Origin: Xylogone sp. PMI_703
Taxonomy: Eukaryota > Ascomycota > Leotiomycetes
Direction: 5' to 3'
Length of the DNA stretch: 64,000 bases
Assembly: GCA_021399445.1 (NCBI GenBank)
Contig: JAJTUQ010000003.1
Span: forward strand, 6,448,001 to 6,512,000
Shown here: one piece after another, positions 1 to 64,000 of the stretch
Numbering within the stretch: the first letter of the stretch is position 1
How the letters are laid out: the number at the start of each line of letters is the position of its first letter
The notes under the pieces: generated by a model
Told to the model about the DNA's origin: nothing
Seen by the model: the letters and a program-made list of their open reading frames with translations, nothing else
Database searches by the model: none
Translations under genes and position numbers: made by a program

Positions 1-1274
1 GCCGTTCTGGTATTCTAACTCCACGATAAATCCCAGAGAAACCAGCCCCGGCGACAGTAATGCTCATTGGACGGAAATTCTCAATAACTAACGGTGCCTT
101 GATATTTGTGAACACTTACCATAATTTAGTTTCAAAGCCCCATCACTCAATGACGTGATACCCATTTTATTCAGAAGCTATATAAAACGTGTAAAATGAT
201 AGCCAAGAGGGTATGGGCGCTCGAGAGGTAGCCAGAATGATTTGACGATCGTCCAAGGTTCCGAAAGATAAATGTTTCATGAAAAACAGGACCCCGAACA
301 AATCTTGCTTTCTCCGTGTTGTCTTTATCCCATGTTGAACCCAAAGCTCCTGAAACCATGTACTAGTTCTGGATAGTGCGGGGAAATTGGAAAGTGCATC
401 AACTAACTTGATAATCAGCTCCATAGGCTATAGATTGAATGCAGCTCCAAAGTAGACTACTACAAAGTCAAGGACATGTTGAGCGAGCCAATGGGGCGGC
501 TGAAACTAACGAGAACCCGGAAAATGGACAATTGGCCCACTTATTAGGTTGATGGCTTATTGGAGGCCATACTTGACCAAGTATCCACCGACACGGTGAA
601 GTGCTTATGAATGAAGCGGACGTGATACTTCATCGGGAGAATGTCGGGTTGGTGCCGGAAATCGTGGGGAAATCGAACCTGCAACAGCGGAGTTTCAAGC
701 CGCGTCACCACTATTTGGGGTTCCCACGGGGGAAGTCAGCCATGAGTTTCCTGTTGCTGAAGGGACATGAACGGAGAACGATTATCTAAGACGGCCTTCT
801 GTACATACTGGGCATTGCCCCCCTGCATTGACTCATGCATAGTTAGGAATCACATTAGGCGTATTTTAAAGCACTTGGCGATGGCCCTCTGATTTCATCT
901 AATCAAGCAATCGTTGGCATGCTGATGTAGTTTTTGGCACCTCTCATGTATGAGCTAATCCGGAAATCGTGGGGAATATTAAGCGGCTTTTGCTGCTCTC
1001 GGACAATGACAAATCGGGGATTCCAAATCTCAGGTAACTGGCAATGTGGTACTCGCAGTAGTAAGAAAAGATACTGTTGGGTCATGAGTTGAAAAGAAAC
1101 TGGAAAATAAAGTCAGAATGTCAGTTGCGAAGTCATATACCGCTTCACAATAACCCTTTGCTCATTTGTAATAAGAATATACCTTGAATGCTATACTTCT
1201 TTTCCGTGATTTTAATCTATTAAAATCTTTCTTTTCTTCTATTTTTTAGTTCAGAACACAAGTTCCTTTCAGTT
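1..1274. other. Intergenic, no supported gene
   Basis: No domain or convincing exon chain is visible. An open frame of 85 codons at 167-424 on the minus strand has no recognisable motif. A 17-base direct repeat (CCGGAAATCGTGGGGAA) occurs near 656 and again near 960. A/T-rich and pyrimidine-rich sequence at 1190-1260 probably contains the promoter and leader of the downstream P450 gene. Confidence 0.5.
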
Positions 1275-3087
1275 ATGATGCTATCATCGCTAATATCATC
1301 GGTATCGTTGAATAGCCTTCCCATCATTGTCGGCGTGTTATTACTTTACTATTTTGTGTGGATAATATACACACGCCTCTTCCATCCATTGCGCGATATT
1401 CCTGGCCCGTTCTGGGCTTCCATTTCTAGGATATTGATAGGTGTACACGTCCTTAGAGGGGATTCCGAACGTGTTCAGCGGGGCCTGCATAAGAAGTTTG
1501 GTAAGTCTACTTTTAATAAGTATCTAGGGGCATGTTGCAGGGTGTATGATACTGATATTCCGAGCTTTTCAGGTCCTTTTGTAAGGATTGCTCCCAACGA
1601 GGTCGCAATCTCTGATCCAGATGCGATTAGGGTCATCTACAGCATCAATAGCGGCTTCACAAAGGTTGCTTTATTTCCTTGTCATATTTGCGATCTGGTA
1701 CTGATTCAGGGCTATAGACGGACTTTTATATACCATTCGCCACCAAAATCTCGCCTCATGGCGACCATTTTGCACATATAGATGAACATCTACATGCCCA
1801 GAGGCGTAGATTTGTCAATGGAATTTATTCCATGTCGACAATTCTAGAGTCAGAAGCATATATTAATGATTGCATAGACGTATTTTTGGCTAAAATGGCA
1901 AAATTTGCAAAAAAGAGACAGTCCATCGATTTAGGCGAGTGGATCCAATGGTGGGTTTATTCTTTAAAACCAAGGTTTAGAAATATTCTGCAGGATTAAC
2001 ACATACCAGGTATACATTTGACGTTGTCGGTGAGCTTTTTTCGGTCAACAGTTTGGCTTTATGAAGGACGAGCACGATTATGAGGGGTATATTAAGGCTT
2101 TGGATACCCTCTTGCCGGGAGTCGCACTGGCAGGCGTCTTGCCATCATACATTAGGGGCTTTCACCAATTAATCAGTCTGTTAGTACCGAGTATAAGAGA
2201 GGGAGTACGTGACTTCGACAAAATTCGTGCGGCTGGAAGGTATTGGGTTCAAGACCGAATGGACAAGATGCAGGCCAAGAAGGTAAACCGTGTCGACTTA
2301 CTGGATAAATTTTTCAAAATTCATGCCGAGAAGGATGGCTTTGATCTGGGAGATATCCAGAATGAGGCTTGCGTTGCCCTGTAAGTTGGGCATCACAGTT
2401 GGCCGGCTTTTTAACAGGCGCTGCTGACCACTGCCCTTTGGTAGACTTGCTGGAAGTGACACCACAGCCATTGCAATCCGCTCAATCCTCTACTACCTCA
2501 TGAGGAACCCCAAGTCATATGAAAAACTGGTGGAAGAGATTGATAAGGCGTATTCCGATGGCAGTCTGAGCGGCGCACATATTACATATGCTGAAGCTAT
2601 GAGACTTCCATACCTCACGGCTTGCTGCAAAGAAGGCTTGCGTATGCACCCAAGCGTTGGATTTGGTCTGCCACGCTATGTCCCGGAAGGAGGTAAACAG
2701 ATCTGTGGTCGATTCTTTCCCGGCGGAAGTCGTGTCACCGTTAATGCGGCAGTTGTGCATTACGATGAAGGCGTATTCGTACTAGACGCAGCAGAATTCA
2801 ATCCTGATCGGTGGCTCGGTGACTCCGCAGCTAATATGGACCGGCACATGCTCCACTTTGGGGGAGGATCGAGGACGTGTCTTGGCAAAAACGTACACTC
2901 CCTATCTTACACCTTTGCTCATGTCTCACAAATTATACAGATCTCTCTCGCGGAAATACACAAAACGATACCGATGTTACTACGATCCTATCGAATTGAA
3001 TTGGCTGAACCTGACAAAGAATGGCAAACACATAATTTTTGGTTTAACAAGCAAACGGGAATTAGGGTTTTCGTGACAGCAAGGTAA
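1275..3087 (+). pseudogene. Cytochrome P450, pisatin demethylase-like, one frameshift
   Basis: A haem-thiolate monooxygenase with an N-terminal membrane anchor (about residues 12-32). I place introns at 1501-1572, 1665-1717, 1951-2009, 2381-2444 and 2893-2940. Landmarks are the I-helix AGSDTT, the K-helix EGLR (ExxR), FNPDRW (PERF region) and the haem loop FGGGSRTCLGKN with its Cys ligand. Sequences such as GPFVRIAPNEVAISDPDAIR resemble the fungal pisatin-demethylase-like P450s. Exon lengths sum to 1517, one short of a multiple of three, and the reading frame breaks at a run of six T (2036-2041) just after the DVVGELF segment. One missing T would explain this, so it is either a real pseudogenising indel or a homopolymer error. 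All catalytic motifs are otherwise intact, and an intact gene would give about 505 residues. The substrate is unknown. It lies about 10 kb outside the RiPP genes, so membership of that pathway is doubtful. Confidence 0.8.
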
Positions 3088-3284
3088 AGCGGCAGCTTTG
3101 TGGATTCATTGCAGATGTGAGATTATTTGTTTGCTATTGGCACTACGTTGAAATCAAAATCCAATCCACTCCAATCACTACCCAGATGAAATAGCTCTAT
3201 CACTCTATATCCGAACAGGAGTATTCTGAGACTTTGTAATAGCCAACGATTAAATGCTTCTTATTGCTGCTTTAGACCTTTAAC

Positions 3285-3725
3285 CTATTTCTTCTCATCC
3301 AATGGAACGCTAAGCATGCTCTCTCTTTGTCGGCCGGATCGTGCTTGCTTGCGTAGAAAACTACATAAAATACCTGCCTGCCCACAGGGTCTACATGGCG
3401 TTGACTCGTCGCATCGGATTTTGGATTTGACACAGGCGTCACAGGCCGCTACAGTTCGCGTACCGCCGGTGGAATCGGTACGGGAATGCTTGCGGACATG
3501 ACGGATTAAGACATCTCTGCTCTCACGAAGGTCAGCTATGTGTTTGGTACCTAATTAATAAGTGGTCATGGTGTTCGCGATAGCCAGACCATACCTACGG
3601 CTGAAAGAGTAGCAACACAGGGGGCAAACAAAGTTTCGTTCCAGTGTATGCCGCAGCGTATGGCGACTCAGGTGCTCCTTGCGCTGAAAACTCCTGCCAC
3701 AAATATTGCAGTCGTGCGGAGCCAT
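3285..3725 (-). CDS. Short C2H2 + Zn2Cys6 DNA-binding protein
   Basis: Two exons, 3595-3725 and 3285-3516, with an intron at 3517-3594, give 120 residues. The start ATG has A at -3. The N-terminus holds two C2H2 fingers (CNICGRSFQRKEHLSRHTLRH, then CPLC..H....H, the second completed across the splice). A Zn2Cys6 cluster follows (CDACVKSKIRCDESTPC, then C..C..C). This order is that of fungal C2H2/C6 dual-domain regulators, which normally continue for several hundred residues with a fungal_trans domain. Here a TAG follows about 25 residues after the C6 cluster, and the next 200 bases run into the 3' end of the P450 gene. It is either a truncated regulator or a DNA-binding-only protein that could compete for sites. 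Confidence 0.7.
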
Positions 3726-4812
3726 GTTTATGTAGGGACAGGCAAAGTAACAACTAGATTTGAGAAAGACCGCAAGACTCCCCCGCAGTTTTCAAGTCTT
3801 CTGGGCCGGAGTATTTCAACCATTCTCCTCACGCTTACATTCCGCCCCCTTCTTGGTTGACCACCTTTTTAACAGCATCGATTTCTAAGCAGTGGAGAGC
3901 GCTGGATCAGCCAATCCTAAATGGAAGTACACCACCGCTGTACCGGATATGAGATTAGAACTCTAGTGCAAGCTCTCTTCACAATCTTCTGTATTCCTGC
4001 ACGCTCTAGACTAGCTAATAATATTGATTGATTGATTAATGCATACTATTTAGCATCAGAGTTGCTCTAATAGCCTCTGAATTCAAGGATAAGACGCTAG
4101 GAGCAAACTCCGAGAAACTGGGGGCTGGATGCCTTAAATATATGTTCTATCTCATACGCCAATCGTAGCATCGACCGATACATAGATACGTGCATTCCTC
4201 CTCAAACGGGAAATATTAGAAAGAGCAGTAATTTAAATATTTAATGCTATGAAGATAGTTGTAAATGTATTATACTCTATATAGTATTAAACAATATAAT
4301 AGAAAGAAAATGTTAAACTTTAGGAGAATTTTAAGAATGTTTTTAAGCTAATAACCTGACATTATAACCAATTCAAGGGGTTTAAAAGCAAATTACTCTT
4401 AGAACATATAACTACCTCTTTGGTTCCTGAAGGCTTCACCGCTAATCACTAATATCTCTGTCAGCTAGCACTACACACGCTCAAGTCCTCCTAAAGATGG
4501 GTAAATTAATGTCTTGGTTGAAATGTTAAGTGCTAAGTAGTTATTACCTGAATTGCACGTCATAGTGGCTTCCATCTCCATATGGCCTTAGGCTACAGCA
4601 TATGCTGTGAGTTCTAAGCGCAAAAATATCTAGAAAGTCACATTCGTCCTCCAGCATGTCTGTTCAGAATATCTTCCCTGCCTCTAATATCCTGGGTTAT
4701 ATGTGTGGCAATAGAGAGAGATATAATCTATGCATCCCACGTCTACTGAACTTAGTAATTGCGATTGAATCTTCTGATTTTTATATGCGTATTTTATTGT
4801 ATTTAATCAGCC
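3726..4812. other. AT-rich intergenic region
   Basis: About 1.1 kb, strongly A/T-rich between 4000 and 4400, with no domain or exon chain seen. It holds the upstream region of the short zinc-finger gene and the downstream region of the regulator at 4813-6999. Confidence 0.5.
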
Positions 4813-6999
4813 TTACCATAACAAAGTCTGGTGTCCCCGCTTCATCATAGCAGAAACCCAGTCGCAGTTACCTGAAAAGGTCTTCCTCATCTGCCAACAA
4901 TCCTCCATAATCATTATAGCTTCCGAAATGGGTCCAATATTAGTTTTTATGTCTGCAGCCAAAATGATATCTCTGAAGAGAGTATATTGCTCCTCAACCG
5001 CCAGACAGCCAGTGATAGCGAAGGCCCAGGCTGATTTCTGCAACAGTTTCGAATCCGTTAGGTTCTGGAAGGCAACGATTGTTTTCAAGACACTGCTTCT
5101 GATCTCTGGCAATTCAGGGTTGGCACCAGATAGAACAGCATGTAGATAGGTCGTTGCTGAGAGAGCGAATATCTTAGTTATCCCGGTTGAGGTGGATCCT
5201 ACTACCTTCCCTGGAAGTTCCCTTGCGGAGACAGTGCTCTCTATGATTGCTAGTTTCTCTTTTAACCGCTTTTCAATATGATTCCCGCGATTCACTAGCT
5301 CAACCATACTTAGTCTGCGTGCGTTTTCGGACTCTCTCTTCCAATTATCCAATTTGCTAATTTCTAAAATAACAACCATAACCCAATTCTCGTAGCCCAC
5401 GAGATCTGCGAGAGGAATACCCGCCGTCTCAAGCACAGACTTGTGATCTAGTTCAAGGAAAGGAGTAGATCGAATAGAAGCGCATGCGATGACATCTAAA
5501 GATATAAAGGAGCCGAGTAAAAACTTAACGGCAGTATCCGTTTCGACGCATGGAAGCGTAGTGGGCCTTTCTGTTAATGCATTGCTTTGTGAGGCTCCAC
5601 AATTTGGACTCAGCAAGGGTGTGTGCGACTGCACTAGTGTTGGAATTAAAGCTGCTGCTGCATTCAAATGCATTTTCCAGTTATCCTTGTTGGTACCCAA
5701 TAACTGAGAGGTTAGCTTAGTATCCTAAGGGATTGATATGTCGGAGTCATACCTCCCGGAATAGGAGTTGGAGGATGCACGAGAGAGCTTCTATACTCTG
5801 GGTCAGACTAGTAGCGCCACTCCAGTTGTGAGATTCCCCTATGCTAAGCTGCATCGCTTGAAGGGCCAGGTTATAGTATATTGCGTTGTCTCTTGGATGT
5901 GGAGTGGTAACGGCGCGATTGTTGCTTTGGAGTGTCAAGTATCGGTGGTGCTCACTCAATGCGAGAGTAGCATAATAGGCCGATTTAACGCATCTTAGTA
6001 GTGAGTAAAGCCAACCTCTTCCTTGGTTATTGAAGGCATGATAGTATGGGTACTGAATGAAAAAGACCTCATCTAAGTAGTGCATGAATAAAACGTCCTC
6101 CTCTTGACCGAATATGTTAGGTTCGCCACCAGGCGCTAAACCTGGAGAAATATGGCCGAATGTTTTAGCAGATGAGAGAGGATATGTTCGAGGTGTTGAC
6201 TTATAGAACTCTTGATAGCCGTGGATATCCTGGTTTGAGATATAGCCTTTATGGGAGGGTGAATTGGAGGTCAGTTCGAAGAAAGAAAGAAAAGCTTCTA
6301 AATTTTGACCAGCTTCTTGAGAGACGCCACCATCCCATCCAGTATCATTGATATGCGATGATAATGAATGGCCTCGCTGAAGCGATTCATATAGACCGGG
6401 GTTGAGATTAGAATTCGCGCCCTTGCCAGCTAAAGATATAGATGTGTCGATATCATGATTGAAGATAGAATCTGTTGGGAAAATGGTACTATCGAAAGCA
6501 GTTAAATTTGCCTCCGAAATTGGATATCTAGTGTCCTGCTGCTGTAACTCTATTGGTTCAATGGGTTTGTGTGGTGAGCTTGGTGATGCTGTGGTTAATA
6601 AGCAGGTTCCGTCGTCAGACGGTTGCTCAAGTTCTGTTTTTAGATCCTGGGATGATTGACTTTTGTGATGAACACGCCGCTTTCTTCTATTTGAGATGGT
6701 CTGACTGAGAATGCGCTTAACTTTGAAAGCTTGTTCTCTTTGTAGTACCCCTCTGTCCATCCATTCAGGTCGAGGCCCGTAGCCATGACACTCCAACTCA
6801 AGAGAAATACATGTAGTACACACGGGGCGAGTTTCGTCACATTTCTTTCTGCGCAGTCTACATGTCCAACAGCCGTGAAGACTTCGGATAGCTGTAGTAT
6901 AGTCAGGCCATTATCCCATTACTTAAATATTAATCAAGGCGGGGGCGGCGTTCATGAGAGGACAGCCTTACTATTTGCATATGAAATGGTTATGTCCAT
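4813..6999 (-). CDS. Zn2Cys6 transcription factor (full length)
   Basis: Three exons (6972-6999, 5753-6891, 4813-5703) give 685 residues. The first exon is only 28 nt. I chose it because the zinc cluster frame has a stop just upstream and no ATG, while a GTAAGG donor at 6971 and a CTACAG acceptor at 6892 join it in phase. The zinc cluster is complete and close to the N-terminus (GCWTCRLRRKKC, then PVCTTC and a last Cys). A low-complexity Ser/Gln/Pro-rich linker follows, then a long helical region with motifs such as HLNAAAALIPTLVQ, typical of Fungal_trans_2/DUF3468-type activators. The protein ends normally. It is the closest intact regulator to the left side of the RiPP cluster and a candidate pathway regulator, though 6 kb separates them. 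The first exon is the least certain part. Confidence 0.82.
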
Positions 7000-9900
7000 T
7001 ACTATAGTATGGTTTAAATCTGAGGATCAATTATTTCACCACATCATTCCAGTGGTAAAGGATGAGAATATGTTTTAACTGGGGAAGTGGACTCGGGCTC
7101 TCCCGCTCCATCCGGGCGATATTGAAAGATATTAGCACTCGTAAAATAGCGAATAGTGACAAGATATTGCGTATTATTGCTGGCATAAAAGCAGATAGGC
7201 CTAACAAGGAGTAATCTATGCAAGCCATTCTTTTAAAAAGCGGACGGACTATGTGTTCCGTGTGGAAGATCCTAGGTGAATTACGTTAGGACCCTTCGAA
7301 AGCTTCGATGTAGTATGTGGAGAGAGTAAAAAGCGAGTTTGATTCCACTGTAGACATCGAGCAAGCGGACCCATGACTTGACTTGCGCAAATGTGATACT
7401 ATAATGCAACTTCTGATAGTGCTTACTTCCCGTTAATTAACCTTCAAATCTAATTGGAATGTCGCAGAAACGGACCCATGCGCTCAGCACCACCTCGAGA
7501 CACCGGAATCGCTGTTCAAAAAGAGCCTAGTTGAAATAAACGGGTAAATGGACACGACGAAATGCTACTAAATATACAAATGCTTATAATCAGTTACGTT
7601 ATCACTGCTATGGTCAAGCAAGGTACATGCTATGCGATTGCCACCTTCTGATGAAACCCAACTGCGCCTGAGAATAATGTGACAGGGTGATCAAGCTATT
7701 TAGGCTTTATTGTAAGTCTTAGGAACTTCCTTTCTGTTCATATTACCTTTAGTTCGCATGCTAAAGAATATTACACGATTGACATAATTCTTCACTGCGG
7801 AATGCTTAATAGCGACACCAAAGCTGACATCGCTATTACGTTTTCTTTGTTTTTGATAACAAACCCTACTATGAATATATCACAAGAAGGGGACAAGTCA
7901 TGTCCATTAAGTACCTTCATTGTATACATGCATAGTATTCCTTAGAGTACGTATACCTTGCTTTGAGCAGCAAAATATAAAGAGAAAGTACCTACATGAT
8001 CCAAATTAAAGTCGGAGAATATAGCTAATCAAAACTGTGAACCATCTTTTGAATCAGTAATCATATCTTAGTTGTAATTCAACTAGTAAAAGCTAAAGCT
8101 GAATCTTACGGAGATCTTCATGTGGAGACGGATTTTGGTTTCGAATGACGGGAGACAGCAACCCCACGCATCATCCGCTATTGCGCCCGGTATTATATCG
8201 TATACAGGATGTATCTGCGCTCAGAATTATCAGCACCAACCGGAACACTTGGGTTAGCAAAAGCCAGAAAGCTTGTTTCTACTCGAGACTATCTCATTTT
8301 CACAAATCGGATCAGTGTAGTCCGTGACCTTATTGTAATAACCAGGCTGGGATTTCTTAGTATGGCTGGTAAGCCCTAAGTACCAGTAGGATGTAATCTT
8401 CCCCGCAAATCACTCCCGCCTCGAAAGGATGCACACTCGATGACCTAACACCAGATAAGTAGCTTAGGAATCCTCAGTGATCGTGTGCCGTAATCCAATC
8501 TCAGGCACTGGTACACCTGTACGTGTCATGTTTCATCATACCGAATCTACCATAATTAGCAAAAAGCCCATGGAAAAGCCAAAATGCAGGCCCTTATACC
8601 TGCCTAACAGGGGATACTGCCTGACCGTTTTGAAAAGCCGGCGGCGGGATAAACACCGGCCAATTGAGCAATATAACTCATGACAGCAGGCCATCAGCTG
8701 CCTTGATGGGTAGAGGATAGGTGGGTATTCTCCCGTGACTGTACTACGGTATCAAGCGCTATCCCCTTCGCCCTCAAAGTGTTTCCGCCTGCGAAAAGAA
8801 CAAGCCATTCATGTCTCGCAACAGTGAGACGTTAACTACCCTAATCTGCATGGCTAGTCTAGGATGTTTCATATCATTAGATCCATTCCCTCCACTGTAT
8901 GCCAATCTTTTCTATAGACTGACTGGAGTTTCCAGTGAGCGCAATACCGAGGTATGGCATAGGTAGTAACATCCTCCGCACTATGCAAACCTGCAGCAAT
9001 ATACGAGATGACATCCGACCCCTGGTAATCTATAGGAGCGCATACGGTTCTGTGGCTTGCGAAGGTAACAAGAAGCTGCTGGTTCTCGGTCAGCTGGCGA
9101 AGTCTGACCAATGACTAATGGCTAACTTACAGTATATTTCGGCATGCCGGACACCGAAGGCGGTATTACTTTATGTGTACCCTAAGATTATCTATTATTC
9201 AACCCACTACCTCTTAACGTAATTTCTTTATCAAGAGGCGTGATTACTCTACATGACCACTCTAGAGTTCTATATTTCGTTCGTCATGTTGAAAGTAAGC
9301 ACTATATATACTGGGTTCATATGGAGCAAAACTTGGCATCTTCGTTTAGAATTACTGGCAAATATAGCCAAGGCTGAAACAAACCAAGATCACCAACTTA
9401 CTTAGCAGAAACAACCAAAACCAATTACTTCTTTGTTCAAAATTGGTATGTAATCGCGCCTGCGGTTATACTAAACTCTTAGACTCAAAGCCTGTAACTC
9501 AACTGGATACCACTTAATACCGATGGTAATTGGCCACAGCGATTAACCCGTTTCTGGTAGAAATACTATCATCCCTACAAAGGACGGCCATACCAATGTA
9601 AGTGTTCTAGGCACTGAGAACACAAAATAACTAATATATGTACACTTTAATAGGATTCTAGATCCACCTGGTATATCATTGTAGTCTCAGGCCTAGGAAT
9701 AAGTGGGGCATTCCTGGTAATAAAATAAAAATTGTCTTAACTTTTATGCAGCATTTGCTAAGAACTACTAATCTAATCCACAGGTGAACTTGAGAATAAT
9801 AACGGCTCGTTAGGCCCCAGTCTTAGTACCTGCTTAAAATCTTACTATGAGCCGAGTTTGAAATATTATCGAATGCGGTTCGGGAGAACGATGCTGGCTC

Positions 9901-11269
9901 ACTCACGATAGATCTTCAGTGATCATCATGGCAGGCTAATGAGATACTGCGAGGGTTCCGATAAAGTTTATTCAACTTCGAGGAGTCTAAAGTACAAGAA
10001 GAGTAAACTACAGAAGAAAGAGAAGAAAGCTATACTCTGGTTCCTTGAGTACCTTATATAGGCATTCACCGCTCTTAGTGAGTATTATTACCATGGTGAT
10101 AATAAAGACGACTATGTCTGTTGGACCGAGCTCCAACAGACATAGTTGTGCGCTGCCTAAATCGAGAGGCTTAGACGTCGAGACTAGAATCGGGGTCAAC
10201 CCGTCACAGATACTTGGTATAAAGTATTTGTAGCCAGCCGGTCTGGCTGCATGCACGGCGCAGAGACCTTCTTTGAGGATAGCGGCCTCCAAAACTCACA
10301 CTCCAGCCCCGATTAGCTTCAACACTAGGGCCCATGGTTAATAGCATACAGAGCTTTGTGGAATGGCGAAATTATTTCCGTTTTCAGCGTTTATCTTTGG
10401 GCGTTTCTTGCCGCTATCAACAGTGATACGCTGCAAGCACAATCGCTATTTGGTGCCGGCGCTTTAGTAAAGTAAGCCCGGCCACTTGGCGCGTTTTCTT
10501 CCTCAAAAAGGGGGCAATCTGCATCACGGAGGTAGAACAGGGAGGAGATCACCTACCATGCTCAAGCATTACGTAGTAGGCTATGTACCTTACCGCTTTC
10601 AACTAATAACGCAGTGCTAGGCCCGTCGTATTTAGCTTTGGCGCGTGAACTTAGCATCTTATTAACTTGCAGTGGAGCCGGGCTTTATATTGCAGGATCC
10701 AGACTCCCGTCGCCTACTCTATCAACCACTCTTATGGTTTGTGGAGTCTAGGATATGGCTTCTCTGCATGTACGCTACACACAGCTTTAGTAGCTGCCCC
10801 ATTTATGCATCGGGTTATTTCCGAAGTTGTGCCCGACTTGCTCAACTGGGAGGGGTAACATGTAGCTTTCAGAACGTTTGAAGTTTAGGGAATGACATTA
10901 CTACGGCATGAAAACTATGCTTGATAGATGTGACAGTAAAATTTTCATCAAGACTCACGATTGAAATAGAGATGCTATCCGTGGCTTAACGGCTAGCCAT
11001 ACTGCCCTAACTATTGCTAAAGTTCCATCTCGTTTTTTACAGATGGGGCTGGCTTGGCAAATACTCTAAATGCACTCCGGAGAGACCTATTAGCTAGCTT
11101 TATCTCACGATTCACAACAAGGCCTCCAGCAATCAATGCATGGGAAATTATAAAATTTGAGAGGTTGCTAAACTCCTTAAACTTCAAGATGTCCTTGAAG
11201 CCGCTGTTCTCTTCTTGCTGAGCTTTATTGCTCTACAATAGCAAGAAGCTGAAGAAACTAGGACCGGAG
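7000..11269. other. Gene-poor region with hairpins and possible exon relics
   Basis: About 4.3 kb without a recognisable gene. Open frames are short and lack motifs. A branch-point-like CTAAC and a polypyrimidine/TTTTTTACAG acceptor at about 11010-11042 are followed by 59 open codons (to about 11220), which may be an exon relic of an unknown gene. A perfect 15-base inverted repeat lies at 10111-10146. The region is probably relic or non-coding DNA. Confidence 0.45.
10083..10149. repeat. Inverted repeat (stable hairpin) beside an imperfect palindrome
   Basis: ACTATGTCTGTTGGA at 10111-10125 is perfectly repeated in inverted form at 10132-10146, with a six-base spacer. Two or three further outer pairs are possible. 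Immediately to the left, 10083-10104 is a 22-base near-palindrome centred on CCATGG. Two adjacent dyads in gene-free DNA could be the folded end of a small transposable element or a structured transcript. No target-site duplication is obvious. Confidence 0.7.
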
Positions 11270-13246
11270 ATGGAGCATTTCGACCTTGATGAGGAGCAAT
11301 ATGAATTAGGCCCGTCCTGGTCATTTTCAAGAAGTCTGTTAACACAAAGCAACAGCCTGCCGTATTCATCTAACGAGGAGGGATGGCCAGGGACTCAATC
11401 AAAAGAGGAGTGTAGGATCAGGTTACCTTATTTGCCTAACAATAGGTACGGGAGGGTAAGTAAGAATAATGATACTACACAAATCTGGCACCCTCAAGTT
11501 GAAGGCATATACTCATTATGGATCCTAGTTTACAGGTGATATGGACTGCCGTTATGGGGTGGGGTTCGGTAAGTCCTTTAGTCCACATCCAAGTCCTCTT
11601 ACTCCAGAAGTAGGACTGAGTAGAATATGCTATGAAGCTATACTTGTCCTCCCTAGGACTACCACCTCATATAGTATCTTTCATCTGACTTGCAGGTCCA
11701 GTTTCGGGAATCGTGGTCCGCCGTATGTTAGCGTGCTAAGTGCTCGCTCTCAAAGCCCTTGGGGTCAGCGAAAGCCATATATCTTCTTTAGATCAATATT
11801 TACCATAATTTCAATGCTTCTTTTACCATGGAGCGGCGACTTTGTTGATTTTCTCTTTAATACCTTTGGAAATGATCCGACTACAAAGGTGGCGGTTGCA
11901 ACTAGAGGGCTTATTGCCGCAATATTTATATGGGCACTGAATATCGCGGTACGGCCGGTGCAGATAGGATTAGAGCTTTGATATGTGAATCTTGTCCGGC
12001 ACACCAACAAATCCAAGTAACTGCCTATACAATTGTTATAACAGGACTTGGAAGTATATTTGGGTATGCTTCTAGCTTTATAAATTTGCCTCAATTTCTC
12101 CTTGGAATACTCAGTTCAAATGCCTCTGCATGGTTGCTTCCTTGGCGCTTGGCCCCACGGTTGTCATTACTTTATCTATCATTAAAGAAAAGCAAGCTAT
12201 ACTATATGATAAAGCGAAAGGAAGACTGGAGTTATTGACATTTTTAGGCAAGTCTACGAGTCTGTAGTACACATGCCTAAATATATGAGAAGGGTTTGTA
12301 AAGTACAATTCTTTGCCTGGATGTCATAGTTCCCACTACTCTTCTTTATTACAATGTAAGTAACCTTGGCCGTAGACGGGACGTCATGGCAATTCCTATA
12401 TTGAGGCAATCACTGATTCATTCCACGTGATGCAGATATTATCTCCGATCTTTGTAAGTTCGATGTGACCGACACGTACACGTCTACAACATTGGCTAAC
12501 CTGTCTCAGATAAAGAATAGATTTCGGAAAAACCCCCCAGTGTGCTGCAGCTGAGATTCAATGATGATGCAAATGAATACGGCACTTTATCTATGGTATT
12601 ATTCACTACTGTAGCCTTTTTCAGCAATATTTTTCTTCCTTGTATTGTCGGTTCAGGGCCAAAAGTTGCTACACGCTCCATTCAGCTTCGTAAATTATTC
12701 ACATCAAGCTACAGTGAAGAAGAAAGAATAGAATACAATACGGTAGGGATTCTATATCGGAAGGACATTAAGAAACGATAGCTTTTCTCGAGATTGAATA
12801 GGTACCTCACGGGCCCATGGCTCACGCTTCCAGAAGCCTGGACAATATCTCATATTCTTACTGCTATGACGCTCACATTTATGTCTATAACGCGCTCACC
12901 AGCCGTTTCAACGTTTCTCGTTTCTGTTCTTGGAGTCACTTGGGTGTTAACCCAATGGGCACCATTGGCACTCATTAACCCATCCATTGCCGCACAAAAA
13001 TCCACAAAATATAATGATAACGGAGAGAAGAAGGAAGCAGATATACTACATGCCGGAGCAGTTGTAAGAATATACAACATAACTATCGCAGCACCACAGA
13101 TTGTGGCAGCTTTGGGAAGCAGTTGTATCTTTTGGCTATTACGATAGGTACTATTCAATGATGCCGAGATACTTGGGTGGGTTGTTAGTACTTGGGGGCT
13201 GGCGGCATTCATAGCAGCTTGGCTGGCCGCTGATATCGAGGCATAG
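11270..13246 (+). pseudogene. Sucrose-type (GPH/MFS) sugar transporter, decayed
   Basis: Translated pieces in all three forward frames line up as one transporter of the sucrose/alpha-glucoside permease family. These are an acidic N-terminus (MEHFDLDEEQYELGPSW), a WTAVMGWGS segment, the loop motif ARSQSPWGQRKPYIFF, a helix AALNI..RPVQIG-type segment, RALICESCPAHQQIQVTAYT, a long central part, LTLPEAWTISHIL, VLTQWAPLALINPSI and a final WVVSTWGLAAFIAAWLAADI. Lesions include frame changes near 11720, 11970, 12105 and 12225, a TAG in place of Trp at about 12330 (before FPLLFY), and an in-frame TAG at about 13146 before the last helix. With so many independent lesions this is a dead gene rather than a sequencing artefact. 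It sits directly beside the left edge of the RiPP cluster. Confidence 0.82.
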
Positions 13247-13340
13247 TGTTATTTAGCAGCAAAATATAGGCATATCGTGAATGGCATACTGTAATCATTT
13301 TAATAAACCCCCTATAAAAGTTTTTGATAAGATTGAGATC

Positions 13341-14012
13341 CTATCCTACAAGACATGGAACTATCTTAGGTACCATTCTATCGTTAATTTCATTCCACAC
13401 GCTTGTCATCTCCGTTGCATTCAGTTTTAAGAGCTCGATACAGTGGTTTATATGTCCAATTTCTAGCTCTCGAGTCGTCAACCCAACATTCGTGCCGCTA
13501 GTGAATCTTGCCATATTTTCAATGGTCATCATGCAGTGCCACCAGTGTTCGCCGAAGGTGGTCCATATGATGTGCTCTCCCAGGCGCACAAACTCGATGT
13601 CCACTTCTATCTTTCCATCATTATCCATATAATATCCCCAGTCTCTCGTACCTACAAACTTATCCTCCAGGTCTTGGTTATAGCAGGCCTCCGGAACCCA
13701 GGTGTATGACCAAAGTTGGAATTTACATCCATGATCCCTTGCATCCGCAGCGGTAAGCCCACAGTCAACCCACTGAGCAGATTGAGAGAGGAAACTATGA
13801 GATTCGGGCCGAGTCTGAGTTAATGCTATCAGCCCCCAGAATAGTGTGGCTATAGCAATGCCACAGAGTAGAGGTATCGCCTGGAACCAGTTTCTCTTGT
13901 TCAAGTGCGTAGGCAAGATGAGATCGTCTTTTGTATCGTGTGTAAGTGGAGTATTCTCCAGATCGCTCTGTACTTCATTATATTCCTCATCGCGTTTCTC
14001 TGAAGATGCCAT
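13341..14012 (-). CDS. UstYa-like oxidative cyclase (DUF3328), copy 1
   Basis: A single-exon protein of 223 residues. A cytosolic N-terminus is followed by one membrane helix at about residues 42-64 and a lumenal domain. The domain carries WVDCG and GCKF Cys-containing signatures and the two family-defining HxxHC motifs, HWWHC at 156-160 and HINHC at 187-191. In characterised dikaritin pathways (ustiloxin, asperipin-2a, phomopsin) UstYa/UstYb proteins carry out oxidative macrocyclisation or related modification of the core peptide in the secretory path. It is oriented the same way as the precursor at 15469-16014, about 1.5 kb away. An exact copy of the cluster promoter motif lies about 450 bases upstream (14458-14472). 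Nothing looks broken. The exact reaction cannot be assigned. Confidence 0.9.
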   Translation of the reverse strand: MASSEKRDEEYNEVQSDLENTPLTHDTKDDLILPTHLNKRNWFQAIPLLCGIAIATLFWGLIALTQTRPESHSFLSQSAQWVDCGLTAADARDHGCKFQLWSYTWVPEACYNQDLEDKFVGTRDWGYYMDNDGKIEVDIEFVRLGEHIIWTTFGEHWWHCMMTIENMARFTSGTNVGLTTRELEIGHINHCIELLKLNATEMTSVWNEINDRMVPKIVPCLVG

Positions 14013-14457
14013 CGCTGTGATTACCAGTAATTTGTTTGCCGTCCCAATATTTGAGCCAGATATGTAGGATCTGTCATCAGAGTATGGGCTCAGAAACTAA
14101 GAGAGCTAAGAGAACGCGAAACGCCCGTCTTCTTCCGACTTTTTGCTAAGCCGATATGGAGCTCTATAATTAATAGACTCCAGCCTAATCATCTGGCACA
14201 TAATTGAGCGAGCTAAATTCTTCTAGGGAGTAATTCCCACTCATGAACTTGGTGTCATCTCGATCTCAGTCCACAAAAGGCAATGTGCCGCCATCTTAGA
14301 ACCCAGAGGCACGTATCCGCCAAGGAAACCCGAGACTTTTCCCGATTTATCCTATGATAGATGAGCATTGTGGGTGGAGTGCTGTGTAATTCTGAAATGG
14401 CTAAACCTTACGCCAATTATGGTCGACTTGAACTGGCTTACTCTTGACTCTGTGCTT

Positions 14458-14472
14458 TCGGGTCGCCCTGCC
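14458..14472 (+). promoter_or_regulatory. Cluster motif, exact copy 1
   Basis: TCGGGTCGCCCTGCC, identical over 15 bases to copies at 17993 and 24685. It lies about 450 bases upstream of the UstYa-like gene at 13341-14012 (minus strand). Its GC richness stands out in A/T-rich surroundings. It is a candidate binding site for a pathway regulator. Confidence 0.65.
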
Positions 14473-14880
14473 TATCCTACTTTTATGAGCTCGCGATGAT
14501 TGCGGCATTTCGACCGACCACTGTTATCGCCCCAAATGAGGAACCGCAACTACCTCTAATGGATTGCCTTCTTCTGCTGGAGAAGAGATAGAGCCAATGT
14601 TATTGAGTCCTTCATATTAGGGAGTAGACTTGCAAAAGCCTTACTGGTGTGAGGACTGTAGTAGCAGGCTTCATTACAAGTCTCACGGTTCGTGAGTGCT
14701 GTTGGTCAATATCTTCATAGCCAAGTTTGCCATAGTATTTACCGTGTACTTTTATGATCTTGATAGAGTTATTATTCTTTATATATACTGCCAGAAGAGA
14801 TAGCGGAATTTCAAAGTGGCTACAGTTACAGGGAACCCCATTCCCAAAAAGGCTGCGCCCGCTTTCAAATCCCCGCAAAT

Positions 14881-14965
14881 ATCGCAAAAACTCACCCTTT
14901 TGATTATTTAGTTTGTATTTACTTCATAGTCATACTAGAGCTCCGAAAGAGTGAGTTTTTGCGAT
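14881..14965. repeat. Short inverted-repeat element (about 85 bases)
   Basis: ATCGCAAAAACTCAC at 14881-14895 recurs in inverted form (GTGAGTTTTTGCGAT) at 14951-14965. Similarity extends a few more bases inward with one mismatch. The spacer of about 55 bases is A/T-rich. The layout resembles a very small MITE-like remnant; no clear target duplication is visible. Confidence 0.65.
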
Positions 14966-15468
14966 CTTTACGTAGAATGTGAAAGGTTATTTTTGATCAC
15001 ACGTTGAATGGCCCTCTTCTCAAGCATAATGTAGATGGCTTCCAGTCAAATCTTTCTTCGCGGTGTGCCTATACCCTTCATCCCTTGAAATATTCAGGTT
15101 GGACAATCTGTTTATTCTCCCCACTTGATGCAAATGAACACCCCCTCACTTATTTATGACATACGTATCGATGTTGTTGCAAGTATATTATTATAGTACT
15201 TATTTGTTAGTACGACGAAACTGCTATATTCACCACATCCTAATAGGATATCAGTCGGCGTGGTTAAGTACAGGACATTTCACCATCAAGGAGCATCTCG
15301 CTTATAGTACTTAAGGGTAGTCGAAAATTCCATTAGCTATGTTTTAGACAATGGCTAGCAATGGATGCAACCCAGATCAAGCATGTCAGCTTAAGGACAT
15401 TCCACTCCGATCGACCGCCTTCCGTATCCATATGTCTTATCTTACTCCTACTACTCCCTCAGATCCAT

Positions 15469-16014
15469 CTATTGTCCAACAGTAATCTTGTATGGCTCAG
15501 GCTCTGCATTGCGTTGCCCAACAGTGATTTTATACGGCGCGGGCTCTGCTTCTCTTTGGCCGACGGTGATCTTGTACGGTTCAGGCTCAGCCTCTCTCTG
15601 GCCAACAGTGATCTTGTATGGTTCAGGTGCTGCCTCTCGTTGACCAACAGTAATCTTATAAGGCTCTGGCTCCGCCTCTCGTTGGCCAACGGTGATTTTG
15701 TATGGCTCAGGTTCTGCCTCTCTCTGGCCAACAGTGATCTTGTATGGTTCAGGTGCTGCCTCTCGTTGACCAACAGTAATCTTATAAGGCTCTGGCTCCG
15801 CCTCTCGTTGGCCAACGGTGATTTTGTATGGCTCAGGTTCTGCCTCTCTCTGACCAACGGTAATCTTGTATGGTTCTGGCTGAGCTTCTCTTTGGCCTAC
15901 AGTGATCTTATAAGGTTCTGGCTCTGCCTCCCGTTGGCCAACAGTGATTTTGTATGGAAGAGCAGATGCAATAGCCAGAACGCTGGCAGCGGTAGCAATC
16001 CTGGAGAAATGCAT
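15469..16014 (-). CDS. Repeat-containing RiPP (dikaritin-type) precursor, 12 x YKITVGQ
   Basis: A single-exon protein of 181 residues. Residues 1-18 form a signal peptide ending in ASA. The rest is LPYKITVGQ followed by eleven 14-residue units of the form R-EAEPEP-YKITVGQ. The heptapeptide YKITVGQ is invariant in all 12 copies, although its codons vary at third positions, so selection appears to hold the peptide constant. Six spacers are EAEPEP; the others are EAQPEP, EAAPEP (twice), EAEPAP and NAEPEP. Every variant keeps Ala or Pro at the second position of each dipeptide, as needed for trimming by a Ste13-like X-Ala/X-Pro dipeptidyl peptidase. Cleavage after the single Arg plus trimming would release YKITVGQ (with or without Arg). 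Tyr-x-Ile at the core start matches the ustiloxin (YAIG/YVIG) and phomopsin (YVIP) cores, where Tyr is linked by an ether bond to the Ile. Four UstYa-like genes and a tyrosinase surround it. The mature product is not known to me. Confidence 0.92.
   Translation of the reverse strand: MHFSRIATAASVLAIASALPYKITVGQREAEPEPYKITVGQREAQPEPYKITVGQREAEPEPYKITVGQREAEPEPYKITVGQREAAPEPYKITVGQREAEPEPYKITVGQREAEPEPYKITVGQREAAPEPYKITVGQREAEPEPYKITVGQREAEPAPYKITVGQRNAEPEPYKITVGQ
15472..15960 (-). repeat. 42-bp tandem repeat inside the precursor gene
   Basis: Eleven full 42-bp units plus a partial first unit encode the core/spacer array. Units differ mainly at synonymous positions. A block of three units (126 bp), starting near 15595, recurs almost without change 126 bp further on (from about 15721). 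This indicates a recent duplication by unequal exchange or slippage and shows how copy number is changing. Confidence 0.85.
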
Positions 16015-17171
16015 TTTGGTAGTGAATAGTTATTGAAAGGATCTTGAGATTGAATAGATTCGAATATGATTCTCAGAAGGCAGCTAATTGTGGCTGAATG
16101 TCGACGCCATTAATGTAGAATATATAGAGGGCAGGCTTGATATTTCTTTGAGTGATCTCTGAGCACCAACAACATTGGAAGCATAGAGCAATTCTGGCCA
16201 GTTCTGACGAGCCGCTCTATAGAACTCGAGGCTCTCTTGAGTACGGAAAGACGACACGAAATTTGGGCTAGTCTTGTTAGTAGAACACATACTACTCGAA
16301 AAGGAGAGCATCATGGTTCTTGCCGTAAAAGAATATCTCATAATAAGAAGCTGAATTGGTAAGACGACACGAAGTATATGACGACACTTTCACAGTTTAT
16401 GATAGTTCCATGCATGGGTAGTGCAGCTGTAAGCCGCCGTGTATTGACTGTGCAATCGTGGATGGTTAGCTCTGGCGCCGCACAAGGGGGTTAAGTTATA
16501 GACATGGGTACCGACACCAGAATGCTGTTACAGAGACCATGGAAAAACGACAGACTGAGGAAAGAGAGCCAGAACCGTACACTACAGCTAGTAAGGTGGG
16601 CTAGTTGATGACTTTTACCACCTTCCTTTTCAATGCATGAATACATATTATCTATTCTATAGTCAAGAATAAGCAAAGATACATAGCTATCATAAATCCT
16701 CACTCTAATGTCACCACCATAGATTGAGCAAATGAGATAGTTCTTATTTACGCCGCAATGAGCTGTATTTCATACCGTGCTACTGCTTAGCACGGAATAT
16801 ATGGTTTCCTAAGAAGCTGAGGTTGCAATATAAAGGCTCTAACTTGTGAAAATGTTAGAATATGAGAACTACACCTGATAGAAAGAGCTTGCTACTCAAG
16901 CTACAATGTCTGATATTTCGTGTTGCATAAATTTTTATGCTTAGTTCACGTTGAGATAATTGTAATAAGAACTAAGTGGTGATAGCCAAGGATATCTCCC
17001 ATAACGTGATTATTGTTACATATACATGATAAGTCATCGTTATTCTATTCGGCATAAAGACTCAGAAATCTCCTCCAGGCTCATTAGAGGATATTCAAAC
17101 CAAGCATCTCTAAGCCTTGATCACGACCGCCCTCAGAAACCAGCAAGCTGCCTTGATAATCGTAAAGAAAC
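16015..17171. other. Precursor upstream region
   Basis: About 1.15 kb between the precursor start and the 3' end of the second UstYa-like gene. No gene is recognised; an 85-codon minus frame (16084-16341) has no motif. I see no convincing copy of the GC-rich cluster motif, so the precursor promoter may use other sites. Confidence 0.5.
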
Positions 17172-17834
17172 TTATTCCAGGTATGGACCACAGGTCAGAA
17201 AATCGACCTCGCCTCGATTCATTGGATAGGGTGGATTCGGGTTTGCCTTTTCTAAGATACCAGAGCAATGGACCGTATGATCGTAGCTCATGGATTCATT
17301 CGAGATCAACTGTATTTCTCCTCTGGCCTGAGCCTCCAGGGCTAAAGCCTGTAACCTCCAGACGTAATAACAGTGTGCGCGGTGGTGAAGATCATTCGTG
17401 AACATATGAGTATGTTCTCCTTTCCTAATAATTTCCAGCGGAATTTCTCGAGTGCCTTCAATATCGTAGAAAAATTTGAACTGTCCTTCCGTGATGTATT
17501 GTTCTGACAGTTCTTCATGATAGCAGTCTCTTCTGACCCAACCGGTCATCATAACATCAAAAATGCATCCACGTTCCTTAGCTTCTAAAGCAGAGCTTCC
17601 ACAATCTCTCCAGACACCAGTCTGTCCAGCAATTGATTTGTGAGTGGCGTGATCACTTATTGTAAATGCTAGATTTAGAATTCCAACGATGAGAATCAAC
17701 GCGATAGAGACAGAGAGGCCGACCTGCATCATTGATGAGCGACGAGCTCTTGCTGGCGTGTCTTTCTGTGAGGTTATAGTGTCTTCGCTATCACGAAGGA
17801 GCCTCTCGCTATCCGGATAGAATTTGTCGTCCAT
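17172..17834 (-). CDS. UstYa-like oxidative cyclase (DUF3328), copy 2
   Basis: A single-exon protein of 220 residues. A basic segment (ARARR, about 28-32) precedes a membrane helix at about 37-59. The lumenal part has WRDCG and RGCIFD (a C...GC signature also found in copies 1 and 4), then HRAHC at 151-155 and HTVHC at 186-190, the two HxxHC motifs of the family. The three short intronless copies (13341-14012, 17172-17834, 22270-22956) form one subgroup by this WxDCG...GCxF signature. The gene is divergent from the tyrosinase at 18358, and the pair share a 523-base promoter with one exact cluster motif, so they are probably co-expressed. Expected role: oxidative modification or cyclisation of the YKITVGQ core. 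Confidence 0.9.
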   Translation of the reverse strand: MDDKFYPDSERLLRDSEDTITSQKDTPARARRSSMMQVGLSVSIALILIVGILNLAFTISDHATHKSIAGQTGVWRDCGSSALEAKERGCIFDVMMTGWVRRDCYHEELSEQYITEGQFKFFYDIEGTREIPLEIIRKGEHTHMFTNDLHHRAHCYYVWRLQALALEAQARGEIQLISNESMSYDHTVHCSGILEKANPNPPYPMNRGEVDFLTCGPYLE

Positions 17835-18357
17835 GTTAAGAATAATTTTACGGACAACTTGGTCTCGTGTTGAGAATCGAAAGTTCGTTATACTGGACTA
17901 TTATGTCATTTCTACCGAATACTAGACTTCACATCACATATCCGTTTTACTTCTGGTTTCGAACCCGGGAGGAAGGTGGTGTAATCCTTGTATCGGGTCG
18001 CCCTGCCCTCTGGTGCTGCAGACGGAAAGCGAAGCGAGTTGCTGACTGGGAGAGCTAAGCGCCATGAATGGTCAAATGTTGTAAGGGACAGTTCCCATTC
18101 ATACTTTTGCCTACAAGGCGACGCGAATCTGGGAAGTTATTCGTGTCAAGGACATGATGAGGAGCATGCAGTTTAATAGTGGTAGAAACCACTTATGTGG
18201 ATGCTGGAAGCGTGTGACATTCTTACAGACCAAGCCTGAGTTGTAGGAAGCCCCCCGTTTCTATGGGGCAGATATTCCAGGCAAATCCGCAATTTGTATA
18301 TCCCAACGTGCAACCTATAGTGTCTATCAAACTTCAGCATATGGTACCGTTATCAAG
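17835..18357. other. Bidirectional promoter of UstYa-like copy 2 and tyrosinase
   Basis: A 523-base divergent promoter with a single 18-base copy of the cluster motif at 17993-18010. No further gene is seen. Confidence 0.6.
17993..18010 (+). promoter_or_regulatory. Cluster motif, exact copy 2
   Basis: TCGGGTCGCCCTGCCCTC, identical over all 18 bases to the copy at 24685-24702. It lies 158 bases upstream of UstYa-like copy 2 and about 350 bases upstream of the tyrosinase, so one site could serve both genes. Confidence 0.7.
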
Positions 18358-19619
18358 ATGCTACCATTCTCCCTCTATCCTGAAAAATACACTCGGTTGC
18401 CCAGAACATCTGATTTAGAGGGAACAGACTGTGATATCGAGATAGCTAAAGAAATCACACAGAGAAAAGCTTCAAGAAGGTGGCATTTCATAAAGATATG
18501 TCTTCTACTCCTTGCTTGCGTCGTTGGATCAACTTTCTTCTTTGAGATTGGACGCCTATACCCTGACGATGGCACCGTATCAACGGGGTCATCGTCATGC
18601 CGCAACCCCAAACGTCGTCATGAATGGAGAACTCTTAGTACGAAGCAACAATATGAATATCTAAACGCCCTTAAGTGCCTCCAAAGCGTTCCCTCAAAGT
18701 TACATCCTGGAATGACTCTTTATGATGATTTTCCATTCTTGCATGATGTAGTTGGAGATTATGGTCAGTGCTCTAGTATTCACGATTTTAACTAACACTA
18801 AATGCCAAACGCAGCCCATGAAACGGCTGCTTTCCTCACCTGGCACAGGTATTTTATTCATCTATTTGAGAGGGAACTCAAGGATAAATGTGGCTACACT
18901 GGTGGTTTAACGTAAGTTGCTGTGCTCTTAACCTATTAATGCTAAAATTCTGCTGCAGCTATTGGGACTGGACTCTTGACTGGGAAGATCTATCAAGATC
19001 GCCTATTTTCAAATCTTCTCCTGGGTTTGGTGGCAACAGTAATCCGAATAGTGAGCCTAGCAAAGTTGCTATAGTTGGGGGGGACCGCTGCCTCCAAGAT
19101 GGCCCATTTGCTGGTACTACAGTTCATTGGTGGACTCAGGAGGGCCAGTCTCACTGCCTCTCTCGCGGATTCCAAGATGTAGTACCGATAGAAGAAATGG
19201 GTAAATCTTTCAGGCCTGGACGGATAGAAAAAATTCTCCAACAACCAGACTATGAGTCATTCTTCCTTAATATGGAGCATACTATTCATAATGGAATTCA
19301 AGTTGCTATCGGGGGTGACATTATGTATAACACAGCCCCTTATGGTCAGTGAGAACAACTTCATCTGTTAATGAGCTTAATATTTGACTATTTCACAGAT
19401 CCAATATTCTATCTCCATCATACTCAACTTGATCGAATATGGTGGTTATGGCAACAAATTCATCCGTCTCACCAGTGGCAGTACCTTGGCCTTGCTAATA
19501 ACCACTCTGATGACCGAGCATCGCTTTATAATATTATTGATATGGGTGATTTTGCTCCTGGACTTGCTGCGTTGGATTTGATGGATACTAAGTCTGATCT
19601 ACTCTGTTACCGTTATTAG
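18358..19619 (+). CDS. UstQ-like tyrosinase, membrane anchored, with altered CuB ligand
   Basis: Four exons (introns 18764-18814, 18912-18958, 19345-19398) give 369 residues. An N-terminal cytosolic part precedes a helix at about 44-63, then a lumenal tyrosinase domain. CuA ligands are visible as FLHD, AHE and TWHRYF; YWDWT follows. The CuB region reads HNGIQVAIGGD, where tyrosinases normally have HNxxHxxIGGD, so the second CuB His is Gln (CAA). The third CuB His is in FYLHH. Tyrosinase homologues accompany UstYa proteins in the ustiloxin cluster and act on the Tyr side chain or assist cyclisation. Loss of one copper ligand may weaken or change activity, or the other nearby His (MEHTIHN) may substitute. 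The membrane anchor suggests it works in the same compartment as the UstYa proteins. Confidence 0.85.
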
Positions 19620-20345
19620 AAACACACCGACAGTCCCAGTTGAATAAGGACCCCCAAGGTACCTAATAGTTCTATATAGCTTATGCTAGGATTGTGTAAA
19701 TATAGTTTGAGGCCACTCCGAAGGGAGGTGAAAAGCTTCTAGATATGTGGAAGGGATACTCGAACCTGATCCCAGTTGCCAAAGCTATCAAAGACTAATT
19801 ACAATTCAAGTAGTGGAGGACATGATTAAACTTGTATGGTACAGAGCTTATCTCTTGGGATGCCGAAAATTGCTAGATCTTTCTAACTGAACAAAATAAT
19901 CTTCAAAATTAAATGGTTATTATCCTAAAAACACAGCCATTAGTGATTATTAGGAAAAGAAACCTTAAGAGCTTCCGATATAGACAGCCTGCTCAAACAG
20001 TAGCCCTCTATGTAATACATCAAACACTTCGCCATTAGATTTCTTAGAAACTAGATGATAATATTAGCTAATGGATAATTGGATCTCTGGATTGCCTGTA
20101 GTTAACAAAAAATGCAGCGCCAATCTAAATATAACCGAACATGGGGATAGAGGGCAAGGCGTCGCGAAGCTGGGCACCAAGCTCACAAAGTCACATGAGA
20201 TATTATACAATACAGTACAATAGGTTACCTCAGTTGGGGAGCTACGCTGTTTTTCTATGTATGTAACCTTAAGCAGAGGCTCTCCTCTAGAAACACCATC
20301 GTCTTTCCAATACCAGTGTTTGCTATGGCATTCCAGTTCTTGGAA
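19620..20345. other. Intergenic region upstream of UstYa-like copy 3
   Basis: About 0.73 kb, A/T-rich, with no gene seen. It contains a degenerate reverse-orientation copy of the cluster motif at 20150-20167. Confidence 0.5.
20150..20167 (-). promoter_or_regulatory. Cluster motif, weaker copy
   Basis: On the minus strand this reads TCGCGACGCCTTGCCCTC, matching 15 of 18 bases of the consensus. It lies about 180 bases upstream of UstYa-like copy 3. Confidence 0.45.
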
Positions 20346-21381
20346 ATGGCTAGCAACGACGACCAGCAGAGGGAAAAGCTGTTAAATTCCATTGACAGCG
20401 AAAGTGAATATGACGATGCACCAAATATACAGAAGGAGGTTGGTATTTCACGAAGACGAAAGATTCGCCGACTATTGCCTTGGGCACTACATACCATAAT
20501 TCTACTCTCTTACGGAACTTTTATGTTGATCAAAAGCCGACATGTATCAAAACCAAGATCGTGGCCTAGTACTTTCTACCTTTACTTAGCCATAGAGACA
20601 CAAATTGACTTGGTCTAGGTATTTACGACGGACTTGAGCTTCCTGAACATGTCTATAAAACTACCTTCCATTCAAATTACGAAGGTCGACCGACAGCCGA
20701 GGTTGATAGGGCATGGCACGAGATGCTAAATGGTATAGTAACCCAACCAGTGTGATATATACAATGATTTCTAACATAGCTTGAAAAGTTGGCATAGTTA
20801 GCATTACGGAAAGAGAAAGAGACCGATTGCCCTATGAAACTGCGGCCAATATATATCGAAACAACGAGTATGTTGTAGAAATGAATGTTTTCCATCAGCT
20901 TCACTGTCTGGTATTACAAATTCCGTCCGTCTGGTTAATTATGGCCGTTCGCTGATTTCCTCAATAGCATGGCCTTCGCGAACAACTCTGGAATCCTCGT
21001 TCTATTTCCTGGAGAAATAATGAGCCGGTCGGCTGGTGGGAATTCCATATGAGTAAGTATTGCCAAACCTCTTCATATTTAATCCTTGAACTGACAGGAT
21101 TAACAAATACAGATCATTGTATTGAGCATTTGAGACAGACACTGATATGCCATGCCGATATTACACCACAGCGCTTTCGCTGGTCTGAAGAGGATTATGC
21201 TTATTCGTTAGATCAGGAACAGCAATTTATGTGTCGGGACTGGGATCAAATATGGAACTGGGCAAAAAGTCGGAACACAACGGGAGATTATCCTATGAAT
21301 TTGAAGGGGTTGGAGAAGAATGGGAAGCAATCAGACGCTGGGGAGTCTTGGCTGAAGGACAACGCTGGATCGAGAAACTAG
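20346..21381 (+). CDS. UstYa-like oxidative cyclase (DUF3328), copy 3, intron-rich type
   Basis: Five exons (introns 20569-20618, 20733-20788, 20911-20967, 21053-21112) give 270 residues from the ATG at 20346. An in-frame ATG lies 30 bases further upstream. A basic stretch (SRRRKIRR) precedes a membrane helix at about residues 44-62. The lumenal domain has the classical UstYa pattern: YDGLELP, RAWHEML, NVFHQLHCL (HQLHC) and FHMNHCIEHLRQTLICHADITP (HMNHC). This differs from the three short intronless copies, which lack HQLHCL and the LRQ segment, so two UstYa subfamilies are present. In known pathways two different UstY proteins act together (UstYa and UstYb). It lies downstream of the tyrosinase in the same direction. 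Confidence 0.88.
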
Positions 21382-22131
21382 AATTTTGGGCCGCACTAGA
21401 AGGAATTGGTTTATTATGCATTAACTAGTAGAACTATTATCCCGAAATCTGTACTTTACGAAAAAAGAGTCAACAATGCTACTCATCTTAGCAATCATAT
21501 ATGTTACGGTTATTACTCAATAATAGAGAGCTCATAGAAGCTGACGAGATAACCATACTTGCATGGATGAGGAGAAACCATGCTCAAATGCGCTACAATT
21601 ATGATATTAATATGGATTATGCAACGGGGCATTCAGAGTGCAGATATTGGCAAAGGATAGATCATCTCTAGATTTGATGGCCAGTGTTAGCCTATGCGGC
21701 TGCAAGTAGCTACGGCATGATGTAGCTACAAGAGTGCTCCTACTTATACCCGTGCCGCCTTGCCATGGCGCGTCTTTCCGTGCGAGACGTATCCCTCGCG
21801 TCGAGCTGCCCACCTTACAACAGAGTCAGCAGTAGATTCACAAACTAGAGAGAGAGGCTATTACCCAAACAACTGTTACATCCCCATGTATTCACAGCGA
21901 ATAGCATTTGTACCTGGTCTAATTGGCTTTGTATCATCGGCTCCCCCAGCGCCGTCATGGGTTTCCCCTTCGTTCCTCTCTTATACTGGGCAGCATTGAA
22001 GCCTCTCTTGATAGTAACTACAACACTCTCTCAGTCGCTATTGCGCGTGTTAATTTAGTTCTCATAAGCACTGTCAGATATTATAGACGTCCAAACACAA
22101 GTCTTGTATCCTTTTATTTGCCCAGAGAGAA
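21382..22131. other. Intergenic region upstream of UstYa-like copy 4
   Basis: About 0.75 kb with no gene seen. It includes a weaker copy of the cluster motif at 21796-21811. Confidence 0.5.
21796..21811 (+). promoter_or_regulatory. Cluster motif, weaker copy
   Basis: TCGCGTCGAGCTGCCC matches 13 of 16 bases of the exact motif. It lies about 340-475 bases upstream of UstYa-like copy 4, depending on the start used. Confidence 0.4.
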
Positions 22132-22269
22132 ATGGTTCAATATAAGGAAACGATTGAAAGACTATCAGAGTCAGCCAGGGCCCTAAGAGGGGCTCTCTTT
22201 TCACAATGGTTCATACCAGTCTATCGAGAGCTTTCTAACGACGCAATAGAGGAGCAAGGCAAGAGTCTA

Positions 22270-22956
22270 ATGCCAGAAAAACTCGAGGAGGGCCGAGGAC
22301 ACCAGGTTATTGGCTTAGCTTCAGTAGACTCTCAGCAATCTCGCAAGCCAACTAGACGAGTGTATTATGGAATAGCTGTTGGTCTTCTTATTCTTCTAAT
22401 TCCATTCCTCATAGCTCGCAATGAACATCGACCCAAAATATGGAAAGACTGCGGCGGTGATCCTGAAATAGCCCGTTCGCGTGGTTGCCATTTTGATCTC
22501 ATTGCGTTTGCATGGCAGACACACGAATGCTTCGATGCGCCGCTGGTGGCTGAGTTCGCCGAGTTCGAAGACTGGACATTCTGGGCATCTGAATATGGCA
22601 ATGAAACCGTGCCCAAGGAAGTGGCGTTTCTTGGTGAACGGACTTTGTACATTACTTGGCGATACCATATCGTGCACTGTACGTTTGTGTGGAGACAATT
22701 ACATAGGGCATATGAAGCGGGCTGGATCGATAGTGACTTGAGGCGCTACGGCCATACCAAACACTGCCAACAGATGTTCTTGATGGAAGGGCAGGAATTT
22801 CAGAATGGGAGATTCTATGCTCTTCCCAACGATACTGTTACAACTCTAGCTAACATTATATATCCTTCCTGCGAAAAGTTAGGATTGGCTTCACCAAAGA
22901 GCAGTTGGTGGGATGGTGTACCGCCTAGATTAATAGAAGATTGGAAGAAATACTAG
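22270..22956 (+). CDS. UstYa-like oxidative cyclase (DUF3328), copy 4
   Basis: A single-exon gene. The frame is open from an ATG at 22132 (274 residues). I prefer the ATG at 22270 (MPEKLEEG, 228 residues) because it places the membrane helix at about residues 32-50, matching copies 1 and 2. The domain has WKDCGG and RGCHFD followed by HIVHC and HTKHC, the two HxxHC motifs, and ends with a Trp-rich tail (SSWWDG). It belongs with copies 1 and 2 in the short subgroup. It probably acts on the same peptide core in the secretory pathway; which bond each copy makes cannot be told from sequence. Confidence 0.88.
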   Translation: MPEKLEEGRGHQVIGLASVDSQQSRKPTRRVYYGIAVGLLILLIPFLIARNEHRPKIWKDCGGDPEIARSRGCHFDLIAFAWQTHECFDAPLVAEFAEFEDWTFWASEYGNETVPKEVAFLGERTLYITWRYHIVHCTFVWRQLHRAYEAGWIDSDLRRYGHTKHCQQMFLMEGQEFQNGRFYALPNDTVTTLANIIYPSCEKLGLASPKSSWWDGVPPRLIEDWKKY

Positions 22957-23329
22957 AAAGATTTGCAACCACTGTTAATACCGTGTTATACTATTACCTG
23001 ATTTAAGAAATATTGATTTTTACCGTACAATCACAGGCTAGCTAGAAGTTTCCTTGTATATGTAGTCCTGCGCATCTACCTCTTAAGTGCTGTATAATAT
23101 ATTGGTTAACAGCCCAACAGTTATCATTAAATACTATAATTAAAACAAGTAGATGGTGTTAGCAGTGCCTCCCCTCTTCAAGCTTGTTCATTCGATCCGC
23201 AGGTTAGCAGCTGATGCGGCCGATCAAGCGGGGTTGTACGAGATTAGTTGATTATATGTTGCTGTGATTTCTCCAAATTCTCGTCGGAAAGATCCCATAA
23301 GGTTCATCTTCTCATTCATCTAGAAGGAC
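22957..23329. other. Short intergenic region
   Basis: Promoter region of the reductase at 23330. No gene and no clear copy of the cluster motif was found. Confidence 0.5.
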
Positions 23330-24301
23330 ATGACGGTTCCACTAAGAGTAGCTGTTGTGACGGGCGCGAATAAAGGGATTGGGTTTGCTATAGGTACACT
23401 ACCATCTTGAATACACTTGCAAACTAACTCTCACCGTTCAATATAGTCCGTAATCTAGCGCTCCAATACCCTTCCTCTATTCTCCATGCCGGACAGTTCC
23501 TTATATACTTAACGGCACGGTCAGAAGAGCGTGGTATTGAAGCAGTTAATGCACTAAACAGTGATCCCCAACTCAGAACAGCGAGAGTGCTTACTCAAGA
23601 TGGAGGTGAAACAACCATCAAATTCCAGAAACTGGATATCTGCGACCCAGATAGTGTTTATGCCTTCAGAGATCTCTTAGTAAAAGAGCACACCGAAGGA
23701 ATTGATGTTGTAATTAACAACGCGGGAATTTGCTTAGATGAGTTTAGTACGTCAAGTCTATTCCACATCGGAATACCGACTTTTTACTGACGATTTGAGG
23801 ACAGCTGCTGATGCAGTTCAGCAATCGCTTCGGACAAACTATTACGGCACTGTACGAATGAGTGAATGTCTTCTTCCTCTAACTCGCTCGGGTGGACGAC
23901 TGGTAAATGTAGCTTCCGCGTCCGGCCAGCTGAATAGGCTACCTGCACATCTCAAAGAAGCGTTCATCTCCTCAAAGAGCGTTGAAGCATGTACATCATT
24001 GGCAGTGCAGTTCGTTGTAGATGTAAAAGCGGGAAAAGTGGAGGAATGGGAAGATGCTACCTATAACTTTAGTAAAGCTGCGGAAATTGCTGCTACGAAG
24101 GCGATGGCTTTGGATGTTGAGAGGAGTGGGAAAAATATCTTGATAAATGCTTGCTGCCCGGGAGGAGTGAAGACGGATATGAACCCAGCTGGTGGAAAGA
24201 CTCCCGATGAAGGTGCCAAAACGCCGGTGCTTCTTGCTTTGGGGGAGTTTGGTGGGACGACGGGTGGATTCTGGAGGAGTGAAAAGATAATTGAATGGTA
24301 A
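23330..24301 (+). CDS. Short-chain dehydrogenase/reductase, carbonyl-reductase type
   Basis: Three exons (introns 23394-23446, 23747-23804) give 286 residues. The nucleotide-binding loop TGANKGIG lies near the N-terminus, NNAG at about residue 103, the catalytic Ser in VASASG, and the YNFSK (YxxxK) pair. The layout, including the insert between Ser and Tyr, resembles human CBR1-like NADPH carbonyl reductases. The C-terminal PGGVKTDM and GGTTGGFW are also typical. It follows UstYa-like copy 4 in the same direction and precedes the DOMON-b561 gene. It could reduce a carbonyl on the modified peptide (for example after oxidative deamination of the N-terminus), but this is inference. A housekeeping role is possible, as its promoter lacks the motif. 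Confidence 0.85.
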
Positions 24302-24941
24302 AACCAAAGGAGGTTATCTCTCCTTGACAACCACAGTTTTCTAAGCGTAAAATTTCATGACCGACTCTTGCCCTATTAACTCTAGAATTTCTAGATGAAA
24401 TGAATTTAACAATATGCATCATGATGAAGTAGTCGGAGTTTACAAAGGTAGTTCAGCATTATTCAGTATGTTGCTTTCAGATCGAAATTACCATTATAAC
24501 TGCATTCATTATACGCATCCCAATAGAAAAATTCCGAGTCTCTTCCCCAGCTAATTATATTACTCATGCACAAAGAGTAAAGTATCTTAGTGGAAAGTAG
24601 TTATGCCCAAATCATGCATAGTTTTGCATAGTTCACATGTGACAACATACTTGCTGTTTTAGGAAAGCCATCGCCTTGTCACCCTCGGGTCGCCCTGCCC
24701 TCACAGGCTGGGCCAGCGCCATTGCACATTCTGCCGCTTATGCTTAAAATGAAAGGTTACGGCGACTCACTAGTTAACGGGCACATCTTGCATAAGCCCC
24801 AGTATGTCAGCTGAATCAAGGCCCTCTCCGCGCCATTATGTTTGTCGAAATGTATAGCTCGCGGATTCTTGCCATATTACAATAAGTAATATGGTATTGC
24901 GTTGAGAGAATTATTCACTTTCCTCCGTCAATATTTTCAAT
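24302..24941. other. Promoter region of the DOMON-b561 gene
   Basis: About 0.64 kb with no coding signal. It contains an exact 18-base cluster motif at 24685-24702, the only other notable element. Confidence 0.55.
24685..24702 (+). promoter_or_regulatory. Cluster motif, exact copy 3
   Basis: TCGGGTCGCCCTGCCCTC, identical over 18 bases to 17993-18010. It lies about 240 bases upstream of the DOMON-b561 gene and links that gene to the UstYa/tyrosinase genes. Confidence 0.7.
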
Positions 24942-26228
24942 ATGCCATGGTCCCTGTTTCTAGGTCTCATTGCCTATTATCTCACATTGGTACATTTTGT
25001 TTCTACTGAGTCGACGCAGTACTGTGAGTCGGGTCTAAGTCGAAATCAGAATGAAGACATCCAATTCTGCGTTGGACTGAATATCTACGAAAATGTCTCC
25101 TCACACTCACATGACTTTTTCCTTACGATCAACTATGTACACCAGAAAGGCGACCAGAAGGGATGGCTCTCAGTTGGCCTTGGGGAAGTAATGCAAGGAG
25201 CACTTATGTTTGTGATATATGGAGATCCACTAGACTCGAAGCCTCCATTTCTTAGTATCCGCAGTACTCGCGGTCATCACGATCCTGTTCCGATTACAGA
25301 CGTTGAAACAAATGGAGTTGAGATTCGGCTTCTTCGCTCAGAGTGGCTTTCGCGGTCTGATACGGATGTAGCAATCATCGAACTTGTTTGCTTCTCGTGT
25401 GAGCTGTGGCCTGGAACACCCGTATCAGCATCTACAACTGCACAGTCATGGATATGGGCATGGAATAGCCAGCAGGAGTTCCCCGAGTTTTCATACGATG
25501 CTCCACTAGAAGGGCATGCTCATCTTCCTACACCTGGCGGTTGGGGTAGCTTCTATATTGATATGGCTCAGTCATTTGGGCCAATGTCCGCGCCTGGTAT
25601 CAGACCGGGCGTCACCGCATACGGTGCCTATGCTGCGAGTCCAAAAGTATCATCAAAACAGGGAATACTTCTTATACATGGATTATGTATGAGTTTTGTG
25701 TTCCTCCTTATTCTCCCAGCCGGGGTTATAGCTCTGCGCTCAGGAATTGTACGGGCTTTCAAGTACCATTGGCTCATTCAGGTTGCAGCATCTAGTGTTA
25801 TTATTGTTGGCGTCATTGCGGGCTTCTTGCTCAAATCAGAAATTGACAGCACACATCAAACGATAGGGCTCATTACTGGGATTTCCCTTCTCATACAAAG
25901 CATTCTAGGATGGCGACATCATGTGGTCTTCTTAAGAATAAGACATCGAACTTGGCTATCTCACTCACATATCTGGCTCGGCCGGCTCATTATGATAGCA
26001 GGCTGGGCTAATTTAGTGACTGGGTTGTCTCTTCATGGGTATAAAGCAAGTACATATAATATCATAGGATTAGTTGTCGTCGGAGAAGCATCTAGTTTGT
26101 TCTACTGGATCTTGCGGCAGCAGAGGAAATCTGAGGGCAAGATCAGTGGACACGAGGCTGAAATGCCTATGACTGAGGCGTCCGAGCCAAATTATTTTGC
26201 CATAGATAGCGACGACGAAGACGTATGA
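24942..26228 (+). CDS. Secreted DOMON + cytochrome b561 transmembrane oxidoreductase
   Basis: A single-exon protein of 428 residues. A signal peptide (about 1-22) is followed by a DOMON domain like the cytochrome domain of cellobiose dehydrogenase (about 25-215), containing WLSVGLGEVMQGA and VIYGDP. A cytochrome b561-type unit with about five to six helices follows (about 240-390). Candidate haem-ligand His residues lie in LIHGLCM, YHWLIQ, STHQTIG and SHIWLGR. The tail is acidic. Such proteins move electrons across membranes between haem centres. The shared promoter motif suggests it belongs to the RiPP regulon, perhaps supplying or draining electrons for the copper- or UstY-dependent oxidations. 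That role is inference and I know of no characterised precedent. Confidence 0.85.
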   Translation: MPWSLFLGLIAYYLTLVHFVSTESTQYCESGLSRNQNEDIQFCVGLNIYENVSSHSHDFFLTINYVHQKGDQKGWLSVGLGEVMQGALMFVIYGDPLDSKPPFLSIRSTRGHHDPVPITDVETNGVEIRLLRSEWLSRSDTDVAIIELVCFSCELWPGTPVSASTTAQSWIWAWNSQQEFPEFSYDAPLEGHAHLPTPGGWGSFYIDMAQSFGPMSAPGIRPGVTAYGAYAASPKVSSKQGILLIHGLCMSFVFLLILPAGVIALRSGIVRAFKYHWLIQVAASSVIIVGVIAGFLLKSEIDSTHQTIGLITGISLLIQSILGWRHHVVFLRIRHRTWLSHSHIWLGRLIMIAGWANLVTGLSLHGYKASTYNIIGLVVVGEASSLFYWILRQQRKSEGKISGHEAEMPMTEASEPNYFAIDSDDEDV

Positions 26229-28330
26229 ATAGCTCCTCTACGACACGTAAATTTCAGAGGAGACTTAAAGCTGTTAAGAGGAAATGAGAGCAAAACTTTA
26301 ATTCATCTCTTGCCCAAGCTAATGCTGTTGATTCTTTGACGTTACTACAAGCTTTGACTCCAAGTATTGGTGAAAAAGTGCTTTGTAGAACCGGCGAGAG
26401 GCCTTTGTCTATGAATATACTGGAGGGGAGGAAATGGCGATGAAGTCGGAGAAGTATCTGAAATGAGAAGCCGAGCAACCGGATGGATAACGCAATGAGA
26501 GTATATCTTATACAATAATGCTGGTGAGTGAAATCACATAAGATACGGGAAATATATTAGACGCTTTCCATTATGCCAAGAAAATTGAATCACTCTATCC
26601 GGTGAAGATAAGTTGGAGTGGTTATCCCATGGAGAAACGCCTGGTTATACAATCTTGGGCTATTTAACTTTTCATATGAGTCCAGTTCTTGGGCAATGAA
26701 ACGGCGGAAGATTAATTTTTAGTAGAAGAAAGTTTGATAAGCTACCGTTTGAGATAGCAAGGCGAATATCGCATTCCACCACATGATTAGCCAGTAGATT
26801 TTAATCAAGATGTATGATCCAGGCCTGCTAATGATATTAAATTTGCTTGTACCTTGAATACAGTTTCTTTTGACCTATATAATATCTTACAGAGGAGATA
26901 TATCGCACCAGACTTTAAGCGCATGTAATAAGACGGGAACGGGCCGAGCCCTGGCAGCGATTCGACTCTAAGTATCTGTCTTGTATCATGGCTCTTCAGT
27001 AAACCTCAACGTAGGGTCGTGAGCTAGAATATGGGTCCTGAGGGACTTGGATTTAGGTTTTTAATATATCCCCCTGGTTATTCTGAGTTATGTAACTCCA
27101 GATCTAGGACTCACCAGGATCTACCGTATTATTGCAACGTCGTATTGTCGTTTTCGACTGATTAGGAATATTACTCATATCTTACTGTACCGATATATGC
27201 GACGATGATCCTCATTTGAGTAGATTGATTTCATCGGAACGAATATTTTGTTTCTCCATGTGAGTTCGCATGCAGGTACAATACTGTAAGTACAGTAGAG
27301 AACACTACTTGATCATCACTGTACGTAACACTCTGCAGTATCAATGTCTATAGGATGGTGGGCAATAGCCAAGGCCACCCCCACCAGCCATGCGAGCTTC
27401 CTGTCTCGGACTAAAGAGCTTAAAACCTTGGCTAGCCCATAAATTCAGCAGTACAAGAGTACGTACTTTATGCCGCGCCCTTATCAAACACCAACTGGGT
27501 AAGAGAGTCGCGTGCAAGTTACCACCAATGCTTCTGTTTCTTGTCGGACACGCTTGTCTTATTATTATGCCGTGCAAGTACAATAATAGTGTAGCAGGAA
27601 GGATAAATCCCGTCGCTGTCGGCTCCGGCCGATGTTCCTTCGAGCAAGTGGAGAGCAAGTGTTCGGTGCCAGGTAGAGCCTTTCCATGCGAGATAAGGCA
27701 CGCACTACCGGCCTCTCCGTGATCATTTCCTCTTTCTGGTCCACAACAGCGTGGATCTACCTTTTGGTTGCCTTCTATTTGCCGGGATGAGATCAGGCTA
27801 GACTTGGATCAACCTAAGCGTTGCTGAATTTTCTTCTTCTCTTCTCGTTGATTGTTACCCCAGTTACGGTGTGCATCACTGATAAGAAAAGCCGGGAATG
27901 CAGCCACAGCTACAGTGGCTTGCAGTAGGTCGAAATTGGAAGCTAGAAGCTACAAAACTACGGCGAAGAGAGCTATTTGAAGCTTTGAAGATATCGCAAG
28001 CTTGCGCCCTCCACCTTGGCGTACGGAGATAGTATTTTGGTCTTGGATGGTTCCGCTGCCCTGAAAGAGATGACGCTCTGACCTAGCTTCCATGGATTCG
28101 GCTGTCCAGTGTGTATCTCGTCAGGGCAACCTAGTCGTAATGCAGTAATCTAACGAGTCAAACTGCAGGCACGACCGATAAATACCATGCTGCAGATCTA
28201 TCCTGGTGCCGAAGCTTCTTCTCTTCTTTGTTTTCTCTTTCGGAGAGCTTGTCAGAGCTGCTGCGACGTGAAGGAAAAGCATTAGTTGCGCCTTTGTCAG
28301 GAGGGCAGCTCAAGAATAATCCGCGACAAG
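26229..28330. other. Intergenic region, likely right edge of the RiPP cluster
   Basis: About 2.1 kb with only short open frames lacking motifs. The composition becomes more GC-balanced after 27.3 kb. The sequence just before 28331 is the promoter of the NUP-like gene. No gene supported. Confidence 0.5.
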
Positions 28331-29742
28331 ATGCATTTTTCGCACATCCTGTCGGTCGCTTTGGCGGCGACCTCGGTGGTAGCCTCCTCTGCTAGAGTCC
28401 GGGGTCGAGGAGCTTCTCCGGCCTCGGTGACTACCAAACGAAGGACAGTCGGAAACCTGAAGAGGCAGGAAGTAAAGGAGGTCATAAGCCCGAAGTTGTT
28501 CATTATTAGCATGGTATGTTCAAACTGTTTTGGCCTAGTTCTGTCTGTGCGAGCTGTAATAGCTTAAGTAGACAGTTCAAAGAAGGAATAAATCTCCAAA
28601 CAAAGCTAACAAAGGGGACCGGTAGTTCGATTCTGAGGCAGATGTCTGGTATGATGATGCTCAGAACCAATTGGGCTTGCTGGACCAGAATTTTACTATT
28701 CCTGGTTTCTCTCCTCTCTTCCCCGATGCGCACTGCACTGCGAGCGGGGACATCTGCCAGCTGACTACTGGAGAAGGAGGTATGTCTCTAGAAACTGCGT
28801 TTCATAGCAGATTTCCTTTGTGATACTCTTAGCCAGCTTTAGTTCTTACTTACCATCTGCGCAGAAAGCAATGCAGCCACGACCGTAACTGCTCTCATGC
28901 TGTCCCCCCAGTTCAATCTCACATCCACCTACTTCCTTATTACGGGTATCGCTGGTGGTAATCCGCATGTCGTAACAACCGGCTCTGTCACCTTTGCTCG
29001 CTATGCCATCCAATTCGATCTGCAGTATGAATTCGATCCTCGACAGATGCCATCTAACATGTCATGGACCGGCTATATGCCACAAGGTGGTGTCTCTCCA
29101 GATACGCCCAATACAATTGACTACCCTACCTCGGTTTATGGTACCGAAGTCTTTGAGTTAAATGTCAATCTTCTGGAACGAGCCTATTACATTGCCAGCT
29201 TGGCCACTCTCAACGACACTGATGCTGCAGCTAAGTACCGAGCTAATTACGGCTATGCACCCGCGAACCAGCCTCCCAGCGTCGTAAAATGTGACAGTGG
29301 AACCTCGAACGTATACTGGTCCGGCTCAACCCTCGGCGACGCTTTCCAGAACTACACTCTGCTTATGACGAATGGCACGGGAGTATACTGCGCAAGTCAA
29401 CAAGAAGACAATGCCACTCTCGAGGCTCTCTTACGCGGTGCACTATCTGGACTACTCGATTTTAGCCGTATTATTCTCATGCGAACCATTAGTGACTTCG
29501 ACCGTGCGCCACCGAATGAAGACGAAGTTTTCCACTTGTTGAAGGCACAACAGGAAGGGTTTGATGTCAGCATTGAGAATATTTATCAGGCGGGGATTGA
29601 GATTGTTAAAGATATCAGGATGTATTGGAACGGGACATATGCCAAGGGACTTGAGCCAGGGAACTACATTGGGGATCTATTTAACAGCCTAGGTGGGGAG
29701 CCAGATGTTGGCATTGAGAGGTTTTACATTCCCAGCGAGTAG
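28331..29742 (+). CDS. Purine nucleoside permease (NUP) family protein, secreted
   Basis: Three exons (introns 28514-28625 and 28780-28864) give 404 residues. A signal peptide covers about 1-20, followed by a short basic region (TTKRRTVGNLKRQ) that could be a propeptide. The rest matches the NUP family: KLFIISM, the SEADVWYD region, FTIPGFSPLFPDAHC, LTTGEGESNAATTVTALMLS, FLITGIAGGNPHVVTTGSV, and DPRQMP. The founder, Candida NUP, was described as a purine nucleoside permease, yet these proteins look like soluble secreted nucleoside-phosphorylase-fold proteins without membrane helices. The biochemical role here is therefore uncertain. Several N-glycosylation sequons are present. Introns interrupt the first third, and nothing appears broken. 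Confidence 0.85.
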
Positions 29743-30415
29743 AGGAGGAATATCAAAAAGAATTAGAAATGTCTATACAAAAAGGATATGAGGTTCTATG
29801 ATGTATATAATGATTAGACTTAATAGAAAGATGCGTTATAGAGTACTTGGTCAATATTCTCGTTTATTTCCTAACCACTATCAATAACTTCTATCGATAA
29901 TCATAGGATAGCAGTTACAACCGGTCCAAATTCCAGGGGTACATATTAGTACATATTACTACCTCTACATTTGCGTTATTATCGCAGAGTTTAGCCGCAT
30001 GCTACTCACTATGGCGTGCAAAGATTAGTAGCAGTGACGAGGATGCTCTCTAGTCTAATAATAAAAGGAATGAAAGCATCGAAATGACCGACAGCGTAGT
30101 TCCTATTTGAGACTTTGCTTTTCTGAAGATAATTCACTTGGATATCACCAAATTGCCACCCAAATCCATGAAAGAAACTCCTAGGATATTCAGAGAAATG
30201 CAAGGCTCTATTGTTGATCCAGACTGTTTTGCGAATAACTATAGTAATGCTGACTTTGACGGGCTTGATTAATACCGTTCCACTATTGATACAGGCATCA
30301 TCTCTATTTCCAATCACGTACGCTCTTTCCTAAGAAATTAGACAAACCTTGTACTCGCCTGTAATGTCCCCCGGACCCAGTTCTACTCTGTTCCCCTATG
30401 TACAAGCCATTTCGT
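29743..30415. other. Intergenic region
   Basis: Between the NUP-like gene and the 3' end of the ferroportin-like gene (convergent). A 102-codon minus frame at 30009-30317 has no recognisable motif and is not called. Confidence 0.45.
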
Positions 30416-32129
30416 TTAGACATCGCTGTCGGTCGTGATCCTCCGTATAACTCTCTCCTGCTCTCTTTGCTTTTCCACTCGACCGGCCAGTAGCTTTGTT
30501 ACCGTGTCCAGGTGTAGTAAATGCCCTCTCCGTAAACGGACAAACAGGGAGTACGCTGAGCTCGCGGAAGCAACAGCGACGACAGAAATCAAGGCTGGCC
30601 ACTTGAACTGCTCAGGGCGGAAAAAGATAATGGTAGATGCATAAGAGAGGAGTTCAAAAGCATTCTGACACGCCGCTTCTGTGGAGGAAAATGCACCGCG
30701 AATATCTTCTTCAACATCCTTTATGTATTGTCAGTTCTGTTCTTCCTTGTATAGAAGTTCGAATATACTTTACTTCCTGAACAATAATCTGCGTGCATAA
30801 ATCAAATCCTCGCAGACCCACACGACTAAGAATTGTGCCGCCTACAAGTCCACTAGCAGAGATGATGGGTTTGTCGATAAATACCCAAAACACAACAGTT
30901 CCTGTAACTAACATCACAACTTGCCAACTACTCAGCCATAAGCCTGCTCTCACAGGTCCAACCATGCTCATCAGCCACGGTGCTACCCACGTTGCGAGAA
31001 CTTCGAATGCTACGCTCAGTGTTCTCGCAATACCAATCTGTGTAGAACTGTAGCCGGCTGAAAGTAAGTACGTAACCATTTGTCCAGCAAAACTGAGGAC
31101 CGTAAGGTAAAGGAGAGCGCCAGCTATCGATGGAAGGAAGGCGCGATGTCGAAGGTACAAGCTGAAGTCAGCAGCTGATTTTTTCATAAGAACCTTGACG
31201 TGTCTCCAATTGTGTGCGAGCCGGCTCTGGAGTTCTTGGGATGATTCAGGGTCTGCATGGTGTGTACTTAAGGGCTTCTTGGCCTGTTGGAGCTCGGGGA
31301 TGTCATAATAGACATGAGCAATGGCGAAATACTCGACAAGGACCGATGCAAGATTCATAGCAAAGTTGACGATGATGGCAATGTCGGTAGAGACTCCATT
31401 GATAAGGGCGATGCACAGTGGGCCGAAGAGCTTACAGAGTAAATCAATGCGACGCATTTGCGCATTCATAGTTCTCAGTGCTACCAGATCACTTTGTGCT
31501 ACAACGACAACCTGTTAGATTTCATCAGCACAACCTGCTACAGCAAGAAAAGTCCAATATGCTTTGTACCCAATCCTTTTCCACAGATACCAGATTCATG
31601 ATGGAGCAGAGCTTTTCGAGACAAGCCAGAAGTACAAGGACCACAAACATGCCCATTTTCAAGCCATGCTCCAACGACGGATGGATAGTGAAGATGGAAA
31701 AGATAGCGCACGATGCTGCTACAACGAAGCGCTGGACGACTTTTGCAGGATGATTAGCACAGCCGCAACGACGCGAGACCAGAACAACATACCAATAGAT
31801 ACCCTTACTACCTGCAGCCGGTTTCCGGTATCAATGTACTGTCCAACGGCTGATGCAAAGACGATGGCAGAGAGGCCTCGTGCAAACGCGTACACGGACA
31901 TTGGCAGCAAGGTACCAGGGAAAAGTGTCGCTAGGTAGAGCACAGCACCAAATTCGAAGACACGAGAGTTCCATGTCGACAGAAAGTGCGACAAGTAAAG
32001 CCTACGAGCAATTCTAGCTGCTACAGCCTGTGGAGGGACTTGCAAATCGTCTGCTTGTCTGGGCTGCTCGAGAAGAGGATCGCACTCAGTAGAGCTACAT
32101 CCATCATCAACATATGAAGCAGATGCCAT
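30416..32129 (-). CDS. Ferroportin-like (SLC40A) metal exporter
   Basis: Four exons (31793-32129, 31570-31739, 30774-31511, 30416-30718) give 515 residues. The protein is polytopic. The first helix region contains YLSHFLSTWNSRVFEFG, as in ferroportins (the motif after an acidic cytosolic N-terminus), followed by LFPGTLLPMSVYAFARG and VGQYIDTGNRLQVVR. The second half has NGVSTDIAI, a long loop, TVLSFAGQMVTYLLSAGYSSTQIG, and the GAFSSTEAACQNAFELLSY signature of the last helices. Ferroportins export Fe2+ or other divalent metals across a membrane. In fungi the location may be the plasma or vacuolar membrane. An apparent frame break near 31740 is resolved by a 53-nt intron (31740-31792). A Zn2Cys6 regulator lies 540 bases upstream on the same strand. 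Confidence 0.87.
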
Positions 32130-32670
32130 CGCAACGGTGCGAGTGCAGACAGAGAGAAAAAAAGCCAGTAGAGAGTGACAGACGGCCATACTTGAGGGCG
32201 ATTGGAGAAAAGTTCGAACTTGTCAAGCTGCACGTCATCTGGTAGGATCTCCTGGACTTTTCTAGTCACCAGAGGCGCCAATTACTCACCAGTGGCTGGC
32301 CATCGGCAGCCGGGGTCATAAGTTAATTATCATTTTGGTCCCAATACGGTAACTTGCTCTGGTTTTCGTTCAACCACTCACATAGCGGGTAAAATGTTAC
32401 ACGACTCATGCTGTAAATGCAGTGATTGCCTTCAAGAGGTCATTCCCATTTGCGAGCTTAACTGTATCCACCCCTTGCCGATGCACCAAATGAGGTTAGG
32501 AGGCGCTTAACATACCCATTATTGGTTAGCGCATCCGACGCTTTAGCTCCAAATAAAGTAATATTTACTGCCATGAGACAGGCCGAAACCAAACGTTAAT
32601 CTGCGTCCTTAACTGACATCGTATTCACGAATAGTTTCAAATATACCTTTCGCCACCTCTGAATACGGTT
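32130..32670. other. Ferroportin promoter region
   Basis: About 0.54 kb between the ferroportin-like start and the stop of the upstream regulator gene. No coding signal. Confidence 0.5.
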
Positions 32671-34753
32671 TCAGCAGGCTCTTTGCGTCGCAGGCAATAG
32701 CTGACAGAATAGCTTTCCAGTGGCTCTATCTCGACCATAAACCACAAGTTGCTTGGTATCGTCCCACGCTACTAACCGTTGGCTATCAGGTGAAAAGTGT
32801 GGCATGACATAAAATAAATCCCAGTCTCTATTTCGCTGTTTTTCAATCATCTCAGAGATGCGTTGGAAGGCCAAGACGAGGCTGGAACCTTCGTGGGTAA
32901 CGCAATTATCAATATATCCATCAACCATGTAATTGATCCCCATTTGAATAATGTGGCTGCATTGTGGGAGGCGTAGAGAGCACATGACGAGGATTTCAAG
33001 AATTCCCACTGAATAATAGCTGTAACGAGCACATGAGGTAATATCCAAGCCAACTATAGTACGCAAGAGGAGGAGAAGCCATCGATTAGTTTCGGAAATT
33101 TTCAACTGGGGATTATGACGTAGAGAAGAAAGCGACATGGAGAGGAATTCTTCCATAGCCTCTGAGGATTGAAAAATTCGTGCTGCGATATAATAGATGT
33201 AATTCATTGTCGCTTGGCGGCTACGGAAGTTTAAAGGAGGCTGATCGAGCTGCAAGGGGTGTGGGGCGCAATTCAATGATGGCGTTCTCTCGAAGGGAAG
33301 ATCAGATGGTGGAAGAGCTGCATACCATTGATCTAGTATTGGTCGCTGTTTATTTAACAGCATCCTATAATCCTCATCTGGAATTGGGACTTTTGGTCTC
33401 CATGGCTGCACCATTTGTTGATGAATACGTTGATAATAATCTCGGCAACATCGACTGCTAATACTCTCCATATCACCACGGCCAGCATAACGCTCAAAGA
33501 GCGTCATAAGACTAAGGCGCCAACATTCCAACATGTACACGACAACAGCTTCTTCTTGTGTATTTAAGGGGTCAAATAACCGCTCACTATGAAGACCTAA
33601 ATCTAGGAGACTTTTCTCAAAGTCTAACATCGTATATGGAATACGATGTCTCCAGTTTTGAGCTCGCAAAGATATCCATATCCGTACCAAGTCCCGAGAA
33701 AGTGTGGATCGTTTGCAGATATCGTGTGTTGACGAAAGTAAATGTTCAATCCCATGATGATGGAAAGCGGAACCTCGATAAGACCCAATATGCGATTCGA
33801 TGTATGCAAAGAGCATTAAGAGAGCAAGAAGAGAAGTTGGATCCTGACAATTGTAGTCTGCCATCGCAAGCTTACGTTTAGCAATGCCATAGTAAACTTT
33901 TCCATAGTTTTGGTGCTCCCGGTTCGGCGAAAATAGCCACTGCTTTGTGTTCTTAATAGTCCAGTGGTGAACATCCGTTCGAGATTGAGCCAAATCGCAC
34001 GCGGATAATGCGATAATAGCCGGTCTCAAAGCTTCACATCCATCAGTCAGACTCTCTACCTGCTTGAATGGAGCTGGTAGTATATGCAGAAGATTGGTTC
34101 GCCAGTGGCAGATATAAAGTTTCTCTTGCAGCTCATAAAACGTATTATCCAGACTGGTTTTAATCTCGGGACCATCTACTACAGCGCTTGCTATAGATGG
34201 GTGTAAGTCAACGAAGCAGGAAAACCAGGCTGTGAGATATGATGCAGGTTCATCTATTATATATGGTGGTGTGGAAATTGAAGTAGAATCTTCAGCAGAC
34301 GAGGGCCTGCGTGTGAGATTTGCTGTATGACGCTGTCGGGTAGAGATTTCGGTTCTATCAATCAAGTCGCAGCCAGGGTGTATTGACTCCTCTCCACTGA
34401 CATACAGCTGTGGCTGGAGGAAAACGGTATGGCCTTCGTTTGTATTGGGTACCGGTGATCGCGAATTATGGGGCGCGGCCTCATCTGTTCTACAATCCTT
34501 ATGACGAGTGCTTCGCCTGCTTTTCCTTCCCCGTTCCAAGGCCACGGTAGTTCCATTGACAAACTTGTAGCTGGGTCTGCTAGTCTCGCAGTAGATACCC
34601 AGTCGTGTACACACCGCACATTGCGGTTTTCTTTCATCGCACTATCAATAGCAGTTGAGAGCTGGCTTCATCCTTAGGGCATTTGGGACACAATACCTTC
34701 TTCCGTCGACGGCACGCTTCACATCCCGTACGTGTGCGTACAACGCTCGGCAT
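32671..34753 (-). CDS. Zn2Cys6 transcription factor
   Basis: Two exons, 34697-34753 and 32671-34641 (intron 34642-34696), give 675 residues. The intron splits the zinc cluster: GCEACRRRKK in exon 1 and CDERKPQCAVC...YC in exon 2. Only five residues separate the second and third Cys where six is usual, so the exact splice may be off by a codon. A basic stretch (RGRKSRRSTRHK) follows, then an extended helical activation-control region typical of Fungal_trans_2-type proteins (YLTAWFSCFVDLHP, ALSACDLAQ). The gene is upstream of and collinear with the ferroportin-like gene, so it may regulate metal export, but this is only proximity. Confidence 0.82.
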
Positions 34754-37700
34754 ACTCAAGGGAGAGTAGTTATATGTAATGGATACTTTTAGGGATAACG
34801 AAAGCTAATATCGGGACGCCCTACAACTTGGCATCATTTCGAGACGAACAGAGGTCGGTAGAAAGCCGTATTTTATCGCGGTGATGTGATAGAGACCAAG
34901 TATGACGCTAACCGTTTAGGGTAATTTTAGCCGCCGCTAGCCTCTTCCTCCGACGTTATACTTTGGTATGAACGTCAGTAGTGATGAGCATAAGGAGGTA
35001 GCGACGAATTTTATAGTTAGTACGTGACAAAAAATGAAAGACTTATATTTATAATTAAATTCAAGATTAACAAATTGTCGGTTCGCCTGTAAGCACAGTA
35101 CGCATCCATATGTAATGTACTAGTTGTGCTTCTTCAGGCTGTCCCTTGATTCAGATGGTAGGTAGGTGCAAGCCATAGGAGCTTGCTTCTTGAACAAGTC
35201 TAGTAAATATACTTACTCACGTATGGTACACGTGAAAATTGTTGCGGATTACAGGCTACCACCAATCAATTGGTTCGTAGCCCACAACTTGAATTGAACT
35301 AAACAGGATCACCTCGCGACAGTGGTCAATATGCTCTAAGTTATAGACTTTCATCCAACAGCTTAACATTCGGATTAAGTTAGATTTCCTAGCTATTGGC
35401 CCGATTCCGAACATAAGGTAAATCAACTCTGCGACGTTGATATTAATACCCCGGATCTAAGGCCTTTGAGGCGCAAAAGCTAGTTCGATTTAGAAGAGTG
35501 CGGCCAAGGTAGTATTTAGATATTTTTCTGAAGTAGCAAACCACTAATGCTAGAGAATACTAAATCAACTCGTAGCGGAATTGCTCCATATTAATTAAAA
35601 CCAAGTAGTGAAAAGATAAGGTGAAGTCCTTTTCAACATCGAACCTTGATCTTGTGGACGTTATCTATATGAATTTTGTAATGCTGGGGACCTTTGAGAG
35701 CTACCCCTCCAGTCATACACATAGGATGTAGACAATAATCAGTTCGTTGGAGAGCAAAGGATACGAGTGATGAACCTTCCCAACATGTGTCATCATGTGT
35801 AACACTCGGGAAAACGTGTGTATCCGTTCATTATAACTCAGTCGTGTAACTCCAAGCATTACCCTTTGCAGATACAGCAAATTTCACCTACGGAGTTCTA
35901 TGCAAAGCAACCCTCCTATAGCTTTGCGTCAATTCATATAGTTATCCCTGGTAGCTAGAGGAAATTAATTATACAAGCACCAAGCGCGAGGAACTTTCTT
36001 GGAAAATCTGTTAATGGTATTTGTGGATTCATGGAATCTACCTTTATTCATATTTGCGGCTATTAGAGCCCCCAATAGTCTCCTTCTTTTGCGAATTTAG
36101 ATTCTTGAAATATTGTAAGTTGCTAAAAATAAACTACAGAACAAAGCCACCATGTTAGAATTTTCCACAGTTCAGCGAAAGAAGAAACATATGTCGGATA
36201 TAATGCATAATCCGTACCATGAGTCAATGATTTTGTAATCATAAGCTGTGTCGGATATCACGGAAGCCCAAAGCAGATATTCTAAATGAGGGAACTGGTG
36301 TTACTAGGTTAGATGTAACCTGCATATTAATGAGGGTCTGAATTACGTCACAATTTCCTTGGCAAACTTTACCGATCTGGTGGCTATATAGATATGATAA
36401 CAGGGCCTTTGCGCCCGTATGCTGGTTAATTGCTCTTTGAAATCTGCAGTGATCAAGTATTAGAGTAGTAGTAAAGTATTGATTAGTATTAAGTATTTTG
36501 TATAGCTAATAAGGAAAGCGGGGATCCAATTAATGTTATTCGATAATCGATAGTTGGGTGACTAACCTGGGCAGAAAATGTCCCACTGAGCTGAGGCTTA
36601 GGAATCGAGATTCGCAAATGACGGCCAAAACAAGAAAGAAAAGAAAGCCTAACACGCTCAATAAAGTAACTTATGATGTCGTTCCGAAAATCTGTTTCCT
36701 ATTTTGCAAGCTGACTGACAATCATTAATAGCTACTACTTCGTATTGTCCAAATTGTCCTGCTGAGAGTAGTGCTTACATACAGTCTAAAAGGTCTAGGA
36801 AACGATGGTGTTGGCATGCATAGCATCTTTACAATTTAAGCGTAAATCTGCGGCTTCAGCGTTACATCAGATACGTAAGCGTTCTTAAACAAGTGGTGAT
36901 CGTTGGCGAACCTCTCCTTTTCACTTTTCTTCTTCGTACTATACAAGTGGTACCGATCTGCGCTCACACCTCCGGAGGCTCAATTATTGTTCGTCTGATC
37001 CCAATCGAAACGTAAATCGGCCACTTAGTGTAGCAAGACTATCAGAGTAGTGTACTATACTGTATTTTCCGGCCATGGACGGAGCACAGAGCTGCTAGCT
37101 ATACAGGGCCAATCATTCACTAATATCCTTTCTATGACGGACAAAGTGTCATGGGTTATTCTAATCATGGTTCACACCACAAATATACTGTATTTCATTC
37201 ACACCATTATCTTTCACCGAATGTTACCTCCGATACGTCTCCATGTCTGGTATTAATTGCGGGATCTTGGCTGGCTGACACTTCGGTATCTCGGGTAAGT
37301 GATTTGGCGGGTGGATGCTTGAACTTGGAACGCGAGGCTTGCCAAGGCTGGTGAACCCCACGGGGCGCTGCAGTAAGTGGATCAGTCGGCTCGAGTCTTA
37401 CGGATGATCGAGATAGATTCAGGTTCAAACTGAAATTCATTCTCTGAGTATCTAGCAACTTCGGAACAAAAGATTTGGTGTGCTTTAGGCAACACTATCG
37501 TGCGTTCATACAGAGAACTCATTTGCTATGCTACTCTTATAGCGCAGGATTGTCTAAATAAATATAGAACAATGACCCTGTAACTCATACCCAAAGTCAC
37601 TCTAATTTGGGACTTACTCCCACGTTGACGCTGATTCTAGCCGGGGCAGTCCGGGGCAGTCCTTAGACCAGAGACAAGGAAAGCGAGAATCCCAGGTCTA

Positions 37701-38233
37701 CTGGGTTTTGATGCGGATATATACCCTATTTGGTAAAAGGCCAACAGTAACGCAGAAGTCGGCTGGAAGAATCTAGTGTTGCTCAAGGAACATGCATAGT
37801 CTATACCACTGTAATGTGCAGATCTTCGAAAAGCATGCGGTGCCTGGCACCCAAACATGGCTCCAGCCAATAACCTTTCCTAGGTCGTAAAAGTTTTAAC
37901 GTTTGTGGTAGCTCAGAGAGTCTCCCGGTAGGTTGACAAGGATTGGAGCCAACTCTTCACGGACGCTCCTATTCCGCCTGCCCTCTCTGCATGTTCAAGT
38001 GTGGATGCTGAGTGACCTTGTTGATGTGTTTCTATAAGGCTCTATAGGAGGATGTATGACAGATTGAGTAGTCCTTACCAGCTTTTGCATCATCTGAGCT
38101 TGGCATCTTGCTCTCACTCAAATATAAAAGAGGTAACCGTCAGCCTTTCTCCTGAACTCAGATCAACCGGCATTCCTCCATTATATCTCATATCTCTATC
38201 ATCCCTCTACCACTCTAACACCTCATATCAATC
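34754..38233. other. Long AT-rich gene-poor region
   Basis: About 3.5 kb without a supportable gene and with many stops in all frames. A short direct repeat CCGGGGCAGT sits near 37640-37661. The last 150 bases, rich in C/T with a TATAAAAG-like box (38122-38130), form the likely core promoter of the secreted protein at 38234. The rest may be decayed repeats. Confidence 0.5.
38122..38130 (+). promoter_or_regulatory. TATA-like box of the secreted Cys-rich gene
   Basis: ATATAAAAG about 110 bases before the ATG, followed by a C/T-rich leader (CTCTATCATCCCTCTACC) as is common at strongly expressed fungal genes. Confidence 0.5.
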
Positions 38234-38689
38234 ATGAAATACTTCGCTCCCAAAATCATTGCAGCATTAGGCCTTGCTAGCCTCGTTGCAGCGGATTTTC
38301 ATATCTTAACCGGTCCTTGCTCCATCGCTCCTGGCTTTGGCGGTGAGCTGGAAGACTACGTGGTGGCATGCCCTTCCAATTACTATAACTGCGACTGCAT
38401 TAACGGCGGTGATCGTGCTGGCCACCTTCAAGATGGAGATACTCCTGTTGACGGAATCACCACCACCGATTCCGACTATTTCCAAATCAGCGGCATGTGT
38501 GGTGTTGGAGCCATGAATTTTTACAAGAATGACGACAATAGCTGGACATTCTACCTTGATGGTGGAGATGGATCTGTGCAGGGTACATGCTACGCTGGCG
38601 ACAACAGCATCAAAGATTGCAATAGTTTCAGCGCTGCCTGTAGCGTGAGCAACATTCTGGTCTGCTATTCATACATTTGCAACCCATAG
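38234..38689 (+). CDS. Small secreted cysteine-rich protein (effector-like)
   Basis: A single-exon protein of 151 residues. The signal peptide is about 1-20 (ALGLASLVAA). The mature part of about 131 residues has ten Cys, enough for five disulfides, including a CDC pair and a closing CYSYIC. It is acidic and Gly/Asp-rich with no membrane segment or known catalytic motif. I do not recognise the family. Its size, signal peptide and Cys content, and its isolation in gene-poor DNA with a strong-looking promoter, fit an apoplastic effector or antimicrobial-type secreted protein. This is inference. Confidence 0.8.
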   Translation: MKYFAPKIIAALGLASLVAADFHILTGPCSIAPGFGGELEDYVVACPSNYYNCDCINGGDRAGHLQDGDTPVDGITTTDSDYFQISGMCGVGAMNFYKNDDNSWTFYLDGGDGSVQGTCYAGDNSIKDCNSFSAACSVSNILVCYSYICNP

Positions 38690-39457
38690 ATTACACAACG
38701 TAGCTGGGATTGGGATTGTATAAGGGATAGTAATGTTGTAGACTCTGTGTCCCATTTAATTATTCCGATTTTCTTCTGGTAGCTGGGATAATGGATGTGG
38801 TGGATTTGACGGGGCCATTCTTTACTCGGGCCACGATCAATGATAAGAATACTGGAAACCTAACTTATGACTAGGCGGAGCTTTCTACTCGTATATATGA
38901 ATACATTAATATACAACCCTTCAAAACTGACATTCTGATGAAAATGGGTCTTATTGAACTAGTGAAAGCCTATCATACGCGAACATGGAGAGCATGTTAC
39001 TCAAGTGGATAGTACCGAGGAACTTATCATCAGTGGTTCCACGAGACTACCACGTTGTACAAACACCCTGTGTGCCTCAGATATATTCTTAAAACTTGAC
39101 TATGCTGATAAACAGCCGTCGAACATGATTAGATCATAGATGTATGAGTGGGTAGCCACTCTGTAAGGACTTGTATGAGTTATGGGTATAAGTTGAAGTA
39201 AAAGAGAACTCCGAGAGCGGTGAGACATATAACAAGCACTATAAAACACAAACCTTCACATTTGAATAAATCAAGGAGAGGTCGTTGTTGTTTGTGGCGC
39301 AGTTCAGTCACTAATCGTATGTGAAATTAGATAGATTTATTTATACATTCAAAGTGGCGTTGTCTTGATTAAAATACTACCTTTTGAGTGATTAATCTTT
39401 ATGCATCTAGTTATACACTTGGCCCGACCATGTCGAGTTATGACCCTGCTTGTATGC
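38690..39457. other. Intergenic region
   Basis: Convergent 3' regions of the secreted protein and the regulator at 39458; A/T-rich, no gene seen. Confidence 0.5.
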
Positions 39458-41855
39458 CTAATACTGCAACGATGAAGTGTTAGGTTCACCAAACCCAGCC
39501 CCAGCTGGAGTGTTTATCATATCCCAGTCCATGGCAGACCAGTCCAATTGATTAACATCAAAATCAAAAGAGACTAGATTACCCAAGTCGGGGTATGCCT
39601 CTGCTGCTATTGTGTAGTAGTCACTTTGCCCTCCCATAATGCCAGGCATATTGTGACTACTAACGCCCACCGGCATTGGTGGAAAGTCGTTAACGGTAGC
39701 TGTCCCGCCGTTTCGGTATCCTGCATTAACATCTTCAGGATTTTGTGTTATTTGTGCCATCTTATGTTTAATCGAGGACACGATCCTTGGGATCACCAAT
39801 GGTTTGCCTAATTGCTTGAACGTGGACTCACGAACTTCCCATGCCTGGAGGATAATCTTTGTGAAAATCTTGAAAAACGGGTTGTCTTCGCTATGCGGAA
39901 CGCCAAAACGAGTCTCATAATTATCGCTCATGATTTCCCAGGCCTTCTCTGCATGGTCGCCGTCGGGTTGCCGTTTTAGGCTTTGGACGATGTAAACATA
40001 CGCGACAAAGGGAAAGTAAAACTGTATTACCCAAAGAAATCCCTTAGTAATTGGTGAGGTCATCAACTTTGTATCACATTGTATCATGGAAAATGCATAT
40101 GAAAGAGCAGGATCCCCCTGGATCTCCGCTTGCTCCTGGGATGACTTGGAATACCTGAAGTTGTACTCCATTAGGCGGCATTTTGCAATGTATGATCGGC
40201 TCATCAAAGTTGCCATAAAGTGGACGGGGTTTTCCGGATCGCAAAATCTCAAATATTTTTCCTCGATCAATTTTTCTAGGCTAATAAGCTCACTGCCTTC
40301 TGGGATAACCTCAGTCCAGATATCTTTGGCAACAGATTTCAGAGCCGGATTAGTAAAGCCAACATGGAACATGGTTTGTCGGACAAAGTCACCTAGTTCG
40401 CTGCGTACAACCACAAATAGTGCTTCAGTAAACTTCCCCTGAACCTGCGGAGGCTCCTTCATTTCTGGTCGGAGATCGGAATCGTTCACATTAAGCGGAA
40501 TTTTGCAGTCCCATGTCGGAGTAAGCGTCGCAGTCTTGGAACTAGCCATCTCGCCGACCCTGGCATCAAATAGGATGAGCGACCACCAGAGCCTTCGACG
40601 CATTTCTGCTTCGAGAGGAGTGCATTTGGCTAGTGCTACTTCACTATGAATACCCATACGTTGCGCAATACGTACAGCAACCCCCATCATGGAAGACAGT
40701 GATTGAGGTACAGTACAGGGCCTAACCGACATCTAAGACTGTTAGAGAGCGTAATATGACGGTGGATAGGATTTACCAGATAGAGGTATAATGCAGTCAA
40801 ACACTCACGGTCGCTGGTGCGCAGGAATCCACAGTTTGACAAAGCTTGTTGGCAACCAAACTGGTACTTTGTTAACAGGTCTATTTTTGACAGTCCGAAT
40901 ATTGCCTGGCAGTCATCCACAGAGAGACTTAAAATAGCCATGCAATAGATGCTGAACATGAGTGCCTCTAAGGTTGGCGTAATACTTGAAATATTACCTG
41001 CTGCTTCTATGATCCGTCCTTGTAAACTCGGCGTATGTGTTACTTTAAGTAGCGGGTCGACGTTCTCGAGGTAAAGTTGCCAAAGTCTGAATATTTGAAC
41101 TGGCTCGGGGTGTAAGGTCGAAATGTTAATAGCTGTTTTGCGGGAACCAAATAGAAGGTGATCATCGGTTTCGAATAGTTGATCCCAGGCCCTCCTTACT
41201 ACAACATCACGTACTTCATCATCTGAAGAATCACTGTAGCTGTCGATATCTCGGTACTACTTCAGGTATTAGTATACAAAAACTCAAGACAGTGTAGAAA
41301 AACGGCTATACCTCCTCTTTTATAGAATGCCAGATATTCCTATACCTATCAGTGACTGAGGCATAATATATTGTGAAGCGCGTACTTAGCCTCATATACT
41401 TTCTCTAAATTGATGGTTATTGATTGGGAGGACGAATCTGCCCCGGACGATTTTGGTCGCTCATCATCTAAATCATCACCATCATCCACATTGACCGATT
41501 TCTTTTCAACATGATCCTTATGGAGTGGCTCAAACCTGATGTTGTTTTGACGAAGAAGGTCCTCATACTGACGAAGACGATCCAACAACTCTCGTTCAGG
41601 GAGCCTTCGTCTTCGCCGGCGCGCGACCTGTGATGCTGGTTCGCATTCCGCCCGAGACTTGATGCAGTTTGCACAAGGATACTTGCGGTCACACTTTATC
41701 TTACGTCTTTGACAAAGGACACATGCAAGTACCCGCTGTGGTTTTAAAGGCTGGGATGGAGGATGTGTGAGTACAGGCGTGGCCGGGGTTCCTCCACTAC
41801 ATGCGGCACCGTCGACATTCTGCATCGACGCAGCTATGCACAGTTTAGGAATCAA
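39458..41855 (-). CDS. Zn2Cys6 transcription factor, fungal_trans type, paired with MFS pump
   Basis: Four exons (41386-41855, 41312-41345, 40777-41256, 39458-40732) give 752 residues. A second ATG at 41825 is an alternative start. The zinc cluster is complete (CVLCQRRKIKC, PCANC, C), followed by a basic Arg run and a likely coiled coil (ERELLDRLRQYEDLLRQN), the usual dimerisation segment. The middle region contains the fungal_trans core (GVAVRIAQRMGIHSEV..., EMRRRLWWSLILFDARVGEM). The C-terminus is acidic and aromatic (SFDFDVNQLDWSAMDWDM), a plausible activation domain. It is divergent from the MFS gene at 42675 with an 819-base shared promoter, which suggests it controls that pump. Confidence 0.85.
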
Positions 41856-42674
41856 TCAAGAGGCGGCCAACGCTAAGACCCGACCAGGCCGTTGCTGAAT
41901 TGGAGACCAGAAAGATGCAGATGGCTGAGTGGAGCAAACGTTGAGGGCAAGTCGAACTTGACGTGCCCCTACGGCGTCGAATACGTTAAGGCGAAAAGGG
42001 CAGAGCGGAGGTTCGACGGGTTTGTCGGGAAATTATTTTGTTATTCTGCGCTCTGGAAAAGTCAAAACAGATAGAATAGAGCCCATTGGAAGTAGACTCG
42101 GGTGTTTAACTGCTCCTAAGATGCGTCAAAAGATGACGGCTAGTGAGGTCACGTGCCAATCGGGTTTTAATAAAGCCCGAATAAAGCTTCTTCCCATCCT
42201 CAAGCAGCCAGCCCTATGCTCTTCCAGAAGTTAAGAGCTCGCCTAGTTTCATCCGATGTACTTTCTTGCTCGTTGGGCCGTCAGTATTTCGGAATAATCT
42301 TAACCTTAAACTTTTGGTTAGGTGGAAGTAGCATCACGTGACTATTACGGTCTCGGACTTCCATAGAACCCGACAAACAGTTTCTGTGTAATGACGGATC
42401 TACTTTCAATTTTTCTTGAATGCGGTTTGACTCAAGTTTGAAAATTCTTGATATCATAAATAATGTCTGCAATTTTTAATTTCTGTTATATGTTCAACTC
42501 TGAGGAGTCATACAATTTGCTTCGCTTTCGGCACTTGAGATATGATTTAGACATTCTTATGCATGCAAGTTATCAGTATTGTCCACCACGTCAACTGTTT
42601 TCATATTCAATTCTAGATTATTTGATATAGTTAAAATATTTGCGTAGGGGGCTCTTATAGATTCCATCATTACC
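41856..42674. other. Divergent promoter, regulator/MFS pair
   Basis: Shared upstream region of the regulator and the MFS transporter. CACGTG-like and CACGTGAC sequences occur near 42152 and 42335. No gene supported. Confidence 0.5.
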
Positions 42675-44661
42675 ATGCTGTTCAAGCGCTCAGAGATTCC
42701 TCAAAGTGCCAAGTCAACTCCTGGAGAGTCGTCAGATGGGGGTACCACTCAGGCCAATGAGACTATTCAAAATAATGCGGCAAAGAGTGATCTGGTTCAG
42801 CCTGAGGAGAGCCATCATGAATTATCTCCTACAAAACTTACTCTTTTATTGATCTCCGTTTTTACCAGCATGTTCCTGGTTTCTCTGGACAGAACCATTA
42901 TCACAACGGTACGTGTACGGCAAAATGATGGATGCCAGTACCCGAATAGCTGCCCTTACTGCAATGTACAAATAAGAAGGCATATGCTAACTTATCTTTG
43001 CTAGGCCATACCTCGAATCACCGATGAATTCAACTCTCTTCCTGATGTTGGCTGGTATGGCAGCGCATATTTGTTGACATGCTGCTCCTTCCAGCTTTTA
43101 TTTGGGAAGCTGTATACGTTCTACTCAATAAAGACTACTTTTCTTGGCAGCATCTTATTATTCGAGATCGCCTCCGCCATCTGTGGAGCTGCGCCCAGCT
43201 CAACCGTCTTCATCGTTGGAAGAGCGATCTCTGGAATTGGTGCTGCTGGTATCTTCGGTGGCACAGTGAGTTTACAAATTCTATATCTCTTATATACCGT
43301 ATCTGATACTTGTTACTAGATTGTGTGTATTATTTATGCTGTACCTCTGGAAAAGCGACCAAGGTATCAAGGTGCTTTCGGAGCTCTCTTTGGCCTGTCT
43401 TCAATCATTGGCCCCCTGGTTGGAGGCGCATTTACCTCGAATGTAACTTGGAGATGGTGCTTTTATATCAACCTTCCTATTGGCGGCGTGGCAATGGTTA
43501 TCATTCTTTTCTGTCTCAGCATGCCCAGTATGGATACAGCTAATCTCCACTGGAGGGAGAAGCTTTCGCAACTTGATGCCTTTGGGACCCTGTCCATAAT
43601 ACCTGGGGTAGTCTGCCTTCTATTAGCTCTTCAGTGGGGTGGCCAGACCTATTCTGTAAGTTGCGTATCACCTTAGCTACCTGGTATATGTACTGATAGT
43701 CTCAGTGGAGTAATTGGCGTATCATATTACTATTGATACTAATGGCAGTTTTGCTTATTACTTTCGTTGCAGTCCAAATATTGCTCCCTAAGACAGCCAC
43801 AATCCCGCCACGCATCGTTAAACAGCGTAGTATTATTGCGAGTATTTGGGCAATTGTTTGCATTGGTTCCTCGCAATATATATTTGGTACGGAAATAATA
43901 TAAATAGGTATACATTGCGGCTAATTTTCGATACAGTATACTATCTCCCGATTTGGTTTCAATCCATAACGGGTGTCTCCCCTGTGCAATCTGGCATTCG
44001 ACTCTTGCCTACAATGTTGTCAATGGTCCTGGCGGTGATTGGTGCTGGATTTCTGACTCAAAAGCTTGGATATTATACACCATTTGCAATCAGTGGATCT
44101 TGCCTTATGTCCATCGGTGCCGGCCTTCTCACCACTCTTAAGGTTGATACAAGCAGTGGAAAATGGATCGGATATCAAATTATATATGGCTTCGGAATGG
44201 GACTGTGTTTCCAAGCACCAAATCTTGCAGCCCAGACAGTTTTGCCGAACAAAGATGTACCTGTCGGGTCATCCCTGATATTGTTCTGCCAGCTACTTGG
44301 TGGCACGGTATTCGTCTCCGTGGGACAGAACGTGCTGGACAATCAGCTTGCACAGAGGCTTTCAAGGTTCCCTGGGTATAATTCGAGCCTCATAACATCT
44401 GGTGGAGCTACGTCATTAATCGACTCTCTTTCTGCTAACCTGAGAGAAACTGCCCTCGTGGCCTATAATGAGGCATTACAGAAGGTGTTCCAGATCGGAC
44501 TTATTGTATCCTGCCTTAGCATATTTGGTAGCGCCATGTTGGAGTGGAAAAGCATTAAAAAACAGGCAACAAGTGTTGCGATCGAAAATAACAGCCAAGA
44601 TGAAGAGAAACAAGCTCAAGTCGATGATGGGATGAAGTCAAACTCCGAGACTATGGTCTAA
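42675..44661 (+). CDS. MFS drug/toxin efflux transporter (DHA14 type)
   Basis: Five exons (introns 42909-43004, 43266-43319, 43656-43705, 43887-43936) give 578 residues. A long polar N-terminus precedes about 14 helices. Family motifs are [16 protein letters not shown] (first helix), [25 protein letters not shown] (motif B region), and [25 protein letters not shown] (motif C and following, typical of DHA14 pumps). The C-terminus is polar and acidic. Members export toxins and secondary metabolites or confer drug resistance. It is divergent from a Zn2Cys6 regulator and convergent with the Gfo/Idh/MocA gene. It is 16 kb from the RiPP genes and lacks their promoter motif, so a link to that product is unsupported. 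Confidence 0.9.
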
Positions 44662-44898
44662 GACGGAGAGGAAGTTCATCAGAATGACGGTAGATGGAAT
44701 GAAGAGAGTCAAGTTTGCATATAGGCGTAACAGCAGCTGAATGGTATGCGGGATCTATGATTCACCTAAATTCCATTCGCAATTTATAATAAGTAAAATG
44801 TATTATTAGTTGTAGATTATACACACTCATGAGATCTCTCTATTTTCCTGCTTTTTTATAAAATATATGCAATCTAGAATAATCAGCAGGTATAATCT

Positions 44899-46005
44899 CT
44901 AAAGCACCACAGTTCGTCTCTCATCATTACTTCTTCGGACGGCATCAATAATCCGATGGATAGATAAGGCATGATCAAAATCTGGCCAGGTATCATTGTC
45001 TCCTCTGAGGTACGCATCCCATAATCTATTAACTGCAACTTGTCCCGGCTCATCTTCTTTGATATCTTCTTTGGTGACGCCTTCGTTGTCCTTGACAGTG
45101 ACTTCCCAGGAGAAAGGTGTGGCAATCCATGGAATTAGAACCGGCGCACGAATATCAATTTCACCCTTTTCGCCTAGTATAAGCCATCTCGCACCACCAG
45201 AACTAGGCCCACCATGCATGTGGATACTGATGACTCCCCCAGAGATGAGTTCTGCTTGTACCATGACTTGATCGGGAGCGGAGATCTTGACCCCCTTTTC
45301 CAGGATCTCCCCACTCTCTGCATCAACAATATCAGTTTCCGGGCGCATTGTTCTCACCAGACTATTGAGACTCTTCAGTGGTCCGATAACTTGAGTGGCG
45401 CATTCAAGGAAGTGTGCCAGTTGAACATCCAACATCGTCGCACCAGAATCTTTGTCAAGGCTATATTTCAACCCTGTCTTCACTGGACCTGGGCCACCAG
45501 TTGGAAGGCCTCCCACTACAGAGCTACTGAGTACTTTTCCTATACGGCCGCTTCGAACAATCTCTGCTACTCGTTGAATCACTTTAGCAAAGCGCCCTTG
45601 CATGCCTACCGCGGTTCGGATTCCTTTTGCTCGTGCAGCCTCGACGAGTTCACGGCTTTTATCCGCAGAAACATCAATCGGCCATTCCACAAATATATCC
45701 TTTCCAGTAGCAATGCAAGGAAGCATGATGTTCCGATGTAAAGGTGCTGGGACACCAACAACAACGAGATCTACCTCCTCGTCTTTACTGAGTTCCTCTG
45801 GACTGCCGTACGCACGCACGGAGCTCGGGAGAGAGCACTGAGCAATGGCTGCTTCAGCAGCTCTTTTAGAACTGCTTAGAACCCCAACTATGGAGATATT
45901 TGATTTACTCAGAAGGTATGGTAGATGGACGTTGTTGACCCACCCGTAACCGCTTGGCTTGGAACTGAGGCCGGCGAGGGCCACTCGAATGGTTTTTGCG
46001 GACAT
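44899..46005 (-). CDS. Gfo/Idh/MocA-family oxidoreductase (Gal80-like)
   Basis: A single-exon protein of 368 residues. I start at the ATG before SAKTIRVALAGLSSKPSGYG; an upstream ATG at 46044 would add a Phe run encoded by a poly-A tract, which looks like leader. The N-terminal Rossmann fold contains the GLSSKPSGYGWV variant of the dinucleotide loop, DLVVVGVPAPLH and DIFVEWPI, where the usual EKP motif reads EWP. WP in place of KP is typical of the Gal80-like and related fungal dehydrogenase subgroup, so catalysis may be lost or altered. The second half is the alpha/beta substrate domain (DVQLAHFLECATQVIG). It may act on a sugar, or sense one as a regulator. Confidence 0.85.
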   Translation of the reverse strand: MSAKTIRVALAGLSSKPSGYGWVNNVHLPYLLSKSNISIVGVLSSSKRAAEAAIAQCSLPSSVRAYGSPEELSKDEEVDLVVVGVPAPLHRNIMLPCIATGKDIFVEWPIDVSADKSRELVEAARAKGIRTAVGMQGRFAKVIQRVAEIVRSGRIGKVLSSSVVGGLPTGGPGPVKTGLKYSLDKDSGATMLDVQLAHFLECATQVIGPLKSLNSLVRTMRPETDIVDAESGEILEKGVKISAPDQVMVQAELISGGVISIHMHGGPSSGGARWLILGEKGEIDIRAPVLIPWIATPFSWEVTVKDNEGVTKEDIKEDEPGQVAVNRLWDAYLRGDNDTWPDFDHALSIHRIIDAVRRSNDERRTVVL

Positions 46006-48675
46006 TATGGAATAAATTTGAAAGAAAAAAAAAAAATTTTGCAACTTCGGGTATCTTTTCTTGCAGTACCATAAACTTAGAATATGTATCTATATGTACC
46101 TTGAGGTGTTGAATGATAATATGGTACGCTAGCAAGTCCGCTTTTATCTCCGACCCCTTGTGCATATGATCTGAATAAGTAAAGGAGACTGCCTCTCATA
46201 CCGCTTGGAGACATTGAAAATTCGAACAGTCCCATAATTCTCTACCAGTTACAGTCAGCCACTAATAGGTTGGGGCGTAAGGTTGCATGTCGCATTCTAT
46301 CCGAAGTAAAATACGTGAGGCATCACGTGAAATGCACTGAAGTGAACACATTTAACTGATGAGCAAAGTATGATATATATATCATATAGAATGACATAAC
46401 TCTCCAAACTGCTCTCCATAGCACTCTAGAAAGGCGCTGTACTCCCTGGCTAGGCTTGCCGTTAAAGGGGTAGAAGTTGTACCTGATAGTCACGTGATAT
46501 GTGCACTACCACACCAACTCCGTGGGATTCCAGCTGTAGATCTTTTTCAGAGTTACTGTATGATACGCAAGTGACTGGATGCTGGCAAGGACACAATGCA
46601 CTGATTACTTTACTTTGAAGGGAAAATGAAGAAGGTTGGCCACATGGTAGAGTGCCGACTCATCCCCACAATGCGATGCGCCTCATCACTCCTCCCTACA
46701 CGGTTCCAGAAACCGGTGGAGACCTCTCCACCTACGCCTACGTACAACGGGAAGACAACTCCTGAGGTTCGATCAGCCTGCTAGACAACTTGCGCGGTTT
46801 CACTCTTTCATCTTGGCCATATTATTAATAGTAACTGACGGAGCATCCTAAGAAGCAAATTCTTTCGCGGCAGTAGTCGGTCAGCTTACGGAGGGCAGCG
46901 GAGATGAATCAGGAATCTAAGCCCGCCCGAGAATTATGGTTGGTTGGCCCAGGCTCTTCATGGTAAACACCGCGCTGAACGTCCAAGCAAAGTCTGAGCG
47001 CTGCTGGGGAAACTGCGTACACAGTAGTAGAGCGACGCGCTGCATTTCCGTAGGCTACATCATCAAATAATGTGGTCTAGAGACACGGCACTATGAAGAA
47101 GAGGCCTGGGGAAGACTGAGGCGTTGCGCTTCCCTCATATCAGGAAGAAGTTGATGCGATCGGATCCATCAATTCGCTGGCTACGATGAACTTTGACAAT
47201 AGCTCCGCCAAAAGTGGCACAGCCTACGCTTCATGCAGTGAGGACCAGAAGAAGAATAGCAACAATGAGTGCTGGTCTGGCACGCTGCTTCGTCCAGCTG
47301 GAGCACACGCCTGATTTCGAGGTTACGCACCGACACAAGAGACGGCAACAATTTCAAATCGCCTCGTGCGCCTTCTCGTCGTGCACATTATTAGGTAGAG
47401 ACTAGTGTGAGGAGAAGCGCTGTTAGCAACATATTCCCAACGGTCATATTGCTCAGTCGAGATCTCTCAGTTCTATATTTTCACCTGTTGCTTTGCAGAG
47501 GAGGAATCAATCCGGGCTAAAAATCTCAAGTGGTGCTGTACGAAGGATATGGTTTGAGTAGCAGATTCCGGGATGGACCGGTCCATAATTGTATTATGAT
47601 GGAAAAGTACCGACTCGTCAGTTGAGGCATCGAGGGGTTCATTGCATTCGATAGAATCTCATGGCACGGCACGGCATTACTGTGCAGCCACTGTAGGGAG
47701 TGCGACTCTCGATCGCCATCTAGTCCCAGGAGCACGGGAAGTACGACGTATTCGTCTCAGCACATTCTGGGGGATCTGCCCACTGCTCTCCACCAGGCCA
47801 TCGTTTGCGGGGTCTGGCCTCTCCTGCCAAGCTACGGGAAATTCTCAGTCCCTCCCCAACCAGCCCGTGAAGGTGACATGCTACGGAGACGATGCGAAAG
47901 CCACAGGAACAGGTTCACTCCGATACCAGTCATCACTTCTAGAGGTCGTTACGAGAAGCCTTGGGTAGGACAAAGTTATTGCGCTCTGGCATCTTCATCC
48001 TCAGGGCGCCATCAGTAGACCCCTTTCGCACGATCACAGTTCTGGGAAATTGGTTCGGCCAACCACTTGTGACTGTGGCGCTCCGCTGGCTTTGCGCCAG
48101 GTCAATAGCCCCCTTGTTCCAATCTTTTTGGAGCAAGTGGTCCGGCATTTGACTCGACTCATAGGCTCGCCCGTCTGTTGGAAGTTCTGCGCTTTGACTG
48201 AGGATGACACTGACCCTGACGGGATCAGTCTTCATCCAGCCGTCTTTCCCCGGAGACGCACTAAAGGATGTCTTTCTGTCCTTGTCCTGGAAGTGCCGAT
48301 TTCTTCCATTATCTATTCGTTCGGATTCCGGAAGCCAGGTTCAGATGTTGCTGAAAGTGGCTCTTCGCAGCAGCCACTGAAGCTACTCTATCTTACCCCG
48401 TATTTTTGAGAGAACCTTTTAACTATCGGCACGAACCCCCAATATGCGGCGTCAACTAGTTCATCGACTTTGATTCACTAAACTAAGGTGCTCCAAAAGT
48501 ATGGGGTAGTGCTGGAAATACAAGTACTAGAGGGTTCCACCCTGTGGAGCTGGGTTCCTCTAAATCAACCCCGATCGACACATCTCACCAAGATCAGATT
48601 ATATCGATACTCACCTCTTTGGTGATTATCACTTTTCCACCCCGAGAGCCGTTACGGCTCTCATGAGCTGTAAAG
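46006..48675. other. Intergenic region, 2.7 kb
   Basis: No recognisable gene on either strand. From 46.5 to 48.4 kb the composition is more GC-rich than other intergenic DNA and frames of 60-119 codons overlap, but none shows a motif or a convincing exon chain. CACGTGA(A/T) sequences occur near 46325 and 46492. It could hold a decayed gene. Confidence 0.45.
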
Positions 48676-50184
48676 ATGGCTGATGATGGCCAAGTTAGCA
48701 ACAAGTCGTATCAACAGTCACTGATCGTTGCAACAACCGTGACAACTGCGTTTGGAGGTGGGTTTGGATCCTGCAGTTTATCTGCGTCGATAGGAAATCA
48801 CTGAAAGGATCATATTGTTGCAGGCATTGCCACCATCCTGCGTACTTTGGGACGATGTCTTATTGTTAGAAAAATGGGCTGGGACGACTGGCTAATGATG
48901 TTTGGCACTGTAAGATAGCCATTGGGAGTCAAATTCATTTCGTGCTAAACTGACTAAAATCTGATAGATTCTCACTTTCGGATATCTTTTTGAGATCTTA
49001 TATGGCATACGGTTTGGCATAGGCCACCATGATAGTAACCTCGACCCTAAAAACTTCGAGCCTCTTTTAGTGGTATCAATCCCCCTCCATACGGGCATAA
49101 ATGTTCGCATCGAGACTGGAAGCTGATCCAAATTAGATCTTCTTTGCCACTGAGATAACCTACGCCTTGATCGTCGTCGTTATCAAGCTATCCATTCTCT
49201 TTTTCTATCTCAGACTCGGTCAGTCTTTGCCAACCACAACAAGAACCAGTTATACTTACCCAAATAATAGTATCCGTAGAGGGGTTTTTCCGGACCGCTG
49301 TTAAAGTCACCATCTGTATCCTGATTATCTCTGCCATCCAGGCCGAAATTGTCACGCTTACACAATGTATTCCTTTTCACAAGATCTACGACGCAACCGG
49401 AACTGTGAAAGGGAAATGTATCAATACAACCGCATATTTCTATTGTACGTCTGACCTTCTCCTTAATTTGGTAAAATGATTGGCATAGTAGTCATAGGAG
49501 TTATAGTTAATAACGGCCTATAGTCCTTGCATCGTCCAATGTTGTCATAGACATCTGGATCTTAGTTCTACCAATCAAAACACTATCGAATATCAAACGA
49601 CCTAAGAGGGAGAAAATGATCCTGTATGCGGTATTTGGTGCTGGTATATTCTCTTGCATATCTGGGTAAGGCTTCAGCTGGTTCCTCGCAGCAGGTTTAG
49701 TTTTTGCTAGAACGTTGACTGACAATGGGTGACCTCCAGGATCGTTCGCCTCTATACGATCGGAAAATTCACTAAGTCGAAAGATCCATTTTATGATGCG
49801 ATCCCAATCAATATCTGGTCCTTCATCGAAATCAACGCAGGTATCGTCTGCGCTTCGGTTCCCGCCATGAAGCCCCTATTCACATCAACCAAACACTCGA
49901 TCCACACACACTCAGGCACGCCATATTCCCAGCGCTATCGCACCCACAATAGTATTCCTTTGAGCGGGACGGAGCCGCGACCACAGTTGGGAGACAGGGC
50001 AGAAGCACATGGGTACTCAATCGAGACTGGAGGGCGCACGGGAAGCCAGGAGCGGATCGTGCAGACGGGGATCGAATACGAACGGGAGTTCAGCGTGCAG
50101 GAACATTATATAGAGCTGACACCATCACAGAAGAAGAAGAAAGAGGAGGAAATAACGGTGGAGCTGACGGATTTGTCATCATGA
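48676..50184 (+). CDS. PTH11-like / rhodopsin-domain integral membrane protein
   Basis: Seven exons (introns 48758-48823, 48910-48967, 49073-49136, 49219-49270, 49445-49523, 49666-49739) give 371 residues. About seven helices carry motifs of this fungal family: RTLGRCLIVRKMGWDDWLM, ATEITYALIVVVIKLSILFFYLRL, a Cys-containing extracellular loop (TQCIPF...GKCINTTAYFY), NVVIDIWILVLPI, and NAGIVCASVPAMKPL at the end of the last helix. A long polar tail rich in Ser, Glu and Lys follows. Such proteins resemble G-protein-coupled receptors (Pth11 in the rice blast fungus) but most have no known ligand. The many introns explain why no single frame shows it. The start has AAAGATGG context. Confidence 0.87.
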
Positions 50185-52011
50185 CGATATTGTTTAATCC
50201 AGGTCCCTTTTGCCATGCGGTATTGCCCTCTTCGCCAGGGCCGTGTCATAATATTCTCTTACTCTTTAATGACTTCCGGACTGTGTATTCGCTGCTTATG
50301 TGTCATTGCACATAGAAAATTCCTCCGAGCTTGGTGTCTGGTCTGCTTCTTTTCTTTCACAGCGTTTAGGTTATGGTGCTGGGGACGCTTGGAACATGGT
50401 GTCGGAACGGTGTTGGGGTGCCAGTGGGGTTGTTAAGGTCCGGAAAACTTACTCGATATACACACAAAAATAGCAAGATAAAAATTGCGCTTTGCTTGGA
50501 GGGAGGTATATAGTTGGTTGATACCCTGCAATGCTCTTCCATATAATTGAAACGACATTTAACTCGTTGACTAAACTGAAGTAAAACGTACAATTAATTG
50601 TAGATATTTTCTCGCCTAAGCTGCGTTTAATTTACACATCCCGTCTCTGTTAAATGGTTGTAGAAGCGCATCTTATGTCGATTGATTTACCAGTTTTGAA
50701 ACAGAGTCTGATATCCCTTAGCTGACCGTCAGGGGGTTACACCCATCTAGGTTGCACCGCTGTTTCTATCGGGATATTTCCGACGATAACTGATATATCA
50801 CTTGTCAACTCCCAGGATGCCATGCATCTTCAACGGCTTTGATTTCTTATTTCATGCAACCAATAATTCTTGCCTTTTTCTTTTTCTACACGTGGGGCAC
50901 ACGTTTTTACCTCTTTGAAGCTTTTGAGGGCAGAGCAGCCACGCCGTAACATCCACAGGGCAAAGACGGACCGACCTATCTAAATTCCCCAATAATTTGG
51001 AAGATAGAATAGAAAGCTCTGGCGGCGATTCCAACGTTGAGGCGTTATAATTCATCACTTTGTTATAAGAGTATAATGATTGAATAACCAATCACCAACC
51101 GAGGTAGCTTTCGGTTATCCACATCAACCAATTGGTATTTAGCATAATAATTGTGCATTTGCATAACATCCACAATATGCACCTTCTCAGCTAAACACCG
51201 AACGACGCGATGGCACTCTGCGGACTTATCATATTAATATCATTGAAGATTCTAAGTCTGATAGAGATTAGTTTAAAGAGCCGATGAATTAGGAATGGGG
51301 GATCATGCTAGCTTAATAAGAATACATTACTTACAATTAATTGGCTCCCCATTTAAAAAATTTAGCCGGCATCTTGACATCTTCCATATCGATATCTTCC
51401 TCACAAATGCCAAAGCCAACGCCCCGGCAAAGAAACCGAAGAAACATGAAATAAGTGGGCAAAAAAATCAAACAATAAAGAAAAGTTAAAAAACATACAA
51501 CAGAGGGGATTCGCTGGTCGTCACCGACCCAACTACTAGACCTCCGATTTGAGGCTTATGTATGGCAGAGCGGACGGGATGCCCAGTTTTCCTCAATCTA
51601 TGGTCGTATGTGACATGTTGTAATTTAGAACAACTTATATAGAGCAAACCAGTAACGTTTATATCAAAAAAGAGGCTGAGATCCAGTATTGGAATTGATT
51701 TAATGTAATTTAATTTTTCGATAATAATTAAATTTAAGTTAAACTCAAAAATATGTTAATTTAAATTAAATTAAATTAGTAATTAATATGCTTAATTTTT
51801 TCCCCTAGTACTGCTGAGATCTAAGTAGAGATACTTGTAAATATTTTCTCGCACAGTCCGATATTTGACTTGAGGTAAAGGAGATATAGGAATTTTTGGA
51901 GACAAGTCTTGTAAAGAGTGGAGAGGCTAATATTAAAATACAAATGTAGAAGTAGATCATCCAATGAGAAGTGGATTTAAACTGGCCCTCATATAATAAC
52001 TCTGGCCTCTC
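50185..52011. other. Intergenic region with AT-rich island
   Basis: No gene supported. A 79-codon minus frame (50852-51091) ends with CPTCRKRKRQ and has two earlier Cys, but nothing else supports it. The island at 51690-51800 is almost pure A/T (repeated AATTTAAATTAAATTA-like blocks). Confidence 0.45.
51690..51800. repeat. AT-rich low-complexity tract
   Basis: About 110 bases of almost only A and T with repeated TTAAATTAAATTA and TAATTTAATTT blocks. It is simple sequence, possibly the core of a mutated repeat. Confidence 0.7.
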
Positions 52012-55000
52012 TCATAGCCTCCTCTTCCCCTTGGGCATCCTCACAATCCAATATAGAAATAATGCCGCCAAGATATTGAATGCAATATAACCCCACATAA
52101 TACCAAAATTCCGCCACCTAGTGGAATACTCAGAATTGATGGTAGCTAGGTATACATTGGTCTCCTTAATCTTGCAGAAATTGCACTCAGTTGTTGCGTT
52201 GGGTTCCAGTAGGTAGCCACCAGCTCTTGAGATATAGTTAGCCATGTATTCACCGCATGTCTGGCCGTCTGGTGGGCTGAAGGAGGTGAACTCGTTGCTT
52301 GCGCATGTCACCTCGACGTTGGCCAGTCCCGTTGATAGAATTGCCGAGACGAAATACGACAACGGTGAGACTCGATAGAGGAAGATCCAGAAACCAGGCA
52401 TCTGGGCTGGCGAAGCTAACACACCGCAGAAAAAGAAAATGAAGACAAAGAGGAAGTTAGCAATATTACCGCCCGCATCGGTCGAGCTTGCGAAGGAAAT
52501 ACACATATGCGCAAAAGTGGACACCCATATGAGAAACTGCCAAAACAGAAGCCACATAAGCGCCCCTCTCTCTGCGCCCTGGCCTGCAGCTTGAGCATTT
52601 TTATACAGGCCGACGGGGTAGTAGAACAAGGCCCACATAAAGACTGACCCTAGGGTATTCCAAGGGATCTCTGAGAGTATCTGGCTAAGCATGAAAATCT
52701 TCCAGGAGTATGTCTTAGCAGGACGTTCTCGAACCTCGTATAGAGAGCGCTGTGCAATGAAATTCGGCATCTGCTGATCAACCAGTTGTCCAACAATGCT
52801 GTTCATCTCAAAAATAGCGAACATCTGGTTCTGAAGCCCTTGTATGCTCAGAGGTGCGTTAAGGAAAACGAGCCCAATGAATAGACTAGTGAAGACACAA
52901 AGAGCAAGTTTGGAGTAAATATAAGAAGATGTCCTCCAGGACTGCTGGAAAACACGCTGCGTGACGACCATGAATTGTTGCCAGAAGGGTACGGCAAACT
53001 CACGGTATGAAGAAGGTTCAGACTCGCCCTCCCCGCGTTGCCCACTCATGCTCTTTAGGTGGGCCAATTCGTCATGTACGGTCTGATACTCCGGACTAGA
53101 ACGCCAGATGTGATGCCAGTCAGTTTTGGGGACGCTACCAGGAGCAGCACCAATGGCCTCGAGCATCCACTCAGATGGGTTAGTGTCAGATGGACAAGGT
53201 TTAGCACCATTGCGTTGGAAGTAATCTATGAGGGTCCTGGAGTTGTGACCAATTTCACCTATATAATCAAATATTCGCATGGATCAGCATATTTAAAAGT
53301 TTATATATGAAGTAGTTAAAGATTATAGGCAAGATATAGATATATGCTCACCAAAATAGACTGTCTTTCCGCCATCAGCAAGCAAGAGCAGACGATCAAA
53401 CCGTTGAAACAATACCGCAGAAGGCTGATGAATGGTACAAAGTATGGACTGACCAGCCTTCGCTAGCTTTTCCAACAAGTCCAGAATGGCCCAACTGGTT
53501 TGAGAGTCTAGGCCAGATGTAGGTTCATCCACGAAGAGTAGTAGCGGTGGTTTGGCAACTAATTCAACACCAATAGTTAAACGCTTGCGTTGCTCAATAT
53601 TTAGACCTTCACCTAGCACACCAACTATAGCGTCGGCGTAATCTTCCATATCCAACAGCTCGATAATTTCATCGACATAGGCCAGCTTTTGTGCTCTTGG
53701 GATATTGTCTTGCTGGCGAAGGAGAGCCGAAAATTTGAGAGCCTACATACAGTATAAATCAGTCTCTGCTATCTAGAAAAGTAGAACTAAAGCGGATATC
53801 TTGCAAAAGCTAGATCCGGCAGCTTCTTATACTTACTTCTCGAACAGTACATGCTTCGAGGTGCAAATCCTGTTGTTGAGCATAGCCGATTTTGCGTTGG
53901 AAGCTCTCATCACGCATCTTGCCGTCAATCAACATTTTGCCTGTGAGAATACCCACACCCACGCGACGATCAGCCAAACAATCTAAAAGAGTGGTTTTTC
54001 CGGCTCCAGAAACACCCATCAAAGCAGTGAGCGTGCCGGGCTTGACCCAGCCATCGACATGATCTAGAATACGCTTTGGTTTGCCTTTGATGTTGATATC
54101 ATAGCATACATTACTCCATTGAAACACGCTTTTAGACCCCTGAAAGCCCTCTTTCATGGCGAGTTTCTGCTTCTCTGTCCTTACTAGCGCACCTGGGACG
54201 GTGGTAGAGAGTGAAGCCTCGACGTCGTTATTACTCTTGTTAGAGAGCTTCGGCATGAAACCTCGACGAAAGACAAGTATCTCGCCCTTGGATCTCTTGG
54301 CTGTGATGTATTCACTTGAGATGAAGTAGATAAGATGATTGAAAATTACCATTGCGATAATGATGCCAACATTACGCCATTTGTGGCTATAGGAGTAACT
54401 ATATGCGGAATTGATATAGTCATCTCCGCTCACATATCGCTGGCCTGGGACTGCACCAACAGCATCACAAGCTATATGACTCCCGCCGAGGTCGGCATAA
54501 TCTGGAATATAAGCTGAGCAAGTGAAGTTACGGCCATGGTATTCGTTGACTATTAGCGATTCGTAGCCATAGGCTACTGGATTGAGATAATTGATCCACC
54601 GACACCAAGGTAACATGTAGTCAACTGGAACAACGAACCCTGTGAATATGAGCAGTGCAAGCATCATTATTGAGGCCGGTACCATGGCCTGTTGTTCTGT
54701 TCGTGATAGTGAGCCGCTATAATATGTTAGCACCTTTTCCGGACCATTATTCATATTCAAATGACATACATAAACCTAAAGATACCAGACATAGCCAAGA
54801 CAACAAGAAATACCACTAATAGGTAAAAGAAGAAGTTACCCGGTTGACGGTGAAGATTGGTCATGAAGTAGAACACTAAGTTGAAAGAAACTGTGCTAGC
54901 AATTTTCATGGGCAAATCGACTAGGACAGAAGCGTATGACTCGGCTGACGCGTGGTAAAAAGCATAACGAACCTGCTTTTCTACAATAAGCCTTTGAGCA

Positions 55001-56720
55001 TATAATGTCAGAACTTCTAGAATAGAAGAGAAGGCATTGAATAGGATGGCCATGAAGAGGACAACTGCACGGCCATAAAAGGAGGCTGTGTCCTGGCTCA
55101 TATTGTAGAACAGAGACGACATAATGAGGGCCATGATTGTGTTTCCAATCATCATTCCGATAGTTGCCCACGGATCTGCTTTGAATCTCATCCAACCACG
55201 CCACATACAGAGCTGAACTTGCTGAGAGTATGTAAGGGTATACGGTGAATTGAGGCGCTGTCCCTTGGCCTGATGCGCTTTCCTCAGCTGCCGGAAAGTC
55301 TCAGCATCAGTACCGTCAATCGGGTGCAGTAATTTATACTCATTGATTTCGACTTGGAGGGCTGTGTATTCAGGGCTATTTTCCCAGAGAGCTGCAAATT
55401 CATCAGGGGTCCGTGGAGGATGGCACCCCGGCTGAGGAGAACGTTCTGCAGGAAAAGTCATAGAGGTAAGGAAATCAGGTGTTGTTTGACGTGCAGGACA
55501 CTCAAATCCAAGATTGATAAAGTACTCCTTAGCGTGGGATGCAGGTCCGAAGTAAATCTGGCGACCCTCATAGAGAACTGTCACTTTGTCAAATAGTTCA
55601 TAGGCGCTTTGAGGTGCTTGATACATGGATACAGCACAAGCCTGGCCAAATAGCTCTGATTGTAATCTCAAAGTTTTACAGAACTCAATAGCATTGGCTG
55701 AGTCTAGACCACGCGTAGAGCTTAAGTCGATTAGTATTCACTCTGTTTACTATAAGACCCTCGAAGATACCACTTACTTGTCCCAGCACTGAAATGGCGC
55801 ATTTGACAAAGTCGCCTCGGCAATAGTGACACGCTTACGCTCTCCTCCTGAAACACCTCTGGTGTATTGGTCCCCGACCTTTGTATTGATAGTATGGCTA
55901 ATGCCATACATAGCCATGACGACGCCTCGAAGGTGCTCGCAATACCTATGGAACGTGCTATTAGCATTGTCGGTGGTGTAAATTAGTTCAAGACTAAAAC
56001 AACATACCGGTTACGAGTAACACCCAGTGGTAGCTCCCTGTGGCAGCGCGCATGTGCGGCAAAGGTTAACGTTTCACCAACTGTCAACTGTGGAAAGTGT
56101 ATGTCTACCTCGGCAGTGTAGATGGCATCTCCTCGATGTGTAGTATGCATTTCCTTGGCTGGTATACCCTGGTAGTTGAAATATGAGTCCTCGTTGACGT
56201 ATATGCCATTTGTTTCTCCTGAAATCGTTTTAAGAAATGTTGAGCAGCCTGAGCCGGGCGGGCCTAATACAGCGCACATTTCTCCAGGACGAATGATGCC
56301 ATTAAACTGACGCAGAATGTTGATCTTCTTCTGACCTGCTGTCTTGAAGAAGAAACGTCGAACCATGCCTGGCAGTGCCAACCAGATATTCCCAACGTCT
56401 TTCTGGAAGTCGGTAGGTGCCCCGTATCCAAATACATTGAGGTTATGGAAACATAGCCCGACCTGCCGGAACCTCTGGCCACGTTCATCGGCGGCTTGTG
56501 CTACATTCATGGCCCATAATCGTGCACTGAACTTCTCTCCGTGTGGATTCAGGGGGGAATCTGGGTCGTCGCTTCCAAAGAGGGCTTTGCTCTCAGCGCC
56601 ATCTAGACTAACACCGGTGTTGCTCTTGAGTTCACATGCTAGCTCCTGCACAAGAGAATGTCGAGTACGTATTGACTCTGTATTATCTGACTTGCCATCT
56701 CTGGCTACTTCGTCTAACAT
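52012..56720 (-). CDS. PDR-type ABC (ABCG) multidrug transporter
   Basis: Six exons (56008-56720, 55778-55945, 54770-55720, 53837-54716, 53352-53742, 52012-53258) give 1449 residues, the usual full size. The order is NBD1-TMD1-NBD2-TMD2. NBD1 shows the PDR-specific degenerate Walker A ([12 protein letters not shown], Cys for Lys), signature [13 protein letters not shown] and a Walker B-region [16 protein letters not shown]2 has canonical Walker [13 protein letters not shown], an atypical signature [12 protein letters not shown], and Walker [19 protein letters not shown] regions carry the PDR motifs [39 protein letters not shown] and [26 protein letters not shown]. The pump exports hydrophobic toxins or antifungals at the plasma membrane. 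It is divergent from a Zn2Cys6 regulator at 57124 with about 400 bases between. Confidence 0.93.
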
Positions 56721-57123
56721 CTCGTAGAGTTATGTAGGGGATTTCCAAGCTAGCCTTTTATCATAGGCGGACGGGAAGTGTTCATAGAGAATATAGAAGA
56801 TAGAAAGGTAAATAAGGAAGTGAGAAATAAATAATGAGAGCGTCCACGAAACGTTGACCCTACATCATCTAACATTCCTGGTTATTAGGATTATAGGAAA
56901 TATATATGAGCTAGTGAAGTCGAGTATTGTCTAGGTATAAGTTTATCTCCTGCCAGCGGACTCGAACTCGGACTCGGTGGCGGACTCGGCAAATTCAGAG
57001 ACAGAAGTCGGCTGAGATGCGACGCGACCATCTGAGGTCCTGTCTTCCAAGTCTCCTTTCACTTTACTAGGTGACGATAGAACAATCGAAGCGTCGATCA
57101 AGCGGTAGTGACAAGGAACAGTT
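56721..57123. other. Divergent promoter, PDR pump/regulator pair
   Basis: A 403-base region holding both promoters. CGGACTCG-type sequences recur at 56957-56988 (CGGACTCGAACTCGGACTCGGTGGCGGACTCGG region), a local cluster of CGG half-sites as bound by Zn2Cys6 or PDR-type regulators. Confidence 0.55.
56957..56989. promoter_or_regulatory. Cluster of CGGACTCGG-like half-sites
   Basis: CGGACTCG occurs three times within 33 bases, between the PDR pump and its divergent Zn2Cys6 regulator. Direct repeats of a CGG half-site are the usual target type of such regulators, so autoregulation and pump control through this site are plausible. Confidence 0.5.
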
Positions 57124-59389
57124 ATGAGCGATCCCGAGCCTCGGCGTAGAAGGCCGCCCCTGTAAGTTTAAGTGCTCCCTCCCCGGCGCTTTGCGCTGAG
57201 CAGAGCTTGGATACAGGTCGTGTACTCTCTGTAGGAGTCGTAAGATCCGCTACGATCGAGGTGCTCCCTGCAGAAATTGCCTGCGCTCTAGAAACGGGAT
57301 CTGTATCTATGAGAATCGGTCTTCTCAGCCCCCGCTACCCCATCTTAGTCAAGTTGAAGAGTCTGAAAAGAACCACTATTCAACTCCTGTTTCTCATAGA
57401 AGCACGGCATCAACAGTCTTGGGCGGCCTTTCAAATGCTTCGGAACCAGGTCCAACAAGTGCTTCAATTGCTACCAATCCACAATCTTCTCGGGATGTCG
57501 AGTCCCTAAAGAGTAGAATTGAACATCTTGAGAAAGAGCTATCAAGCGCGACTCAGAGGTTGAATCAATCCCCTCTTCAGACTTCAGATTTTCCTGCAGA
57601 TACAACAACACGACGCTATGAAGAGGCTTTTTCCATCTATGAAACTCGTATGTATGGCCAAAGTCACTGGTTCAATGGAGTCGAACTGGTAAGCCTGTAC
57701 CATATCCGGTTATCTTAAAGCTTCAAGTGACGTTACCATTAGTTTCGAGATCTTCTCAAGGGAATTGAACCATATTTACTAGAAGAATCATCAAAAGCCT
57801 TTTTCGGTATGCAAAGATGCAAATCCCTAGGGAAGATCATTAAGTCACAACGGACTCCTGCGTGGCCCTTACTATCGAAGATTGACTTACCCCCAAAAGA
57901 TGTCGCTGACGAGCTAGTCGCCTGCTATCTTCGAACGACTGAATCTATATATCGAATTCTACATATACCGTCATTTAGAAGGGACTATGATTCTATCTGG
58001 GAGCCTGATTCCCGGCAAGATGCATCATTTATGATCCAACTCAAACTGGTGCTCGCTCTGGGGGCGATCACATATGATGAACATTTCTCCTTACGTACAT
58101 CAGCCGTTCATTGGATATACGAGGCCCAAAATTGGGTTTCAAAACCGGAGTTCAAGTCCCGGCTGAATATCCAATCTCTACAAATTCATATCTTACTTTT
58201 ACTTGCTCGAGAAGCAGTAAATGTAGGGGGAGAATTGATCTGGATTACAGTGGGTGCGCTTTTCAGAACGGCAGTATACATGGGGTACCACAGAGATCCG
58301 GTGCATTTATCCAAGACAACATTCGCTGCTGAAATGCATCGGAGGCTGTGGAACACAATTTTGGAGATATCTCTGCAATCAAGTTTAATCTCTGGAGGAC
58401 CTCCTTTTGTTTCTCTCAGTGGCTTTGATACCGCGCCGCCGCAGAATTTGAATGATGACCAGTTAGCTGCCAATGATGCGGTGCCAGAGGCAGAAAATCG
58501 CTTCACTCCGATGTCAATTGCAATAGCTCTACGAAAGACATTCCCATCCCGTCTTGCGATTGCAAAGTACCTTAATGACTTGGGGCCCAATGGTTCATAT
58601 GAGGAGACGCTTAGACTTGATGCTAGCCTAAAGGAGTCATATAAAACCTTGCGTCAAACCATTCAGGCGTATAAGTCAGGTCCTGGACCTTCACCATCCG
58701 CATTTGAAATTCGTGTAACTGACCTTCTCATGAACCACTGCCTTTTGGCTCTCCATACTCCATTCCTCAGCTTGGCATTACCAACAACTTATGCATTTTC
58801 TAAGAAAGCAGTTATCGAGGCATCTCTCAAAATCTGGTGTGCAGTTCATCCATCATCTATAAACGCCATTCAGTCCAGTGTCATCATCTCATCTGAGCGA
58901 GATGATCTGGCACGATTTGCAATTTGTAGCTCTGGATTGTTTCGTACTGTTGCATATCAGGCTAGCTTGCTCATAGCGGTGGAGTGCAAAACTCAAATTC
59001 AAGAAGAAGAAAGCGCGGGGCCAGTACCTCTTAAACCTGACTTAGTCTCTTTATTGGAGGATACAAAATCATGGTGCTGGAAGTGTATTGAGGCTGGAGA
59101 AACTAATATTAAGTGCTACTTGCTTACAAGTATACTTGTGGCACGGATAAAGGGGCTTATGCAAGGTATTGAAAACGACGAGTTCCCGGACTTGCTACTT
59201 AAGGCCGCCGAAGAAGCTGAGGAAAGATGCTTATCCTCATTGAAAGAGAGGGCTGCCGACGGCCAGATAGATGGCACCATAGATGGGGTTGACGAAGCAT
59301 CTTTAAACATACCACCTGAGCTACTGGAAGACTGGGATTCTGTAGTAAGTAGAGCACTATCTACCACACAATTTGAGCATGGTTTATAA
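57124..59389 (+). CDS. Zn2Cys6-type transcription factor with third zinc Cys replaced by Tyr
   Basis: Three exons (57124-57161, 57217-57688, 57743-59389) give 718 residues. The short first exon (MSDPEPRRRRPPL) was chosen for its GTAAGT donor and in-phase join. The zinc cluster reads CTLCRSRKIRYDRGAPCRNC then C: the third Cys, after RKIR, is Tyr (TAC instead of TGC). A coiled coil follows (DVESLKSRIEHLEKELSSATQRL), then a linker and the fungal_trans domain (ELVACYLRTTESIYRILHIPSFRRDY, GAITYDEHF, AVYMGYHRDP). Apart from the Cys loss all is intact. It is divergent from the PDR pump and is probably its regulator, but zinc binding and DNA binding may be impaired. Confidence 0.85.
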
Positions 59390-60178
59390 GTTTCATCAGA
59401 CAACAGACACTCTTTTCGATTTAGGAAACGGTGAGCCAATGAGTTGGCTATTTAATAACGGGGCTACACATGAGCTGTATTAATCGATGTTAAATTTCGG
59501 CAAAGTCTGGAATTAGAGCGGAAGGGGAAGACGTTCTGGAAATCAATTTTATGGAGGTGTTATAGGGTGCTTGATCAATACAAAGACTAGTGACAATTGG
59601 AAGTTTATAATACTGGCCAATATGGAGCGATAATTGAGACTGAGTCTTTGATACTCATACACTAAACTATTATCGACATTGGATGACAGGGTCCAAATAT
59701 TGTCACGAATAACCTTCGATCTAGTATACACATTTAAACTACCCTACAACGATAATACCACCAACCTTACATCATAGTGGCTGTAAAAGCTGGCTACCTC
59801 CTCATAATGCTTGGATACTGATTACTAGTACAATGATGTTGGATGAAGATTGGATACGGAAAAGCCGGACCTATCATCTTCTATTCTGGGCTGAGATCCT
59901 TGCATCGGGGGCGTTTCAACATAGGTCATAAATTCGTATACTGTAAACAGTAACTAACTAAACTAACGGACGAAAGATTAAATGCAATCTATCTCATACA
60001 CTTTGTGTAGAGCTCAATTTGACGATGCCCACATACAGACTTCCACCCTAACTGCAGGTAAGACCAGCTTAGAAATTTCGACTATATTGGGATTAGGGAC
60101 CGGTCCCTCAAAGTATCCCTTCGCAGCTGCCTCCACTTGAGGCCACTCTCGGATGTCCGAAAGGTACCAGGTAGACTT
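59390..60178. other. Intergenic region
   Basis: A/T-rich convergent 3' regions with no gene seen. Confidence 0.5.
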
Positions 60179-61039
60179 CTAAATATCTTTCTTACTGAAC
60201 CCTGCTGTTCGGAGCACATTCTCGTAGTTAGCAAGACAAATCTGAGTTTGTGCGGCCGCTGACTGCTCAGGCTGGTATGAATAGGCTTCGTACGCCTTCT
60301 TGTGGTTATAAATTGGAATAGCTGCTGCCCCAGAAAGAATCAGTTGACTCTTCGTCAGATCGCCACTAAGACTTGCGTCCCCAATAAATTTCTCGTAGTG
60401 GACGGCAAACGTAGCCTCAATCTTGACACTTGTACCTTCATGTTGAAATTTATTCGCCGCGACTGGCACAACCACCGGCATATTCGTAGTGTATTGCTTA
60501 GAAAGGAACTCGAGACATTCATCCAAGAACCGCATGTTTCTAAGGTAGAGAGAAATCTTCAAGATATTGTCAGAAGAGCCACCAGATTCGGTTATGTTCG
60601 TGTTGACCATATTGATACATGCAGCCAACTCTGAAGATATCCCATGAGGAGCAATTTCTTTGGCTATGCCATTGAGTACAACAAGTCGTGTTTTCTTGTC
60701 TGCAATGGTAGCACTAGGAAATAAGCCCTTTGCAGGTGGTAAACTTATCTCTTGATCTGATTCAGTGGCAGCCCAAGCTTCAATCCCCACTCGCGCTTCG
60801 GGGCGAGTGCATGAGTGCACCTCAAGTAGCGTGCTGGTAGGAAGGAGATTGCCAAATACTTTCTCAAATCCAGGTTGGCTTGCCCATACTTCACGGACAT
60901 CAGTCATGAAGCGTCGATTCTTCACAATCTGAGCGTTGCATCCTAATGTGTTTAGGATGTCGGTCATATTTGCAATACAATCCTTTGATTGTTGCACAAT
61001 TGAAGAACTAATGGTGCCGTTTCGCTCAGGGGTGATCAC
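60179..61039 (-). CDS. Two-domain RidA/YjgF-like protein, 5' end uncertain
   Basis: About 286 codons are clear. Two tandem RidA-like units are visible: one with QQSKDCIANMTDILNTLG...LLPTSTLLEVHSC (about 15-78) and a second with ELAACINMVNTNI...ILKISLYLRNMRFLDECLEFL...PVVVPVAANKFQHEGTSVKIEATF. RidA proteins deaminate reactive enamines/imines or have related roles; eukaryotic two-domain forms also occur in diphthamide-type proteins. Upstream, RidA-like sequence (about 61042-61128: SPEGLAFTAAF, PGSQLIFLG) lies in another frame, one base out of phase with this one. Either a base is missing at about 61043 or a splice acceptor (TTTCAG at 61077-61082) joins a different exon. The first exon and start are therefore unresolved, and the gene may be broken. 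Confidence 0.65.
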   Translation of the reverse strand: MITPERNGTISSSIVQQSKDCIANMTDILNTLGCNAQIVKNRRFMTDVREVWASQPGFEKVFGNLLPTSTLLEVHSCTRPEARVGIEAWAATESDQEISLPPAKGLFPSATIADKKTRLVVLNGIAKEIAPHGISSELAACINMVNTNITESGGSSDNILKISLYLRNMRFLDECLEFLSKQYTTNMPVVVPVAANKFQHEGTSVKIEATFAVHYEKFIGDASLSGDLTKSQLILSGAAAIPIYNHKKAYEAYSYQPEQSAAAQTQICLANYENVLRTAGFSKKDI

Positions 61040-62020
61040 AGTCCGAGGAAGATGAGTTGAGAACCTGGCTTCAATCTGAAAGCAGCCGTGAAAGCAAGGC
61101 CCTCAGGGCTGTTGATAGGCCAGATTGCTTCCATATTGTTGACACTGTTCAATAGACTTGAGGAGGTATTTTGGTTTGGGCTGATTGTATCTGTTAAATT
61201 GAATTCATAGTCTGAGAGAGGATTTTGTGAGGTTTATATTTCTGGGCGTCGCGATTATTGACATCAAACTCGCGTTCAGGAATGATTCCGCTGGATGAGA
61301 AATCTGAGCCTTGAAGGCCGGAGTCCAGAACGAAGTGGTATTACCCATTATCAGGGCATTAGTTTCTCTCAGCTCAGATATTCTCTGATTTTGTACGTCT
61401 TCTCGGCTTTCGGCTTTAGCATGGATAAACTACCTGTTTTAACAAGTAACATTGGTGCTAATTAGCACCGCCGAGCAACGAAGACTCGGTTGTTCGGGCA
61501 CGGGCTTATTAGTAAGACTCGATATCATTTTGTAAGCGATCTGCTCTAGGCTTATAGTTGCAATTTTAGCCACAATACCGCATCTTCAACTTCGGATGCT
61601 TAGAGAGCTATCGTTTTTATGGATATAACCAAAGGGAGATAGTCATTTTGACTAGCATCAACTTAGTTAAATAAGGAAACCCCCTCTGACGGTGATGACA
61701 GATGCAGCCTATCATGTAAGCAGCCACGACAGTTAGTTAACTTATTAATCCACTACATTAACCACTGAAGCCCTTCCGGAGCGCACCTAATCCCCGCTCG
61801 CTGCCTACCGTAACCCATAATTACGGGGCATGTTCACCGCATCTGCCTAACTCAGGGGCCTAAGTTTGACTAGTCTCGTTAGATCAAGAGTATGGCGTGC
61901 CGGGGCCGCACTAATACTGTAAAATCGCATCTACGAAGCTTATTCTTGTGATCTCGCATCAACAGCAGATCCTTTAGAAGATATCGACAACCTTGCGCCG
62001 AACTGCCAGATTCGAACAAA
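61040..62020. other. Upstream regions of the RidA-like and ankyrin genes
   Basis: Contains the likely 5' part of the RidA-like gene (61040 to about 61350) and the promoter and leader of the ankyrin gene. I see no further independent gene. Confidence 0.5.
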
Positions 62021-64000
62021 ATGTCGAATCCCAATCCATCAGCAGACGGCTCGTCTCGTTTGTTCAACGCCATCGTGCATTCAGACATTGGTGCCATCAA
62101 GGACGTTCTTTCAAGCGGAGTAGATGTAGAATCAAGAGATGCCTTTGGTCGAACAGCTTTACAATTAGCTATTTTGTCGGCTTCTGTAGAGGTTGTTAAG
62201 TGTCTCCTAGATCATGGCGCCGCTGTAGATTCATGGACAAAGCAAGGAGAGGCCACTCTACATCTAGTGGCATCTAGAGGAGATGTTGCGATCTTACATC
62301 TGGTCATGCGTGCGCACTTAGACAGCCAACAGACCGGCGGAGATGGGAAGCAGAGCTTCAATGTCGACTGCCTGGATAAGAAAAGAGGATTTACTCCACT
62401 TCATATTGCTACTGGATTTGGTGAATAACACGCGCATAGGGGACCAATACGTACTGACAGAAGATACAGCACACGTGGACTTTGTAGGGGCTTTGCTTCA
62501 CGACTATGGGGCAAATTGCAATATACCTATCAAAACTAACCCTCGTTCTCCAATGAGCGGTATTGGCACACTATATCTCGCTCTTCAACATCCGCGTGAC
62601 AGCTGTCGAGCACTAATAAAACTTCTTTTCCAACATGGAGCGAGTTTAATAGATAAGGAAACAGGAAAAGCTTCACTCTTAATAATAAGAGTGATATTAT
62701 TACGTGAGCTAGATGTAATTGATATATTGCAAGAATTAGAATCTTCAGGTTTATCGCGCGTTATCTCAAAGACGTTATGGAAAACCTCAATGGTGTGCAA
62801 CAGCCTCCTTACGCTGGCGATCCGGTCTGGTCTTGAAGATGTTGCGATGATGCTCCTTGAACTAGGAGCACCTTATCAAGTGACATTTGATTCCACTCTG
62901 GATTATGATATTGACTTTCACTTTCCAGGGAAGACACCATTAGAGATAGCACAGAATTGGTTCTGGCAACCTATACTGGTTGCCGCTGAATACGAAATGC
63001 CGAAGCTGGTAATCAAGTTAATTGACCTTGGAGCTGATATACATGTTTCTCTAGATGAAGAACAAGCTCGTGAAATGATTGGCCATTCTGGTTGTCGTAC
63101 ATTGCTAGATATTGTGTCGATTAAACTTGCAGAATTCCGTGCTTGGCACATTGAAGATGAGCACATTAGCCGTGAGAGCAAAGAAAAAGATGAAGAGGCC
63201 AAGCAACTCATAGGCAAGCAAAATGCAATAAATCAGCTGATCAAAGAATATGAAGAGGTCGAGACAAGGGTAACAAGCATGGGTGGTAAATTGACTGAGG
63301 GATTGGATTTGCAAGCGCCAGAAGAAGAAAGGCAAGACCGCAAAAGGCGACAATTCGTTTTTAACAGAACAAACGAGATCCCACTCGAGAGCTTAGATAT
63401 CTCCGGTGCTGCAGACTCAGACACACGCAATTTACAGACACTGGAGCAAGGTTTTGCGGCCCTGTCAGTCATACCTATTACTCAGCGCGTCTCTACATGC
63501 TAACAAACTTTCAGTTCCACCGCTTGCAAAGAAAACGATACGCAGACGGTTAAAGCACTCACACTTGCTTCGTGGGGTACTGGTTCGAAGTTCCCTCCCA
63601 TTGCTATAGCGGAGAAGCGGACCCAAAATCAGACTCCATACCTCACAGCAGTACTGCACTGTCATTATGACCTTGCCCGGACGATAGTGCTCATTGCCGC
63701 TGCACAGCATGCTAAATTCAGCCCACTGGATCATGTCGTTGGTCAAGATGTTCTAAGCTCTCTAGCTGATGACAAATACTCACCTGAGAGTCTGAAAGCT
63801 CTCTCAGGAACAGTCAAGTGCGCTGTATCCCCTAAGAATGTAGTTGTAGACTATAATGTTCTATTTGAGGTTGAAAAGAAACGCAACATGGAGATGTTCC
63901 AATTTATATTGGATGTGCAATCATCGTTCCCAGTTGAGCAAAACGACATTAACTGGAGTACTCGACATGCATGGCATCTTGTTGAGAGAGGTGACTGGCC
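62021..64000 (+). CDS. Ankyrin-repeat protein, partial at window end, one frameshift
   Basis: Starts MSNPNPSADGSSRLFNAIVH at 62021. Several ankyrin units follow: GRTALQLAILSASVEVVKCLLDHGA, EATLHLVASRGDVAILHLVM, GFTPLHIATGFG, then, after a frame change at about 62422-62428, VGALLHDYGANCN, TLYLALQHPRDSCRALIKLLFQHGA, SLLTLAIRSGLEDVAMMLLELGA, and VIKLIDLGADI. A charged helical region follows (ESKEKDEEAKQLIGKQNAINQLIKEYEE). An intron at 63464-63514 (GTCAGT...CTAAC...TTTCAG) joins a last visible exon that stays open to the window end and contains another repeat (YLTAVLHCHYDLARTIVLIAA). At the break, one extra base separates the two frames; no intron of reasonable size fits. It may be a real lesion or a sequence error. 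The molecular function is unknown. Confidence 0.8.

Follow-up and report, generated by a model that had tools for sequence, protein, structure and literature searches.

A candidate dikaritin-type precursor with twelve YKITVGQ cores and single-Arg, Ste13-type spacers in a UstY/tyrosinase cluster of Xylogone sp. PMI_703

The class-defining enzyme of the dikaritins is the DUF3328/UstY protein, and the five-gene definition given by Ding et al. includes a precursor, a tyrosinase, a methyltransferase and a transporter or peptidase (PMC12048977). In ustiloxin, UstQ, UstYa and UstYb jointly yield the cyclic intermediate from a precursor with 16 YAIG cores flanked by ED and KR; the proteases trimming these flanks were called unknown in the same 2019 review (PMC6514808). 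Umemura described YXIX as the core common to the ustiloxin, phomopsin and POI2 type, with the variants YAIG, YVIG, YVIP, YTIG and YFIG (PMC7329392). Repeat precursors of another kind, those of the alpha-pheromones, carry the Ste13 signature. Le Marquer et al. (2019) describe this signature as one that, within Ascomycota, generally belongs to alpha-pheromones alone; in their account, epichloecyclin precursors and those of the toxic cyclic tetrapeptides lack it (PMC6339444). Umemura's survey covered 227 yeast alpha-factors and 216 fungal pheromone genes, and a DUF3328 neighbor was absent for 100% of the former and 98.6% of the latter; such neighbors were present for 17 of 76 basidiomycete pheromone-like KEPs, for one Rutstroemia pheromone homologue (close) and for two Aspergillus pheromone genes (longer range) (PMC7329392). 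Whether mating-pheromone genes gave rise to dikaritin precursors is a question asked in a 2022 review (PMC9233826).

The precursor gene analyzed here lies in a 64,000-nucleotide stretch of the genome of Xylogone sp. PMI_703, a member of the Leotiomycetes (the window). It is similar to that of ustiloxin (Aspergillus flavus, Ustilaginoidea virens) in its signal peptide, its many identical Tyr-x-Ile cores and its tyrosinase and UstY proteins. With phomopsin (Phomopsis leptostromiformis) it shares the Tyr-x-Ile start (YVIP in phomopsin), a PhomQ-type tyrosinase, several UstY-type proteins and a unit length of 14 residues, compared to 13 in ustiloxin. However, UstA has ED and KR flanks and the phomopsin cores are also KR-flanked, whereas the window precursor has no KR but a single Arg with XA/XP dipeptides, and its core is YKITVGQ. 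All 12/12 cores begin with YKI and thereby show the Tyr-x-Ile of the ustiloxin/phomopsin subtype. Compared with the five-gene definition, the locus contains a leader precursor with repeated cores and a tyrosinase; no methyltransferase and no peptidase was recognized among the about 40 frames scanned of the window's 148 open frames of ≥80 aa. This holds for the methyltransferase, flavin monooxygenase and PLP enzyme of ustiloxin and for the S41 peptidase and methyltransferase of phomopsin.

The alpha-pheromone precursors (S. cerevisiae MF-alpha, N. crassa Ccg-4) are alike in having a signal peptide, identical repeats and Ste13-type spacers, but they have KR ahead of the dipeptides and other cores. 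In the window precursor, XA/XP precedes each copy, and a single Arg is present instead of KR, RR or KK before the dipeptides. Finally, the epichloecyclin precursor GigA (Epichloe) is a repeat protein as well, with cores containing Tyr, Ile and Lys and a proposed Tyr-Ile cross-link. It differs by its N-terminal Ile, internal Tyr and KR sites, and a Ste13 signature is not reported for it.

The precursor gene, its array and its spacers

An earlier note, made from the letters of the window, had proposed an open reading frame with 12 exact YKITVGQ copies in 14-residue units behind a signal peptide, and had remarked that the codons vary while the peptide is constant. We found the frame to be real and to lie on the minus strand, which the note had not given: the ATG is at 16014 and the stop codon ends at 15469 (Table 1). 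The repeat count confirmed 12 exact copies at a constant spacing of 14 residues. Furthermore, the N terminus is signal-like and thus in line with a putative signal peptide, since residues 6 to 18 are hydrophobic (mean Kyte-Doolittle value of 1.96) and Ala-Ser-Ala (residues 16 to 18) stands ahead of L19-P20-Y21. When the window was translated in all six frames and the three leading words of each were listed, the array's own words were the commonest heptapeptides, with 12 copies; the leader of the next frame, PTVILYG (9 copies), is the array read antisense. Tandem Repeats Finder (TRF) described the array as 42 bp × 11.6 copies (77% matches) and as a 126-bp period × 3.8 copies (89% matches).

In the core codons, 7/7 third positions were variable, but 0/14 first and second positions. 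The cores occur in nine distinct DNA versions, which require at least 10 changes, synonymous without exception (P of about 1e-6, if 25% of random changes are taken as synonymous and the minimum number of changes is counted). The minimum was used because units 3 to 5 and 6 to 8 represent a recent block duplication, corresponding to the 126-bp period. Judged by these codons, the array is the result of selection acting on the peptide, with strong amino-acid constraint, rather than a simple young repeat.

A genome-wide search for DNA encoding YxIT[VI]GQ detected 17 places, compared to 4 for a reversed-pattern control. Twelve of them are the array itself, two belong to one paralogous locus (see below) and three are singletons; the YAITVGQ singleton on contig C25 has nonrepetitive surroundings and was taken as chance. 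When the precursor was searched against 5.8 billion proteins, 7,995 candidates were scored and 0 reached an E value of ≤0.01, the precursor itself included, a search in which filters against repetitive sequence could also conceal matches. Because no database protein matched, not even the precursor itself, the protein is probably unannotated, and the gene is apparently without annotation. The suspicion that the core is new has held so far: YKITVGQ was mentioned in 0 of 5.39 million open-access papers. A Pfam HGTP_anticodon match on the precursor (E value of 2.6e-7, no passing stretch) was rejected as a repeat artifact, and antisense frames across the array were rejected as mirror frames. Downstream of the precursor, we observed an imperfect inverted repeat at 14862 to 14985 (71% over about 124 bp), in a stretch which also resembles the flank of the paralogue.

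The 11 spacers read REAEPEP (six times), REAAPEP (twice), and REAQPEP, REAEPAP and RNAEPEP (once each). Arg opens 11/11 spacers, directly after Gln, with both CGN and AGR codons being used. Each of the 33 dipeptides in the spacers ends in Ala or Pro (XA or XP); replacements (four independent ones, by our own reading) affect X alone. LP, another XP dipeptide, precedes copy 1 after the putative signal peptidase site, and the last core runs straight into the stop codon. The precursor frame contains none of the dibasic pairs KR, RR, KK and RK. Ordinary kexin processing, as the earlier note had assumed, does not fit this arrangement of a single Arg and Ste13-type dipeptides. By its sequence, the spacer of one Arg and three XA/XP dipeptides is the Ste13 signature of alpha-pheromones.

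We propose that signal peptidase would cleave after Ala18 and that a kexin-type protease would cut after the single Arg behind each Gln. A Kex1-like carboxypeptidase would then take off that Arg, and a Ste13/DPAP-type dipeptidyl peptidase would strip the leading dipeptides, namely LP in copy 1 and three XA/XP in each of copies 2 to 12, so that twelve identical YKITVGQ peptides would result. The ends at Tyr1 and Gln7 are suggested by the dipeptide phase, which stops exactly at Tyr, by the last copy, which stops at Gln, and by LP before copy 1. Kexin P-domain and DPPIV searches gave one match each in the genome, indicating that the general processing machinery is present. Gln-Arg does not belong to the classical kexin sites, which counts against the proposed cut. 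We nevertheless infer cutting at Gln-Arg, helped by reports from Pichia, where Kex2-type cleavage after single Arg was inferred for other repeat precursors (PMC9769878). According to the KEP rule of Umemura 2020 (at least three repeats of at least 8 aa between KR, KK, RK or RR; PMC7329392), a precursor with 0 dibasic pairs is no KEP, although it may work like one. Mining by this rule would miss the gene, a blind spot in which no protein record was found for the precursor either.

Table 1. Features of the precursor locus in the window
Feature	Position	Strand	Basis
UstY-A; single exon, one TM, two HxxHC, type-2 family	13341..14012	-	PF11807 E 0.062, below cut-off
TCGGGTCGCCCTG, upstream of UstY-A	14458..14470	+	exact
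Precursor gene; 181 aa, single open exon, 12 x YKITVGQ	15469..16014	-	ORF + repeat count
Array; 12 cores + 11 spacers R(XA/XP)(XA/XP)(XA/XP)	15472..15954	-	repeat table, genome pattern search
Putative signal peptide, residues 1-18, MHFSRIATAASVLAIASA; LP next, then first core	15961..16014	-	inspection + hydropathy
CCTGCCCTCT, 112 bp upstream of precursor ATG	16126..16135	-	weak, 10 bp
UstY-B; single exon, one TM, two HxxHC, type-2 family	17172..17834	-	no PF11807 match up to E 10
TCGGGTCGCCCTG, divergent promoter UstY-B/tyrosinase	17993..18005	+	exact
TCGGGTCGCCCTG variant, 2 mismatches, UstY-B/tyrosinase promoter	18114..18126	-	mismatch search
Tyrosinase, UstQ/PhomQ type	18358..19619	+	exons 18358-18763, 18815-18911, 18959-19344, 19399-19619
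UstY-C, canonical UstYa/DUF3328	20325..21381	+	PF11807 E 1.5e-29
UstY-D; single exon, one TM, two HxxHC, type-2 family	22132..22956	+	no PF11807 match up to E 10
Short-chain dehydrogenase/reductase (SDR)	23330..24301	+	PF00106 E 7.7e-28
TCGGGTCGCCCTG, upstream of CDH-cytochrome gene	24685..24697	+	exact
CDH-type cytochrome domain protein, C-terminal half hydrophobic	24942..26228	+	DUF2427 sub-threshold

The cluster and the type-2 family

The cluster spans about 13 kb (13341 to 26228). UstY-A, the precursor and UstY-B are encoded on the minus strand and the remaining five genes on the plus strand, in the order tyrosinase, UstY-C, UstY-D, SDR and CDH-cytochrome-domain protein. The dikaritin-type reading of the earlier note stood in that UstY-type genes and a UstQ/PhomQ-type tyrosinase adjoin the precursor; its part on ordinary kexin processing was not supported. 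Our spliced tyrosinase model is identical to a database protein of Xylogone sp. PMI_703. Among 120 of 255 matches listed, its nearest relative is from Stipitochalara longipes (70% identity over 79%), while ustQ-named matches showed 45% over 77% and 38% over 95%, and phomQ1' showed 37% identity over 88%. Seven histidines are invariant across five aligned tyrosinases, and the expected copper-binding residues are presumably among them. In the genome, 4 of 9 tyrosinase genes are located within 5 kb of PF11807 clusters, which span about 1.3% of it.

The class-defining enzyme is a DUF3328/UstY protein with two HxxHC motifs, and four proteins beside the precursor come into question for it. UstY-C (exons 20325-20568, 20619-20732, 20798-20910 and 20968-21381 in our own model) qualifies by its Pfam match, and UstY-A, UstY-B and UstY-D have both motifs and stay below the Pfam cut-off. 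UstY-C had no match among solved structures. The canonical repertoire of this genome is large, with 108 PF11807 exon matches at about 82 loci, which we grouped into 49 clusters.

UstY-A, UstY-B and UstY-D represent a second double-HxxHC family (type-2). The 18 members that we aligned comprise these three proteins, twelve encoded at other loci of the genome and three relatives found in databases. Both motifs were present in 17/18; PF11807 matched 3/18 (best E value of 6.4e-5), and NCBIfam gave no convincing match for any of the 18. In a comparison of the type-2 profile with six canonical UstYa frames, hhalign returned an E value of 0.0012 but a probability of just 19.7; the link to UstYa is remote, and kinship is at most plausible. 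The union of two whole-genome searches comprised 39 type-2 genes, 0 of them overlapping PF11807 matches and 30 lying within 10 kb of one. With the window excluded, this was true for 27/36 genes and for 16/22 gene groups; the group-level count is the fairer one, since gene-level probabilities treat genes as independent. Neither Pfam nor NCBIfam names the family, for which another name may already be in use. Relatives of UstY-B were found in metagenomes and in Oculimacula yallundae. The predicted structure of UstY-B (mean pLDDT of 66.7, medium quality) gave no solved-fold match at an E value of ≤0.001, and a solved-structure search with two alignments gave chance-level matches only.

From eight-mers common to the upstream regions of the cluster we traced the 13-bp element TCGGGTCGCCCTG, in a search that was post hoc. 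It occurs 4 times in the 50-Mb genome, 3 of them within the 12.9-kb cluster (P of about 7e-11, a post hoc figure), compared to 0 for the control. Outside the array, TCGGGTCGCCCTG alone among elements of ≥13 bp was found three times in the window. In addition to the two-mismatch variant listed in Table 1, a second such site is located at 34811, outside the cluster. Upstream of the precursor we detected CCTGCCCTCT, which is common to the 3' half of TCGGGTCGCCCTG at 17993; no longer piece was present there, and CCTGCCCTCT was not found in the paralogue. The upstream regions of eight cluster genes were also compared for zinc-cluster dyads (CGG..CCG types), and no dyad was common to three or more of them.

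Paralogue, other precursors and competing readings

At C1:5444205, the genome harbors a paralogue with an intact 62-residue frame, the flanking DNA of which is 73 to 81% alike to the window locus. The paralogue contains, in this order, YKITIGQ, R-EAKPEP, YVITGGF, a KR-containing stretch and YAITVGQ, which ends at the stop codon. Its cores YKIT, YVIT and YAIT differ at position 2 and retain Tyr, Ile and Thr. No UstY or tyrosinase match was found within about 8 kb on either side, so the Y-x-I-T constraint at this locus is not attributable to these enzymes; the paralogue is possibly an orphan or else a relic. The kept Tyr-x-Ile-Thr supports the reading of the window gene as a putative dikaritin-type precursor. 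The Tyr-x-Ile start, to which the earlier note had drawn attention, proved to be well founded: it resembles YAIG, YVIG and YVIP (PMC7329392), and Y, I and T are retained in the paralogue.

We also surveyed the flanks of 9 of the 49 PF11807 clusters, one of the nine in part. Repeat frames were detected in 5/9, with KR between the units throughout (L013, L019, which is weak, L026, L030 and L038). In 2/5 of these precursors, XA/XP follows KR. Both, L030 (about 5.0 kb, minus strand) and L038 (about 0.5 to 0.9 kb, minus strand), are UstY-adjacent; QYRNADW and QFRNTDF are the cores in L030 and L038, and both precursors stop without a trailing basic site. These KR-Ste13 spacers and the described pheromone genes with DUF3328 neighbors count against a claim of total novelty. 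By its sequence, the window gene brings a core and a spacer design that are both new to a pathway of a known kind: in the open-access literature, a single Arg with a Ste13 spacer and a Tyr-x-Ile core in a tyrosinase/UstY cluster was not found described. As side observations, the repeat units of L013 and L026, both in UstY clusters, are DFAEPLLGE.. and QTTGDKSPKYEDYEV, with KR separating the units, and the L026 cluster contains two tyrosinase genes. At L028, a frame with GAESRYD repeats was rejected as a precursor, having no basic spacer pattern.

Taken together, we favor, with reasonable though not high confidence, the reading that the gene encodes the precursor of a dikaritin-type heptapeptide modified by UstY proteins and tyrosinase and most likely closed by a Tyr1-Ile3 ring. 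Under this reading, the tyrosinase and the UstY proteins would oxidatively link the peptide after trimming, most likely between the Tyr1 O and the Ile3 C-beta, the positions joined in ustiloxin and phomopsin. Besides the Gln-Arg site, several points speak against it: the remote link of the type-2 proteins to UstYa, the lack of a recognized methyltransferase or peptidase among the frames scanned, the missing homologue of the precursor, the paralogue without UstY or tyrosinase nearby, and a promoter element that was found post hoc and of which a 10-bp piece lies upstream of the precursor. A new cyclic peptide that matures along an unusual route is the probable product.

A more far-reaching form of this reading, which we put forward tentatively and hold to be rather doubtful, is that the gene represents a living intermediate between pheromones and cyclic toxins, the peptide being modified by UstY proteins and tyrosinase, still cut by the alpha-factor machinery (kexin at a single Arg, Kex1 and Ste13) and released as twelve Tyr1-Ile3 cyclized YKITVGQ. 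If so, Ste13 would be the hitherto unknown protease freeing the N terminus of such cores, and a second double-HxxHC oxidase family would work beside UstYa in many clusters. With its Tyr-x-Ile core, tyrosinase/UstY genes and clean Ste13 spacer, the locus makes the questions of the trimming protease and of the pheromone origin testable in one gene.

It is rather unlikely that the peptide is modified by the UstY proteins and tyrosinase and still lacks the Tyr1-Ile3 ether. In that case, for example, Tyr could be linked differently, Lys or Thr could be modified, the peptide could be hydroxylated or dehydrogenated and nothing more, or the product could be trimmed to a shorter ring. UstY chemistry is indeed varied: asperipin rings connect Tyr side chains to beta-carbons, cyclochlorotine is hydroxylated and chlorinated, and epichloecyclins join Tyr cyclization with Lys methylation. 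Moreover, the ustiloxin ring requires just two such proteins, and the cluster encodes four UstY-like ones. However, ustiloxin and phomopsin likewise combine an N-terminal Tyr-x-Ile with a tyrosinase of the UstQ/PhomQ type, and Tyr and Ile are retained in 3/3 paralogue cores.

An unmodified linear signaling peptide, processed like alpha-factor while the UstY cluster acts on something else, is less probable still. The canonical alpha-pheromone pattern is WC..GQ.C. Searching the genome with two canonical patterns gave 0 matches for one and a single chance-like match in an unrelated frame for the other, and the lack of a convincing canonical pheromone gene is compatible with the linear peptide taking this role. 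So is the spacer, as the Ste13 signature marks possible peptide hormones, generally alpha-pheromones in Ascomycota (PMC6339444). However, the core, which begins with Tyr-x-Ile, lacks both Trp and Cys, and the precursor is flanked by two UstY genes, while in Umemura's survey pheromone genes almost never have a DUF3328 neighbor (PMC7329392). Furthermore, L030 and L038 carry Ste13-type spacers beside UstY genes, and thus the signature is not confined away from UstY in this genome.

Very improbable, finally, is a silent or decaying gene or a structural repeat protein never cut into peptides: the missing relative among 5.8 billion proteins and the single Arg in place of a dibasic site would fit, but the frame is open, the cores show no replacement changes though all third positions vary, Arg is preserved through C/A switches at the first codon position, and the XA/XP spacers are in perfect phase.

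Adjacent to the cluster, sugar-transporter-like pieces without a clear Pfam match are spread over several frames of the plus strand (11222 to 13246) and are possibly a decayed transporter gene. Farther off in the window lie a P450 (1275 to 3087) and a zinc-cluster regulator (4813 to 6972), which we do not count among the cluster genes. We also observed a small protein (151 aa; 38234 to 38689, plus strand) that looks secreted, contains several Cys and has no Pfam match.
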